NCBI GenBank assembly: GCA_036873755.1 | Contig: JAVTVY010019530.1 | Coordinates: 1-64,000, forward strand | From: Hanleya hanleyi | Lineage: Eukaryota > Mollusca > Polyplacophora > Lepidopleurida > Hanleyidae | Direction: 5' to 3' | DNA: 64,000 nt | Part shown: positions 1 through 64,000 of the stretch, piece after piece | Layout: each line of letters starts with the position of its first letter | Position numbering within the stretch: position 1 is the first letter of the stretch | The notes under the pieces: model-generated | Databases searched by the model: none | What the model saw: only the letters and a program-made list of their open reading frames with translations | What the model was told of the DNA's origin: nothing | Program-made: the position numbers and the translations under genes

Positions 1-1600
1 ATGTGACCCTTGCCGCCACGCGCCGGTAGAATATAGTCCGGTCAAACCACTGAACCATTGTGAGCATGTCGGCGGTAAACAAAGGCTCCCCGTTGGCGAG
101 CTTGCCGGATCGCGCGCTAACAGCCGTCACCGCTTAAAACTGAATTGTTTTCAAAGAGTTCCCCTCTGGCGGTGTACGGCAAGAACACAATCTATTCTAC
201 AGTTTAAATTACTGGCTAAGTAATTAAAAAATATATAGAAGATTTGACTTCTTCAATAAGAATGCTGTAAATGTTTATCTATCATTTTTTGTTTGTGCTC
301 CAAGGAAACTCGGCTGTCTTGTGAACATTCGGTTGAGACTACGAATAATCTTCATTAACAAAAAGTTTCGCCAAAGATAGCTTAAAGTATGCCTAAATAT
401 ATTATCAGAATTCATAAAACGTTGGTGTGTGCAAATTGCAAAGGCCGCCTCCTCTTTCAGAACGGCCAGTAAAACGGTTGAACGTAACATTTCAAATGAA
501 TACAGCTTCGTATAAATTCAGACACACGGGCGAGTCGAGGTCATAATCGGGGCAACATGCAGTGCTCGGTCAGACTAGTTGTCTCTTTGGCTTGTCTTGT
601 TACAACCGCCTAACCAAAATATACACAGAAACTCAAAAGATCAATTAGCCTCTTACAGAGAATGACAAATACTCCAATTGTATATGCTCTTTATTCGTTA
701 CCGCCCGACTGTTAAAGGTTGCACACGAAATAATATATAACTTCCGATGAGGAAATAAGAATTAACAAGTATTTATGGCCCACACATCCATCGTTCCAGC
801 TAAATAACAAAAACAAAACAATAACAGAGATTTCTACCTAAACAATAAGTTAATGCCATTTGCTTTCTTTTCAAACGAGACGCAGACGCGCATTTTGTTG
901 GACGAATGCGGGATATCGCTTTACCCCGTCAGAGAGAGAATGCACTGTTATGTTCATATTCTCCACTTGTTTACGCCAAACTTAACGAGATGATTAATCT
1001 TTACAGTGTTGTTTTCTTGCTGACAATATAACATCCGTTATACTGTTCGACAGGAAGTATACATTAACAAATATGAAATGTAGGTCTAACGGTCAATGCG
1101 TATAGGCTCCCTGATGAGGGTTTCGCTGGTCAGAAATAAGAATTTTCGACCTAAAATAACCCGAAACTTGCACCCGCAGATACTAAACAATGAATACTAG
1201 AAAAACAAAATGGGCAAGTAGGAGTCTGGGTTTTCACCAGTGTTATTGCAGGTGTGGCCCCCTAGGACCAGTATTTATTATACTATAGCGGGAAAAAAAC
1301 AACAAAATAATAACAGATTAATCCCAGACGGATTGTCCTCATACTAATTCGTTTCATCTATCATTTGATCAAAACGAATACGCCGCAGACTTTAAACGTG
1401 TACATTCATGTATTTGTGCATGAATAACCTGCGATGACATGTACTCAAGTGAAATCGTATTGAACTGCCGTCGACTGTACTGTTTTCATAGTAATATGGA
1501 TTATAACTTAAAGTGAAAGATTTTCCCATCAGTCGGTCTTCTTCCTGCCAAATCATACTGTCGGTTCAGTAAAATATAACTTCTGCACAGTAATATGTTG
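1..1600. other. Intergenic DNA, no supported gene
   Basis: I see no convincing gene in this AT-rich stretch. On the minus strand, positions 1-112 stay open and read like possible coding sequence, but no start or clear splice acceptor is visible and the window edge cuts it. It could be a partial exon or chance. Confidence 0.4.
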
Positions 1601-1612
1601 CAAGATTTCAAA

Positions 1613-1705
1613 CACGTGTTCTCATTTTCCCGCGAAAAGCCACGTGGGGTCAAACTGGTCGCGCAGGGCTATATAAAAGCATGTTCAGACAGCATCCAAC
1701 ACTTG
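1613..1705 (+). promoter_or_regulatory. Putative TATA promoter with two E-boxes
   Basis: A strong TATA box (TATATAAAAG, 1670-1679) is preceded by two CACGTG E-boxes at 1613-1618 and 1641-1646. Transcription would start near 1700 on the plus strand. No long reading frame follows directly, so a short or non-coding first exon with a downstream intron, or a non-coding transcript, would be needed. This is a sequence-motif inference only. Confidence 0.4.
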
Positions 1706-2659
1706 TACCAAAGTTCGTCTGGATAGCTGGGTTGTGTGTAGACGCCAGATTTCATGAGGGTTGATCTATTTCACAGAGGAGTGAGTTCTGTTTTATTGGT
1801 GACAAATCCTCAGAAAGGGATTACCAGACTTCAATCAAATCAATCAACCGATTTCTAGTAAAAAGGTACGGGTATTACATAATTCGTTTCATCGGTTCTT
1901 GTCCCACTGATTAAATATTTATACACTGCATAATCCGGTAGTAAAATCCCGGGCATTTACTATTGAATGGTCAAAATTAACACAATTTGCAAGAATTTTT
2001 GAATATATAAAAACGAATGACTTGAACTTGCGCATCTGTATGAGAAGCGGCCGTAAGCTGAAACTTCCAATAAAAAAAATACCCATTCTTTAATACCAGA
2101 AACGCTATTCCGTGAGACGCGCAAGTCTGGGTCAACTTTGAAAGCAGGTGTCCGACGAGGCACAAATTACAATCCATTTTGCAAGCAGTGTTTATGATTA
2201 AAATAAATCTTAAATCTATTTCCTTTTACAAATTTTTAGATGGAATGCAAATACGCTTGATCGAGGTCCACGTGTTCGCCGGTAACACAAATTCATATAC
2301 CTGATGTTATTTAATAGGTATGAATTACAGGCAGACATTCTGTGCAAATAGTTAGCTTCGTGCCGATTAACGCCACGTGGACTCCCAACTGATTTTCTTG
2401 AGCTCTCTCGCGTGAACGATCGCTCGCTAACAAATACCTCACTAGCGGGCTCTTACTCCTGCAGCTCGCTTCCAGCCATTGTCTGACCGTGCTGATAGCG
2501 CGCGGCCTGTGTTCAATCATGTCGACGGACTACATTCAACAGAGTTAGAACAATGGCCAGCCGATAATCATGGGCATTGGCGCGCTATACCTTTGTGTTA
2601 GCGCGCTTCGTTTGCGCGCCGTTGGTGCGCCAACACTAACCTTTCAGCTGGTCTGAACT

Positions 2660-3275
2660 GTACCTGTTGAACACTGCTACCTGGCAAACACTGCTATCTG
2701 GTGAACAGTGCTACCTGGTGAACATTGCTACCTGGTGAACACTGCTACCTGTTGAACAGTGCTACCTGTTGAACAGTGCTACCTGTTGAACACTGCTACC
2801 TGACAAACACTGCTATCTGGTGAACAGTGCTACCTGGTGAACACTGCTACCTGGTGAACACTGCTACCTGTTGAAGTGCTACCTGTTGAACAGTGCTACC
2901 TGGTGAACACTGCTACCTAGCAAACACTGCTATCTGGTGAACACTGCTACCTGTTGAACAGTGCTACCTGGTGAACACTGCTATCTGGTGAACCATGCTA
3001 CACGGCGACCAGTGCTACATGATGAACAGTGCTACATGGTGAGCCATGCTACCCGGTGAACAGTGCTACCTGGCGAACAGTGCTACCTGGTGAACAGTGC
3101 AACCCGGCAAACAGTGCAACCCGGCGAATTATCTGGTGAACGGTGCTACCCGGTGAACAGTGCTACCCGGCGAACAGTTTTATCTTGTGAACAGCATCAC
3201 CCAGCGAACAGTGCTACCTGGTGAAAGTGCTACCCGGTGAACAGTGCTACCTGGTGAACAGTGCAACCCGGCAAA
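2660..3275. repeat. Minisatellite, ~16-17 bp unit
   Basis: About 35 head-to-tail copies of a 16-17 bp unit built on TGCTACCTGGTGAACAG and its variants (TGTTGAACACTGCTACC). Copies on the right side, past about 3,000, are more diverged. It lies between the CAP-Gly exon and the putative promoter at 1.67 kb. There is no coding evidence. Confidence 0.9.
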
Positions 3276-3574
3276 CCCACCCTACAAAAGATCCCTCTTA
3301 TCAGGGTCACATAGACATGGTGAACTCCCCATATTCTTATTAAAAAATATACTCTCGTCCTACTCATCAACACAACTCTGTATACTGACTAAGGCACAAA
3401 GCTTTTCATCCACCATTGTTGCAGGGTTGAAGTTAGCTACTAGTAGAGAAAACACTATCCAATAAAACCAAATTATCTAGAAAATATTTTAACCCACAGT
3501 GTATATTGAAAAAAAAAAATGAAAACCATTCCATTTCACCTTTAAAGTAATTTGAAAAATAACTGACAACTCAC

Positions 3575-3762
3575 CGTCTTTCTCCAGTTCCACACCGAGG
3601 TATATGTCACCGCGACCTGGCAAGTGGCCCAAATATTTGACACGACCTCGGCTTATTTTACCTCCCTGTCTAGAGAACTTCACAATGTCATCTATCTGAA
3701 TATCATTGGGAGTACTAGGGACAAATGGTTGAAGTCCTCGTATACCACTGGACGAAAGATTA
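3575..3762 (-). CDS. CAP-Gly gene, exon with CAP-Gly domain (first part)
   Basis: This is the most 3' exon recognised for the minus-strand gene. It encodes the first half of a CAP-Gly domain: an IDDIVKFSRQGGKISRG segment, then RVKYLGHLPGRGDIYLGVEL with the typical YLG...GVELE pattern. CAP-Gly domains bind tubulin and EB-type C-termini, so the protein probably acts on microtubules. The acceptor AG lies just above 3762 and the donor GTGAGT just below 3575. It enters in phase after two bases from the previous exon and leaves one extra base. The rest of the domain (the usual GKNDG and following strands) must lie in a further exon that I could not find below 3,575. Confidence 0.75.
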
Positions 3763-4257
3763 CTGCAAAATAACAAACAATTACCGGTAAATATGCTGAA
3801 ATTTTTTTTGCAAGGACCAAGTTAAAGTAGGTGATTTAATTCGAATAATTATTACTAAATGCCATACTTAAGAAAAGATTATGTGGACATAAATATATTT
3901 CAAAACTAAAATCTGAAATACGCTTGAATGATAGAAGTTATAATCATGTTGTTTTGATGAAAATTTATACTTATTGTACAAACTGTGCATTATAGGACCC
4001 TCAAATTCCTCTTTAGATGGTATTATATGTTTTTTTTCCACATATCATGTTCATTGTTTCAAAGATCCACTCATTCTCCAAATCTGGGTTAACACGCTAT
4101 TTAGTCAATGGGCAAATTTAGGACAAACTCATTAAATAGGATCCTCCCTGTATTTTCATGTTGGAAATTGTACATTCAGTTATTTAAAGCATTGACAGGC
4201 ATTTTTTTTATAGATATTTCATACATATCAAAACTCGAAAGAAAGTGCATAAATTAC

Positions 4258-4447
4258 CCAGTAGATCTATTGATTGTGTGTTTATTGTGTTGAGTAGCTA
4301 TGGGAGGTGGGCTGACACTCCGGAGCCCCACCGACGATGCAGGATGAGGCTGAGGGCTCTGCTTGGCTGAGGTTCTACTGGAGGTGGTTCTCCTACTCTC
4401 AGACCTTCTCTGGGATGAAGGAGGGCTAGGCGTACGCTGATGCTGAG
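4258..4447 (-). CDS. CAP-Gly gene, Ser/Pro/Arg-rich linker exon
   Basis: This exon encodes a low-complexity Ser/Arg/Pro linker of the kind that flanks CAP-Gly domains and adds basic microtubule affinity. The acceptor (CATTAG) is above 4447 and the donor GTAATT below 4258. It enters with two bases of a split codon and leaves two bases, matching both neighbours exactly. Confidence 0.7.
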
Positions 4448-5122
4448 CTAATGAAAAAAACAAACAAAGTGATTGATTGTATTTACTCATGTATAAACTT
4501 CCATCAGCAGAAATGTTCTGAAAGTAAATGCCCCACAAAATTCAGGAGGTGTAGAACTTTTTATAATACGAAACTTCAACTCACAGTAAGAATTTCACAT
4601 TCAAGTTACCAATTTTTAGTGCATCTTTTAAATATTAAATTCCTTGATCAATTAGTGATACACACAGGTGTCAGGTTTAGCAGGTTGACTATTGATTAAT
4701 AAATTGAACCTATTAGGAGTGATTCTGAATGCCCTCAAAGACATTTAACAAGGATTCTGATCGGATGATATGTTTGTAGGCCAAATGGATGAGCACCAGT
4801 CAAACATATATATATATATGTAACTAATCGTGAGTAAACACATATGCACATAAAATGAGCCGTAATCGAATTGAATTTAATAAACGATGCTTTGAAAAAC
4901 TGCTGAAAGCAGTGTAACTAGCTAGCGAAAAATTATCAGTTTGAGTTTGTCATGACTTTCTATATATTTATCATACACAAAGGCAGTTTTACTGTAATCA
5001 GTTAGTCTGAATATATATATATACACTTAGGTCAATTACGGTTTATTACTGATGGATATCTGTGTGTAGTCCTTCTTGCAAAATGGTTCAGATGATAGTT
5101 GAGAAAATGTTTGTCACCTTAC

Positions 5123-5377
5123 CCATTCTCCTATGATCCAGAGACTGAGAACGACGCTTCAAAGTATTCTTGATGCCATCATCAAAGTCACTGATTGAGA
5201 GAGAACCGCCTGATCCAGTTGAATCGATGGATGATCGTCTAGGACGTCCTCTGTTGCCAGGAGTCGGCAACGAGAAGAGGTTTGTTGGTTCGGCCAGGAG
5301 GATGTCTGTCTCAGCATCACTCAGCTGATCTAGGTCATATGTGTTATTTGTGGGTTTCCTCGGTACGTTGAGGGTTT
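5123..5377 (-). CDS. CAP-Gly gene, Ser-rich exon
   Basis: This 255-nt exon encodes an acidic part (DLDQLSDAETDILLAEP) followed by a Ser-rich part with RRSSID and KRRSQSLD sites that look like kinase targets. The acceptor TTTGCAG is above 5377 and the donor GTAAGG below 5123. Its phase agrees with the exons on both sides. No domain is recognised. Confidence 0.7.
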
Positions 5378-5875
5378 CTGCAAATTCAAACAATTCATTA
5401 GTGAAACTGAATGATCAATTTTGGTCAGCTCAGGAATGAAGTTAATTTGGTGAGAACTTAAGACTTAAGTGAAATGTCATAAAGTTGTTACAAGGGCCAA
5501 ACTTACACCATATTCCAAATTAAGAACATTCTAGAGAATTAAAACAGCCATTCTATTAACAGAGTGGAGTTCTATACATTTAAACAAAAATTGATGATTT
5601 GGCATCAGACAGACAGGCAGACAGACAGACAGACACTTAGTAAATGATCTAGTAATTTTCTCACCCTCGAGTATCTGGGTTAGTGATGAGCTTATCAAAT
5701 ACAATAATAGGACTTTATCAATATAGTTGTTCCTTCATTTTAAGCCTGATCAACTTCCGAACCAAATCTGAAGGCAAAAATTATTAGAGCAAATCTGTAT
5801 CCTGTTTAATTTACTGCAGGTTATGTTCAGTAATTCAAATAATAGCGGACTAAATTTAATAAAGAGCTTACATAC

Positions 5876-6022
5876 CTCTGTCTCTGTCCATGACATTGTC
5901 AATCAAGGTGTGACTTCTATGGTGGGATGACTGGTGTGTTGACTTATATGGACCAACATCCATGAGGGCTGTTGTAGAATCACTGCACTCTGACACAGCA
6001 GGACTCAACTGGTCATCTTCAT
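5876..6022 (-). CDS. CAP-Gly gene, His/Ser-rich exon
   Basis: This 147-nt exon encodes an acidic start (DEDDQLSPAVSECSDS) and a His/Ser-rich stretch. The acceptor CCCACAG and donor GTATGTAAG are good consensus matches. Phase (one base in, one base out) fits the neighbours. There is no recognised domain. Confidence 0.65.
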
Positions 6023-7456
6023 CTGTGGGTGAACAGTTCAGATAATTCATTTCTAGTTATTAGTATGTAACAAGTCTCCTAGTAATATATCATTTTTTAA
6101 CATGTAAAGCAATGACAAATAATAATGTGTGTATGTCTGAGATAATAAGATTCATCAATTGTGGGTAGAGATTTCTTTTAGGAGTTGGAGGGGTCTGTGT
6201 GTGTGTGGGGGGAGGTGATGGGGGTGGACTTTTTGGCAAATATTTAATATCGAGCTCTTTCCAAAGGAAGAATTGAAATTTAGAATACTATGTTAGCCAC
6301 GTGTTGCCATGGCTACTCTAAAATTTTCCAATTCTTTTCGGAAAGTAACCTGAAATACACTAGTTTTTCATGGATGGCCTAATGTCTCTAATATTTGTAG
6401 TCGGTTCATACTTTTCCTCTCCTTATTATGCCGACAGTATGGGGAATATATTTAATCAGTGATAACTGCACTAGTTTTGACTTGAAGTTGACAAATTGTC
6501 ATCAATATAAGCATATAGTCCTCTATGGAACAACTTGATTTATATTTATCATATTTACACCAGTTACCAATAGCGATATATGTGCCCCATCCTGTAGGCA
6601 TAGGCAGTAGAGGAAAGGTATGAACCACAGATTTAAGCCAGGAATCACACATCAACATACCCATCGGCTCGCCTGGGTAAACCTTTGTCTAAGAATGAAA
6701 TCGGGAAATGGGGACTGAGTTGTTCTAACAGATGTTGGCAAGAGAAAATGCTCTTCAGTCACATTTAATAGAATTTGAAGGTGGTCTAATAGTGACTGAA
6801 TTATTAGACATAACGATAATAATATTCCAAGCAATTGCATCAAGTATTGTTAATTCAAATTTTTTGAAGAAGAAGCATCCACTGGAGCTAGGGTAGTGTC
6901 ACAAATTAAGTTATGACAGAGTTTACTATGGGATGTCAGGTAAATGTCAATATGATGCTGTATCAATAAATCTTCAGAGAATGCAATATTAGCAATGTAT
7001 TTTCAATTTAATAAATATTAATATAAGCAAGCAAGGCTAGAAGTTGCAGCTGAGGTGACAATCCAACACTCAAGTCCAAAATACGAAGAAAAAATGAAAA
7101 TGCAAAAACTCAGAGCAGCAGGTTGGAAACCAAATCAGGTTGGATGGATACAAAGAGATGCAGAAAGTTCCAATGGTATGTGTTGAACAGATTTCATTTA
7201 ATGCTGAGAAAGAGTCCTTAAAATTTTAGAAACTCAATGTAACAACATGAAAATCTAATTATGTCATGCATGGGGATATGAAAAGATTACACTGCTGTAT
7301 GTTTGAAGATATTTGTGCTAAGAAACAAAGTTAGGACAGGCAGATAGACAGGTGCAAACTGCTGCATGAATTTGCATGGGGCATAAAACTAAAATGGTAT
7401 TGCATGCATTATTTTACAATGCACACCTGTCATTCTGGACCACCTGTGCGCCCTAC

Positions 7457-7558
7457 CATGAATGAGCACTCGATGAGCAGGGGAGGTAACTGGAGTTGTC
7501 TTTCTTCTTTCTGCCATAGTATAAGGTGACCTGCTCAGATCTTTTTCTAGCCTCGTGT
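7457..7558 (-). CDS. CAP-Gly gene, short 102-nt exon
   Basis: Found from splice signals rather than from a long open frame. The acceptor TTTTACAG is above 7558 and the donor GTAGGG below 7457. It encodes 34 residues including RLEKDLSRSPYTMAERRKT. The phase is the only one that joins the exons at 7993-8457 and 5876-6022 in frame, which supports it despite its size. Confidence 0.6.
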
Positions 7559-7992
7559 CTGTAAAAACAGTGATTATTATGATCGAATGTTAACCTTGTG
7601 ATGTCAATTATGTGAAAACATTTAATTTGCCTATTTTACCTAAAACAACCTTTCAAAATATCTATAGTTTGAATTATTTCAACAGCCAGGTAGCCCACAT
7701 ATGGTAATTTCTCTAGTAAATCTATCACCCTATTATAATTCAATCACCCCAATTCTATGGACAAACTTTGATCAGTTCTTCTAATTATTTTGATTACCCT
7801 CTAAAATTATTAAACTAACTACCAAGAAATAATGGATTATTTGCTTGGTTTCTGACCATTTTGTCAAATTCCTGTCCAAATAAATTTGATCACCTCGATT
7901 TTATTGGCGGAACATTTCACTTCAAGTGACTGAATTACTGGAGGAATTATTATCGTACACAGAAAATAAGATTTGAATGTCTTGGAACTGAC

Positions 7993-8457
7993 CTTGACCT
8001 CTTGGAGGTGATGGAACATGACTGAGATTGCGCAACTCTGAATACGTCGTCTTTGGAGGCAGAGAAGAGGTCATGTGATCGACGGTTGTGGACAGCTCTG
8101 ACTCGGAATAGTGATCACCATTTGTGTAACTCGATGAGGATTTATCAGTGATTCGACTTCTATCTGAATTTCGCCTCAGATATTCCTGATCATAGGCAAG
8201 TCTGTCAGCAAAATGCCTTCTAGGTGCATTATATTTGTCAGACAGAGGTAAGCTTTTTGCAAAGTCAGTTGTTTGATCATGAGAAGTTTCTAATAAACGG
8301 TCTTTCTCACGCACATCGTATCTCATTGTGGATTGGCTTAGCCTGGTCCTGTCCAGAACAATCTCGTCTAAACCAGTTCTTTCCAGTCCTGAACCCTCTG
8401 ATCGGACTCTTGAAGCACTGTTACTGAAACCATGTGATGATGGCTGCACTAAGTCAC
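7993..8457 (-). CDS. CAP-Gly gene, charged Ser/Asp/Arg-rich exon
   Basis: This 465-nt exon encodes a charged, largely disordered segment rich in Arg, Asp and Ser, ending in a Pro/Gly patch (VPSPPRGQGQ). The acceptor TTTTGTAG is above 8457 and the donor GTCAGT below 7993. Phase agrees with both neighbours. It links the coiled-coil exons to the Ser-rich C-terminal exons. Confidence 0.7.
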
Positions 8458-9132
8458 CTACAAAATATCATGAAAAAATTATGACTGAAAGGCAAGAGAA
8501 CCTTGTCATACCAACAAGTACTATTTTTTGAATATGTTTCTACACAAATGTTTATATTTATTTAAATCAATAATAATGCAACAACAGGAAAAGCAGAAAA
8601 AAATGGTCATGTTCCAGCACAATTAAATGCATGATCGGAATATTAAATTGAGACTCCATTACAGCCGGGAAGTTAATAGATACTGACACACGATTGGTAA
8701 GTTCGTGCAAAGTAAATAATCTATTGAACCCCAGGAAACCAGTTGAATTTCCCAAACACTGAGTGAAATTTTGTAAAATCAGGTTTGGGGACATCGTGCA
8801 GAGATGGATTGACCACCAGATGTTTTGATCATATCCCACCATATTTTAATCAGCGATAACAAGGTAAAGAGCTGTTATTTCAGTTAATGGACCTTCTAAT
8901 TCAGTACGTCTTTGATTGGTTTAATGTTCTTTCAATTTCCTCCACGAGCCAATGAAAACACTGGATTTTCTTTTGAAAATTCGAATTGACCAATCAAATG
9001 CTTTAAATGAAATTGGAAGATATTATGCACTGGAGTTTCTTTGAAACATCCATTGTTATTGAGGGTGGGACAAACATTCTCAGGATGACTGAAACAATAT
9101 TCTGTTACAAATTAATGAACTCATTTATTTAC

Positions 9133-9364
9133 CATTCCGTAATGATGATGAGAGCTCTCGATGATCGTGAATCTTTTCTGTTGCATCCACCAATCTGCCA
9201 CTGCTGTCTCTCAGTCTGATATTCTCTTCGTTTAATCTGTAATTCCGGTCGCGCATGGCACTGAGATCATCGTGGAGCTGTTGTAGTTCTACTTTGGAAT
9301 GATAATCCTCTCTACCATGCTGAGGGGTGGCCAGCGACCTTGACGACCCAGTCAGTCGAGACAC
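9133..9364 (-). CDS. CAP-Gly gene, coiled-coil exon
   Basis: Encodes a heptad-like region (VELQQLHDDLSAMRDRNYRL and the following NEENIRLRD) typical of a coiled coil. The acceptor ATTGCAG is above 9364 and the donor GTAAAT below 9133. It starts in phase 0 and leaves one base, as the next exon requires. It probably supports dimerisation together with the next three exons upstream. Confidence 0.75.
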
Positions 9365-9608
9365 CTGCAATGGTAAACAAAACATCTGTTACTATGGGAA
9401 CAATAATATCACCATGGCAACATCTAACTGCGTTAATTTAACAAATTCAGGATCACAATATATATATGAAACTGCAACATACAAATACAGCTGAAAGTTT
9501 AGGCAAAACTCCAATGCACAATTTCGTTGATGATGTTTTACAACATGTGTTATATGGTGCTTCACTGCTACAATACATCAACAAATTTCTTTTTTCTACA
9601 TTTCCTAC

Positions 9609-9784
9609 CTGCTGACGTAAAGCTTTGTTTTCCGACTCCAGATCTTCAATACTAAGGCTACTGGCCATTTTCAAACTAGCATTCTCTGCTGTCAGCTCTT
9701 CCATTCTCTTCTCTGCCTCGGACAGTTTAACTACGGCACACTCATTAGCTTCTTGTAAATCCTGAATCTGGCTTTCCAAGTCCC
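9609..9784 (-). CDS. CAP-Gly gene, coiled-coil exon
   Basis: Encodes a strongly predicted coiled coil (DLESQIQDLQEANECAVVKL, then EAEKRMEELTAENASLK). The acceptor TTCCCAG is above 9784 and the donor GTAGGA below 9609. Phase is correct on both sides. Confidence 0.75.
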
Positions 9785-10471
9785 CTGGGAAAAATATCAT
9801 AAACAGGATCATTAATGCAAAATCTCCTCCAGGAGAAAGAATTACTCACTATCAATTGCATCAATGTTGTAAAGAAACTTTACAAAAGAATGAAATATCC
9901 AAGCGTTGATTAATCAAGCTTGTGTTTTTTTAGGGAAAGTTGTCAAACCGTGTTCAGAAAGCCAGCGTTAATGTCAAATTTGATTCAACTACATCACTGT
10001 AACAACTGTCAGTCCAGGAAATGTGGAGTTCACAAGTTTGTTTATTGTTTTTTATCAAACCATTTGAATACAATTAAATTAAGGTCTCTCATGGACTCAT
10101 TCCAATCCCACCACATTTAGTGAGAAGTTTCTCATGGAGCCATTCCAATCTCAACACAATTAATGAAGGTGTCTCACGGAATTGTTTCAATCCCACCACA
10201 TTAAATGGAGGTTTCATTAAATCACACAAAATGTTTTTATAAACGCGTTTCTTCAATAATATGATGGTTCATTTCAATGAGAAATACATGTACAAGTAAA
10301 CTTTTCATGCAGTTTGATGTAATGAGACTGGGTTGTATTAATTAGGTCTATATTACAATATAAACCTTAACAGTTTAAACTGAAACAAATTTTATAATGC
10401 GAGCATATAATTTCAGATAAATATCACAACTTTGTCAGTCTCTGTTTTATCAGTACTCTGAATGAACTTAC

Positions 10472-10655
10472 TGATTTTCCTCTGTAGAGTTTTGGGGTTG
10501 TTAGGATCATAACTGCTGATAGATGAAGGCGACGTAGATGATGTGGAGGATGAAGGTCGTTCACGACTTAAATGATCAAGCTGGTCACGAAGTTTGACCA
10601 CTTCCACAGCTAATATCTCCTTCTCATTCATTAGTTGGTTGTAATTCCTCTCCGC
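10472..10655 (-). CDS. CAP-Gly gene, coiled-coil plus Ser-rich exon
   Basis: The first half is coiled coil (EILAVEVVKLRDQLDHLSRE). The second half is a poly-Ser/Thr stretch followed by a basic NPKTLQRK segment. The acceptor TTCTTACAG and donor GTAAGT are consensus. It starts in phase 0 and leaves one base. Confidence 0.75.
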
Positions 10656-10713
10656 CTGTAAGAAAATACATATATCATTCTTTGTTGAAAAAAAAAGTCA
10701 TCAGTGTCAAGAC

Positions 10714-11121
10714 CAATCTGATTAAAACTCAGACATAATAACCGCTCCTCTATCGGACATGTCGGTAATTAAGATCTGGGACAGTCTGTATGTTAAATCT
10801 TTCGTGCATGTCAGACTGGCGACCAATCACAGTCCAACTTCAACGGGCAAATAGGTTATTATAGGTTATCCGATTATTTCTGTAGTGAACGAAGTGCAGA
10901 AAAATCCAACCTATGCGACTGACGAAGTTCTTGCTCTCCATGAACAATCACTGAAGATTATTATTTGCTCGGATAGGCACCTATTCGCCCGTTGAATTTG
11001 GACTGTGATTGGTCGCCAGTCTGACATGCACGACAGATTTAAGATACAGACTGTCCCAGATCTTAATGAGCGACATGTCCGATAGAGAAGCGGTTATTAA
11101 GTCTGATTTTTAATCAGATTG
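10714..11121. mobile_element. Mutator-like fold-back MITE with 9-bp TSD
   Basis: This 408-bp element consists of two arms of about 150-180 bp that are reverse complements of each other around a short centre, starting CAATCTGATTAAAA on the left and ending with its complement. The 9-bp TGTCAAGAC is present on both sides (10705-10713 and 11122-11130). Long TIRs with a 9-bp duplication are typical of Mutator/MULE elements. It has no coding capacity and sits in an intron of the CAP-Gly gene. Confidence 0.8.
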
Positions 11122-11721
11122 TGTCAAGACTAAAACATGTGCAAGTGAATCTGACCATTCCCTTTTAGTAATGAACATATGATCTGGAAGTGAGGTAATG
11201 AAATATGATTATTTTATCCAGTAAAATATGATCTTTCTTTTCCTGCCAGCCTGGGTCATCCTATACATTTCCAATGAGGATTAAAGTACAGCTTTAACTT
11301 GATGTATTTGTAACAATTTATCAGCAACTGCTGAAACTTTGTTACAAAATGCAACTTTTGTAACATTTTGTAACAACTGCAACTTTTAAAATTTTGTAAC
11401 AAACAGCAACTCTCATATAAACACTTTGTAACAAGTGGCAACATTTACAATACTTTTGTATCAACTTCCCTGCAACAATGAACAAATGATTTCCAATGTT
11501 AAAATATGAAATTAACCAACCAAGTAGCATAAAGAAGAGGCACTTAGGTTCACTCCATGCCTTGTTTAGGACTAGCACTTAGAATACTGGAGGCTGCAGA
11601 AATGCAATGTTGTCTTTAAATGGATGTGTCTGAAACATTGCCAAGAATTTAGTTCAGGTAACTGTCTGCCAATGAGTGGTGAATATCTTGTTTGTCTATT
11701 TAATGACACTTTCATACATAC

Positions 11722-11916
11722 CTCTGTACTGTTTCCCATATGTTGGACGGGAGGTGACCTCCTCACATGTTCTATTTCATCCTGTAGTGATCCATTTCTG
11801 GCTTTCAAATCCTCAAGTTCACCAACCAATCGTTGATTTTCAATCTCTTTTTCTCGAGAATACTTCCTCATCTGACCAACTGTGTCTTCCAAGTCTCGGA
11901 TACGACTAGAGAAATC
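11722..11916 (-). CDS. CAP-Gly gene, coiled-coil exon
   Basis: Encodes 65 residues of coiled coil (SRIRDLEDTVGQMRKYSREK and ENQRLVGELEDLKARNGSL). The acceptor CAACCAG is above 11916 and the donor GTATGT below 11722. Both ends are in phase 0, joining the large exon at 15.8-17.7 kb to the exon at 10.5 kb. Confidence 0.75.
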
Positions 11917-12074
11917 CTGGTTGAAAATTAAACAAATACAGAACCCATACATTATAAGAGCTGAAGAATTCATTTTCTTGAACATGTTGAACAGGCTGTA
12001 TCAGAGAAATTTATACCAAATTTTACACAAACTGATAAGTTCAACATTGAAGGAAATGCTAATTATATTCACAA

Positions 12075-12218
12075 GCAGATTCAACTGCCGGCCATTACAA
12101 CAAAATGCAAACCTTGCTTATAGGCTACTGGAGAAAGTGGACCATGCAGATTCAACTGCCGCCCATTACAACAAAATGCAAACCTTGCTTATAGGCTACT
12201 GGAGAAAGTGGACCATGC
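12075..12218. repeat. 71-bp tandem duplication
   Basis: Two nearly identical head-to-tail copies of a 71-bp unit beginning GCAGATTCAACTGCCG (12075 and 12146). It is intronic and recent, judging by near identity. Confidence 0.85.
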
Positions 12219-12527
12219 TCATGAGGGTAACCAGTCTTGCACCACAGGTTTGACAGCCATGCTTATGTCAAATTCTCCAATAACTCAATACCTCATATTA
12301 AAATTTAATAACTCAATAGCTCTTTTTAAAATTTCATAACTCTCAATTTACTCATTCTAATAAATTTGATCGCCCTCTAAAACGAATAAAATGAACAAAA
12401 GAATAATGGATTATCTGCAGGATTTTAAATCATTTTGATGCCTTCCTTTTCAATAACTTTGATCACCCCCAGATTTTGTGGTGGGAGTCACTTATTAATG
12501 AATCAATTATTAGAGGATTTACTGTAA

Positions 12528-15500
12528 GGGCTATTCCAGAAAAAAAGGTATGGGGGGGGCGGATGGCAGAATTTTTTACTACCCACCACCCATAGAAATG
12601 AATTTACTGCCACAACAAGGACCCACAGAATTCAATTATCTATGCATCCCACCACCCATAGAAAGAAAAAAAAAAACCGAAACAAAAAAATTTCCCTCCG
12701 CATTGAAGTATTAACATCATTTACATCTCTCCTTGGGCCACTTTTTTCGATTTTTTGCGTTTTGGTTCATCATCATCATCATTTGCTGCTGATGCTGCCA
12801 GATCAACAGGTTCGGAGTTATTCACTGTGACTGTGCCAACAGTGTCAACTGCTTTTTTACCCCTCGGCCAATTTTGGCCATGGGGTATTGTCGTCGTCTT
12901 GTACGTCCGTCTGTCCGTACGTGAGCGAGATAGCCGGAGAACGGTTCCACTGAAGAATTCCAAATTTGGTATGCTTATTTACCTAGTCAAGGACCAGAAG
13001 CCTATTGAATTGGGACCTGATTGGGTGAAAACTTCGGCGGCCATCTTTAATTTTATGCGAAATGGATAATGATCCATATCTCGGAAACCATTCAACTGTT
13101 CATTACGAAAGTTGGTATACATCATCGATACATCAAGCAACTTTCAATGAATTGCCAAACCGGCTTTTCTGATTAGCTGGAAATCCTGGAGGCCATCTTT
13201 AATTTATGCGAAATCGATAATGATACATATCTCTGTTACCATTCAGTTGTTTTATATGAAAGTTGGTATACATCATCGATACATCCAGATACTTTGAATC
13301 AGGACCTGACTGACCGAAAACCTTGGCGGCCATCTTTAATTTATGCAAAAACTTTAATGATATATATCTCTGATCCAATTTAAGTGTTCTATACCAAACT
13401 TGGTATACAGCATCGATGTATCAACTGACTTGCAATGAATAACCACATCAGTTCCTCTGAGTGGGGGGAAGGATGGGCGGCCATCTTTAATTTATGCAAA
13501 ATCATTAATGATCTCGTTCTCTGATACCGTTCAAGTGCTCGATGTAATATCTGGTATACATCATCGATGCATCAAGAGACTTGCGACAAATGACAGTTCT
13601 GGTTTCTCTGATTGAGCGGAAACCTTGGTGGCCATTTTTAATTTATGCAAAATCTTTAATGATGTATATCTCTGATACCATTTCAGTGTTCTATACGAAA
13701 CTTGGTATACAGCATCAATGTATCAAGAGACTTTCAATGAATAACCACATCAGTTTCTCTGAGTGGCGGGAATGATGGGCGGCCATCTTTAATTTATGCG
13801 AAATCATTAATGATCTTTATGTCTGATACCGTTCAAATGCTCGATGTAAAATTTGGTATACATCATTGATGCATCAAGAAACTTATGTAATGAATACCGG
13901 TTTCTCTGATTGGACGGAAATCTTAGGGGCCATTTCTAATTGCTAAATTTTTGACAATCTGTATATTTGTGACTGCTTGGTGTTCCTGACATCTTGGTTC
14001 AAATTGAATACATTATGAATGTACCCAGAGCCGAGGGGTTTTTTGATGCGCAGCTTCGTATTGAAGCATAAAAAAGGTCCCAGTTTTTTTCCGAACACTT
14101 TGTCGCGGAGAAATCAAAGTTCTTCATCATTCATATTTTTGAGTTGATCCATAACGTTGAAACCACTGCTTTGAAAATTGTCTACGTATGCCGCTAAATT
14201 GAATGAATTTAACAAAATTCTGATGGTTTCCATAATGAATTTGATGCTCAAGTCATGCCAGTCAAACGGACTGTCAGCAAGGTCGGAAAAAAAGGTTGGA
14301 CACCATTACATTTCGTCTAAATTTGATATGATCATCATCAGGATAAAGAGGTGAAGGAAGTATCATATTGCATTTACCATGTTAATGAAAATGACAGATT
14401 TGATAACGAGAAAATTGAGGACCAAGATTGTGAGCATACTAGGTATGTACAATCAATTGGTACTGAACTGTGCTACTTAAAATAAACATTAAAGAAAATT
14501 TTTGGCACAAATTCCTGATTGCAGAATGACCACATTCTCATGGTAGGCTACATGCTATTAAGAAAAATAATTGAAATGATCACAATATATTCTTTAAAAT
14601 TGAAGAATGTAGTTGAAACTCCCCAGATTTATCAAATCAATTTCCAAATGCAGCGAGTACTGAATAGGTCTTCTTCAGATCATAAGGTCATAAGCATACC
14701 TACATTACTAACAGCTTGGAAAAAAAAAAAGGGGGAAAAAAAACAAAACAAAAACAGAGGTATAAAATGGTTGCTGTGTTCATAAATCCCACCAGGATCT
14801 CACTCACATCGATCTTATTGATTCATTTAAAAAATCAGTGGAAAAACAATTTATACTTTATTCTGAAACATGTGCTGTTTTTAAATCACAAATTTTGCTG
14901 TCTTCAAATCAGCATCAACCAGACTCCCAGTTTGATTTCAGCTGGATGTATCAGAGAAACCCACAAAAAAAATCGTTTGCACAGGCTCACATGGCTGAAC
15001 TGGCAAGGAGCACTGCAAATCCATTTCTAGTATGGTCCATAGATTCAATAATGGGACATATCCTTGTCAAATTAAAAAAATTGAATCCTTTATTACATTT
15101 TGTACAACACTCAACTTGTTGGCCTCCAGCATTATGTTTCATCAAGTATAAAACAATTACTTGGCTCAGATCGCGATTGGAATCAAGCTGAAGTAAAACT
15201 GGAAATCCCCTTTTGGAATGTGACCTTTGTTACCTTCTCACAAAGAAGAGCTTCTTCGGGAACCCTTCTTTTTCTTTATTCTGTGCATTTTGAAAGGGGG
15301 TGTCAAAGGTTCCCGATATACGAAGAGTGATGTCACCACAAATTTTCCCGCCTTTTTAGCGAAGAGACAAAGAGCAACAACAACTTGCAAACAAAGAATG
15401 AAATTGCCGTTTTTAGGATTGTTCGGGATTTTAAAGTCAAGCAGAGGGATGGGTCTCTCTGAATAAAGCTAGGTAGGGGTGTGATTGACACCATTGGTTT

Positions 15501-15641
15501 TACTTACCCACCACCCATAGAATCCATTTCTTTATTGAACCTACCACCCACAGAATTGGATTTCATTTTAACACGACCACCCATAGAAAAAAAAAAGTCT
15601 TGTCATCCGCCCCCCCCATGCCTTTTTTTCTGGAATAGCCC
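12528..15641. mobile_element. PIF/Harbinger-like DNA element, non-autonomous
   Basis: The ends are inverted repeats beginning GGGCTATTCCAGAAAAAAAG and flanked by TAA on both sides (12525-12527 and 15642-15644). A TAA/TTA 3-bp duplication is usual for PIF/Harbinger elements, so that is the preferred class. A C-rich repeat containing ACCACCCATAGAA recurs near both ends. I see no transposase. A ~148-bp satellite array fills about 13.0-13.95 kb. It sits in the intron between the large exon and the first coiled-coil exon. Confidence 0.65.
12990..13960. repeat. ~148-bp satellite inside the Harbinger-like element
   Basis: Seven diverged copies, marked by GGCCATCTTTAATTTATGC-type segments near 13041, 13193, 13330, 13481, 13632, 13783 and 13930, each followed by a TTGGTATACATCATCGATG-like block. 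Internal satellites are common in non-autonomous DNA transposons. There are no coding signs. Confidence 0.8.
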
Positions 15642-15809
15642 TAAGAGATAAAAATTGACAGTGATCGATACAGGGCAACAATCTAATCAGGATCACCAAA
15701 GAAATTAAGAACATAACAGGCTTATTGATGGAGAGAATTTCAATCTGCATGAAATATTCAATACTAGCAATCAAATTTGAATATAAATTAGGAGGTTTTT
15801 TTTACTTAC

Positions 15810-17743
15810 TTCTCTGTGACCATTTTCTTGTCCAGATGGGACAGGAGTGGTTGTTCGACTACTACTACTACTTTTGGAGGAGGTGGAGGTTGTCGACAAA
15901 GGAGCCGTTCTTGTAGTTAACATTGGGCCTCGGACAATGGGTTGACTAGATGACTGAGCGAGATGTGACCAGTTCCTTGGTGGAGGAGAGACCTGAGGAA
16001 AACTAGAAGTACTGCTCGGCCTGGCATATGATGGAGACCCATCTGTCCGTGGTACAGGGCTCTGGCGGATGTATCCCCCGGCGCTAGGTGGTCTGGATCC
16101 ATTTCGAGAGCTTGGTCGATCTGCTATTTGATCTGATCCTCGGCGACAATTTTCCTCAAAGTATTGACCTAGTTCTTGTTCGCTTGCGATGCTGTCTGGG
16201 CGGCTGCCATGGTGACTACCTGAAGCACTGCCACCATTGATGGATCTTCTATCTGACCCATGATGTAATTCCTGCTCACCATACAGTTTTTCTCGGCTGT
16301 CCCTGTATGCATCACTGATCAAAGCATCTCTTTGTGGAGTGGATCTCCCCGAACCATGAGTAGAACCAAGAGCTGAACCAGGCCTTGATCCATGAGTAGA
16401 ACCATGAACAGAACCATGAAGTGAACCCGGCATTGATCCATGAAGAGAACCGGGCATTGATCCATGTGTAGAACCATGAACAGAACCATGGGTGGAACCA
16501 GGCAAGGAACCATGAGTAGAACCATGAAGTGAACCCGGCATTGATCCATGAGTAGAACCATGAACAGAACCATGGGTGGAACCAGGCAAGGAACCATGAT
16601 TAGAACCATGAAGTGAACCCGGCATTGATCCATGAGTAGAACCATGAGTGGAACCAGGCAAAGAACCATGAGTAGAACCATGAAGTGAACCAGGCATTGA
16701 TCCATGAGTAGAACCATGAACAGAACCATGAGTGGAACCAGCCAAGGAACCATGAGTAGAACCATGAAGTGAACCAGGCATTGATCCATGAAGTGAACCA
16801 GGCATTGATCCATGAATAGAACCATGAGTGGAACCAGGCAAGGAACCATGAATTGAACCTGGCGTTGATCCATGAGTGGAACCATGAGGAGAACCTGGCA
16901 TTGATCCATGAACAGAACCATGGGTGGAACCAGGCAAGGAACCAGGCATTGACCCATGAGTAGAACCATGGATGGAACCAGGCAAGGATCCATGAACAGA
17001 ACCATGAATAGAAGCATGCCTTGATCCATGAATGGAACCATGTAATGGATCCTGATATGATCCATGAGTAGAACCGTGTACAGATCCATGGTGTTCCTCT
17101 TCTCTGAAATCTTCATGGCCTTCTTGCGATGGCGGCCTGTTGTTCAAGAAGTCTGTATAACTACCCGAACGTTTCAAGACACCACCATCTCTATCCATAT
17201 AATTACTGGCTAGTTCCTGTTGAAGGGTGTTTCTGGCTGAGCTGTGATTGGACTGCTCTGACATTCTGAGTGGTGCATGATGGATATCATCGTCATATCT
17301 GACCCTGGACCCATAGTCCTCTCCAATGGGTGTATGATTTGTCGAGTTGTGTCTGGACCCCGAGTCCCTTCTTGTTGGTGTCCTTTGGAGATCTGCTTCA
17401 AGCTCCTTCAGGGAGTTATCAAAATCCTCTGCTAAAGGAGTGTGCCTTCCTGAACTATGTCTGGAATGTTCAGAGTGCATGCTGGGAGTTTTTCTCTCCC
17501 CAGTTTCAACGTGGTCCTCCAACTCTAGAGCGTCTTTCTGTAACTGTTGTCGGACCAGCGCTTCGTATTTGCTCGACATCTTGATTCCTGTTTCACCCGA
17601 GTTGTCTCCATTCATTCTTCTAATTTTTAAAGCACTATCGCTCAAGTCTCTGTACAGGTCTATGTCTCCATTACGTATGTGCTCATTGATATGGGTTACT
17701 TCCTTTAGTGTTTGATCAGCTTCCACCTCGTCTTCTATCAAAT
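15810..17743 (-). CDS. CAP-Gly gene, large exon with Gly-Ser repeat region
   Basis: This 1,934-nt exon is the most upstream one recognised. The acceptor CGTCCAG is above 17743 and the donor GTAAGT below 15810. It opens with a charged region (DLIEDEVEADQTLKEV, then KYEALVRQQLQKDALELEDH), followed by Ser/His-rich sequence with SRHSSGRHTP and SRHNSTNHTP repeats. A long array of HGS/PGS tripeptide repeats (about 17,095-16,340) follows, then a Pro/Ser-rich tail. It enters with two bases of a split codon and ends in phase 0, matching the exon at 11.7-11.9 kb. The initiator exon is not in evidence, so the protein's N-terminus lies further right or was not recognised. Confidence 0.75.
16340..17095 (-). 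repeat. Coding minisatellite, HGS/PGS repeats
   Basis: Within the large exon, about 80 tandem Gly-Ser-containing tripeptides (HGS, PGS, each preceded by T, V, M, L or I) are encoded by an 18-36 bp DNA repeat. The frame is kept throughout, so the array is under coding constraint, but its length is likely to be polymorphic. The protein segment would be disordered. Confidence 0.85.
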
Positions 17744-20387
17744 CTGGACGGAAAAAAAGAAAACCAAGGTTATACACAGAATGCAACACTTAGATAGTTA
17801 TCACAAATACTTTTATGGAATGTTTAAGGGAGTAGAGGACGTTCATTTCCCTGCTCTTATGGGGCTACAACATGGTGATTTGTCAAATTTTTCCAAACAA
17901 GCTGAATTTTCTAACAAAAGTACCCAGACATCTCAAAATGGGATAAAAATCAACAAAAGACACCACAGAACCATTTATGCATTTTACTGGTGGTTCGATA
18001 GTGTGATAGGACTGACCAAAAAGTTGGCATTTTAGATTCAACGGTTGGAGGGTGAAAAGTACTCCCGGGTTGAAAATTATGCCTCAGAAATCACTCATAA
18101 TCCACTCTTAGTCACTAATTCAACAAAGATGAAACTTGTAAATGGCTAATAAATCAACCTCCAATAATATTCCCTACCTCCACCCCGATTCCCCGCTCCC
18201 AACCCCGCCTGAAAAGAGGACTGTTAAGGCTCAGTTTATCTGTTATACTGTTAACATTTTCAAAGAAATCATTGTGTCCCCTGTTTTTATTACATATTCA
18301 ACAGGAACTATATGGGTTTAGTATTATATAGCAAAATGGGGAATTAATAATCGGAATTCGACCTTGGGAAGTTTGATTTATTGAGCATCAAGCAAGAAAA
18401 AATTCAAATCTTCCTTTGTAGCAAACATGCATTCGGCTGCCATATTTTTTTAATGAGTAGGTGACCCACCCATTTTTTTCATGGATCATCTTCTCTTAAC
18501 CTGACGAAAAAATAAAGAATTTAAAAAAATCATTCAGCTTCTAGAAATGAACATCCTCTACTACCCTAACTTATGATAAATTCTCCAGTAATTAAAGAGC
18601 AATTATTTCTGAACTAGAAATACACAACATGATCATATGTAATAAAAAGCAAATTGGTGAAATAATGCATGATTTTATTTTTATTTCTCCTAAATTTTAA
18701 GTCGAATTCCATCAAAACGTCATTTGAAAAGGATTAATATATTCAATATTCATGTGTTAATGTGTAGCTGCATAATATTTCACCTGCCAGTTATCCTATG
18801 GTTACGCTTTTATCTACCACATATTGAACACATGCAGATTTATTACTCTACAAGTGAAATACCCAGACACACTAAATCACTCTCCTTATCAGCATGTTCA
18901 AGTAGCTACTGTTAAATTTAGCTTCTGCCTGGAGAGGACAAGTTGACAGCTAAGTATTGACAGAAGTATTAGTGACTTGTGGCTTCCACCAGTGTTGGCC
19001 TGAAAGTGATTCTCAGCGCACAGAATGCAACTCCTATAGTTTAAAACAGTCAGAATGGACTGATATAATAGAATAATACAAGATATAATGCTCTTCTTTA
19101 GGCAAAACATATGCTTACTTTCTGACCAAAGACCCTGGAAAAAGTGGTGTAGCGAGTTTTTTTTATCAATTTTGTGCTGTACTTAAGTTCATCATATTTT
19201 TATTCCAGAAGAGCCTGGATAGTGGATGCCTGCTGACCCGTACCAAACAGTCTCAGTCACCAGAAAACTGAAAATGCGGCTGTGGTAAATGAGATATAGT
19301 CTATCTAATGTACACCATGCAACTTATCTACTTGAAATCTTTAAATTAGGATAATAAAAAATATAAAAATTACAACATCTTAAATGCGACGTCTCACTAA
19401 ATGTGCCTAAAAACTACTGCAAGCTTGAGAACGCTAAGACGTATACACACAAAGTTGGAGTTAAAAGTACCTTTAGCATACATCATCTAAAGTGCAATCA
19501 GTAAATTTAACATGTGTTAGAAGTAAAGCAGAACATACCTATATCGAAACTGTACAGAGCCAAGACTCATGGCAATATCCCAAGATAAATTTCAACTTGA
19601 ACTCTAAACATGATATTCTTGATATAGACAGCTAGCTTGGACAATCCAATAAATAGGTTCACTGCTCTAATGAGCTGGGTTAATATGACTGATCAGGAAA
19701 CTTGGTCTCAGATTTCTGTGGCCTGGATATGAGAATATACACTGACTGCATGGTCCCAGGCATGTTAGGACTGAATGCCAAGCACACAACATACAATGGG
19801 GACTGAGAGACCACATAACTCCTGGTGACAATAAAAGGGGACAAGTCAGGGCAAGATTGACAGCTGTATACCCTGTATATAGGTAAGAAGTCTTAACTCA
19901 GTGTACCTTGTTAATACTCAAACTGATCAGTGTTAGACATTTTTCTGACAACTTTGCAGCTACCTGACCAACTAAACAATGAAACAGTTAACGAGATGTT
20001 GATTAGATGATTGAAGGACAAATATTAAATTCAACCACACAGACATTGTTTTTCACTCTTTGCCAGTAAATTTTCATTTATTGTGGGATGTTGTTGTAAC
20101 AGAATTATTGTCACTCTCCAAAAAAGTCTCTATTGTAAAATTAAATCAAAACTGTTGAATATTTTAATAAATAGATGATTGAAAACCTGTATAATCAAGA
20201 CCACACCTGATTTTTCAAATTGTTTTCTATTAAATGGTTTGAATGACTACAATCAGAAAAGTTGAAAAAAAGTAAATTAAATAAGATTACAACATATTAT
20301 GAAAAGAAAAAGTTAAAACAAACAGCAGAGCTAAGATAGACATGGTTACATACAATTGAAAAGATCACAAAAATTCAATGCAGCCTC
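17744..20387. other. Gene-poor AT-rich DNA
   Basis: No exon, RNA gene or element boundary could be supported here. It is probably an upstream intron of the CAP-Gly gene, because the large exon enters mid-codon. Confidence 0.4.
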
Positions 20388-22200
20388 CTTTGATAATACA
20401 CGTGGGCCAGGCAGGCTACACACTTAAAGGGTTATTTCAACACTTTACGAGTAAAATTCAACACTTTAGTTTTAAGCGTGTATGATGATACCATGGAAAA
20501 TAAGATAGGCTGTATAGGCAACATTTGATAATACACATGATAAAGGCAGTGGCTGATGATGCACACAAGATCAAGTAGTCTTTGATAATACATAAGGCAG
20601 GCACCCTTTGGTAATACACATGCGTCAGGCAGTGTGCGATAAATTAATACACAGGAGGCAGGCAGCCTTTGATAATACAAACGAGTCAGGTAATCTTTGA
20701 TAATACACATGAGTCAGATAGCCTTGTTAATGCATGAGCCAGACAGTGTGTGATAATACACATGAGACAGGCAGCCTTTGACAATACACATGAGACAGGC
20801 AGCCTTTGATGGTACACATGAGTCAGGTAGTTTTTGACAACACACATGAGACAGGCAGCCTTTGATGGTACACATGAGTCAGGTAGTTTTTGACAACACA
20901 CATGCGACAGGCAGCCTTTGATAATACACATGAGACAGGCAGCCTTTGATAATACACATGAGTCAGGTAGCCTTTGATACTACACATGGGTCAGGTAGCC
21001 TCATCTTCATTTTATCAAGTGAATTTCTACGTTCCCACTTCGAACTTCCCTTGATATATCTGGCCCCATTCAATGTTCAAAGAACGTATAACGTGATGAG
21101 ACGTCACTGACCTCAAAAACATTTGAAATTCAAAATGGGTCATGGAAGAGCGTTATTGATTGGCTGACCTATATAGTGGGCACCATATTAGAAGGAATGA
21201 CGCCACTAATTGAAGATGATGTCACTCTACTCACAATCGGCGTTTACGTTCTGATTGGTTCGTCTCTCATTCATAGGTGAAATTTACACGTCAGATTTTG
21301 AACACTGAAGGGAGTCAGATAAACCAAGGCAGGTAGGTTCGAAGTGGGAACGTAGAAATTGGCTGGATAAAATGAAAATGGGTAGCCTTTGATGGTACAC
21401 AGGAGTCTGATAGTGTTTGATAATACACAGGAAACAGGCAGCCTTTGATGATACACACAAGTCAGGTATCCTTTGATACTACACATGGGTCAGGTAACCT
21501 TTGATAATACACATTGATCAGGTAGCTTTTGATAATACTCATGAGTCAAGCATGTGTGATAATACACACAAGACAGGCAGCCTTTAATAATATACATGAC
21601 TCAGGCAGTGTGTGATAATACACATGGAGCAGGTAGCCTTTGATAATATACACATGGATCAGGTAGCCGTTGATAATACTCAAGAGTCAGGCAGTTCGAG
21701 ATAATACACATGAGGCAGGCAGCCTTTAATAATAGGCATGAGTCAAGCAGTGTGTGATAATACACATGAGGTAGTCAGCCTTTGACAATAAACATGAGGC
21801 AGGCAACCTTGATAATACTCATGGGTCAGGCCAGTCTGATAATACACATGAAACAGGCAGCCCTTGATAATGCACATGGGTCGGGCAGTGTGTGATAATA
21901 CACACGAAGCAGGCAATCTATGATAATACACATGAAGCAGGCAATCTATGATAATACACATGAGGCAGGCAACCTATGATAATACACATGAGTCAGACAG
22001 TGTGTGTGATAATACACACCAGACAGACAGCCTTTGATAATACACATGGGTTAGGTAGATTTTGCTAATACACATGCAGGCTGTATTTGATGATACACAT
22101 AAGGCAGGCAGTGAATTATAATACATATCAAAGCAGGTAGGCTGTGTTCAATTTGATAATACACAAAAGTTTTTGATAATACATATGGGACAAAGCATAA
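20388..22200. repeat. ~29-bp minisatellite
   Basis: About 45 copies of a 25-31 bp unit built on TTTGATAATACACATGAGTC followed by AGGCAGCC. Short reading frames through it are repeat artefacts. A ~375-bp inverted-repeat element interrupts it at 21.0-21.4 kb. Confidence 0.9.
21003..21381. mobile_element. MITE inserted in the minisatellite
   Basis: The ends are inverted repeats (CATTTTATC at 21008-21016 and its complement at 21366-21374). The pairing extends inward through TTCTACGTTCCCACTTCGAA on the left and its complement on the right. The minisatellite resumes immediately on both sides, so the element is younger than the array. There is no coding capacity, and the family is not assigned. Confidence 0.75.
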
Positions 22201-22312
22201 CCAATAATACAAACCATGCAAGCAACACGAATATATTACAGTTACGAGTGCTCATTCACCACCATGGTTCATTCATCCCCATGGGTTCATTCACCCCCAT
22301 GGATTAGTTTAT

Positions 22313-23105
22313 AGGGATAGGGAGATCGCGTGCCCTTTCTATACTACTCATCGCGCACTATTCATCGCGCATGCGCAGTCGACCCATTCTACTGTAGGGT
22401 GCAAGCCTGGCCCATGGAATCTCAGGTAGCGAAAACCCCAGGTCTCTCGCCCCAGCCTATCCCGCGCCACACCTATAGGGATAGGGAGATCGCGTGCCCT
22501 TTCTATACTACTCATCACGCATGCGCAGTCGACCCATTCTACTGTAGGGTGCAAGCCTGGCCCATGGAATCTCAGGTAGCGAAAACCCCAGGTCTCTCGC
22601 CCCACCCTATCCCGCGCCACACCTATCCGGTATAGGGATAGGGAGATCGCATGCCCTTTCTATACTACTCATCGTGCACTACTCATCTCACATGCGCAGT
22701 CGACCCATTCTAATGTAGGGTGCAAACCTGGCCCATGGAATCTCAGGTAGCGAAAATCCCAGGTCTTACGCCCCACCCTATCCCGCACCACACCTATAGG
22801 GATAGGGAGATCGCGTGCCCTTTCTACTGTAGGGTGCAAGCCTGGCCCATGGAATCTCAGGTACCCTTCTCAGGTAGCGAAAACCCCAGGTCTCTCGCCC
22901 CACCCTATCCCGTGCCCACACCTATGCGATATAGGGATAGCGAGATCGCGTGCCCTTTCTATACTACTCATCGCGCACTACTCATCGCGCATGCGCAGTC
23001 GACCCATTCTACTGTAGGGTGCAAGCCTGGCCCATGTAATCTCAGGTAGCGAAAACCCCAGGTCTCTCGCCCCACCCTATCCCGCGCCACACCTATGCGA
23101 CCCGC
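22313..23105. repeat. ~170-bp satellite with GCGCATGCGC motifs
   Basis: About five copies, some internally deleted, of a unit starting TATAGGGATAGGGAGATCGC and ending near CCCTATCCCGCGCCACACC. Most copies contain CGCATGCGCAGTCG, a match to the NRF1 palindrome. GC content is higher than in the surroundings. The open frames through it on both strands are repeat artefacts. Confidence 0.85.
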
Positions 23106-24560
23106 TGTGCAGTGAGCAAAGCGGAGGAGTAGGACACGCCACGGATTATACTATAGGGAGATAGGATGGATTTCTATATATTTAGTAGTAACATTGACTA
23201 TTCTAGGCACTGATATATGGACGGACCAGGTATTCCACGTTGACTTAATAATTAAATTCCAAAGTCTGAAATTCGGACAGTGTCTGGAACTTCATCCGTA
23301 GTGCGTACACGTATCTTACACTAAAGTATACGATTTTCAACAGCGCTTAGCCACTTATCTGGGTGACGGACAAGCGGGACAGGTGTGCAGTTTTCCGCCT
23401 TTAGCAACGTCCTCTCTCATGGCTAATTTATTGTGCCTCATATTCCATGCAGTGTAGGCTAGATGTAAAATTCCAGAAAATGGGGAAGAAGTTTACAAAT
23501 AATCAGTACCCTATGCGTAAAACCCACTATCAAAGTAAAACACTTACCCCTTCACAAAGACAAGCCAAATGTTTGAAGTAGCCATAGATTTTGCGAAACC
23601 GGCGCGGGAGCAAGCCAGTGTTTGGACATGTTGCTAGGGGATATTGAAACCGCTAGTTTATGACCTTTGACCTCTAGTACATCAAATCAATATTTCGTTG
23701 CTTGAGGGTATCACGAAACCGACAAAATAACGATCCATCATATCTCCGATATTTATTAACTCGCTGAACTCAAAACTGACCATAATTGGCTATCGTTTGG
23801 ATATTATAAGAGCCCTCGTCCAAACTGAATAACCCCTTCAAACATAAAATGCTAACTGGTTCTGAAATATATACTCCAGTACGGACAGACAGATACACAA
23901 TTCAGTTTTCTACATATTTCGAGGTTTCATTCAAATTACATTGAAAACAAATCCCAAATGCTCATATTTTTCACGAATTCCTAAAGATCAGATTAAGAAT
24001 AATATTAAAAACTGAAATTTTGTTTCCCACTAGTTTATTTCGATATTATTTTAATTTAAAAAAATCTAGAAATATTGCAGACACAATGCATGACATACAT
24101 CGCGTGCTTTTACTTGTGGCACCTGCCCTATACAGATCGTGACTATCGTGTGTGTATTTGCCAGCTGGCATCTTCCGAAACATGAGGGCTATAAAAGCAT
24201 TTTCACGCTTCAATACACAGCGTGACTGCATGGTTAATTTATTATTGTGCAATAAAATATCAGTGCTGAAAAATATATATTTCCCTTTCATTCGTCAATT
24301 CATTCTTTTCTTTCGAAGGAATACTTCGAAATGACAAAAGTTGTATCACTTGTTCGGCAGAATCTTGTCAGAACCCTTCAGCTAAACAATCTGTCAGATA
24401 ATGTCTTATGGAACTTGGGGACATTGTCAGCGGGAAGTCCGAATTACGATATCAGGGTGAATGCGCCCTGTAATGCTGATTGAGCGAAGAATCACGGATG
24501 TAGTATATAAATTGATACAAACGGACGTATACAAGATATGAATACAAAATATAAACAGTC
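23106..24560. other. Gene-poor DNA
   Basis: Nothing recognisable beyond short AT-rich runs. Confidence 0.4.
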
Positions 24561-25318
24561 CTTATAAAATATGAATACAAAGTATAAATATTTTTAGAAA
24601 ATTATGTTACAAAGTAAAAAAATTATCTGTAACATATTGATACAATGTGTGAATATCGCCCATAAAATAGTGAAACAATGTTGAGATATTAATGATAAAA
24701 TATTAATACATAGTATAAACTTGCGGAGATCTAAACAAGTTTTCATGCCTTCGGTCGTACTCTCTAAAAACCACTGTGTATCAGCGATACACAGTACTGT
24801 GGTAAAAATGCACATCCACATAAAATTGTGTACCAGTGATACACATACTGTGTATGTACTTTACACGAAATGTGTACCACTAGTACACAATTTTATGTGG
24901 ATGTGCACCATTGTACACAGTTGTTTTTAGAGAGTAGTGACAGCATCAAAACTTGGCTAGCGGATACCCCGGTATATAGATCATTTGGACATAATCCAGA
25001 ATTTTTCTCATTAACACACGCTCTCAGAACATTATTTATAAAATATGAATACAAAGTATAAATATTTCCATAAAATTATGTTACAAAATAGAAAAATATT
25101 ATCTGTAACATATTGATACAATGTGTGAATATCGCCTATAAAATAGTGATACAATGTTGAGATATTTTGATAAAATATTAATACATATAGTACAAACTTG
25201 AGATCTAAACAAGTCCATCTTCACATTTCAAGTTTTATACTTGGCTAGCGGATATCCCGGTATATAGAACATTTGTACACAATCCAGAATTTTCCTCGTT
25301 AACACACGCTCTCAGAAC
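24561..25318. repeat. Direct duplication flanking a MITE
   Basis: A ~180-bp AT-rich segment with TATAAAATATGAATACAAAG occurs at about 24,561-24,740 and again at about 25,033-25,217. Each copy is followed by a shared ACTTGGCTAGCGGATA block. A palindromic MITE lies between them, so a segmental tandem duplication happened with the MITE on one copy only. Confidence 0.7.
24760..24934. mobile_element. Palindromic MITE, CTCTCTAAAA ends
   Basis: A 175-bp near-palindrome bounded by CTCTCTAAAAA and its exact complement, with TA on both sides. The inside pairs through GTGTACCAGTGATACAC-like palindromes. The same terminal CTCTCTAAAA is found on the MITE at 55.77 kb. Confidence 0.7.
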
Positions 25319-25554
25319 GACTGTGTACATATTTGTACACACACCACTGTGTACCTTCGTATGTACACATATAATGTGTACCATTGGTGCATATAATGAG
25401 GTAGAAGACATCATGTATAATAATTTCGAAAATACTTTATTTGAAGTTCATAAATTCAATCTTATATTATCTATAATCAGAAGTGGATGAACTAGAAGTA
25501 TGCAAGGATCACTTAGACTATGTAGACGGCAATGGCACCACCAGCCTGCCTATA

Positions 25555-28500
25555 GGCTACAGACTCCTAAATAATTTACACGTTCGACAGTATTAACACA
25601 ATTGTACCTCGCTGATTCCCTAATTGGATTTAGACTTTCATCTTTCGGCAGGAAGTAGTTTATTTCATGCGCTACACGGTGACCAACTTCTTGTCAAACA
25701 TTATCCGTCAAAATTTTAAGCTGTGCGCGCCTCTACACAAGAGGTCGCTATTTCGCTGTTTTCTCTGCCTGCTGAAAGCAGTGCTCACGCCCTGCAAATA
25801 GTCCCTCGGCGAGGCATGTTATCGAGCAGTGAATCGAAATAAAATTTGCAGCTGAATAGAACAAATACCATACTTGCCAGTGGTACCAAAGGCTTTCCAT
25901 TAATCGTTGCAACGAAGGCGGAAAAAAATCGAGAAAATTCTGATCTTTGGCAGAGATTACGTGTAGGGGTTAACGGATCGGGACTTTTTTTTATTTAGGA
26001 GCCTGTAGCCTATTAGGTGGGCTTATTTCATCCGATCATTCTGATATCAGACATGGGCTTGCATCATTCAATTGCTTGGACGCTTGAAAAATTTCACGCA
26101 TTTTCATCAAATACTTTTCGCGCTATGTGGTTTTTCCTACATGTACCCCCATCAAAATACAACAGTTTTCGGCTAGCTAAAGCACATATCTGGCCTTGGC
26201 GATCAGGTCCGGGGTTTTAGAGATACCATAAAAAACGCTATGATCTGTTCTTGAATGGATGGTGCATATATTCCTACATATTCGGAAACATGTTACGAGC
26301 GTGTTAGTCCTTCCATTAAATTATTGTCATTTTTGCGATATCATACCCTTGAAAACGCTAATTTTGGGCAATTTTGTGGATTAAAGTTGATCTTTTTGAA
26401 AATTCAGAGGCGTGTAACTGTCAAATTTAGTTATATATTAACTGCGAATGTTCCCTCTACAAATAGATGCCAAAAACTGCCAAATCGAAAGAAGGACAAT
26501 GCAAATGATATTACAAAATCTGTCCCCACCCCCCCCCCATGTTAGGTGTCTAAATTCAGATGACCCTTCCGGTTTATGTTCGATGTTAGCCAAGATCAAA
26601 CGAATCTTTCTGAATCAGGTATTATGTTATCGCAGGCACAGGTAGTCCAGGTATTTATTATAAACTTGTATAATTATTTCTGGTTTTGGAGTTCCACTAA
26701 GAATGAATTAATAGCCACCGATTCAGGTAAACAATCCAAAAATGGGAGGATAATCCAGCTAAAACTAGGCTGTAATGTCTGTATCTGACGATTTAAGTAT
26801 CCTCAGCCGGGTATCTGATAAGTGTGGTATACCATGCAACTGACTGAATCAGTGCTGATATCAACCGGTTCATCTTGAGTCACAGAGAGGCCTTACAATG
26901 ATCACACCTTCTGATCAGAAACCAGCATTTTCGATCATATTAGCATTTCGATGAGGCGGCAGATGATGTAAATCCACAGAATACTGAAATAATTCAATCC
27001 ATTCAGTATCACTTGAAACTATATCTTGGTCGTAAATATTTGAGACGGTAAATAGCTGCAAAACGGTTCGAACTGCTGATTTTGATCAGTGAAAACGCAC
27101 AACAAATATACCCCCTCCCCCTTAATAAAACGGCCCCACCCAATTTCAACCCCCCACATTGAATGGAATCTCCCAATTTCTACCAAACAATGAATAATTT
27201 AAACAACGATACTCAATTTAGCGGTGTATACCTTACCGAGAGTCCATTTTTCAACACAGCTTGATCAAATACTTCCCAAACATGCTGATCTAATAGGCTA
27301 CAGACTCCTAAATAATTTACACGTTCGACAGTATTAACACAATTGTACCTCGCTGATTCCCTAATTGGATTTAGACTTTCATCTTTCGGCAGGAAGTAGT
27401 TTATTTCATGCGCTACACGGTGACCAACTTCTTGTCAAACATTATCCGTCAAAATTTTAAGCTGTGCGCGCCTCTACACAAGAGGTCGCTATTTCGCTGT
27501 TTTCTCTGCCTGCTGAAAGCAGTGCTCACGCCCTGCAAATAGTCCCTCGGCGAGGCATGTTATCGAGCAGTGAATCGAAATAAAATTTGCAGCTGAATAG
27601 AACAAATACCATACTTGCCAGTGGTACCAAAGGCTTTCCATTAATCGTTGCAACGAAGGCGGAAAAAAATCGAGAAAATTCTGATCTTTGGCAGAGATTA
27701 CGTGTAGGGGTTAACGGATCGGGACTTTTTTTTATTTAGGAGCCTGTAGCCTATTAGGTGGGCTTATTTCATCCGATCATTCTGATATCAGACATGGGCT
27801 TGCATCATTCAATTGCTTGGACGCTTGAAAAATTTCACGCATTTTCATCAAATACTTTTCGCGCTATGTGGTTTTTCCTACATGTACCCCCATCAAAATA
27901 CAACAGTTTTCGGCTAGCTAAAGCACATATCTGGCCTTGGCGATCAGGTCCGGGGTTTTAGAGATACCATAAAAAACGCTATGATCTGTTCTTGAATGGA
28001 TGGTGCATATATTCCTACATATTCGGAAACATGTTACGAGCGTGTTAGTCCTTCCATTAAATTATTGTCATTTTTGCGATATCATACCCTTGAAAACGCT
28101 AATTTTCGGCAATTTTGTGAATTAAATTTGATTTTGCTAAAAAACCAGAAGCGTGAAACTATCGAATTTAGTTATATATTAACCAGGAATGTTTCTTCTA
28201 CAAATAGATACCAAAAAATGCCAATTCGAAAGGAGGACAATGCAAATAATATTAAAAAATCTGTCCCCACCCCCCATGTCAGGCATATAAATTCAGGATG
28301 ACCCTTTCCGTTTATGTCAGACGTTAGCCAGGGTCAAACGAATCTTTCTGAACCAGATATTGTATTATTGCAGGCACCAGAGTTCAGGTACTTCTTATAA
28401 ACTTGTATAATTATTTCAGGTTTCTGAGTTCCACTGAGGGTGAATAAAATAGCCACTGATGCAGGTAAAAAAATCGAAAAAAGGAGGATAATACAGTTAA

Positions 28501-31225
28501 AACTAGTCTGTAATGTCTGTCTCTGACAACTTAAGCATCCTCAGCCGGGTCTCTGATCATTCTGTTATACCATGGGACTGGTTGGATCAGTGCTGATATC
28601 GGCCAGTTCATTTTCAGACAGATATGGACATTACAATGATCACACGTTCTCACCAGAAACCAGTATTTTCGACCATTTTAGCACTTCAGCAAGGCACCAG
28701 ATTATGTAAATCCACAAAATACTGAAACAATTCAATCCATTCAGTGTTACTTGAAAATATATCTTGGTCGTAAAGATTTGAGACGGTAAACGGCTGCAAA
28801 ACGGCACGAATAGCCGATTTCAATCAGTATAAACACACAACAAATATACCCCCACCCCCTTAATACAACGATCCCACCCGACCTCAACCCACACATTGAA
28901 TGGAATCTTGCGAATTCCCACCAAACAATAAATAAGTTGAGCTACGATACCCAATTTAGCGGTGTATACCTTACCTAGAGTCCATTTTCCAACACAGTTT
29001 GGTCAAATACTTCCCAAACATGCTGATCTAATAGGCTACAGACTCCTAAATAATTTACACGTTCGACAGTATTAACACAATTGTACCTCGCTGATTCCCT
29101 AATTGGATTTAGACTTTCATCTTTCGGCAGGAAGTAGTTTATTTCAAGCGCTACAAGGTGACCAACTTCTTGTCAAACATTATCCGTCAAAATTTTAAGC
29201 TGTGCGCGCCTCTACACAAGAGGTCGCTATTTCGCTGTTTTCTCTGCCTGCTGAAAGCAGTGCTCACGCCCTGCAAATAGTCCCTCGGCGAGGCATGTTA
29301 TCGAGCAGTGAATCGAAATAAAATTTGCAGCTGAATAGAACAAATACCATACTTGCCAGTGGTACCAAAGGCTTTCCATTAATCGTTGCAACGAAGGCGG
29401 AAAAAAATCGAGAAAATTCTGATCTTTGGCAGAGATTACGTGTAGGGGTTAACGGATCGGGACTTTTTTTATTTAGGAGCCTGTAGCCTATTAGGTGGGC
29501 TTATTTCATCCGATCATTCTGATATCAGACATGGGCTTGCATCATTCAATTGCTTGGACGCTTGAAAAATTTCACGCATTTTCATCAAATACTTTTCGCG
29601 CTATGTGGTTTTTCCTACATGTACCCCCATCAAAATACAACAGTTTTCGGCTAGCTAAAGCACATATCTGGCCTTGGCGATCAGGTCCGGGGTTTTAGAG
29701 ATACCATAAAAAACGCTATGATCTGTTCTTGAATGGATGGTGCATATATTCCTACATATTCGGAAACATGTTACGAGCGTGTTAGTCCTTCCATTAAATT
29801 ATTGTCATTTTTGCGATATCATACCCTTGAAAACGCTAATTTTGGGCAATTTTGTGGATTAAAGTTGATCTTTTTGAAAATTCAGAGGCGTGTAACTGTC
29901 AAATTTAGTTATATATTAACTGCGAATGTTCCCTCTACAAATAGATGCCAAAAACTGCCAAATCGAAAGAAGGACAATGCAAATGATATTACAAAATCTG
30001 TCCCCACCCCCCATGTTAGGTGTCTAAATTCAGATGACCCTTCCGGTTTATGTTCGATGTTAGCCAAGATCAAACGAATCTTTCTGAATCAGGTATTATG
30101 TTATCGCAGGCACAGGTAGTCCAGGTATTTATTATAAACTTGTATAATTATTTCTGGTTTTGGAGTTCCACTAAGAATGAATTAATAGCCACCGATTCAG
30201 GTAAACAATCCAAAAATGGGAGGATAATCCAGCTAAAACTAGGCTGTAATGTCTGTATCTGACGATTTAAGTATCCTCAGCCGGGTATCTGATAAGTGTG
30301 GTATACCATGCAACTGACTGAATCAGTGCTGATATCAACCGGTTCATCTTGAGTCACAGAGAGGCCTTACAATGATCACACCTTCTGATCAGAAACCAGC
30401 ATTTTCGATCATATTAGCATTTCGATGAGGCGGCAGATGATGTAAATCCACAGAATACTGAAATAATTCAATCCATTCAGTATCACTTGAAACTATATCT
30501 TGGTCGTAAATATTTGAGACGGTAAATAGCTGCAAAACGGTTCGAACTGCTGATTTTGATCAGTGAAAACGCACAACAAATATACCCCCTCCCCCTTAAT
30601 AAAACGGCCCCACCCAATTTCAACCCCCCACATTGAATGGAATCTCCCAATTTCTATCAAACAATGAATAATTTAAACAACGATACTCAATTTAGCGGTG
30701 TATACCTTACCGAGAGTCCATTTTTCAACACAGCTTGATCAAATACTTCCCAAACATGCTGATCTAATAGGCTACAGACTCCTAAATAATTTACACGTTC
30801 GACAGTATTAACACAATTGTACCTCGCTGATTCCCTAATTGGATTTAGACTTTCATCTTTCGGCAGGAAGTAGTTTATTTCATGCGCTACACGGTGACCA
30901 ACTTCTTGTCAAACATTATCCGTCAAAATTTTAAGCTGTGCGCGCCTCTACACAAGAGGTCGCTATTTCGCTGTTTTCTCTGCCTGCTGAAAGCAGTGCT
31001 CACGCCCTGCAAATAGTCCCTCGGCGAGGCATGTTATCGAGCAGTGAATCGAAATAAAATTTGCAGCTGAATAGAACAAATACCATACTTGCCAGTGGTA
31101 CCAAAGGCTTTCCATTAATCGTTGCAACGAAGGCGGAAAAAAATCGAGAAAATTCTGATCTTTGGCAGAGATTACGTGTAGGGGTTAACGGATCGGGACT
31201 TTTTTTTATTTAGGAGCCTGTAGCC
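25555..31225. repeat. 1.74-kb macrosatellite, 3.3 copies
   Basis: Copies start at 25555, 27296, 29034 and 30770 (GGCTACAGACTCC), giving periods of 1741, 1738 and 1736 bp. The fourth copy stops after 456 bp at 31225. The first 456 bp of each unit is itself bounded by inverted repeats (GGCTACAGACTCCTAAATAA and its near-complement), so the array both starts and ends with this MITE-like block. Copies 1 and 3 are closest to each other and copy 2 is more diverged. The open frames repeated in every copy show no protein features. Confidence 0.9.
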
Positions 31226-34200
31226 AAACGCTCGCCGATTTATCAGAAAAGTGTGACCTGCCGTAGCCCGGGAACGCGGACTGAACAATAACCGGTTGAG
31301 CCAAACTAAAACCCAGGAACTCTGGCAAGATAGGTGTACACAGGGTATGGTGGCGTGGCAACCCCTATCACAGAGCGGGATCTGATCTATGATACATGTA
31401 TAACAACACTTATTAATCAACACAAATTGAATTAGAATGCTTCAGCGGAATGTTTTCGAGCCAAATAACTAGAGGCATGACTAAAGGCTTATTTCACCGC
31501 TAAAGGGCCGGACACGGGTCAAATATGAATTTCACGGCGGGCATTTTTGACTGAGATTTGGATCACTTACATGTATCCATTCATTTATAATAATTGAACT
31601 GGATCATTACTGCTGAATGGACATGATGTTCTCCCCTGACCGGGTGCAAATTTGATTGGCTCCGATTCAACAAACTCCTTTACTGTAACTTTGTGTCACG
31701 CGAGTCACGTCATGTTTGTCACACGAATCACATATCCATTGCTTCTTTATACTGAATGTTAGAGGCAACCAGTTGACATCTTATGTAAGATGCCTCACAC
31801 AGACTTATATAGCGACTATATAACTATGGTTATAAACTGGGTTATAACCTTTGAAGATCAATAGCTTAATGGTAATTACAGCTCGTTGTATGAATCCTGA
31901 CCTTATCCTTACTCCAGTCCAGAGAAGCCAAACGTTGGGGGTGGCGGGGTATGGCCCACCAGATATTTTCTTTAAACCTGTGTTTGAAGAGCTGTACGAT
32001 CTTACTCTAAACATTTTAGTCAGGTGCTGTTATAAAATGCTAAATAAAATGATAAAACGTTCAATTACATTATCGTTTCTCGTCAGCGTGACGTATATAT
32101 CTCTTTCATTATAGTGTGTGTGAGAGCTGGAGGTGTTATTCACTATTTGGGGGGTGAATGAAGACAGTTATGTTAAAATGATAATATCCTATTGATTAAA
32201 TTACAGTAGGTTCTTCGGTGCAAAACCTGCCAAACGATGGAAGAGCGAGGCAAACTGAACTCATCGTAGTGTTGCGTAAACATGAACTGTCGATCTAAGT
32301 TTACTATTTCGTGTTGATAATGTCTACTCGACATGGAGTACATTTCCTGTGCAACATGCATCAAGATTGCTGAGTGTCCACCCCAAATACATACTAGGAA
32401 CTCGGTAATTTCTCGCCCCAGCGTAGGAACCTTAGAACTGAACCAGAGCCGTGTTGGTAGGAGTAGATTAGAACATCGCATATATGTGGCAATTGGATAA
32501 ATCCAGTCTTTTTGAAAATATTTTTCGCATGTCAAGATACCGAATGTCAAATGAACAGGAGTTTATACTGTCATGTACTGTCTTTATAGTATCCAGCACA
32601 AAGATTTTTTTTATTGAATACTGTGTTGATTAGAAAGTATCAAGAGTTCTAACCGTATTTGCAACGAACGGTTAAGGCAAATTCATTTTCAGATTTGAAT
32701 ATTTAATCCTTTAAAGCAGTTATCTTTGCCAAGATAGGCATTTTACAACAGAGAAAAAGTATTAAACGTTTAATAATCTGGCATTTCTAGCAAATCTCAA
32801 AATGTGAAAAAAAGGCCCGGCTGCATGCATATCGTCGGAATTGGGTGTAATCATTGCTCGGGTATTTGCCTTAAAACTTCTGTCTGGACTCATTGTTGTA
32901 CCCAGACAGCTTATTATCCCATGATCGAATCGTGATACTTACGTGAAAGATGGACGGGAACAGGAAACTGTGCTGTTAATTTTATCAAGTACTCGCCTCT
33001 ACACAGCGTGGGTGTATCAGAAATATTAACTTAAACGCGAAGCGAGTACAACGAAGAAGAGAGGGAAAGTGAATTCATCAACTGTGATTGACTGACTAAT
33101 GTGGATAATACGGTTTACCCATATATTATTCCGTTCACATGGAGCTGATTGATCTGCAGATTTAATCAGAAGTAAAACCAGTGACACATGTTAATATTGC
33201 AGTCGCCGATAAATGAGTATGAACAATAAACAAATCACAAGCAAGTTCGGAAACTTCATACAGTTATTCGTACTGTTGTCGTAGAAAGAAAAAAAGTAAC
33301 AAATAAATAAAAATGGTGAGACCATCTTTAAAAACATTTCTCAACTCTGTAAATATTTGGTATGGTACCGTACACAAGATCTCATATTTAACCATTTAAA
33401 AACGTTAATGTAAATTGTTCACGATGAGATCAAACGGGTTCTCACGATCACATGTTTGAAATAAGTTCTGCACAGAAGTTGTTGATCACGTCATCTTGGT
33501 ACCTGGTACCTCCATAGATAATTAGTCAAAACATTCTGTCAAAACTGGACATTTTAATATAGAGACGAATAGGAAATCTTAGGTACAGGTAGTCCTAAAT
33601 TGATGTTTGAAATAAATTTTGAAGATCCTTTTGTCAAAAGCGAGATCTTGTTTACCGGTAGCGATAGCTGGCAAATTTCATAATGTGGCAGAGCGCATAT
33701 ACAATGGTATATGTGTTAAAGTATAGTATGATTATACTTATAATTCTGTGTCATATTTAAGAATATAGTGTATTTCTTCAAATATACTTCGGCTGATGTA
33801 AATGCATTATATTAGCTCCAGGATTTCTCACAGTGTTATCTCAATGCTGTGGGTGTAGGTATTTGCTTACTGTTGGTCACTTGACCCAGAGTGTCATATG
33901 TTGGTCAACAGGAAATAGCAGAACTGGTCATCGAACCATCCTAGTGAGGCTTGATAGCGTGGGTGGCGTTTGTCTTTAAAACCATGGTGTCAGGGCCATT
34001 TGGTCAGTTTTGCAACAGGAGTGTGTGTAAACTCTCTTCAGTTTGAGTTCTGGTTGTGGATGCATGCCCTGTGTCTAAATGTACCAGAATAATAACTGAA
34101 GAAATACCAGTTGTCTTGTGTTCAAGTCATTGGAGGGTGAGCGCTTGTTCTCAGCAGTGGATATACCACATATTTCCAGTTATCCAGGAACAGTTGCGTC

Positions 34201-34226
34201 ACGGTTCGGAATAAGGTACCGGTATG
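31226..34226. other. Gene-poor DNA left of the Polinton
   Basis: About 3 kb with no supported gene or repeat. Short open frames lack start context, splice signals and recognisable motifs. Confidence 0.4.
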
Positions 34227-34990
34227 AGTAGTATACAAAGGGCACTTAAAGTCTAATTGGGTTCAGTGCGCATGCGCAGAACTTGGATTTGGGGTTGTAT
34301 GGGGGGTGTTCGCATGCGTGAGTTGATGTGTGGTGGAGGATTCAAAATGGCGGCACAACTCGTCCCCCCCCAACTTCAAACTGTCCTCCATTTTGAATCT
34401 CCACCACACGGTGTCATTGAGTACATGTGTGGTGGAGGTACAAAATGGCGGCTCAACTCGTCCCACTCCCACTTCAAACTGGCCGCCATTTTGTTTTTCT
34501 CTCCCACACGGGTGTCTTGTGGTGGAGGATCCAAAATGGCGGCCCAACCCGTCCCACTCCCACTTCAAACTGGCCGCCATTTTGTTTTTCTCTCCCACAC
34601 GGGTGTGAGTGCATGTGGAGGATGCAAAATGGCGGCCCAACCCGTCCCACCCCCACTTCAAACTGGCCGCCATTTTGTATTTCTCTCCCCACACCGGTGT
34701 CAGTGAGTGCATGTGGAGGATGCAAAATGGCGGCACAACCCGTCCCACCCCCACTTCAAACTGGCCGCCATTTTGTATTTCTCTCCCCACACCGGTGTCA
34801 GTGAGTGCATGTGGAGGATGCAAAATGGCGGCACAACCCGTCCCACCCCCACTTCAAACTGGCCGCCATTTTGTATCCTCCACCACCACCACGTGAAAAA
34901 CGTATAAAAGGAGTCGATTTTTAGGGCAAGGGGTGTATTCAATTTGACTTACCTGACCTACCTTACCTGCCTGTCTGCCTCCCTGCCTGC
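34227..34990 (+). repeat. Left terminal inverted repeat with YY1-like motif array
   Basis: The outer 100 bp include a GCGCATGCGC palindrome (NRF1-like). The middle is about six ~95-bp units. Each pairs AAAATGGCGGC with its complement GCCGCCATTTTG about 30 bp later. AAAATGGCGGC closely matches the YY1 consensus. The inner part has a TATA box and a CCTGCCTG simple repeat. The right TIR is the inverted counterpart, with a slightly different unit make-up. Confidence 0.9.
34903..34910 (+). promoter_or_regulatory. TATA box for POLB in left TIR
   Basis: TATAAAAG within ACGTATAAAAGGAGTCG, about 120 bp before the POLB start codon, at the inner side of the TIR. The same sequence is present in the right TIR facing inward, so the TIRs carry identical early-type promoters. 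Confidence 0.75.
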
Positions 34991-35032
34991 CTGCCTGCCT
35001 GCTTGCCTATCCGCTTGTATGAGACGAAAAGC

Positions 35033-38000
35033 ATGAGACGTGGAGAAGATTTTCCAGACGATCCACCAGCACCTCCGGTTGAAGTTTTGCCTGAAGACGA
35101 TCGTGTGAGGGACATTTATCAACGTCACTGGGCTACCATACGTCATTGTTATCACCGTGACCGTCGTCTTTTGGATTTGTACAATTTTCGCTTGGAGGAC
35201 CTCACGTATCTGCCTACTTACGCCGAGAACATTTTCCAAGATCAGCGTACTGCCTTCAAATTGAATGTGACATTTGGGTATATCTTACGGCACAAAAACA
35301 CGGACCAACTGCGGTATTTCTATCCGAGTAATAATTCCTTTGTGTATGACGAGCCATTCACGATCACAGATGCTATATCTCTGGAGCCACTCATCGACCA
35401 ATTGACTACGTTGGATCCATTGGAATGGGCCCGGTTGCAACGCCCCAATACCCAATGGTTGGTGGAAATGGTGACTAACGTTACATTTTTCATCACGAAA
35501 ATGCGAGATCACCCGATCGGTGCTCCTGTACTACTTCCCCCGTGGTTGCTTCGTCGAAAAGGCCTGTACGCATTAACAGGAGGGCAACACGGGCCCTACA
35601 AAGACCGGAAATGTCTGTTTCGATGTTTGGCCGTGCATCTGGACGAGTGTGACCCCAAGGCTTGTGACAGAGTGGCCGATGGCTATTGGGAGGAATATTT
35701 AGAGCAGCAAGACGTGGATAAGCGGTACTTCCGTGGCGTTCCCTTTAAGAATTTGGATGATGTAGAAAGACTGTTCGATATTAATATCTTTGTTTATCGA
35801 CTACGCTGCGAGAAGGAGGAGGAGAAGGAGGAGGAGGGTACATTTGTGGCTGAATTGGTTCGGCGATCCACAGAACGCTATGCTGCTACGATGAAAGTGA
35901 ATGTGTTCGAGGCCAATGGCGTGAGTCATTTTTCGCTCATTTACAATATGAGCCAGTACGCTCAGTCTTTCAGTTGTGCCCAATGCCATCGTGTGTTTAA
36001 ACATTCTTACCACTTACATCGCCACGAGAAAACCTGTGACAACAGTGTCAAGCGAGTATATCCGGGTGGAGTGTATCATAATGCACCTACTATATTCCAG
36101 GAACTGGCCGATGAGGGTGTCATGATACCGGAGGAGGACCGTTATTTTCCCTTCCGGGCATGCTATGATTTTGAGGCCCTGTTAGAGCCCATGGATCTGT
36201 TTTCGGCTAAAACACAGTGGACGCAGCGCCATATCCCCCTCAGTGTCAGCATTTCAACCAACGTGCCCGGCTATGACGCTGCACCGGTGTGTTTCGTGTC
36301 CACGGGGGAATCCCATGAGTTGATCACCCGTATGATGGGGTATTTAGAGGAAGTCAGTGCGGCCAGTACGGAATTGTTGGTGGCCAAGTTCGAGGACGTA
36401 CTGGCCCAGCTGGACGACCGCATTCCTGAACCCGGTGTAGCGTTCAGCGATGATGATGATGAAGAGTCCGAGTCCGAGTCGCAGCCGGAATCCCAGTCGC
36501 AGCCTCTGCAGTCGCACGATGTCCCTTTACCGAAATCGTATGCGGCGAAATTGAAGTTACGGTTCCTACAATACCTAGGTCAGTTACCGGTGCTGGGCTT
36601 CAATTCGGGGCGATACGACTTGAACATGGTGAAGGAATTTCTCTACCCTTACTTGGCGCAGTCCGATACCCTCAAGTCGGTGATCAAGAAGATCAACAAC
36701 CACATGGCCCTCACTACCACATCACTGCATTTTCTCGATGTACGGAACTATTTAGCTCCTAATTGTAGCTATGACCAGTGGGTCAAGGCCTATGACTGTG
36801 CACAAACCAAAGGTTACTTTCCTTACACCTATATGACGAGCCTGGACCGCTTAGAAGACACCCAGTTGCCACCCCGGGAAGCGTTTTACAATGACCTGAA
36901 AGGGGAAGCTCTGCCAGAGGCCACCTACATCGAACTCCAACAAGTGTGGAACTGCCACAGCATGAAGACGTTGCGTGATTTCTTGGTGTGGTACAATAAC
37001 CTAGATGTGGTTCCCTTTCTCGAAGCGGCCGAGAAAATGGTCCAACTCTTTCGGCGCCAAATGCATGTGGACATATTCAAAGAGTGCTTAAGTTTACCCG
37101 GTCTGGCGCTTCGCCATCTATTTCAAGATTGCTCTACGTACTTTTCACTCATACAATCAAAAGATGCAGACATGCACGATTGTTTGAAGCAGAACATTGT
37201 GGGTGGCCCTAGCCTTATTTTTCACCGCTACCATGAGAAGGATGTGACTACTCTCCCCAGTGGGAAACCGTGTGCCAAAATCATTGGGTTTGACGCGAAT
37301 GCCTTGTACTTGTGGTCGCTCGCCCAACCCATGCCCAGCGGTCATTATACGCGTTGGTTGGCAGAAGGTCGGCATTTTACACCGCAACGGACACCTTACA
37401 AACATCTCGCCGACCAGTGGTTGGACTGGGAAGCCTATCGACGAGGAATTTATATTCGTCACCAGACCAACGCCACAGAGAAGCGGATAGGAGATCGCCG
37501 ACTCCCCGTCGATGGGTTTGCCCTTGTACAAGGAACACCGACCGTTTTCCAGTTTTATGGCTGTTACTGGCACGGCCACGAATGCCATTTCAGCGCTGGC
37601 CGCTTTAATGATCGACGTGGGAAAACACCGGCAGAATTACGCGCCGAAGTAGTGGCCAATGGAGATTATGTCAAAGAGCGAGGATTCCATCTCATTGAGA
37701 TGTGGGAGTGTGAATTTCACACGATGTGCCAGGCCCGGCCCCATTTACAACGGTTCCTAAAAGAACGTGAGTACCCTTTGAGTCGTCGGCGACTGCTGAG
37801 TCTGCCCCAGATGTTGGACGCCATTCGTTCGGGACAGCTCTACGGCTTTGTAGAATGTGATTTGCATGTTCCCGACACTCTCAAGCCCCTCTTCGCCCAG
37901 TGTCCGCCTATCTTCAAGAACACGCTGGTGGGTCGGGCTGACATTGGAGAGACCATGGGCGCCTATGCGGAGCAACACGAGTGTTTGCCTAAACCTCGCC

Positions 38001-38971
38001 GCATGTTGATTGGAAGTATGTGGGCCGAGCAAATCTTGCTGGGCACCTCCTTACTGCAGTGGTACATGAACCACGGTTTGGAAATTACTCAAATATATCA
38101 AGTGATACAGTACGTACCTGAGGCTTGTTTTGCGGAGAATGCCGACCTCGTGACGAAGGCCCGTCGTCAAGGTGATGAATACCCCAGTCAGGCCATCATC
38201 GCTGAATCTTGGAAACTCACTGGGAATGGTTATTATGGAAAAACCGTTACGAACCAGGATAAGCACGTCAACGTGAACATTTGTACTACTACCCAAGCCC
38301 GCAAAAAAGTGAATTCTCCTCTGTTTCGGTCCGTGGAGGTGATCGATGACGACACCTATGAAGTGACTTCAGCCAAGAAGACTATCCGGTACAATTTACC
38401 CCTGCAGATTGGATGTATGGTCTATCAGGTGGCCAAGCTGAGGATGCTGGAATTCATATATGATTTTATGGGTGTGTATTTTAATCCCTCAGACTGGCAA
38501 CTCATGGAAATGGACACCGATTCGGCCTACATGGCCGTTTCCCACCCGGACTGGGAGTCACTCGTCAAACCCGAGTTACGGGCACAATATGAGGCGGAAC
38601 GGGACCAGTGGCTGCCCCGACGCGATCACTACACCTACGACAAGCGGACACCCGGGCTCTTCAAGCTGGAGTGGAGCGGAGATGCTATGATTGCGCTCTC
38701 CTCTAAGACCTACTACTGTTACGGCGGAGATGGAGGAGAGGAAAATAAATTTAGTTGTAAAGGAGTGAGCCGGCGCGATCCCAACATCGACAAAGCTCTC
38801 TACCTGGGCGTGTTGCAAAGCCAGGCCAGTGCGAGTGGCACTAACCGAGGATTCCGGGTCGTCGACCACCAGATGCGCACCTATATCCAGCAACGAGACG
38901 CCTTTACTTTCTTTTATCCCAAACGAAAAGTATTGGCCGACGGTGTGAGCACCACTTACTTGGACTTGTAA
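35033..38971 (+). CDS. POLB: Protein-primed DNA polymerase B
   Basis: A 1,312-aa family B polymerase that would replicate the element by protein priming. The first ATG in frame is at 35033; upstream codons lie in a CCTG repeat. An N-terminal region has an OTU-like pattern (KCLFRCLAVH ... SHFSLIYN), possibly a cysteine protease or primer-related domain. A C2H2-like zinc finger follows at residues ~314-336. The 3'-5' exonuclease motifs are Exo I YDFEA (D379, E381), Exo II FNSGRYD (524-529) and Exo III YNNLD (Y654, D658). An acidic DDDDEESESES stretch sits before Exo II. The polymerase motifs are A (D754 in GFDANALYLW), B (LTGNGYYGKT, ~1062-1071) and C (DTDS, 1161-1164). All catalytic residues are present. 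It is fired from the left TIR promoter and is the only core gene on this strand. Confidence 0.97.
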   Translation: MRRGEDFPDDPPAPPVEVLPEDDRVRDIYQRHWATIRHCYHRDRRLLDLYNFRLEDLTYLPTYAENIFQDQRTAFKLNVTFGYILRHKNTDQLRYFYPSNNSFVYDEPFTITDAISLEPLIDQLTTLDPLEWARLQRPNTQWLVEMVTNVTFFITKMRDHPIGAPVLLPPWLLRRKGLYALTGGQHGPYKDRKCLFRCLAVHLDECDPKACDRVADGYWEEYLEQQDVDKRYFRGVPFKNLDDVERLFDINIFVYRLRCEKEEEKEEEGTFVAELVRRSTERYAATMKVNVFEANGVSHFSLIYNMSQYAQSFSCAQCHRVFKHSYHLHRHEKTCDNSVKRVYPGGVYHNAPTIFQELADEGVMIPEEDRYFPFRACYDFEALLEPMDLFSAKTQWTQRHIPLSVSISTNVPGYDAAPVCFVSTGESHELITRMMGYLEEVSAASTELLVAKFEDVLAQLDDRIPEPGVAFSDDDDEESESESQPESQSQPLQSHDVPLPKSYAAKLKLRFLQYLGQLPVLGFNSGRYDLNMVKEFLYPYLAQSDTLKSVIKKINNHMALTTTSLHFLDVRNYLAPNCSYDQWVKAYDCAQTKGYFPYTYMTSLDRLEDTQLPPREAFYNDLKGEALPEATYIELQQVWNCHSMKTLRDFLVWYNNLDVVPFLEAAEKMVQLFRRQMHVDIFKECLSLPGLALRHLFQDCSTYFSLIQSKDADMHDCLKQNIVGGPSLIFHRYHEKDVTTLPSGKPCAKIIGFDANALYLWSLAQPMPSGHYTRWLAEGRHFTPQRTPYKHLADQWLDWEAYRRGIYIRHQTNATEKRIGDRRLPVDGFALVQGTPTVFQFYGCYWHGHECHFSAGRFNDRRGKTPAELRAEVVANGDYVKERGFHLIEMWECEFHTMCQARPHLQRFLKEREYPLSRRRLLSLPQMLDAIRSGQLYGFVECDLHVPDTLKPLFAQCPPIFKNTLVGRADIGETMGAYAEQHECLPKPRRMLIGSMWAEQILLGTSLLQWYMNHGLEITQIYQVIQYVPEACFAENADLVTKARRQGDEYPSQAIIAESWKLTGNGYYGKTVTNQDKHVNVNICTTTQARKKVNSPLFRSVEVIDDDTYEVTSAKKTIRYNLPLQIGCMVYQVAKLRMLEFIYDFMGVYFNPSDWQLMEMDTDSAYMAVSHPDWESLVKPELRAQYEAERDQWLPRRDHYTYDKRTPGLFKLEWSGDAMIALSSKTYYCYGGDGGEENKFSCKGVSRRDPNIDKALYLGVLQSQASASGTNRGFRVVDHQMRTYIQQRDAFTFFYPKRKVLADGVSTTYLDL

Positions 38972-39013
38972 AAAACAATGTCGACCTATAACTGTTGATA
39001 CACAAATGTAAAA

Positions 39014-39097
39014 GTCAGGATGGCCGAGTGGTCTAAGGCGCCGGTAGTAAGTGCTGGTCGGCGTTGCCGAGCGTAGGTTCGAATCCTACTCCTGACA
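39014..39097 (+). tRNA. tRNA-Leu(UAA)-like gene with U33G
   Basis: A full class II cloverleaf is visible. It has a perfect 7-bp acceptor stem (GTCAGGA/TCCTGAC) with discriminator A, a D arm GCC/GGC, and an anticodon arm CCGGT-AGTAAGT-GCTGG with two wobble pairs. The long variable arm is CGGC-GTT-GCCG and the T arm is GTAGG-TTCGAAT-CCTAC. Box A (TGGCCGAGTGG) and box B (GGTTCGAATCC) match Pol III promoters, and a T7 run at 39102-39108 would terminate it. The anticodon reads TAA (Leu). The nearly invariant U33 is G, so decoding may be poor. It lies between the POLB stop and its poly(A) signal. Confidence 0.85.
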
Positions 39098-39101
39098 GAA
39101 C

Positions 39102-39108
39102 TTTTTTT
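39102..39108 (+). terminator. Pol III terminator of the tRNA gene
   Basis: A run of seven T residues five bases after the discriminator base. Confidence 0.7.
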
Positions 39109-39199
39109 GTACCTTAACCACTACTATTCTATGTGTACATACCCCTACTATGTGTACCCTGTATTTGTATATATAGTCTAATCCTTTCTTGTTGACTTA

Positions 39200-39251
39200 A
39201 ATAAAAAGAGAAAAGTCAAAACCCATCATTGTGTTTTTTCATCAATTTATT
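39200..39251. terminator. Convergent poly(A) signals
   Basis: AATAAA on the plus strand (39200-39205) would end the POLB transcript. TTTATT (39246-39251), which is AATAAA on the minus strand, would end the capsid/protease transcript. The two converging units meet here. Confidence 0.6.
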
Positions 39252-39326
39252 CAACAGAACGTCAGAACAACAACGTCATAACAATAATAAACAAGGGGTC
39301 TGCGCGCGCACGCGCAGTACATTTTT

Positions 39327-39803
39327 TTAAGTTAACCAGAGAAATGGCGCATGCACATTAAAACGAGAGGCCGTCCAGTCATAGACGAGGACATCCCGGT
39401 CTTCGGCTTGACAATAATCATCAAACATATGTACAATGGTGGACATAGAATGTCCTCTACTCCGGTGAGTGAGATAAAACACACAGTACTGTCCGCACAC
39501 ACTACTCAAGGGTCCTTGTAATCTTTGCGTATTCCAACGCCACTCTGTCGTAGAGACGTCCATGAATTTCACCAAATCGGCATGGAGGGGTGCAAGTCCG
39601 TAGGAATCAAAGTATTCGCCTTGGCCTAGGGTGTCCACGTACACAGCTATCCAATGTTCACCGGGTCGACTCTTCGTGTCTGTATTCAGGATGTAGGCTG
39701 CGGGGGTGGTAGAGTGGGTGGGAAACACATTGCGTGGAAACACACCTCGAAAGGGGATCTTGGCATCTCGCTGGAGTATGCTCATCAGCTGCTCTGTATC
39801 CAT
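39327..39803 (-). CDS. PRO: Adenain-like cysteine protease
   Basis: A 158-aa maturation protease of the adenovirus-protease (C5/Ulp1-like) type, expected to process capsid proteins. Visible active-site candidates are H50 in GEHWIAVYVD, D66 in GEYFDSYG, Q96 in LQGPL and C103 in SSVCGQYC. The Q-to-C spacing of seven equals that of adenain, and the order His-Asp-Gln-Cys fits. It starts 9 nt after the major capsid stop, so it is probably translated from the same mRNA. It is a little shorter than adenovirus protease (~200 aa), mainly at the C-terminus. Confidence 0.93.
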   Translation of the reverse strand: MDTEQLMSILQRDAKIPFRGVFPRNVFPTHSTTPAAYILNTDTKSRPGEHWIAVYVDTLGQGEYFDSYGLAPLHADLVKFMDVSTTEWRWNTQRLQGPLSSVCGQYCVFYLTHRSRGHSMSTIVHMFDDYCQAEDRDVLVYDWTASRFNVHAPFLWLT

Positions 39804-39812
39804 GATGACTCT

Positions 39813-41123
39813 CTAGTTGGCGTAGTCACACAGCACGTTTCTTTGCTGATCCACGCTGATGACGTTGTCAAACTCGGCGTAGCAAATCACGTTGATGGTG
39901 TTGGCTAGCGGGGTGGAGAAACGCAGTTCCAACCGTAGGTTTCCTTTCTTGAGCAAAGCCAGTTGATGATCGTGTTCCAAGGTGGGGGTGAGGTCAAAGG
40001 CGAACAATGTGTACCCATGGCTAAAGTCTTCTCGACTGATGGTATTGCCTTCGTCCTGGTTGTTTTGTCCTGTGGCTGTAAACAGGTTCAGGTAGGTCCG
40101 CACATAGTCTCCGTTAGTAAAGTTCGGTTGTAATGGACGGGCTGGAATTTGATGACCGGCCACGTGCAGTGCCACAAAGTTAATGTTGAAATGTTGAAAT
40201 TTGAACGGATTCTCTCCCCAATTTCCATTGAATGCGGTGTTGGTCACACACGCCAGGGTAAGACGTTTAGGCAGATCCCCTAGAAATAAATTTTCACGAT
40301 TGGCCATCATCGACCCTGTTGGCACAGAGAACACCTTGGTCTGTACGCGTCGGATGGGGTACAGGGCTGATTTTTTCGATAAGGCTTCCATGTGACTCAG
40401 CAACACACCCTGTTGCAAATCTACCGTACGGACAAACAGGGCGGCATCTTCAATGACGATCTTGTAATGGATATCTCCCTCTCCACCGGCCATTAAGGCG
40501 AACGTGGGTAACGACCGGATCAACTTGATCTTGATGGATACACCATTCATCATGTAGCGGTCTTGCAGGAACAGATCGGCGTGCAGTCGTCCCATCATAG
40601 CGACGGACTTGCTTTCGGTTGTCATTCTTTTGCGTGTGATGTACCCATTATTGGCAACGAGCACGTTGTTCATGACTCCGGGTATATCCCTGTAGTACAG
40701 CTCAGCTTGTAAGTGTGATTCTTTGGCATCAGTGCCGTACGACAACAGCGTTTCCATGTAGGCTCGGTACGGGTACGTATTGGTGGACGTACTGATGAGT
40801 CTATCGTTCAGCCCTATATCCACCTGTTGGAACAAGGAGTGCAGCCAAAGATTCACCGGGCCTACATTCGCATCGTCCGCTATGTTCGTCCCGTCGGAGT
40901 TGGTTATTTTGGCTTTCACGTACAAGTAGGTGTGGGCTAAATCCAGGTAGGCCGTATCTTTGTTTTCAATGGTAAATTCTACGGGACCTACTCCCGTCAG
41001 GCTAGCCAGGGGTCGATGTTCTACCCAACGTCCTTCTTTTACACTGGTTTGGGTGGCTGGAACAGACCACAAATCCAATTCACTGTTGGTAGACGGACAT
41101 GACTCGGAGTGAATGTAGGCCAT
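39813..41123 (-). CDS. MCP: Major capsid protein, double jelly-roll
   Basis: A 436-aa Polinton major capsid protein. It begins with the typical SCPSTNSELDLWSVPATQTS segment and has GPVNLWLHSLFQQVDIGLN and STNTYPYRAYMETLLSYG, a signature widely found in animal proteins of Polinton origin. The predicted fold is a double jelly-roll trimer forming hexon-like capsomers. Its ATG shares one base with the stop of the upstream pX-like gene (TAATG at 41125-41121). The protease follows 9 nt after its stop. The frame is fully open. Confidence 0.95.
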   Translation of the reverse strand: MAYIHSESCPSTNSELDLWSVPATQTSVKEGRWVEHRPLASLTGVGPVEFTIENKDTAYLDLAHTYLYVKAKITNSDGTNIADDANVGPVNLWLHSLFQQVDIGLNDRLISTSTNTYPYRAYMETLLSYGTDAKESHLQAELYYRDIPGVMNNVLVANNGYITRKRMTTESKSVAMMGRLHADLFLQDRYMMNGVSIKIKLIRSLPTFALMAGGEGDIHYKIVIEDAALFVRTVDLQQGVLLSHMEALSKKSALYPIRRVQTKVFSVPTGSMMANRENLFLGDLPKRLTLACVTNTAFNGNWGENPFKFQHFNINFVALHVAGHQIPARPLQPNFTNGDYVRTYLNLFTATGQNNQDEGNTISREDFSHGYTLFAFDLTPTLEHDHQLALLKKGNLRLELRFSTPLANTINVICYAEFDNVISVDQQRNVLCDYAN

Positions 41124-41566
41124 TATGCGAAGATGTCTCCTATCCTACTACTTCTCTTCTTTTTCGTCTTCTGGGGCGTAGTCCTTCTCCTCCTGCTCTG
41201 GGGTGTGCGTCGTCGGTGTGTTGGACGTTGAATGAATGGCATCAGTGTCGGTGTTTGTCTTTTAAGGGCTTTGGCGATCAACACCCTGCCGCCTTGTCTA
41301 GCCCGGCGTTTGAAGGCTTTTCGGGGTGCTGTGCCTCTCATCACATCACCGGCCATGTCCAATCCACTGCGTACCGCTTGTTTTCCCACCGCTTTCACAC
41401 CCCGTGTCACCATGGGTAAAAACGTTTTCACAATGCTGCCCAGTATGTTTCCCAATCCGTGACCGCGTTGCGTGCGTGCCCCACTAAACATGGGCATGTT
41501 CCCGCCCGTTTGTTTCTTGTAGTAGTCGGCATAGCTGGGCGTATGGCACTGGTAAGGCACGTACAT
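41123..41566 (-). CDS. Basic core protein, adenovirus pX/Mu-like
   Basis: A 147-aa, very basic protein. It has a Tyr/Gly-rich N-terminus (MYVPYQCHTPSYADYYKKQ), a glycine-rich hydrophobic amphipathic middle (GLGNILGSIVKTFLPMVTRG, then KAVGKQAVRSG) and an Arg/Lys-rich C-terminus (RRRRTTPQKTKKKRSS). Adintoviruses and Polintons carry such a protein next to the capsid genes, and it resembles adenovirus pX, a DNA-condensing core protein. Function is inferred. Both of its boundaries are TAATG overlaps, with the penton-like gene upstream and MCP downstream. Confidence 0.85.
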   Translation of the reverse strand: MYVPYQCHTPSYADYYKKQTGGNMPMFSGARTQRGHGLGNILGSIVKTFLPMVTRGVKAVGKQAVRSGLDMAGDVMRGTAPRKAFKRRARQGGRVLIAKALKRQTPTLMPFIQRPTHRRRTPQSRRRRTTPQKTKKKRSSRIGDIFA

Positions 41567-42354
41567 TATACGAAGTGAGGAGAGCGAGCTTGTCGGAAAG
41601 CGAGTGTCAGCACCACTTTTCCTCGTTCGAATGGGATCGGACGTCCCGTGTCATCTCTTATATCCACCGTGATCGTGTTGATATCGGTATGTCGTACGGG
41701 CAGGAACATGACATGGTTGAAACTCTCCGTGGCTTGATCGCCATACGTGTTGCTAATGGGTACCACCCGTAACAGAGGTGTGTTCACATCACCCACAATA
41801 TGGCTGTCCACGGCATCCGAGTAGACGTACAGTCCGTACATACCTACTTTCATATCCATCAAATGAGTACCGTTGACAATGGTGGCCCCCCTCAAGACGC
41901 TGTGAGGCATCCTTAACATTTGCTGTAGTGTAGGACTGAGTTTCATTCTCACCTTATCGGTCAGCATGATAGAGCTCTTGTCGTTGTGTGCGTTGACATC
42001 GAACAACACGTTTCTCCTGAAGCGCAAGGATATCAGTTTTGCTCCTTCTTCTACGCTCTGCTTTAGAATGTTGTATTCCATCAAGTCCATCAGACACTGT
42101 ATGAACTTCTTGGGCGTATCGTATTGGCCTTGGGGCAGAGTCAGTCTGTAGATTTTATCTTCGAAGGTCACTTCGTACCATATTTCTCGGTCTTGTACGT
42201 TGTACCATGTGTAAGGGTATTGAATATCGACCAGTCCACATTCCCATCGCCCCGGTAAATGTAACGGTTGGGGTAATTGCGTGACATACTTGGTCAAGGT
42301 GTTGTCAGGAAACACATCGAGTGAGCTATTACTGGGCAACGTCAGGTAAAACAT
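41566..42354 (-). CDS. Minor capsid (penton-like) protein, single jelly-roll
   Basis: A 262-aa protein with the start typical of Polinton penton proteins: MFYLTLPSNSSLDVFPDNTL, then LPQPLHLPGRWECGLVDIQY and PYTWYN. It would form a single jelly-roll pentamer at capsid vertices. It is the first gene of a four-gene leftward unit (penton, pX, MCP, protease), with a TATA box 36 bp upstream of its ATG. Its TAA stop shares a base with the pX ATG. Confidence 0.92.
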   Translation of the reverse strand: MFYLTLPSNSSLDVFPDNTLTKYVTQLPQPLHLPGRWECGLVDIQYPYTWYNVQDREIWYEVTFEDKIYRLTLPQGQYDTPKKFIQCLMDLMEYNILKQSVEEGAKLISLRFRRNVLFDVNAHNDKSSIMLTDKVRMKLSPTLQQMLRMPHSVLRGATIVNGTHLMDMKVGMYGLYVYSDAVDSHIVGDVNTPLLRVVPISNTYGDQATESFNHVMFLPVRHTDINTITVDIRDDTGRPIPFERGKVVLTLAFRQARSPHFV

Positions 42355-42389
42355 GACGACGACTGAGTTGTTCTGGCTTCTGCACCGGG

Positions 42390-42397
42390 TTTTTATA
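42390..42397 (-). promoter_or_regulatory. TATA box of the capsid operon-like unit
   Basis: On the minus strand it reads TATAAAAA, 36 bp before the penton ATG, in the 56-bp gap after the preceding gene. A start near 42,365 would give a leader of only about 10 nt. Confidence 0.65.
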
Positions 42398-42410
42398 GAT
42401 GAGGTTCCCC

Positions 42411-43196
42411 TTAGTACGGTTCCCAGGCCTTGGGCGCCTGACCTCGGCGTCGTGATCGTCGCGGTGACTTAGCTCTGAGGGGGGTTTGCAGAGGGTGGCG
42501 TGGTAAAAGAGGTGACGAAGTAGGTGGTCGCCGTGCGGGTGTTTTGGGTGGTGTGTGCGGTTGCCATTCACCCCCTTCCCAGATAGGGAGAGGAAGTCGA
42601 GAGGGGGCTTGCATCCACTTCCAGCGTTCACGATTTCCTACCAATTCTTGAGGAGTGTGTGTGTCTTTTAATCCCTGAGCAAAGGCTTCCCAGCCCGGAG
42701 GTGGATTAGCGTGTTTGCGAGAACGGACCATATCGTTGATCAAATCGGTCATATGAGACCCCGGCACCACCTCGTTGCGAATCAGTAGTTTTCCTTCCGC
42801 ATTCCAACCCATATCGGCATTCTGTTTCACCCGGTCCAACAATAAACGGGCCTTGGTCTTTAAGGCTTTAGGCACACTGGCCAACACTTCCTGTTCCAGC
42901 TCAGGTGAAGCCGACGGTGTCGGTGGTGGTGGTGGTGGAAGTGTGGTGGGCGTGGTGGTGGTGGGTGGTAGTGTACTTCCGCTCCCTCTATATTGATCCA
43001 TAAACGTCTGGTACTGGTTCAGCGTATGATGGTAGAGTTGAATTTTCTCGTGATCGGGCAGTCGCCGTTGCAGTATACTATTCATCTCTTCATCCAGAGA
43101 CTGGAGTTGTTGCACGGTGGCCGGGACGGGATAGGGAGATTGTAAACTCTGTAACAGTCGAGGTTCGACCAGCATCATTTTTTTCGTATGGTCCAT
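42411..43196 (-). CDS. Conserved Polinton protein, unknown function
   Basis: A 261-aa protein. The N-terminal half is helical and coiled-coil-like (VQQLQSLDEEMNSILQRRL), followed by a Thr/Pro-rich linker. A conserved block then includes WNAEGKLLIRNEVVPGSHMT and DLINDMVRSRK, a motif that recurs in proteins beside Polinton capsid genes in many animals. The C-terminus is Pro/Arg-rich with SPRRSRRRGQAP. Function is unknown; a virion or assembly role is inferred from position. Its ATG follows the upstream stop with no gap (TAAATG). Confidence 0.75.
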   Translation of the reverse strand: MDHTKKMMLVEPRLLQSLQSPYPVPATVQQLQSLDEEMNSILQRRLPDHEKIQLYHHTLNQYQTFMDQYRGSGSTLPPTTTTPTTLPPPPPPTPSASPELEQEVLASVPKALKTKARLLLDRVKQNADMGWNAEGKLLIRNEVVPGSHMTDLINDMVRSRKHANPPPGWEAFAQGLKDTHTPQELVGNRERWKWMQAPSRLPLPIWEGGEWQPHTPPKTPARRPPTSSPLLPRHPLQTPLRAKSPRRSRRRGQAPKAWEPY

Positions 43197-43538
43197 TTAG
43201 CGTCCTCCCAAGATGGAACCGAGTAACGGGCCCAGTACAGTAGCGGCTAAGGGGGCCAGGAGTGCGCCGAGAAATCCACCTCGCTGTAACACCTGTTTCT
43301 TTTTCTTGACACTACCCGTCTTCTGCACTAACGTTCGGAGACCCGCCTTGTGCCGTTGCAATTTCCCTTTCTGAAGAGGACTGAGGGGGACATTGCCTTT
43401 TAAAACATTATGGGCTACTTCACACAAACACCGTACCAAGTCGGCATCCGCGCCGCGCACCAGGGCCCGGCCCACCTCCGGGGGCGCGCTGCGTAATACC
43501 CGCAGAGCGGGCGCGTGTTTGCGTAGCCGTGCAGACAT
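43197..43538 (-). CDS. Conserved small Polinton protein with hydrophobic C-terminus
   Basis: A 113-aa protein with the block LVRCLCEVAHNVLKGNVPL and LQKGKLQRHKAGLRTL, very common in animal Polinton-derived sequences. A poly-Lys patch (KKKKQ) and a Gly/Leu/Ala-rich hydrophobic tail (GGFLGALLAPLAATVLGPLL) follow. The tail could act on membranes, like adenovirus protein VI, but that is a guess. It is the first gene of a two-gene unit with the 261-aa protein. Confidence 0.75.
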   Translation of the reverse strand: MSARLRKHAPALRVLRSAPPEVGRALVRGADADLVRCLCEVAHNVLKGNVPLSPLQKGKLQRHKAGLRTLVQKTGSVKKKKQVLQRGGFLGALLAPLAATVLGPLLGSILGGR

Positions 43539-43573
43539 GATGAGGAATGAGGGCTAGAGACCGTGGTCTTCTT

Positions 43574-43581
43574 CTTTTATG
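43574..43581 (-). promoter_or_regulatory. TATA-like box for the 113-aa/261-aa unit
   Basis: It reads CATAAAAG on the minus strand, 36 bp before the ATG at 43538, the same spacing as at the capsid unit. It is weaker than the other TATA boxes. Confidence 0.5.
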
Positions 43582-43592
43582 CTCTTCTTTAC

Positions 43593-44207
43593 TCATTTGG
43601 GGGTGTACACCGTCTGTAGCTCACCGGGGAAAATGAGCGTACGCAATCGCAGGGTGGAGGGCGTGTCTTGTTTCAAGTCGATGAGTAGATAGCCGTGAGC
43701 AGGTTGAGTCGCATCTTCAAAGGCTTCTCGTACAAAGGCCGTGTTTTTAGGGTACATCTGTTGAGCCAGGTGGGTAATTTGCGAAGCGTCTCTGGGGTTT
43801 TTGAATAACACCACATACTGAGCATTCAAACTAATGTTTCGGTGTTCTTTGTTCTTACTGAAGAGATTCTGTACGATGTAGATGATGCTCAATCGACGAT
43901 GATGGCTGCCTTTGGTAAAGAGACGGGTGATTCGACTATCCGTTTCCGTCATGAGATCGTCCACCACCACTAAGGTGTCTGGGGGTAGTTCCTCAGGCGG
44001 TAAGCCTTCCACTAAGGTAAGTCCTGGGACACGGGCCAGTGCCTCGTACGCGGGCTGCCAAGCGCCATAACACCACAGGATACGCGCTAGAGGGGGTGAA
44101 ATCAGGGCTGACCCATGTTGGATGAGACGTTGAACAAAGTGCGTTTTTCCCGAGCCGGTCGGTCCAGCGATGAGGCACGTGAATGGATGCTGCCATCGCG
44201 GGTCCAT
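43593..44207 (-). CDS. ATP: FtsK/HerA (A32-like) DNA-packaging ATPase
   Basis: A 204-aa P-loop ATPase. Walker A is GPTGSGKT (residues 15-22) and Walker B is LVVVDDL (79-85). A likely sensor region is IIYIVQNLF, and an SLNAQYVVLFKNPRDASQI block is typical of the Polinton/A32 family. It is expected to drive genome packaging into the capsid. It starts 8 nt after the stop of the membrane-protein gene with no TATA box of its own, so it is probably the second cistron of that unit. Confidence 0.95.
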   Translation of the reverse strand: MDPRWQHPFTCLIAGPTGSGKTHFVQRLIQHGSALISPPLARILWCYGAWQPAYEALARVPGLTLVEGLPPEELPPDTLVVVDDLMTETDSRITRLFTKGSHHRRLSIIYIVQNLFSKNKEHRNISLNAQYVVLFKNPRDASQITHLAQQMYPKNTAFVREAFEDATQPAHGYLLIDLKQDTPSTLRLRTLIFPGELQTVYTPK

Positions 44208-44215
44208 AATTTTCT

Positions 44216-44761
44216 TTAGGGGATGATTTGACGCTTAGAAGTCCACCCCAGTTGTCGTGGATACCGCCGGAAATCGTACTCGAAGGGGTACCGTTGTCGG
44301 GATAAACGTTGTGATTCACGGGGATCCACTGCAAAACTGGTTAACGGTGTCGTGGTAGTACTAGAGGGTGATGATGATGATGAGGTGGGAGGATCGTCCT
44401 GGCTTCTCAGGGATGCCGGCAGATCACGTGGAGTGGTGGTGGTGGTGGTCGTGGTGGGTGGCTGGATGGTGCGGGTAAAGGGTAACGTGGTGAGGGCTGG
44501 AGTAGACGACGTCTGGGCTGGTAACGTAGGTGTCTGGGTTGATACGTCGCGGACCCTTGACGTCTTGGCTGGTATAGGCAGTGTGGTCGGGGTGGGGGTG
44601 GTGGTAGATGGAGAACGCAGGGTGTTCAAACAGGCTATCACGGTCGTCAAATCGTAGAACACACCGGTAAATAACGTACCCACAAGCACGACTACACACA
44701 CTAGAGTGCCCACTTGTGCTTTTCGAGTTCTTAACAGTAAGGGAAGATGTGTACTATCCAT
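44216..44761 (-). CDS. Membrane protein with Thr/Pro-rich stalk
   Basis: A 181-aa protein with one clear hydrophobic segment (VGTLVCVVVLVGTLFTGVFY, about residues 17-36). A long Thr/Ser/Pro-rich, mucin-like region follows, then a basic/aromatic C-terminus (RQRYPFEYDFRRYPRQLGW). No family is recognised. Topology suggests a single-pass virion or host membrane protein with an O-glycosylatable stalk. It is the first gene of a unit with the ATPase. Confidence 0.7.
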   Translation of the reverse strand: MDSTHLPLLLRTRKAQVGTLVCVVVLVGTLFTGVFYDLTTVIACLNTLRSPSTTTPTPTTLPIPAKTSRVRDVSTQTPTLPAQTSSTPALTTLPFTRTIQPPTTTTTTTTPRDLPASLRSQDDPPTSSSSSPSSTTTTPLTSFAVDPRESQRLSRQRYPFEYDFRRYPRQLGWTSKRQIIP

Positions 44762-44802
44762 GTTACAATCCTGTACTGAAGGCGGGTGGTGCTAGGGGTT
44801 AG

Positions 44803-44810
44803 CATTTATA
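44803..44810 (-). promoter_or_regulatory. TATA box for the membrane-protein/ATPase unit
   Basis: TATAAATG on the minus strand, 42 bp before the ATG at 44761. It overlaps the last codons of the integrase frame (ends 44806). Confidence 0.65.
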
Positions 44811-45378
44811 GACGTTTCATGTCACGGCCGGACACCCAGGAATTAAAAGACCGAGGCCAACCTTGCCATTTGACCAGATGATAGGGAATGCCACGTCGAC
44901 GTTCCGTTTTCAAAATCTTTTCCACCGTGTAGTAGTCTTTCGATGTTTTCACTATGGGTTGTAATTCTGCCTCGTAAAACGTGCCTTGCAGTCTCTCGCC
45001 TTGTAGATCTTCCAGTTGATAGACGTGGGGCTGTCGAGGTTTATGGCGAACGATGACAAAGTGCTCGTCACTCCAGTTGGGCAAGTAACTTTTCTCAAAT
45101 CGGCCTTTCACTTTACTGATCCGCACCATATCTCCACGTTTGTACCGGGGTGCCGCCGCAGCCGCCGTCGGTGTGGGTGGACTAGAGGAGTACAGCGTAG
45201 CACGCACTTGATGTTCGTTGCGTTCTGTCACATCCCGGGGCGCTCGCTGGATACTGCGATGATAAGCACGATTGTAGCCTTGGACCAGTTGAGGTAGTAC
45301 ATCCAGGTAGCGTCGGGTGTTTTGGGCCGTAAAATACTTGTACATCCGTCCTTTGAAGGTGCGATTAAAGCGTTCCAC
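44806..45378 (-). CDS. INT: Integrase, C-terminal part (after frameshift) with chromodomain
   Basis: The downstream part of the retroviral-type integrase in a different frame from the upstream part. It begins at the catalytic Glu region (ERFNRTFKGRMYKYF). It continues through RYLDVLPQLVQGYNRAYHRS, an SH3-like RYKRGDMVRISKVKGRFEKS segment, and ends with a chromodomain (VEKILKTERRRG, HLVKWQGWPRSFNSW). Chromodomains in Polinton and Gypsy integrases guide insertion to modified chromatin. There is no ATG at its start; the frame opens with GTG, consistent with a broken or shifted frame rather than a separate gene. Confidence 0.9.
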   Translation of the reverse strand: MERFNRTFKGRMYKYFTAQNTRRYLDVLPQLVQGYNRAYHRSIQRAPRDVTERNEHQVRATLYSSSPPTPTAAAAAPRYKRGDMVRISKVKGRFEKSYLPNWSDEHFVIVRHKPRQPHVYQLEDLQGERLQGTFYEAELQPIVKTSKDYYTVEKILKTERRRGIPYHLVKWQGWPRSFNSWVSGRDMKRL

Positions 45379-45941
45379 TACCGACGCTTTCGTCTCGTTG
45401 TACGTATGGAAAAAAATACCTTCTTTTTCTTAAGAAAAGCTTGAAAGGGTCGGTTGAGAAATTCTGTGCCTTCATCGGTTTGCAAATAAAGAGGTTTGCG
45501 CCCCGTCTTGAAAATCTGCTGAAACGCTGCTATGAGATTCTCTCCTGTTTTGGTGCGAACGGGGAGGACCCAGGCATACTTGGATAAAATATCGATACAG
45601 GTCAATATATATCGATGTCCATCATCGTCACGTGCAAATCGACTCATGTCCACTAAATCCGCCTGCCATTGTGCATCTATCCCGCCGACGATCACCCGGT
45701 TACGACGAAAATGGCGTCGGGCAGCTCGATGTAAGCTATAGGTGTCTTGGGTTTTTAACCAGTCTCGAACTTGAGTTCGACTAATGCCTTGAGAATGGGC
45801 CGCTCGAGCTAGCGCTCCCACAGCGCTAAAGGCAGCCGGGCTCGTCGGCTTGTAATACAAATCGGTTAAGACCTGGTTAATCACTGTAGACGCCTTTTTG
45901 CCCGTGGGGGACCGTCGCCTGACAGTCACATTCTTCTTCAT
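45378..45941 (-). CDS. INT: Integrase, N-terminal part with first two catalytic Asp
   Basis: The upstream part of the integrase (rve/DDE fold). Catalytic D95 is in WQADLVDM and D156 in LQTDEGTEF; the third acidic residue lies in the other frame. The frames part at a run of seven T (minus strand, 45409-45415) just after a Lys-rich stretch. A one-base difference there would join them with DD35E-like spacing. This could be a mutation, an assembly homopolymer error, or programmed -1 slippage; no downstream pseudoknot was identified. The ATG at 45941 overlaps the end of the preceding gene by 65 nt. Confidence 0.88.
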   Translation of the reverse strand: MKKNVTVRRRSPTGKKASTVINQVLTDLYYKPTSPAAFSAVGALARAAHSQGISRTQVRDWLKTQDTYSLHRAARRHFRRNRVIVGGIDAQWQADLVDMSRFARDDDGHRYILTCIDILSKYAWVLPVRTKTGENLIAAFQQIFKTGRKPLYLQTDEGTEFLNRPFQAFLKKKKVFFSIRTTRRKRR

Positions 45942-46473
45942 GGGGTCGTCTCTGGGTCGCCGTCATGTATGGGCTCGCTTCATCAACTGACACTCTAGTC
46001 TCTGTGCTTTCACTAGATATAGTCGTTTCTTCACCTGTATCAGCATCCTCAGACAGTTTTTCATGGGGTTCAGCAAAATCTTGACAAGCACGAACCCACG
46101 CCAATTGTTCAGGTGATCGATGGTCGGGTGTAAACAGCAGGTCGACAATAGGGACTACTTTCTCCAAAGCTAACCACAGAGAGAGAGTTAGCGGGAAACT
46201 TCGTGTGGGCTCTTGATAGCGACCCACACTTAGGAGGCCGTCAGTAAGGTAGACGTAAATAGCATTGTCCATGTGAATGAGGTGCCCGTCTAACTCTTGG
46301 TTCAACACCCGTTGAAAGTTAGTCCACCCATCACGCTCTAGTGTCACCCTTTTCGATAGAGTCTCAGCGTGTTTCCAGCAAATATCTTCACCGTGTTCCA
46401 CCAGCATGACTTTAGCTGCGTAAACGTATAACCCCACGTGGGGTGTAAGCGGCAGAATGGCTCGTAGTGACAT
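45877..46473 (-). CDS. PC4-like repeat protein (two modules), acidic tail
   Basis: 198 aa from the ATG at 46473. Two modules (about 10-58 and 67-114) each have short beta strands and then a V-x-L-x4-W-x2-L-type helix (RVTLERDGWTNFQRVL; FPLTLSLWLALEKVVPIVD). This layout resembles the PC4/p15 single-stranded DNA-binding fold. The first module is clearly paralogous to part of the next gene (shared LTPH, CW, GW..RVL and LDG..IH). The tail is Ser/Glu/Asp-rich. PC4-like assignment is inference from pattern. A role in DNA replication or late transcription is plausible. Confidence 0.6.
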   Translation of the reverse strand: MSLRAILPLTPHVGLYVYAAKVMLVEHGEDICWKHAETLSKRVTLERDGWTNFQRVLNQELDGHLIHMDNAIYVYLTDGLLSVGRYQEPTRSFPLTLSLWLALEKVVPIVDLLFTPDHRSPEQLAWVRACQDFAEPHEKLSEDADTGEETTISSESTETRVSVDEASPYMTATQRRPHEEECDCQATVPHGQKGVYSD

Positions 46474-46525
46474 GCTTGCTCTCAATGTCGAACGGGAAAT
46501 GATACACACTCTGTCTCATCCCCGG

Positions 46526-46533
46526 TATTTATA
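46526..46533 (-). promoter_or_regulatory. TATA box for the 198-aa gene and probably integrase
   Basis: TATAAATA on the minus strand, about 53 bp before the ATG at 46473, just before the stop of the upstream PC4-like gene. The integrase has no TATA box of its own and overlaps the 198-aa gene, so both may share this promoter. Confidence 0.6.
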
Positions 46534-46537
46534 GGGT

Positions 46538-47227
46538 CTATTCTGTGAGAGGCGGTTCGTGTGGAGCGAGAACTTTATCCACCACGGGAACTATTTCTTG
46601 CAAAGCCATCCATAAATCGGGATCTAGCGTAAATCCCCCTCGATTGAGACAGAGTAGTCGGGCAAAAAAAGGGCCCCGAAAAATATATACATCGGAACAC
46701 AGATGTATAGTATTTCCATCGAGATGACCGAATAACACGCGTTTCAAGGTATTCCACCCTGCCGAGGTTAAAGACACACGCGCCGGTTCTGGCGAAGACC
46801 AACAGCGCGAATCATCATCAATAAGCTCGACGCGTCCGGGATAAATTACTAAGGTGCAATGCGGCGTGAGGGTACGGGTAACGATGGAATTCGATTCAGG
46901 GTACAGCACGTCGTGAACCTGGGTAATAATAGCTTTCAATCCCTGCCATAATGCTGGCCAAAGTACTATAGCGCTCCTGTCATATTGTTCTAACCGTGGA
47001 AAAAACGAATCCTGGCTGCTAGTCCGCAAGTAAACATCCACGCCGACATACATAAAATTTACTTCGGGTTGTTTGCCTTGTAACACGCGCGTCAATAGCA
47101 TCCACCCGTCTACGGTTAAACATAAATTCACTTGTTCCTCGATAAGATGCAATTCATCTTCATATACGATAAGAAGCACCTTAGACGTCACTTGAAAGAA
47201 CGCGAGTGCCTTCCCTGGCGCTGACAT
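46538..47227 (-). CDS. PC4-like repeat protein (four modules)
   Basis: 229 aa from the ATG at 47227; the frame also extends 5 codons upstream without ATG. Four repeated modules lie at about 16-50, 58-108, 122-165 and 174-220. Each ends in a Trp-containing helix (NLCLTVDGWMLLTRVL; IVLWPALWQGLKAIITQVHD; VSLTSAGWNTLKRVL; GFTLDPDLWMALQEIVPVVD). The last resembles the PC4 C-terminal G-[IF]-[ST]-L-x2-x2-W pattern best. It is paralogous to the next gene downstream. It may bind single-stranded DNA, but no family hit could be run. Confidence 0.6.
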   Translation of the reverse strand: MSAPGKALAFFQVTSKVLLIVYEDELHLIEEQVNLCLTVDGWMLLTRVLQGKQPEVNFMYVGVDVYLRTSSQDSFFPRLEQYDRSAIVLWPALWQGLKAIITQVHDVLYPESNSIVTRTLTPHCTLVIYPGRVELIDDDSRCWSSPEPARVSLTSAGWNTLKRVLFGHLDGNTIHLCSDVYIFRGPFFARLLCLNRGGFTLDPDLWMALQEIVPVVDKVLAPHEPPLTE

Positions 47228-47244
47228 ACTGAAGAATGACAAAA

Positions 47245-47704
47245 ATACTAGGCCGACAAAAATTTATATAGACCGATTCTTGCTAAATTTTCATTGTAAA
47301 CAATTGTAAAAAATTCATACCCTGAGAAAAATAATTAAATTAACCCTGCAATTAATTTTTTAGACGCTCCCCGAGTGCATCAATTAATAGTGTGGACTCA
47401 AAACAGGATAAAAAAATAAAATATTATCATGGCTAGCATCGTATATCCACTTGTGATAATGATCTGAACAATGCCCAAAAATACTAGCCAGACAAAAATT
47501 TATATAGACCGATTCTTGCTAAATTTTCATTGTAAACAATTGTAAAAATTCATACCCTGAGAAAAATAATTAAATTAACCCTGCAATTATTTTTTTAGAC
47601 GCTCCCGAGTGCATCAATTAATAGTCTGGACTCAAAACAGGATAAAAAATAAAATATTATCAGGGCTAGCCTCGTCTATGAAGTTGTGATAATGATTTGA
47701 ACAA
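47245..47704. repeat. ~236-bp direct repeat carrying a promoter
   Basis: Two tandem copies (starting 47245 and 47481) share ACAAAAATTTATATAGACC and ATTGTAAACAATTGTAAAAA, and differ by a few indels. Each contains a leftward TATA box (TATATAAA on the minus strand, 47263-47270 and 47499-47506). Only the first is close to a gene start. Confidence 0.85.
47263..47270 (-). promoter_or_regulatory. TATA box for the four-module PC4-like gene
   Basis: TATATAAA on the minus strand, 36 bp before the ATG at 47227, the same spacing as at other units of the element. A duplicate lies 236 bp further upstream. Confidence 0.65.
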
Positions 47705-48350
47705 GCCTAGTCCTCTAAAACAGCCAAACCCGAAGCAAATCAAGGGCAGTACTCTTGCGTGCCAAACGCAATAAGGGGGCAGTACTCTGCACGGCCTAAA
47801 CCGCATTTTTCACATTTTGAACGAGAATATATTCATGTTGATTGATGAGCCAAAATGCTTTCCATGCAGTCCGCGCGTATTTCGTGACGACGACTGCTAG
47901 AGGCACACAGCGCGTGACTTTTGATTTGCGCCAACATGGTGTTTTTCTTACGGTGAAATCAAGGGTCTGTTTTTATCATTTTCTACCGTTGTCTTGGGAG
48001 AAACGAGCTGAAATTTTCAGAGCACACGTATAGAGTGATAAGTGATAGACTACCTATATTTTTTAATCCAGAACATTAATTTTTTTTGAATGAACCCGGT
48101 TTTCCGTACTTTCTTCCTACAACATTACGCCTCGAAAACTCGGTAAAAATTATAAATTCATGGCGTAGCCCAGGGCTAGACGGTTGAAATTTTTAATACT
48201 AGCCCCTGATTTATCTGAGTTTAATTGGAACTAAAAAATTCTACGGGGCTGACCCTGATTGGAAAATGACAAGCGTTTATAATTCATAAAGAAACACACA
48301 GCGAATTTCTTCGGCAAAAAATACAGAAAATGCTATCGCACACGTCCGCG
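47705..48350. other. Intergenic DNA between divergent units
   Basis: No supported gene. GGGCAGTACTCT occurs twice (about 47744 and 47778). TTTATAATT (48276-48284) and CATAAAG (about 48285) are weak TATA candidates for the rightward 222-aa gene. A 10-codon upstream ORF starts at 48330. Confidence 0.4.
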
Positions 48351-48351
48351 C

Positions 48352-49020
48352 ATGGTGGATAAATATCGCGATCAGCCTGATCGGAGCATTCGGAAAAAAT
48401 TATTTCTCGGAAAAACATACTTGGAGCAGCCGAAAATGAGTACTACAAGATTAAGTAGAAGAAAGCAACGTGCCATGAAGGCATATATACGCAGATTCTG
48501 GCGGTCGGAATTCCGTTCCTGGACAGCCGCCCTGGAAAATACTGCGACGCAAGAGGAGACGACAGCGAATAATGTACGGGTGCTGTTGGACGCGGCCCAA
48601 TCAACTATCGGCGAGGAGGACTGGTTTAACCATCTTCAAGAGGTAATGGAAGATATCCATGACAGGCCTCCTCACCCGTCGACGTCAACAGCGCCTGCCC
48701 AACAACATATTTTCGAAAATTTGCGGGGCGAAGAAATAATTTTATTAAGCCCGCCACACCATCATCCGGCCAGTACAGCGCCCCGGCAGGAGGGAGAGGG
48801 GGGGGGGAGGGTAACAACACCAGCCTTCCCGCTAGAAGATCTTCCCTCCTACCTAGACGAAAATGATGACCGGCCGCTGATCATTTTCGAGACACCGCCT
48901 CCTACCACGGCTGCCGCCATCTTCTTAGACGGCCAGCCCATCACCCCGGTCAACAATGCAGAAGATGGCGTCAGCCCGTACAACTACCACTCCACCAGCG
49001 GCACCACTTTAGGGATGTAA
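48352..49020 (+). CDS. Orphan acidic accessory protein
   Basis: 222 aa, not recognised. The ATG at 48352 has poor context and is overlapped by a short upstream ORF. The ATG at 48436 (AAAATG context) would give 194 aa starting MSTTRLSRRKQRAMKAYIRR and may be the true start. It has a basic N-terminal helix, a middle with EEDWFNHLQEVMEDIHD, and an acidic, Pro-rich C-terminus with several LxDE/IxFE-type short motifs. A nuclear regulatory protein is possible, by analogy with basic-plus-acidic layouts only. Its 3' end has a histone-type stem-loop 40 nt after the stop. Confidence 0.65.
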   Translation: MVDKYRDQPDRSIRKKLFLGKTYLEQPKMSTTRLSRRKQRAMKAYIRRFWRSEFRSWTAALENTATQEETTANNVRVLLDAAQSTIGEEDWFNHLQEVMEDIHDRPPHPSTSTAPAQQHIFENLRGEEIILLSPPHHHPASTAPRQEGEGGGRVTTPAFPLEDLPSYLDENDDRPLIIFETPPPTTAAAIFLDGQPITPVNNAEDGVSPYNYHSTSGTTLGM

Positions 49021-49059
49021 GCTACTCCCTCGTGAATAAAAACACGTTAAAATAATAAA

Positions 49060-49101
49060 TGCCCTTTTGAGGGCAAACCAATTCCTTCCGAGAGAGGAAA
49101 C
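49060..49101 (+). terminator. Histone-type 3' stem-loop and downstream box (A)
   Basis: A 6-bp stem with 4-nt loop, TGCCCT-TTTG-AGGGCA (49060-49075), followed by AACCA and, 14 nt after the stem, CGAGAGAGGAAAC. It lies 40 nt after the stop of the 222-aa gene. It matches the metazoan replication-dependent histone mRNA 3' end in stem length, loop and 3' flank. AATAAA motifs also occur just upstream, so ordinary polyadenylation is not excluded. Confidence 0.65.
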
Positions 49102-49218
49102 TTCTTACTAGCACATGAATTTAAAAAAAAGCACAGAATGTCCTACATTATTACCCCCTTTTTTTAAATTATTAGCAAACTACATGAAAAAAAACAATCC
49201 CGGCCCTATATATCAAAT

Positions 49219-49234
49219 GTCCTTGTCAGGACAA
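49219..49234 (+). terminator. Degenerate histone-type stem-loop (D)
   Basis: ATCAAA followed by TGTCCT-TGTC-AGGACA. The stem is perfect, but the loop deviates (TGTC) and the downstream box is only a CT-rich run. It may be a decayed copy or a backup for the 222-aa gene. Confidence 0.4.
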
Positions 49235-49480
49235 ATCTCTCTCATAAAAACACAGGATTTTTTTTTTGTCTTTTCTCTCTCTCCCCCATTAATTAATATA
49301 GAGTCTGCGCGATAACGGGCTCTTATTTTTTTGAATCGGGACATGTTACTAACCCCGAATACATAATCGGGGGAATTTATTTTTGATAAATAATACCCCG
49401 AATAAATAAGGGGAATTTATTTGGAACGAACACAGGGGCTGTATGATCTCGTGTTTAATTTTTTGTGCGTGATTAGCAGT

Positions 49481-49517
49481 TCTCTTTCGGGAAAGATAGT
49501 TTGTCCTGAAAAGGACA
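49481..49517 (-). terminator. Histone-type 3' stem-loop and downstream box (C)
   Basis: On the minus strand, TGTCCT-TTTC-AGGACA (49517-49502) is followed by AACTATC and, 13 nt after the stem, CGAAAGAGAAC. It lies 28 nt after the stop of the leftward RING gene. The loop TTTC is the canonical histone loop. An AATAAA overlaps its 5' flank. Confidence 0.7.
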
Positions 49518-49545
49518 ATTTATTTTTGATAATGTAATAAGGGCA

Positions 49546-50334
49546 TTACATCGTAGAGGAAGTCTGTAGTCGTTCTGTTCTAACAGCGCAAACGGAACAG
49601 CTCAAAGGTAGTAATTCACAGGGTTGGGGACGGATGGCTTCTGCACAGGTAGGTATTTTGGCTCGGCGATGGATGCAAACTTGACACAATGCCTGATGAC
49701 CACATGGAGAAATCGCGAACTTAGCGAATTGGTGGCTACATTGGACACAAGGTAAATATAACTTGCTTTGACGTTCTGGGTTACAGTCCAATGTTGAAGT
49801 TGTAATCGCCCAAACATAATACGCTTCGTCGTATACTTTTTTCACGGTTATTTTGCTCTCTTTCTTTTGCCTTGCATCTTTCCTCTCCGGTTGTCTAATC
49901 ATCCTCACATCTTTTCTGTTCTTTCTTGCATCTACCCTCTTCCTATTCGGCTTCTTCTTCTGGGTTAAATCTTCTTCTCTCTTCTTGTCATCCGCTCTTT
50001 CTTGTTGTTGTTGTGTAGCCTCGCTTCCCTGTGTTTCGGCAGGTGCATCATCTTGTTGTGATTTCAACAGCCCTGCTATGGTGTGATCTATCTCGTCAAA
50101 AGATTGGTATACGTCTGGAAAAACACCCGGTATGGCTGAAGTTGAAGCAGGTGGGTTCCCGGGTGGAATTAGTGGAAATAATTCCTCCATGATATTATTT
50201 ATCCAGGGTTGGTTGTTATCGGTCAAATTAATAATATTCCCGTCGAGTTGTAGTTGATTTTCATCATAGGTGAAGGTGGAGAAGAGGGATGTATCCATAT
50301 CCTTGATGTCGTCAGTCAGCAGTAGTGACTCCAT
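49546..50334 (-). CDS. RING-finger protein 1, acidic N-terminus
   Basis: A 262-aa protein. The N-terminus is acidic (MESLLLTDDIKDMDTSLFST) and the middle is Gln-rich, then strongly basic (KKKPNRKRVDARKNRK), a probable nuclear signal. The C-terminal RING-like zinc site has C196-x2-C199, C211-G-H213, C217-x2-C220, C230 and C246-x2-C249. RING proteins are usually E3 ubiquitin ligases; in DNA viruses they often disarm host defences or activate transcription. Here the role is inferred only. It is divergent from RING gene 2, with a TATA box at 50377-50385 and a histone-type 3' end. Confidence 0.8.
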   Translation of the reverse strand: MESLLLTDDIKDMDTSLFSTFTYDENQLQLDGNIINLTDNNQPWINNIMEELFPLIPPGNPPASTSAIPGVFPDVYQSFDEIDHTIAGLLKSQQDDAPAETQGSEATQQQQERADDKKREEDLTQKKKPNRKRVDARKNRKDVRMIRQPERKDARQKKESKITVKKVYDEAYYVWAITTSTLDCNPERQSKLYLPCVQCSHQFAKFAISPCGHQALCQVCIHRRAKIPTCAEAIRPQPCELLPLSCSVCAVRTERLQTSSTM

Positions 50335-50816
50335 GACTAGCTAGTCAAATTGTGAATAATTAAAAAAATACTGGGCTATTTATAGTCATATACGCGGATC
50401 GTAGCGTACAAGCACTGTAGCTGTGTGCTATATTTTTTACGACGCCCATAATCTGTGTTTCTTTTAAAATTTTAAACGACTGTCATTTATACAATAACTA
50501 TCAACACACCTATATTTTTATTGCAAGTTGCACTCAGGTAATTCAGTGTATTGTATTTTATAAATTTTACAGTCTAACGATACATTATACAATTATTTTT
50601 ATTAATTTTAGTGATTTTAAAACCAACAAATTAGGGTACGGTGGTAGGAAACACCATGTACATTGGGAATAAATTGATTTTTCCTGACTAAAAAAACGTG
50701 TACACTAGGGTGATATTCTTCTAATAATTCCCTGAAAATTGTAACGGGTTTTATCGAGAAATAATAGAAAATTTTAATGCTGGGACAAGCGTAACAATAA
50801 CACAGTGGACCAGCAT
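50335..50816. other. AT-rich spacer between the two RING genes
   Basis: No gene supported. The left edge carries the TATA box for RING gene 1. The rest is AT-rich without repeats that I can define. Confidence 0.4.
50377..50385 (-). promoter_or_regulatory. TATA box of RING gene 1
   Basis: TATAAATAG on the minus strand, 43 bp before the ATG at 50334. The same TATAAATAG precedes RING gene 2. Confidence 0.65.
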
Positions 50817-50819
50817 ATG

Positions 50820-51048
50820 ATTGCACTCACTGACACCAGTGTGGAAAGATGCATACAAAATGGCGGCACAACCCGTCCCACCCCAACTTCAAACTGGCTG
50901 CCATTTTGAATCTCTACCACACAGTGCACTGACTGACACCGATGTGGGAGAGAAAAACAAAATGGCGGCACAACCCGTCCCACCCCAACTTAAAACTGGC
51001 CGACATTTTGTACCCACCCTCCATCCCATCCCACTACACTATAAATAG
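50820..51048 (+). promoter_or_regulatory. Internal YY1-like motif array and TATA box of RING gene 2
   Basis: Two inverted pairs of the TIR motif are present (CAAAATGGCGGCACAAC with CTGCCATTTTG; CAAAATGGCGGCACAAC with CCGACATTTTG), together with the same CACTGACACC spacer sequence as the TIRs. A TATA box (TATAAATAG, 51040-51048) follows 37 bp before the ATG. It is thus a copy of the TIR enhancer module moved inside the element. Confidence 0.75.
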
Positions 51049-51084
51049 CGTATATTTTGGACATTTCTTCACCAATACAAAATC

Positions 51085-51888
51085 ATGAGTTTTAGAAGAG
51101 ACCGTCCCCTCTTTACGCACCATCCGACTCGAGATCCGAGAATTGTTGCAGAAGAACACAGAGAGATGATTACCAATGAAGAACAGGGAGGAATATCGAT
51201 CATCACCAGTTTTCAGCAAGTTATTGAAGACGAAGCCGCGTTAAGACACAGTACCGTAGAACTAGCGGAACAACTCAGGCAAGATGTGAGAGCAGAAGAA
51301 AATAGACGAATGCAAAGGCCAATACACAGAATGGGAGAATTACAAGAATACGACAGTGATGTCACGGTGGAGGGGGAATGGCTAAATACTGGTACACCTG
51401 CAACAACAACAACCACGATGACGTCGCCTGTCGACACTCCAGGTATAATGAGTTCGGTTGAACACCAGGCAGAATTAATTAGACTTCCCACAACTGTCGA
51501 AACTCCCACGATTTCAGCTGAAGAAACACAACAACAATGTCGCCACGAAGTCGAGATAATCCATCTCAACGATGAAATTATCGCCATGCGGGGAAGGATG
51601 ATTGGGATGGAAACGACGATGTCTGGAATGCAGATGACCATTTCCCAACAAAAGAAAGAACTCCATTTAGAGGAGAAAAACAAACGCTGCAGCATTTGCA
51701 CGGATGAAGAAAGTTGTTATGCCGTGTTACCCTGTGGACATCTTTGCCTGTGTATAGAGTGCTGGGTGACGCTGACGTGTGAAGGGGCAATGTGTCGCTG
51801 CATTGATGCCGGCGAGTGCCATTTAAAAATAAAGTGCCCCCTTTGCAGAAAACATGTCGGTGGAGTGAAACGAATATATCGCGCATAA
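51085..51888 (+). CDS. RING-finger protein 2, coiled coil plus C-terminal RING
   Basis: A 267-aa protein. Residues ~150-200 form a coiled coil (HEVEIIHLNDEIIAMRGRM and following). The C-terminal RING starts C202-S-I-C205 and continues with C217-G-H219, C223-x2-C226 and, after a Cys-rich insert (AMCRCIDAGEC), CPLC before the C-terminus. The LPCGHLCLC part resembles IAP/viral RINGs. A ubiquitin-ligase role is expected from the family; the target is unknown. Expression is from the internal YY1-like array. The 3' end is a histone-type stem-loop 23 nt after the stop, without AATAAA nearby. Confidence 0.82.
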   Translation: MSFRRDRPLFTHHPTRDPRIVAEEHREMITNEEQGGISIITSFQQVIEDEAALRHSTVELAEQLRQDVRAEENRRMQRPIHRMGELQEYDSDVTVEGEWLNTGTPATTTTTMTSPVDTPGIMSSVEHQAELIRLPTTVETPTISAEETQQQCRHEVEIIHLNDEIIAMRGRMIGMETTMSGMQMTISQQKKELHLEEKNKRCSICTDEESCYAVLPCGHLCLCIECWVTLTCEGAMCRCIDAGECHLKIKCPLCRKHVGGVKRIYRA

Positions 51889-51911
51889 GTGTGTGGTATC
51901 ACACTATCAAA

Positions 51912-51950
51912 GGCCCTTTTCAGGGCCAACCATCTTTCCGAAAGAGAAAA
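51912..51950 (+). terminator. Histone-type 3' stem-loop and downstream box (B)
   Basis: ATCAAA, then GGCCCT-TTTC-AGGGCC (51912-51927), then AACCATC and, 12 nt after the stem, CGAAAGAGAAAAC. This fits the animal histone stem-loop consensus at every stem and loop position. The downstream box contains AAAGAG, the element that pairs with U7 snRNA. It is the best of the set and has no competing AATAAA. Confidence 0.75.
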
Positions 51951-52059
51951 CTTCTTTCAAAAGCACACCAAAATAACACCAACCCCTCATCCCCCCATTT
52001 TTCCCAAAAAATTTTTTTCACAGTGATCTGGGAAGTGTAATTTTTTTTTTTGAGGTAGT

Positions 52060-52124
52060 GGGTCGAGTGAAGTATCATATTGAAGCTGACGTGAAATGCT
52101 TCACATTGATACCTCACTCGACCC
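52060..52124. ncRNA. Candidate precursor hairpin 1
   Basis: 65 nt folding into a stem of about 27 pairs. The arm from GGGTCGAGTGAAGTATCA pairs with TGATACCTCACTCGACCC with one mismatch, continued by TGAAGC/GCTTCA around an 11-nt loop. Size and shape resemble a pre-miRNA, but expression is unknown and the strand is undecided. Confidence 0.35.
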
Positions 52125-52212
52125 CATTGGACCACTAGGGGCTGCCCTAACTCCAAAAAGGCTATTGGTGGTGGGTAGTGGTAACGGCGTAAATAATTTT
52201 TTTGGTAGTAGT

Positions 52213-52277
52213 GGGTCGAGTGAGGTATCAAATTGAAGCTGACGTGAAATGCTTCACATTGATACCTGACTCGACCC
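52213..52277. ncRNA. Candidate precursor hairpin 2
   Basis: A second copy 153 bp downstream with the same 65-nt architecture and identical loop TGACGTGAAAT. Its single mismatch in the long stem is at a different place from hairpin 1, so pairing is maintained while sequence drifts. It could equally be a fold-back repeat. Confidence 0.35.
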
Positions 52278-52908
52278 CATTGCGCCATTAGGGACGCCTC
52301 TAACCCCAAAAAGACTATTTTTGAAGATTGATCTTGAGCCGCCATTTTGTACACGATATCAATTAGCCTTTTTTGGAGTTAGGGGCATCCCTAATGGTCC
52401 AATCGGGTCGAGTAAGGTATTAAATTGAAGCTTAGGTGAAAGAGCATCTGATAGACTGGATGTGGGCTTGAATTAGGGTGATTCTGCGCATGCGCGAAGG
52501 CAAGATTGATATTGAGCCGCCATTTTGTACACGATATCAATTAGCCTTTTTGGAGTTAGGGGCGTCCCTAATGGTCCAATCGGGTCGAGTAAGGTATTAA
52601 ATTGAAGCTTAGGTGAAGGAGCATCTGATAGACTGGATGTGGGCTTGAATTAGGGTGATTCTGCGCATGCGCGAAGGCCGAAGGCTATGAAAATAGCCTT
52701 TTTTGTAGCTAGGACAGCCCCTAGTCACCCGATGGAGCCGAGTAAGGTATCAATGTGAAGCTTAGGTGAAGGGGCATCTCATGGACTAGGTGTAGCGTTG
52801 ACATATCGGCCTTGTGCACAATTTAAAAAAAGAATGAACACTAACAAGCAATAGAATGAACACAAAACCAGCATTTTTTTTTTTTTTTTTAAATTTTTTC
52901 CTACTATT

Positions 52909-52914
52909 TTTATT
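52909..52914 (-). terminator. Poly(A) signal for the right-TIR gene
   Basis: AATAAA on the minus strand, about 170 bp after the stop of the 398-aa gene. No histone-type stem-loop is present for this gene. Confidence 0.45.
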
Positions 52915-53084
52915 AACACAGAATGAACGTATTCACAAGGGTGTTGAATTTAATACAATTATATCTGAATATTGAATTTTTTTTAAATACAATTAACAGT
53001 GAAAAAAAAACCCCTCTGAATTTCTTAATACAATTATACGCTCTCCAGATCAATAAATGTAAATGTTTTTTTCAACACTTGTTC

Positions 53085-54281
53085 TCAATAGTTCGCCAGC
53101 AAGACTTGCTTGAATTCATCATCATCATCTTTCCGTCCTTGGTGCACGTAAATGTAGGTCACAATCTCTTCAGGTGGGATTTTGGTAGGACAAGCCGCTA
53201 CCACTGCCAGCGCAATTTCCATCTCGGTGACAGCCTGTAGTGCTTCAGTGATGCTCTCGTATGAGGCTACAAGAGTGTCCATACGAGGTTTGATGAGCTG
53301 CAGGACTGTGTCAATGTACTTGTGATAAATATAATTAGACACCTGGTAGGCCAGAGTTTGACGAATTGTACTGGTAAGACTCTGCAACTTCCGCCAGGCC
53401 GGTAATTTCAAAGTAACACCTTGAGGACAAGCCACAAGCTCTTGCGTATCTAATCGCTTTCGCCATTTTCGAATATGCACCAGGAGCTGGTCATTGAAAT
53501 AAGCACAGCTGACATAGATGTCCTCACCCACAGGAAATTTCGCTTCGTCATTTCCCTGGTCACGAATAACCGCATCGATGTCGTAATCAAGGGTCTCCAG
53601 TTTTTGCCAGGTGTCCAAGTTCATGGTAATATGCTTACCAGGGCCGCCGTTAAAGCCCGCGGCATTAAAATGCACTTCCTCCTCTTTCACACTCACTGTT
53701 AAATAGGGTGAAAGCTCCCAAATGTTCTTGTGGGCTGCTTCGTGAGCCTCTTGGATCAGATTGTTGATCTCCTGGACAGACATAGGAAGTTCTACCTTTT
53801 GTTTCACTTGCTGGGGTACTACTACTGGCTCCTGAATCACTGACTCAGGTATTACTAACGGTGTTAGACGGGGCCGTCCAGCACGTTTTGCACGTTTAGC
53901 AGGTGTTGTACTCGCTGGGCTAGTGTGCGAACGTTTGCTAGCTGTACGCTGTTCGGTAGTGTCCACCACTAACATATCTTCATCTGGTATAACGTCGTCG
54001 GCTTCAAGTAGCTTGGCTAGTTCTTCATTTCCCGTGATCTTCAACGCCATCACGAAGGCTATACATCCATAGTAGGTAGACTGCTGTACATAATCGATGA
54101 GGGCTGTGTTTTGCGCTGAAGGGGTTTTCTCCGCCATGATTTCTTCGACATCCTGTTCCAGGAGTATGTTTTCCTCCGTCATAAGGTAATCACATAATTC
54201 ATCCACATGCTCCATCTCATCAATCAGACGAACACGGTACTTTGCAAGCCTCACTAAAATTAATGATAATGATGACGCCAT
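53085..54281 (-). CDS. Large accessory protein with C-terminal PC4-like domains
   Basis: 398 aa from the first ATG at 54281; the open frame upstream has no ATG. The N-terminal half is helical and acidic (EMEHVDELCDYLMTEENILL). Residues ~115-139 are a basic nuclear-signal-like region (KRAKRAGRPRL). A degenerate module sits at 192-239. A well-preserved PC4/p15-like domain follows at 249-309 (FPVGEDIYVSCAYFNDQLLV, HIRKW, then GVTLKLPAWRKLQSL), matching the strand pattern and the Trp-helix of PC4. PC4 binds single-stranded DNA and modulates transcription. It is fired from the right TIR promoter, so an early replication or transcription factor is likely. Confidence 0.75.
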   Translation of the reverse strand: MASSLSLILVRLAKYRVRLIDEMEHVDELCDYLMTEENILLEQDVEEIMAEKTPSAQNTALIDYVQQSTYYGCIAFVMALKITGNEELAKLLEADDVIPDEDMLVVDTTEQRTASKRSHTSPASTTPAKRAKRAGRPRLTPLVIPESVIQEPVVVPQQVKQKVELPMSVQEINNLIQEAHEAAHKNIWELSPYLTVSVKEEEVHFNAAGFNGGPGKHITMNLDTWQKLETLDYDIDAVIRDQGNDEAKFPVGEDIYVSCAYFNDQLLVHIRKWRKRLDTQELVACPQGVTLKLPAWRKLQSLTSTIRQTLAYQVSNYIYHKYIDTVLQLIKPRMDTLVASYESITEALQAVTEMEIALAVVAACPTKIPPEEIVTYIYVHQGRKDDDDEFKQVLLANY

Positions 54282-54426
54282 GACTTTGGGCTGGTGAAAA
54301 ACTATTGCGGAGCAATAGTCTGTTGAAATGGCACTGGTAAAATCGAAAAAAGTAAATAGGTCTTCCACAGCTGATACAAAACAGGCAAACTGGCTGAATG
54401 ACTGGCTGGAAGTGAAGTAAGCAGGC

Positions 54427-55158
54427 AGGCAGGGAGGCAGACAGACAGGTCAGGTAAGTCAAATTGAATACACCCCTTGCCCTAAAAATCGACTCCTTTT
54501 ATACGTTTTTCACGTGGTGTGGAGAGAGAAATACAAAATGGCGGCCAGTTTGAAGTGGGGTGGAACGGGTTGGGCCGCCATTTTGCATCCTCCACATGCA
54601 CTGACACCCGTGTGGGGAGAGAAATACAAAATGGCGGCCAGTTTGAAGTGGGAGTGGAACGGGTTGTGCCGCCATTTTGCATCCTCCACCACACATGCAC
54701 CCGTGTGCGAGAGAAATTCAAAATGGCGGCCAGTTTGAAGTGGGAGTGGAACGGGTTGGGCCGCCATTTTGGATCCTCCACCACAAGACACCGGTGTGGG
54801 AGAGAAAAACAAAATGGCGGCCAGTTTGAAGTGGGGTGGGACGAGTTGAGCCGCCATTTTGAATCCTCCAGACACCGGTGTGGGAGAGAAAAACAAAATG
54901 GCGGCCAGTTTGAAGTGGGAGGGGGACGAGTTGAGCCGCCATTTTGTAAACCACACACATGCACTCAATGACACCGTGTGGTGGAGATTCAAAATGGAGG
55001 ACAGTTTGAAGTGGGAGGGGGACGAGTTGTGCCGCCATTTTGAATCCTCCACCACACATCAACTCACGCATGCGCACACACACACTTATGACGTCAATCC
55101 AAGTTCTGCGCATGCGCACTGAACCCAATTTGACTTTAAGTCCGCTTTGTATACTACT
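54427..55158 (-). repeat. Right terminal inverted repeat with YY1-like motif array
   Basis: The inverted counterpart of the left TIR, with the same outer tip, GCGCATGCGC palindrome, six paired AAAATGGCGGC/GCCGCCATTTTG units, TATA box and CCTG-type repeat. The outer region has TATGACGTCA (CRE-like) and a CACACA run absent from the left copy. Unit sequences differ slightly from the left, so the two TIRs have started to diverge. Confidence 0.9.
54496..54503 (-). promoter_or_regulatory. TATA box for the 398-aa gene in right TIR
   Basis: TATAAAAG on the minus strand in the same context as at the left TIR. It is 215 bp before the ATG at 54281. Confidence 0.7.
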
Positions 55159-55764
55159 CTGGTACGCGATGATGTTGGGAAAATATTTCCCGTTCGTGTT
55201 CAAGTTCGTACAGTAATCAGAAATAATGCAAAAATGATCGTTTTATTCTAATCTCTGTTTTCAGAAGACAGCTATGGTCGAATCCCCGGTGACGACGTTG
55301 CTGCCTTGAACTTGAATTTGACGATCCAAGAATTGAGAGAATTAAACACGCGTTAAAAATGGATCCACCCGATCTTCACCGACCCAAGTCAACACAATCG
55401 AATAGACCCAGAACCTGAATTACAACCTGAATTTCTTCTTTCCGTTTACTTGTGAAAATTACTAAGATATTCAAAGCATTGTCTACATTGTCGAGCCCAG
55501 ATCATGTAATTCTCTTGCTTATAAATAAAAGTATAACTGAATAATATTAAGTAACGGGTGATAGTTGGATTGTTGTCATTGGCAATGCTCCTTGTTTTTC
55601 ACCATGAGAATACGGTCCCTACCAGACGTTCATTAACTAATGAACTGTCATTAACTAATTCATTCTTTGTCAAATGTTCCACGACAGTCTGAAATTCTCA
55701 AATGTTTCACGGCGGTCTGAATTTCTCAATGGGGTTCGCCAGCCACGGCGCTATAGTGCTCCAA

Positions 55765-55935
55765 CTCTCTAAAATAATTAGATTGAAATTCAATCTTACA
55801 GATTGAAATTGGACACCAATCTTTTATTGGATTGAAAATAGATTTTCAATCTAATAGATGGAATATTCAATCGAATAGATTGGTCACTAATTCCAATCTG
55901 ATAGCTTGAATTTTCAATCTAATTATTTTAGAGAG
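55765..55935. mobile_element. Palindromic MITE, CTCTCTAAAATAATTAG ends
   Basis: A 171-bp near-palindrome from CTCTCTAAAATAATTAGATT to its complement, with further internal inverted ATTGAAA/TTTCAAT repeats. Its first ten bases are the same as in the MITE at 24.76 kb. There is no coding capacity. Confidence 0.7.
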
Positions 55936-56038
55936 AAGAGGTAACGAAGACGTGGCGTCATAAAAAGAAGTGAGCGAGTGAATAGAATTTAACGTCGCTT
56001 TCAACAATATTTCAGCTATATCGCGACGAAGCAACTAA

Positions 56039-59000
56039 GGGTGCACTCCAGAGATTCTTTCATTCGGCATGGAATAGACTATGGGTCCGTTTTTCGGCCA
56101 CCAGTTGTCGTAAAACCTTCAACCCAAATCACTTATATGTATATATTTTCTGAAAGAGCACGACGAAACTATTATTTTAAGATATACCACTGCTATGTTA
56201 TAGAAAATTTAAACTCGAACATTCTTCTTCATGCTTGCTTCATTTTTCCTAGAAAACCCCTTAAAAATGTCGAAAAATGGTCAAATTCGGCTCAATTTCC
56301 AGAAAAATCTGTAAGAGCGATTTTAATTAAACTTCTTACACACGTTCTCTGGTCCGGTCTCAACTTAAAAAGGCAAACAAAAGTGGGTGTCAACCTAACC
56401 GTTTTTTGTCAGATTTTCTTCCCGTAAATGAGTCCCGATTTTTAGGCACACCCAAGGGGCATAACTGAGGCAGGACAAACTTTACTCCATGATCCCGATC
56501 AGCGTGTAGACGAAGCCAGCCCTCGATTTGTACGTACTCGTTTGCAGCGTTGATAATGCTGAATAGGATGGCATTCTAGATATAAGCTATTAAGGAGACA
56601 AGAAGAATTATGATGTAACAGAACAAGGGCAGTCTATCGTATTATGAAATTAGAGAGGGGCCATTACTACGAAACTGTGGAGGGCAACCTTAAGGGGCAG
56701 GATGTTTTTTACGAAATTAATTATTCACATTTATCGTAATCTCAGAGTGTTTGCGAGTATGGCGGTATACAACACTTGCCAGTTATACATACTATTGTGG
56801 GAAATCCGACCGATAACTTTCCCCCTACCCCATCTTTGTTTTGATCACTTTTGCCAATTCTAGCAGGATTTTCGAGAACAAAACTCAAAATTAACCTATT
56901 TCTTCTTAATAATGTGCATCCATTCGGCAATATGAAGGCCGTGGTTGCTTTTCCGCTTTCCAATGATAGCAGAAACACGGGAAAATGCAAATAAGAGATG
57001 GAACCAAGTCAAATTATTGGTAATTTTCCACTGAATTTCCTCCAGAAACATGGGAAATACTTCAGAAACTTGAAAAATAATTCGTAAAACCATAATAATA
57101 TACATCTATTCCATCCTTTATGGACTGTAAATGGGTTCTCTTGTAAAGAAAATTTACACTGGCAAATTGATATCATTTTGATATGACCTAGTTCTGCCAT
57201 AATATCTACCGAAATCTCATTCCAGGGGGAGATAACTCCTGTATGGAATACAGTATGCAATAACCTCAATAGTATACTAATGGACACAGTGTGGATTATT
57301 TTAATCGAACTCCTGGTCTTCTTTCCACCTGCTTCTGAAAATAGCGTGTCAGCTGTAACTAGGCAGTCAAAATTAAACAACCTGGCATAATGACACATTT
57401 CCGCTCCGTAACGGAGTCTACATTAAGATAATGCATAGACTCCACTATTATGCCTTAAGGGGCAGGATGTTTTTTACGAAATTAATTGTTCACATTCATC
57501 GTAATCTCAGAGTGTTTGCGAGTATGGCGGTATACAACACTTGCCAGTTATAGATACTATTGTGGGAAATCCGACCGATAACTTTCCCCCTACCCCATCT
57601 TTGTTTTGATCGCTTTTGCCAATTTTAGCAGGATTTTCGAGAACAAAACTCAAAATTAACCTATTTCTTCTTAATAATGTGCATCCATTCGGCAATATGA
57701 AGGCCGTGGTTGCTTTTCCGCTTTCCAATGATAGCAGAAACACGGGAAAATGCAAATAAGAGATGGAACCAAATCAAATTATTGGTAATTTTCCACTGAA
57801 TTCCCTCCAGAAACATGGGAAATACTTCAGAAACATGAAAAATAATTCGTAAAACCATAATAATATACATCTATTCCATCCGTTATGGACTGTAAATGGG
57901 TTCTCTTGTAAAGAAAATTTACACTGGCAAATTGATATCATTTTGATATGACCTAGTTCTGCCATAATATCTACCGAAATCTCATTCCAGGGGAGATAAC
58001 TCCTGTATGGAATACAGTATGCAATAACCTCAATAGTATACTAATGGACACACTGTGGATTATTTTAATCGAACTCCTGGTCTTCTTTCCACCTGCTTCC
58101 GAAAATAGCGTTTCAGGTGTAACTAGGCAGTCAAAATTAAACAATCTGGCGTAATGACACATTTCCGCTCCGTAACGGAGTCTACATTAAGATAATGCAT
58201 AGACTCCACTATTATGCCTTAAAGGGTGCACTCCAGAGATTCTTTCATTCGGCATGGAATAGACTATGGGTCCGTTTTTCGGCCACCAGTTGTCGTAAAA
58301 CCTTCAACCCAAATCACTTATATGTATATATTTTCTGAAAGAGCACGATGAAACTATTATTTTAAGATATACCACTGCTATGTTATAGAAAATTTAAACT
58401 CGAACATTCTTCTTCATGCTTGCTTCATTTTTCCTAGAAAATCCCTTAAAAATGTCGAAAAATGGTCAAATTCGGCTCAATTTCCAGAAAAATCTGTAAG
58501 AGCGATTTTAATTAAACTTCTTACACACGTTCTCTGGTCCGGTCTCAACTTAAAAAGGCAAACAAAAGTGGGTGTCAACCTAACCGTTTTTTGTCAGATT
58601 TTCTTCCCGTAAATGAGTCCCGATTTTTAGGCACACCCAATGGGCATAACTGAGGCAGGACAAACTTTACTCCATGATCCCGATCAGCGTGTAGACGAAG
58701 CCAGCCCTCGATTTGTACGTACTCGTTTGCAGCGTTGATAATACTGAATAGGATGGCATTATAGATATAAGCTATTAAGGAGACAAGAAGAATTATGATG
58801 TAACAGAACAAGGGCAGTCTATCGTATTATGAAATTAGAGAGGGGCCATTACTACGAAACTGTGGAGGGCAACCTTAAGGGGCAGGATGTTTTTTACGAA
58901 ATTAATTGTTCACATTCATCGTAATCTCAGAGTGTTTGCGAGTATGGCGGTATACAACACTTGCCAGTTATAGATACTATTGTGGGAAATCCGACCGATA

Positions 59001-59077
59001 ACTTTCCCCCTACCCCATCTTTGTTTTGATCGCTTTTGCCAATTTTAGCAGGATTTTCGAGAACAAAACTCAAAATT
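56039..59077. repeat. A-B-B-A-B repeat array
   Basis: Block A (~650 bp, starts GGGTGCACTCCAGAGATTC) is at 56039 and 58224. Block B (~765 bp, starts TTAAGGGGCAGGATG) is at 56690, 57455 and, truncated to ~200 bp, 58875. Copies are ~98% alike by eye, so the duplications are recent. Open frames repeated in each copy have no protein features. Confidence 0.85.
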
Positions 59078-60925
59078 CCGCTCTGGATTTCATTTCTTCC
59101 ATATGCGCTCATAGGTGGCGCCATCTGTTTGATTCGGGCAGAGAGAATATTTTATAGGCCTCTATATCAAGGACATCAGTTGCTTCACAAACCCAGACAC
59201 TTCATTTTATTATTATTCTATACCGGTATGTTTTAAACTGACAAGAATTTAGGCCTACCAAGCTATTAGTACCGTATATCAGATTATTAGATGGTAAACT
59301 AGTGACCTAGTCATGCACGGAATAGAATAGATTTTATTTAGCAAATCAAAGCACCCATAATAAGGGTATGAAAATCACAGAAATAGATTAATGATTTTAG
59401 TTCATTTGGTAGATAATTTTTACGTATATTGGTATCAATTATATAGACTTTTCGTGTTCAATTAATGTATAATATATGGTACAATTAATCCACCTCACCA
59501 TGGTAAATCGAGCACCGTTAAATTAATAATCAATAATTCAATTCAATTATACAGTTTCTAACTAATTCAATTCAAATCTGAAAATACGCAACAATATCTC
59601 ATTATAAGAAGGAGCATTGAAGGTACCAATTAGATAGAACACCCGGTGACCATCAGGGAAGCTAACTAATAGCAGATGTTACAGGAAATCTAGATACAAA
59701 GGCAGTGTGGATGAACATAGCTAAGCTGGTGACAATTACAGGGTCCTCATAGGTCATTAGCCATATAAACATATTTTGAGGTGACAAGCTGAGGAGGGGT
59801 GGAAACTTAGAAATGACGGATGTATGTACTGCACACAATTATTTTATTCTCTCTCCATTTAATATTAACAAAGACGTTTACCGAGTCAAATTCTATGATC
59901 CATTGAGCTACATTTACAAATGCAGAAAAAGTGTTGAAGCGGCAAGAAAAATATCTCATTCGAATATATATTCACATCAGGCGGATTTCGCGGACAACCA
60001 TACACACTTTGCATTCCATCTTCTGGTGTGAACCACATATCTATTTATCAAGTCTGATGTTCATTAACTTAGATGTTGATCAATCTAGGTAAACCAAGAT
60101 GGTAAATCAGGGGAATACCTATATCTGAGTTTACTGAGATTGAGATGTTGATGTGAAAGGGATAGAAATATTCGCACTAAGCTGATGGGATCAAGTGAGG
60201 CCGGGACCTCCAGTTGTATCAACAAACGAGCCTTATTGTGTGTGCATCATGCATGGTTGAAAAATGGACTAGGCCTTGACCTATATTGAAACATTCACCT
60301 ATTGTCACAGTGTATAAACCTTCAGCTACTGTCGGTGTATCTGATATAGGAGGTATACTGTCTGATCCCATGAGGATATTGCCACAGCTCGATAGTGTGA
60401 TAACTACTGTAATTTTTCCTTCCAAAGGAATTATTTATTGGAACCTGACCATGGAAAAAGATATATGGATGTTTTGTCAGAGTGAAAAATGAACTCAACC
60501 AAGCAAATGCTTGGAATAACGGTTGAACAGACCTGGCTAGAGATACAATATACATCTTAATACACTCTCCAGCATTCGGTAGGTGTCACCCAACATCTTC
60601 ATGATATCAAAAAGCAAGTAGACCTGTTGAAGACAGTCTGGAAAAACCAGACCATCAGTGGATTTCCACTTTATTCCCAAACGACCTGGACCATCAGCAG
60701 ATGGTCGATTCATATAAATTTAGGATCGGTCAGTTGTGGAAGTTAGGATTAACATTGCCTGGTTCAATGATTTCTTCACACCCTTATCACGTGCTCATAT
60801 ATTCATACAAAGAATTCAACGATGTGTGTCAGTAGATAGTGTGCGATAATTAGCTTTTATCCATGAACTTCCACAGTTATTTTCAGATTGAACTCATGTT
60901 GTATTTAAAATGCTGCATAAATGGA
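59078..60925. other. Gene-poor DNA
   Basis: No supported gene or repeat. Confidence 0.4.
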
Positions 60926-60996
60926 GTATTTTATATACATCGCACCCCTGGTCCCCTTTCCATTGAAAGTCTACCGACTGAGCTATGACAGCCCAT
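60926..60996 (-). mobile_element. tRNA-derived SINE-like head
   Basis: On the minus strand, GGGCTGTCATAGCTCAGTCG starts like a tRNA 5' half with a good box A. The following box B region is not a good match, so this is a decayed tRNA-derived SINE head or tRNA pseudogene rather than a working tRNA. Confidence 0.4.
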
Positions 60997-61065
60997 AGGT
61001 ATTACACCCGTGGATTGTCTCTGTGATGACCAACCTTCTCTCTCGGTGTTGCAACTGGCTTTATA

Positions 61066-61341
61066 ATGAATAAATGCCAGCTGGAGAAAGAGGCCTTAAG
61101 TATAGTCTTCGGAGTGAAAAACATCCATCAGTTTCTGTATGGGGCAAAATTCACCAACGTAACTGACCACACACTGTTAGTCGGACTTTTGAAAGAGACG
61201 AGGGCAGTTCCGCTGATGACAGTTGCACGGATCCAGCGAATACACGATAGTCTAGAGACATGGCAACGCCGACGCCATGAGTCTTATCGACGACGATCAC
61301 CGAGCTTCCCACACCTGCACTGTATAAAGAATGTGTTTTGA
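61066..61341 (+). pseudogene. Gypsy-type RNase H fragment
   Basis: The frame encodes LEKEALSIVFGVKNIHQFLY and TNVTDHTLLVGLLKETRAVP, the hallmark end of the Gypsy/Ty3 reverse transcriptase-RNase H domain (EKE..A..FG..K.HQ.LYG...... TDH..L). No reverse transcriptase upstream or integrase downstream is in frame, so it is a degraded retrotransposon remnant. Confidence 0.75.
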
Positions 61342-63500
61342 AACATGGTTTGAGAAACTCAGGTTTCGGTATTTCAAAACACTGCAGCTTGGTTTTAAAA
61401 CTTTTCGAAACACCGATGTTTGGTTTTCCGACAACTTGACGGTTTACAAATCACTCCTTCTGGGATTTTGAAACACTATGGTTGGGTTTGAAGACCGACG
61501 TGTTTCAAAAAACAACTTCTCGCTTTCCCGCAAACTAATCGGGGTGTGTCGAAACACCACAAAATAAAATTCAGTTTTTCAAGAAACTGACGCGTGCCGG
61601 TGTGCTGCAATAGTGTGTCCTGGTGACCAGTGTCCTATTTTCTATCTTCACTGTAGGCGAACTGTGTCCCCCCATATTTGCGCGAATGGCGATTAGTGTC
61701 CTACCTGGGTTAAAAGATACGACCCGGACACTCTATGCTCACGGACACTCTTAGCCTCCACACCGGTACCCAGCAAACTTGAAAAAAACGATGGGTGAGG
61801 TGGGGGGACGTTATTTGTCCCTTTAAGACGGTGCAATGAATCGGTCGAGTTTTTTTTTTTATCTTTTCTGGCTGTTAGAAACTTACACACGTTTCCTAGG
61901 GGAGATCGTGGCTATAGGTTTTATGCCTCTATAGGTCGGAACAAAAGGGTTAGCGCTCCCATCTCCATGGTGAAGAAAGTAAATTACTTGCTAACGACGT
62001 AGAAAACGCCCCTGTTACTTAGGTAGTTCAGCATATAAACGATCAAAAAAACTCTCTAACAACTGAAAATATGTAACAAGTTATCAGCAGCCGTGGTCAA
62101 TCTGGTTGTGATTATTTTCAGAAAACAATTCGTTTTGATTGGGTACGCATTGAATATCATCTAGTGCATCAAACATTAAAAGCATTGAACACGTTGATCA
62201 TATAAGGAAGATTGAGACCAAAGAGCACCACAGGCGCGGCGGAAGCAATTCAACATTGGGGATGGGACCGAGAGGGAAATTTGGAAAATTTAGCCTCAAT
62301 TTTACGCACTCTGGCGTACGTTCAGAGAAGATCTTAGACTGAGAAAATGTTCACAATTTCCGCCTTTCTAAATCTAAAAAGCAAGGTTTTCAAAACCGAA
62401 TTTTCTGCTCTCCAAACACCAGTTTTGGGGTACGGAAACACCGATACCCGAGATTCAAACACTTGTGTTTTAAAACCCCGCAATGTGTGTTTGAAATCGC
62501 GTCGTGTTGTTTGAAACACTATATTCGAGGCACAGAAACACCGATACAAAGGTTTCAAACACTGATGGTGTTTTGAAACCCCATAATGCGGATTTGGGCG
62601 TTTATTCACCCATACCCAAGTTTGACCTATCGAAAACGATATACTGGTACTGTAATGCTCAAACTATCGCAAGAAATTAGCACAACCGGATAATCTTCAA
62701 CGAATTGATACCGGTAATTAATTGTTTAATTCACCGTAGTTATTTTCTTGAAATTCCCAATCTAGTCTGGGAAGTCAGGTTTTTCGAAATACCACTTACA
62801 GCATTTCGAAATAAGGGACATAAATCTGTGACATTATTCAAAGTGCACCTAAAAGGGATATCGGGGCCCTATCTGCCCTGTAGGATGGGGACGTTGTGCT
62901 GAAGTACCCGATGCACAATGTTTTAGAGAATCCCCACTATCACCCAAAGATCATTGAGATACGTGTCTTCAGTGGTTTATTTAATGGAAGACTTATTTGA
63001 AGTTTTCAATAGAAGTACCTACACTAAGTTAAGGATTGCATTACCCTGTTATAGATATCCATGATTGGCATAATATCCAGAAAGTGATTTTCTTTTGAAT
63101 CTCTCATTCTTTCTGACTATACCGGTACATGCTGTTACGCTTGTTCGCCGTGTCATGTGTGCTATTCATGTAATACCACTATGACATCTTGAACTACCTC
63201 ATTTGTTTTGTATCTCGACCTACCAAAATTGTTGTCTGGTTTTCGAAAACCTGGTTGAAACTGGGCTGCAACGGGAAGTGGGGTTTGGAAAACTTGTGAT
63301 CTGGGGTCTGGAATCAATGCTTCTTGGTTCTGAAAAAAACTGCAAGTCTGGTTTTCGAAAACCTGGTTGCAACTGGGCTGCAACGGGAAGTGAGGTTTGG
63401 AAAACCCCATGATGTGGGTTCCCAAAAAACCGAGACCTCTGGTTTTCAAAAAACCACTATCCGTTGCAGCCCAGTTGCAACCACTTGTAGTGTTTCGAAA
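61340..63500. repeat. Diffuse GTTTCGAAAC-rich repeats
   Basis: Segments at 61.34-61.57, 62.36-62.60 and 63.22-63.50 kb are dense in GTTTCGAAACAC/GGTTTTGAAAC-like words in both orientations. In the last segment a ~115-bp block (CTGGTTTTCGAAAACCTGGT) is duplicated directly, and part of it recurs inverted near 63,460. Origin unknown. Confidence 0.5.
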
Positions 63501-63812
63501 AACATTCTTTTTACAGTGTGGAGAGAATATTCTGTTGATCGAGCAGCTTGACTATCTGAATCCAGATGGAAGCATGGCGCGAGTATCCAATTACAAGCGT
63601 CTGGTCCGTCATTCGTAATTCAGCCGTCGTCCATTAAAGAATATCCGCATTCATAATCCAGAAACCTATTCCATATAACAGCATAATAACCAAATTCAAA
63701 AAGACAAAAACAATCACCATAGGCTAGTTTCCTGCAAGAGAGAAGCTGTCAACAGTTTTCAATGATGCCGGCAAGACATTATGATGTTCCAAAAATATCA
63801 AATCCGTATCGC

Positions 63813-63862
63813 TGATCGTATCCTTAATCCATATGGTTGATCGTATCCTTAATCCATATGGT
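63813..63862. repeat. 25-bp tandem duplication
   Basis: TGATCGTATCCTTAATCCAT plus five bases occurs twice in direct succession. Confidence 0.85.
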
Positions 63863-64000
63863 ATCCGTTGTGATTTTGCTATCAACATGTGATATGTCTC
63901 ACCAAATTTGAGAAACTTTGAGTGTAGGCGCTTGGTGGTATAGCCGTTTTGTAAGTTTCAGCATTTAATGTTTTGTGACGTTGATTAAATTCGTCACATT

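Follow-up and report, generated by a model that had tools for sequence, protein, structure and literature searches.

Three accessory genes of a high-copy Polinton-like element end in the 3′ cassette of replication-dependent histone genes, and this accessory-gene module very probably uses SLBP/U7 histone 3′-end processing. The cassette is retained in the copies of the element, its stem changes are mostly compensated and it is identical to the cassette of the host's own histone genes. In animals, such a 3′ end signal is normally reserved for histone genes. From this pathway we infer the 3′ processing, the absence of a tail and the S-phase timing of the accessory mRNAs: host SLBP would bind the stem-loop, U7 snRNP would pair with the downstream element and CPSF73 would cut about 5 nt past the stem, giving an mRNA without poly(A). 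Because histone-type mRNAs are produced, translated and stable mainly in S phase, the RING proteins and g222 would be timed to replication, that is, made during host DNA replication. The following features lie in the window, the whole stretch of 64 kb that was analysed.

34226..55159, no strand assigned: Polinton-like element, with terminal inverted repeats at both ends and integrase and protease matches
48352..49020, plus strand: g222, accessory gene (ORF; alternative ATG start at 48437)
49031..49046, plus strand: small hairpin upstream of the g222 stem-loop, its loop containing AATAAAAA
49060–49075, plus strand: g222 histone-type stem-loop TGCCCT-TTTG-AGGGCA, 39 nt after the stop
49089..49096, plus strand: g222 purine-rich downstream box CGAGAGAG, CGARAGAG type
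49218..49233, plus strand: fourth stem-loop TGTCCT-TGTC-AGGACA, between g222 and RING1, without downstream box
49482..49489, minus strand: RING1 purine-rich downstream box CGAAAGAG, CGARAGAG type
49502–49517, minus strand: RING1 histone-type stem-loop TGTCCT-TTTC-AGGACA, 28 nt after the stop
49546..50334, minus strand: RING1, C3HC4-type RING protein gene (Pfam zf-C3HC4_3; TATAAA at −50)
51085..51888, plus strand: RING2, IAP-like C3HC4 RING protein gene (Pfam zf-C3HC4_3; TATAAA at −45)
51912–51927, plus strand: RING2 histone-type stem-loop GGCCCT-TTTC-AGGGCC, 23 nt after the stop
51939..51946, plus strand: RING2 purine-rich downstream box CGAAAGAG, CGARAGAG type
51963..51967, plus strand: GCACA box 3′ of the RING2 cassette, also found in host histone ends

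Like Polintons/Mavericks (adintovirus-like integrated viruses), the element carries terminal inverted repeats, an rve integrase with a chromodomain, an adenovirus-type protease and an ATPase; it differs from Polintons as described in the open-access literature by the histone-type 3′ ends on its accessory genes. The inverted repeats (about 34226–34960 versus 54447–55159) are 95–100% complementary in their main arms. Pfam placed the integrase rve core (E 4.7e-12) and the chromodomain (E 1.7e-6) on different ORFs and gave the protease 24.6 bits (Peptidase_C5, cut-off 21.3), with weak Pox_A32 and IVa2 matches for the ATPase. A 436-aa ORF, for which we found 1,792 homologues (E 0.001) but neither a Pfam match nor a solved relative, is presumably the capsid, assigned from gene order (a double jelly-roll major capsid is expected). 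The 1312-aa ORF matched no Pfam polymerase at E 0.1 and no solved polymerase; it is a putative protein-primed DNA polymerase B, with a DTDS motif as the polymerase sign. Copies were sought in one host genome, the window's own assembly (2.48 Gb), which holds at least 144 RING2 matches and at least 146 RING1 matches.

RING2 reached 27.8 bits against Pfam zf-C3HC4_3 (cut-off 27) and matched the BIRC3 RING at E 1.5e-5; RING1 matched the same family at E 1.1e-4, its 22.4 bits lying under the curated cut-off of 27. Median dN/dS among copies was 0.41 for RING1 and 0.29 for RING2, and both genes are under purifying selection. The third gene, g222, had no Pfam match and adjoins RING1 in 29/30 loci examined. 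Queries with RING2 and g222 against 5.8 billion proteins returned no match at E 0.001.

The sequence-only reading had put histone-type stem-loops downstream of the g222, RING1 and RING2 stop codons at distances of 40, 28 and 23 nt, with a CGARAGAG-type box 12–14 nt past every stem. All three stem-loops lie where it put them, and a box was seen behind 3/3 stems, starting at nucleotide 14 (g222), 13 (RING1) and 12 (RING2) after the stem; the gaps of 28 and 23 nt hold, and that of g222 is 39 nt. The 6-bp stem, the UUUN loop and the purine-rich box (AAAGAG or a variant) at histone distance are shared with replication-dependent histone 3′ ends (RF00032 Histone3; SLBP, U7 snRNP), whereas here they belong to a mobile element and follow accessory genes that do not encode histones; two of the three genes also have AATAAA nearby.

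We read 129 gene ends in the copies (50 RING2, 50 RING1 and 29 g222). The stem-loop was present in 128, with all six pairs in 123: in RING2, 50/50 ends (6/6 pairs in 49), in RING1, 49/50 (6/6 pairs in 45) and in g222, 29/29, all with 6/6 pairs. Every copy with a stem (128/128) also had the downstream box or a variant 11–14 nt past it. Exact GARAGAG was found in 29/29 g222 ends, in 49/49 RING1 ends with a stem and in 11/50 RING2 ends; the other 39/50 RING2 ends carried variants such as GGAAGAG, giving a box or variant in 50/50. Stem pairs 2 (G-C) and 5 (C-G) were invariant in the RING1 and g222 sets. Changes elsewhere in the stem are mostly compensated: at g222 pair 1 there were four changes on each side, occurring together, at RING1 pair 4 both sides changed twice, and the RING1 stem class GGTTCT-AGAACC differs from TGTCCT-AGGACA by compensated changes. 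Independent-pair covariation tests had too few pairs to reach significance, and covariation from the three window sequences alone was weak (53/500 shuffles equally good). The 5 nt past the stem were variable, reading AACCC or AACCA in RING2, AACAA in 25/29 g222 ends and CACTA in 22/49 RING1 ends (the rest TTATC, AACTA, ACCTT and others). The UTR around the RING1 and g222 stems was as conserved as the stem itself, partly more so.

The host's own histone genes end in the same way. In 9/9 ends read, GGCCCTTTTCAGGGCC-AACCA was followed by AAAGAG, with the core starting 13–14 nt past the stem; H4, H2B and H2A ends carry the same cassette as the accessory genes, and the RING2 stem-loop in the window has exactly the sequence of the stem-loops read in host histone genes. 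Compared with the nine uniform host ends, the element varies in its stem, in the last loop base and in the 5 nt past the stem. Similarity extended over the first 28 nt past the stem, where 0–4/500 shuffles reached the score in 9/9 comparisons between element and host. For the flank from 28 to 80 nt, the score was reached by 2/500 shuffles for RING1–H2B, 14 for RING1–H4, 15 for g222–H4 and at least 123 for the other six, so the comparison does not show that the whole flank derives from a host histone gene. Both comparisons that the sequence-only reading had proposed, with related copies and with host histone 3′ ends, came out in its favour: the stem-loop is kept with mostly compensated changes, and stem, flank and downstream box match those of the host. 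They support its view that histone-type 3′ processing was borrowed for the accessory genes.

The covariance search it had also suggested gave a divided answer. Against the Rfam Histone3 gathering score of 34 bits, RING2 in the window (34.3 bits) and six RING1 copies (37.1–37.3 bits) passed; RING1 (17.7 bits) and g222 (16.0 bits) in the window fell far short, being seen only in 56–58-nt searches and going unreported in wider scans. Three RING2 copies (33.5, 30.1 and 26.4 bits) also scored under gathering, as did three host histone ends (30.8–32.9 bits), and of the 15 element loci scanned, five went unmatched at E 0.05.

AAAGAG is the core of the mouse downstream element and pairs with U7 CUCUUU (PMC7026596). 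With human and sea-urchin U7 5′ ends, the three boxes formed weak duplexes (3–24% of shuffles equally good), and several of the element's remaining gene ends had a best duplex within 120 nt that was as strong or stronger. An Rfam U7 search matched nowhere, including in 14 control genomes, and is therefore uninformative on host U7.

Could these be generic hairpins that act as terminators, in RNA stability or as DNA palindromes in replication or packaging, and that resemble histone ends by chance? The parts of the cassette are singly common in the window, with 68 perfect 6-bp/4-nt palindromes and 28 GARAGAG, and the fourth stem-loop has no box (19.5 bits, E 0.075 with the R1 model; a similar stem in 12/29 loci). 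Against this, a perfect 6-bp stem with a YYTTTTNARR core matched only three times in 64 kb, with GARAGAG behind all three, and under first-order Markov simulation such stems arose at 0.15 per 64 kb and never with a box in 11.0 Mb (60+200+600 runs). Among 16 ORFs, the cassette occurs at the three accessory gene ends only, on the sense strand, the other 13 having no such stem within 150 nt past the stop; loop, closing pairs, spacing and box all fit the host histone pattern. We rejected the chance and generic-hairpin readings on simulation, copy conservation and the host histone match, and consider them nearly excluded. Only slightly more credible, and still very unlikely, is that a host histone 3′ flank was captured and is now a passenger of little function on polyadenylated mRNAs. 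Such a capture would fit the GCACA common to 126/128 element ends (offset 32–38) and 9/9 host ends (33–34), and also the AATAAA that g222 retains in the small hairpin, whose arms covary (CCTG/CAGG and CGTG/CACG) in 27/29 loci. However, stem changes were compensated on several branches, the stem was kept in 128/129 ends as the genes of the copies diverged (median dS about 0.3), and RING2 mostly has no AATAAA nearby.

In the window, two of the three genes do have AATAAA nearby, as reported. AATAAA precedes the stem in 27/29 g222 copies and 1/49 RING1 copies, and lies within 150 nt past the stem in 48/49 RING1 copies; RING2 copies have it between stop and stem in 0/50 and within 150 nt past the stem in 5/50. 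Given the signals before the g222 stem and after the RING1 stem, polyadenylated forms of these two mRNAs are possible. Protease, polB and CARD-PC4 carry AATAAA and no histone-type stem. Replication-dependent histone genes give mRNAs without a poly(A) tail that end in a hairpin, and those of C. elegans, like the element, combine the stem-loop with a nearby AATAAA, which there lies 3′ of the hairpin, the mRNA ending mainly at the hairpin (PMC1924863); the putative C. elegans downstream element is AATCC, as opposed to CGARAGAG in the element, and the C. elegans genes are histone genes of the host itself. One refinement, compatible with SLBP/U7 processing, is dual ends, histone-type in S phase and polyadenylated at AATAAA outside it. 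We regard this as possible, if somewhat doubtful: the AATAAA 3′ of RING1 in the window sits in an A/T-rich palindromic stretch and may be incidental, and dual ends would not be general, as most RING2 copies have no AATAAA signal.

We consider it likely that SLBP/U7 processing serves this high-copy, virus-like DNA element by placing an early/accessory module under host control, such that S phase switches on host-manipulating genes, with poly(A) left to the capsid and replication genes. This suggests a way for Polintons to time expression to host replication. If correct, the element would be the first animal mobile element or DNA virus known to give non-histone genes of its own a histone-type 3′ end; we found no description of such ends on Polinton accessory genes in the open-access literature. 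The histone pathway would then be borrowable by a selfish element as a ready-made S-phase switch, SLBP and U7 would have natural substrates outside the histones in the accessory mRNAs, and transcripts of the element would be largely missed by poly(A)-selected RNA sequencing.

Relatives were sought in IMG/VR and GTDB. Neither single polB and capsid queries nor a 30-row capsid alignment found any in IMG/VR. Three stem-loop patterns matched at least 120, 11 and 56 stretches there. Among the at least 120 listed for the first, eight had a 6-pair stem with a box and were discarded as unlike histone ends by eye; the 11 canonical matches read had no box, and 0/56 for the third had a full stem with GARAG. 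The genome behind L187 returned no histone stem at E 0.001, an empty answer that carries no weight there. No histone-type stem and no match to the accessory genes was found on the contigs of L186–L190, five distant capsid relatives in GTDB genomes that are probably animal or viral DNA within GTDB bins. An ORF of L186 is 41% identical to the 1312-aa ORF of the element.

Three accessory genes of a Polinton-like element, g222 (222 amino acids) and the RING genes RING1 and RING2, had been proposed from the sequence alone to end in histone-type stem-loops, and all three stem-loops are present at the positions assigned to them. The element occupies the following interval:

~34226-55159, Polinton-like element, between inverted repeats

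A perfect 6-bp stem with a YYTTTTNARR core occurs three times in the whole 64 kb, only at the ends of these genes, and each is followed downstream by GARAGAG (3/3). In first-order Markov simulation such stems arose at 0.15 per 64 kb, and none was paired with the box in 11.0 Mb of simulated sequence. Using the Rfam Histone3 model, a check suggested by the sequence-only reading, the RING2 stem-loop was accepted (34.3 bits, gathering threshold 34), while those of RING1 (17.7 bits) and g222 (16.0 bits) in the window fell below the threshold and were not reported in wider Histone3 scans. Among 16 ORFs checked, a histone-type stem within 150 nt of the stop was found after these three only.

We compared copies within the 2.48-Gb assembly, which contains at least 144 RING2 and 146 RING1 matches (9 and 6 of those listed, respectively, have an internal stop), counts that may include duplicates (some copies, such as L194/L195 and L209/L210, are identical where read). 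For each RING gene 50 copies were sampled, namely the top 30 matches, among them the window's own, plus either the 20 lowest (RING2) or 20 from the low end (RING1); g222 was sought in the 30 best RING1 loci and matched in 29 (none in L232). In these relatives from the same genome the stem-loops were kept, as the initial proposal had required: 50/50 for RING2 (all six pairs in 49), 49/50 for RING1 (six pairs in 45) and 29/29 for g222 (six pairs in 29). A single pair is broken in L193, L225, L226, L231 and L265, the loop of L285 is TGTC, and L244, whose reading frame differs at its end, has no stem after its stop. The exact GARAGAG box follows in 49/49 RING1, 29/29 g222 and 11/50 RING2 ends, the remaining 39 RING2 ends carrying variants such as GGAAGAG. 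The 5 nt after the stem are more variable, in RING1 most of all.

Both RING genes are under purifying selection, with median dN/dS over 250 pairs each of 0.29 for RING2 (48/50 copies, those whose aligned part has no internal stop) and 0.41 for RING1 (49/50 copies). Mean pairwise identity in RING2 is 0.956 in the stem-loop versus 0.74 in the preceding UTR; past the box, successive stretches give 0.77, 0.58 and 0.42. The RING1 stem (0.83) exceeds the UTR on its 5' side (0.68) but falls short of the sequence that follows the box (0.88). In g222 the stem (0.89) is not above its preceding UTR (0.91). For the RING1 and g222 stems, support comes from pairing rather than conservation. When stem changes were mapped on a tree of the RING1 coding sequence, pair 1 of g222 had changed four times per side, always together; RING1 pair 4 showed two changes per side, and RING1 pair 1 eight on the 5' side versus five on the 3' side. 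Strict independent-pair covariation tests gave no significance, there being too few pairs.

Comparison with the host's own histone genes, likewise proposed at the outset, revealed the same cassette. H4 is found at twenty-seven places in the host genome; we read nine ends, from H4 at seven loci and from one cluster's H2B and H2A, which we presume to be such from their sequence. All nine carry GGCCCTTTTCAGGGCC, then AACCA, AAAGAG after 13-14 nt and GCACA at offset 33-34. The window's RING2 stem is identical to the host stem, and in the 50 RING2 ends the core is placed at 13-15 nt, with GCACA following at offset 35-38. Over the first 28 nt past the stem, the element-host match was far beyond shuffles in 9/9 comparisons; past those 28 nt it was mostly not significant in the shuffle test. 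Histone3 scores were 30.8-32.9 bits for three host ends, 37.1-37.3 for six RING1 copies and 26.4-34.3 for four RING2 ends including the window's own, with no match at E 0.05 for five other element loci (L193, L240, L245, L251 and L222).

The hairpin of animal histone 3' ends is bound by SLBP, the downstream element pairs with U7 (in mouse, CUCUUU with AAAGAG; PMC7026596) and CPSF73 cuts between them. Since these cis-signals take the same form in the element as in its host, the simplest reading of our data, DNA sequence from one host genome, is that the g222, RING1 and RING2 mRNAs would be processed by the host histone machinery. By analogy with the role of such ends on histone mRNAs, the accessory mRNAs would also be timed to S phase. 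Polyadenylated forms of g222 and RING1 may exist besides, because an AATAAA sits in a small covarying hairpin in g222 and another lies after the RING1 stem. This type of cis-signal is known already; what appears to be new is that a mobile element employs it on accessory genes of its own. Among the open-access papers searched, we found none that connects histone-type 3' ends to Polintons or adintoviruses, and the related mention in PMC11071296 is of histone-like proteins in other viruses, not of 3' ends.

Simple gene duplication does not readily account for the common cassette, because RING1 and RING2 are alignable over only 25 residues, within the RING, and no RING was seen in g222. The RING of RING2 is nearest to the cIAP and XIAP RINGs. 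For g222, neither a Pfam match nor, at E 0.001, a homologue was found.

Other genes end differently. AATAAA follows the stop of the protease (+75), polB (+228) and CARD-PC4 (+170) genes. The other ten genes of the minus-strand chain have neither AATAAA nor ATTAAA within 300 nt after their stops, which suggests that their transcripts have a 3' end in common. A tRNA-Leu (39014-39097, plus strand, anticodon taa) lies 42 nt past the polB stop, before its AATAAA, and may represent cargo or else mark a site of processing. Between g222 and RING1 is a fourth stem-loop, TGTCCT-TGTC-AGGACA (49218-49233, plus strand), lacking a downstream box; a similar stem occurs in 12/29 loci, with GGTCCT-TGTG-AGGACC in other copies and the outer pair compensated. 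AATAAAAA lies in the loop of a 4-bp hairpin 5' of the g222 histone stem (49031-49046, plus strand), whose arms covary among g222 copies (CCTG/CAGG, CGTG/CACG).

The element encodes an integrase (rve core and chromodomain), split over two ORFs (44806-45941, minus strand) and a single ORF in contig L186. It also encodes an adenovirus-type protease, as well as an ATPase that matches Pox_A32 and IVa2 weakly. The ORFs that we presume, by size and place, to be capsid and polymerase have no match in Pfam or PDB and no Pfam polymerase match, respectively; a search at E 0.001 found 1,792 homologues of the former. In one ORF (53085-54281, minus strand) a CARD domain (E 1.4e-11) is joined to a region that matches PC4 below the curated cut-off (22.7 bits, cut-off 25), a death-fold protein carried by a Polinton. 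The terminal repeats contain tandem units (34306-34880 and 54520-55060) with paired AAATGGCGGC / GCCGCCATTTT motifs, presumably YY1-like, and a similar unit lies upstream of RING2 (50850-51010). Polinton genes are also present on five contigs with capsid relatives (L186-L190) that GTDB assigns to symbiont or bacterial genome bins; the contigs are probably animal or virus DNA within those bins. One of them, the Polinton-like contig L190 from a planctomycete bin, encodes a 172-aa ORF (2559-3077, minus strand) that by eye resembles TATA-binding protein.
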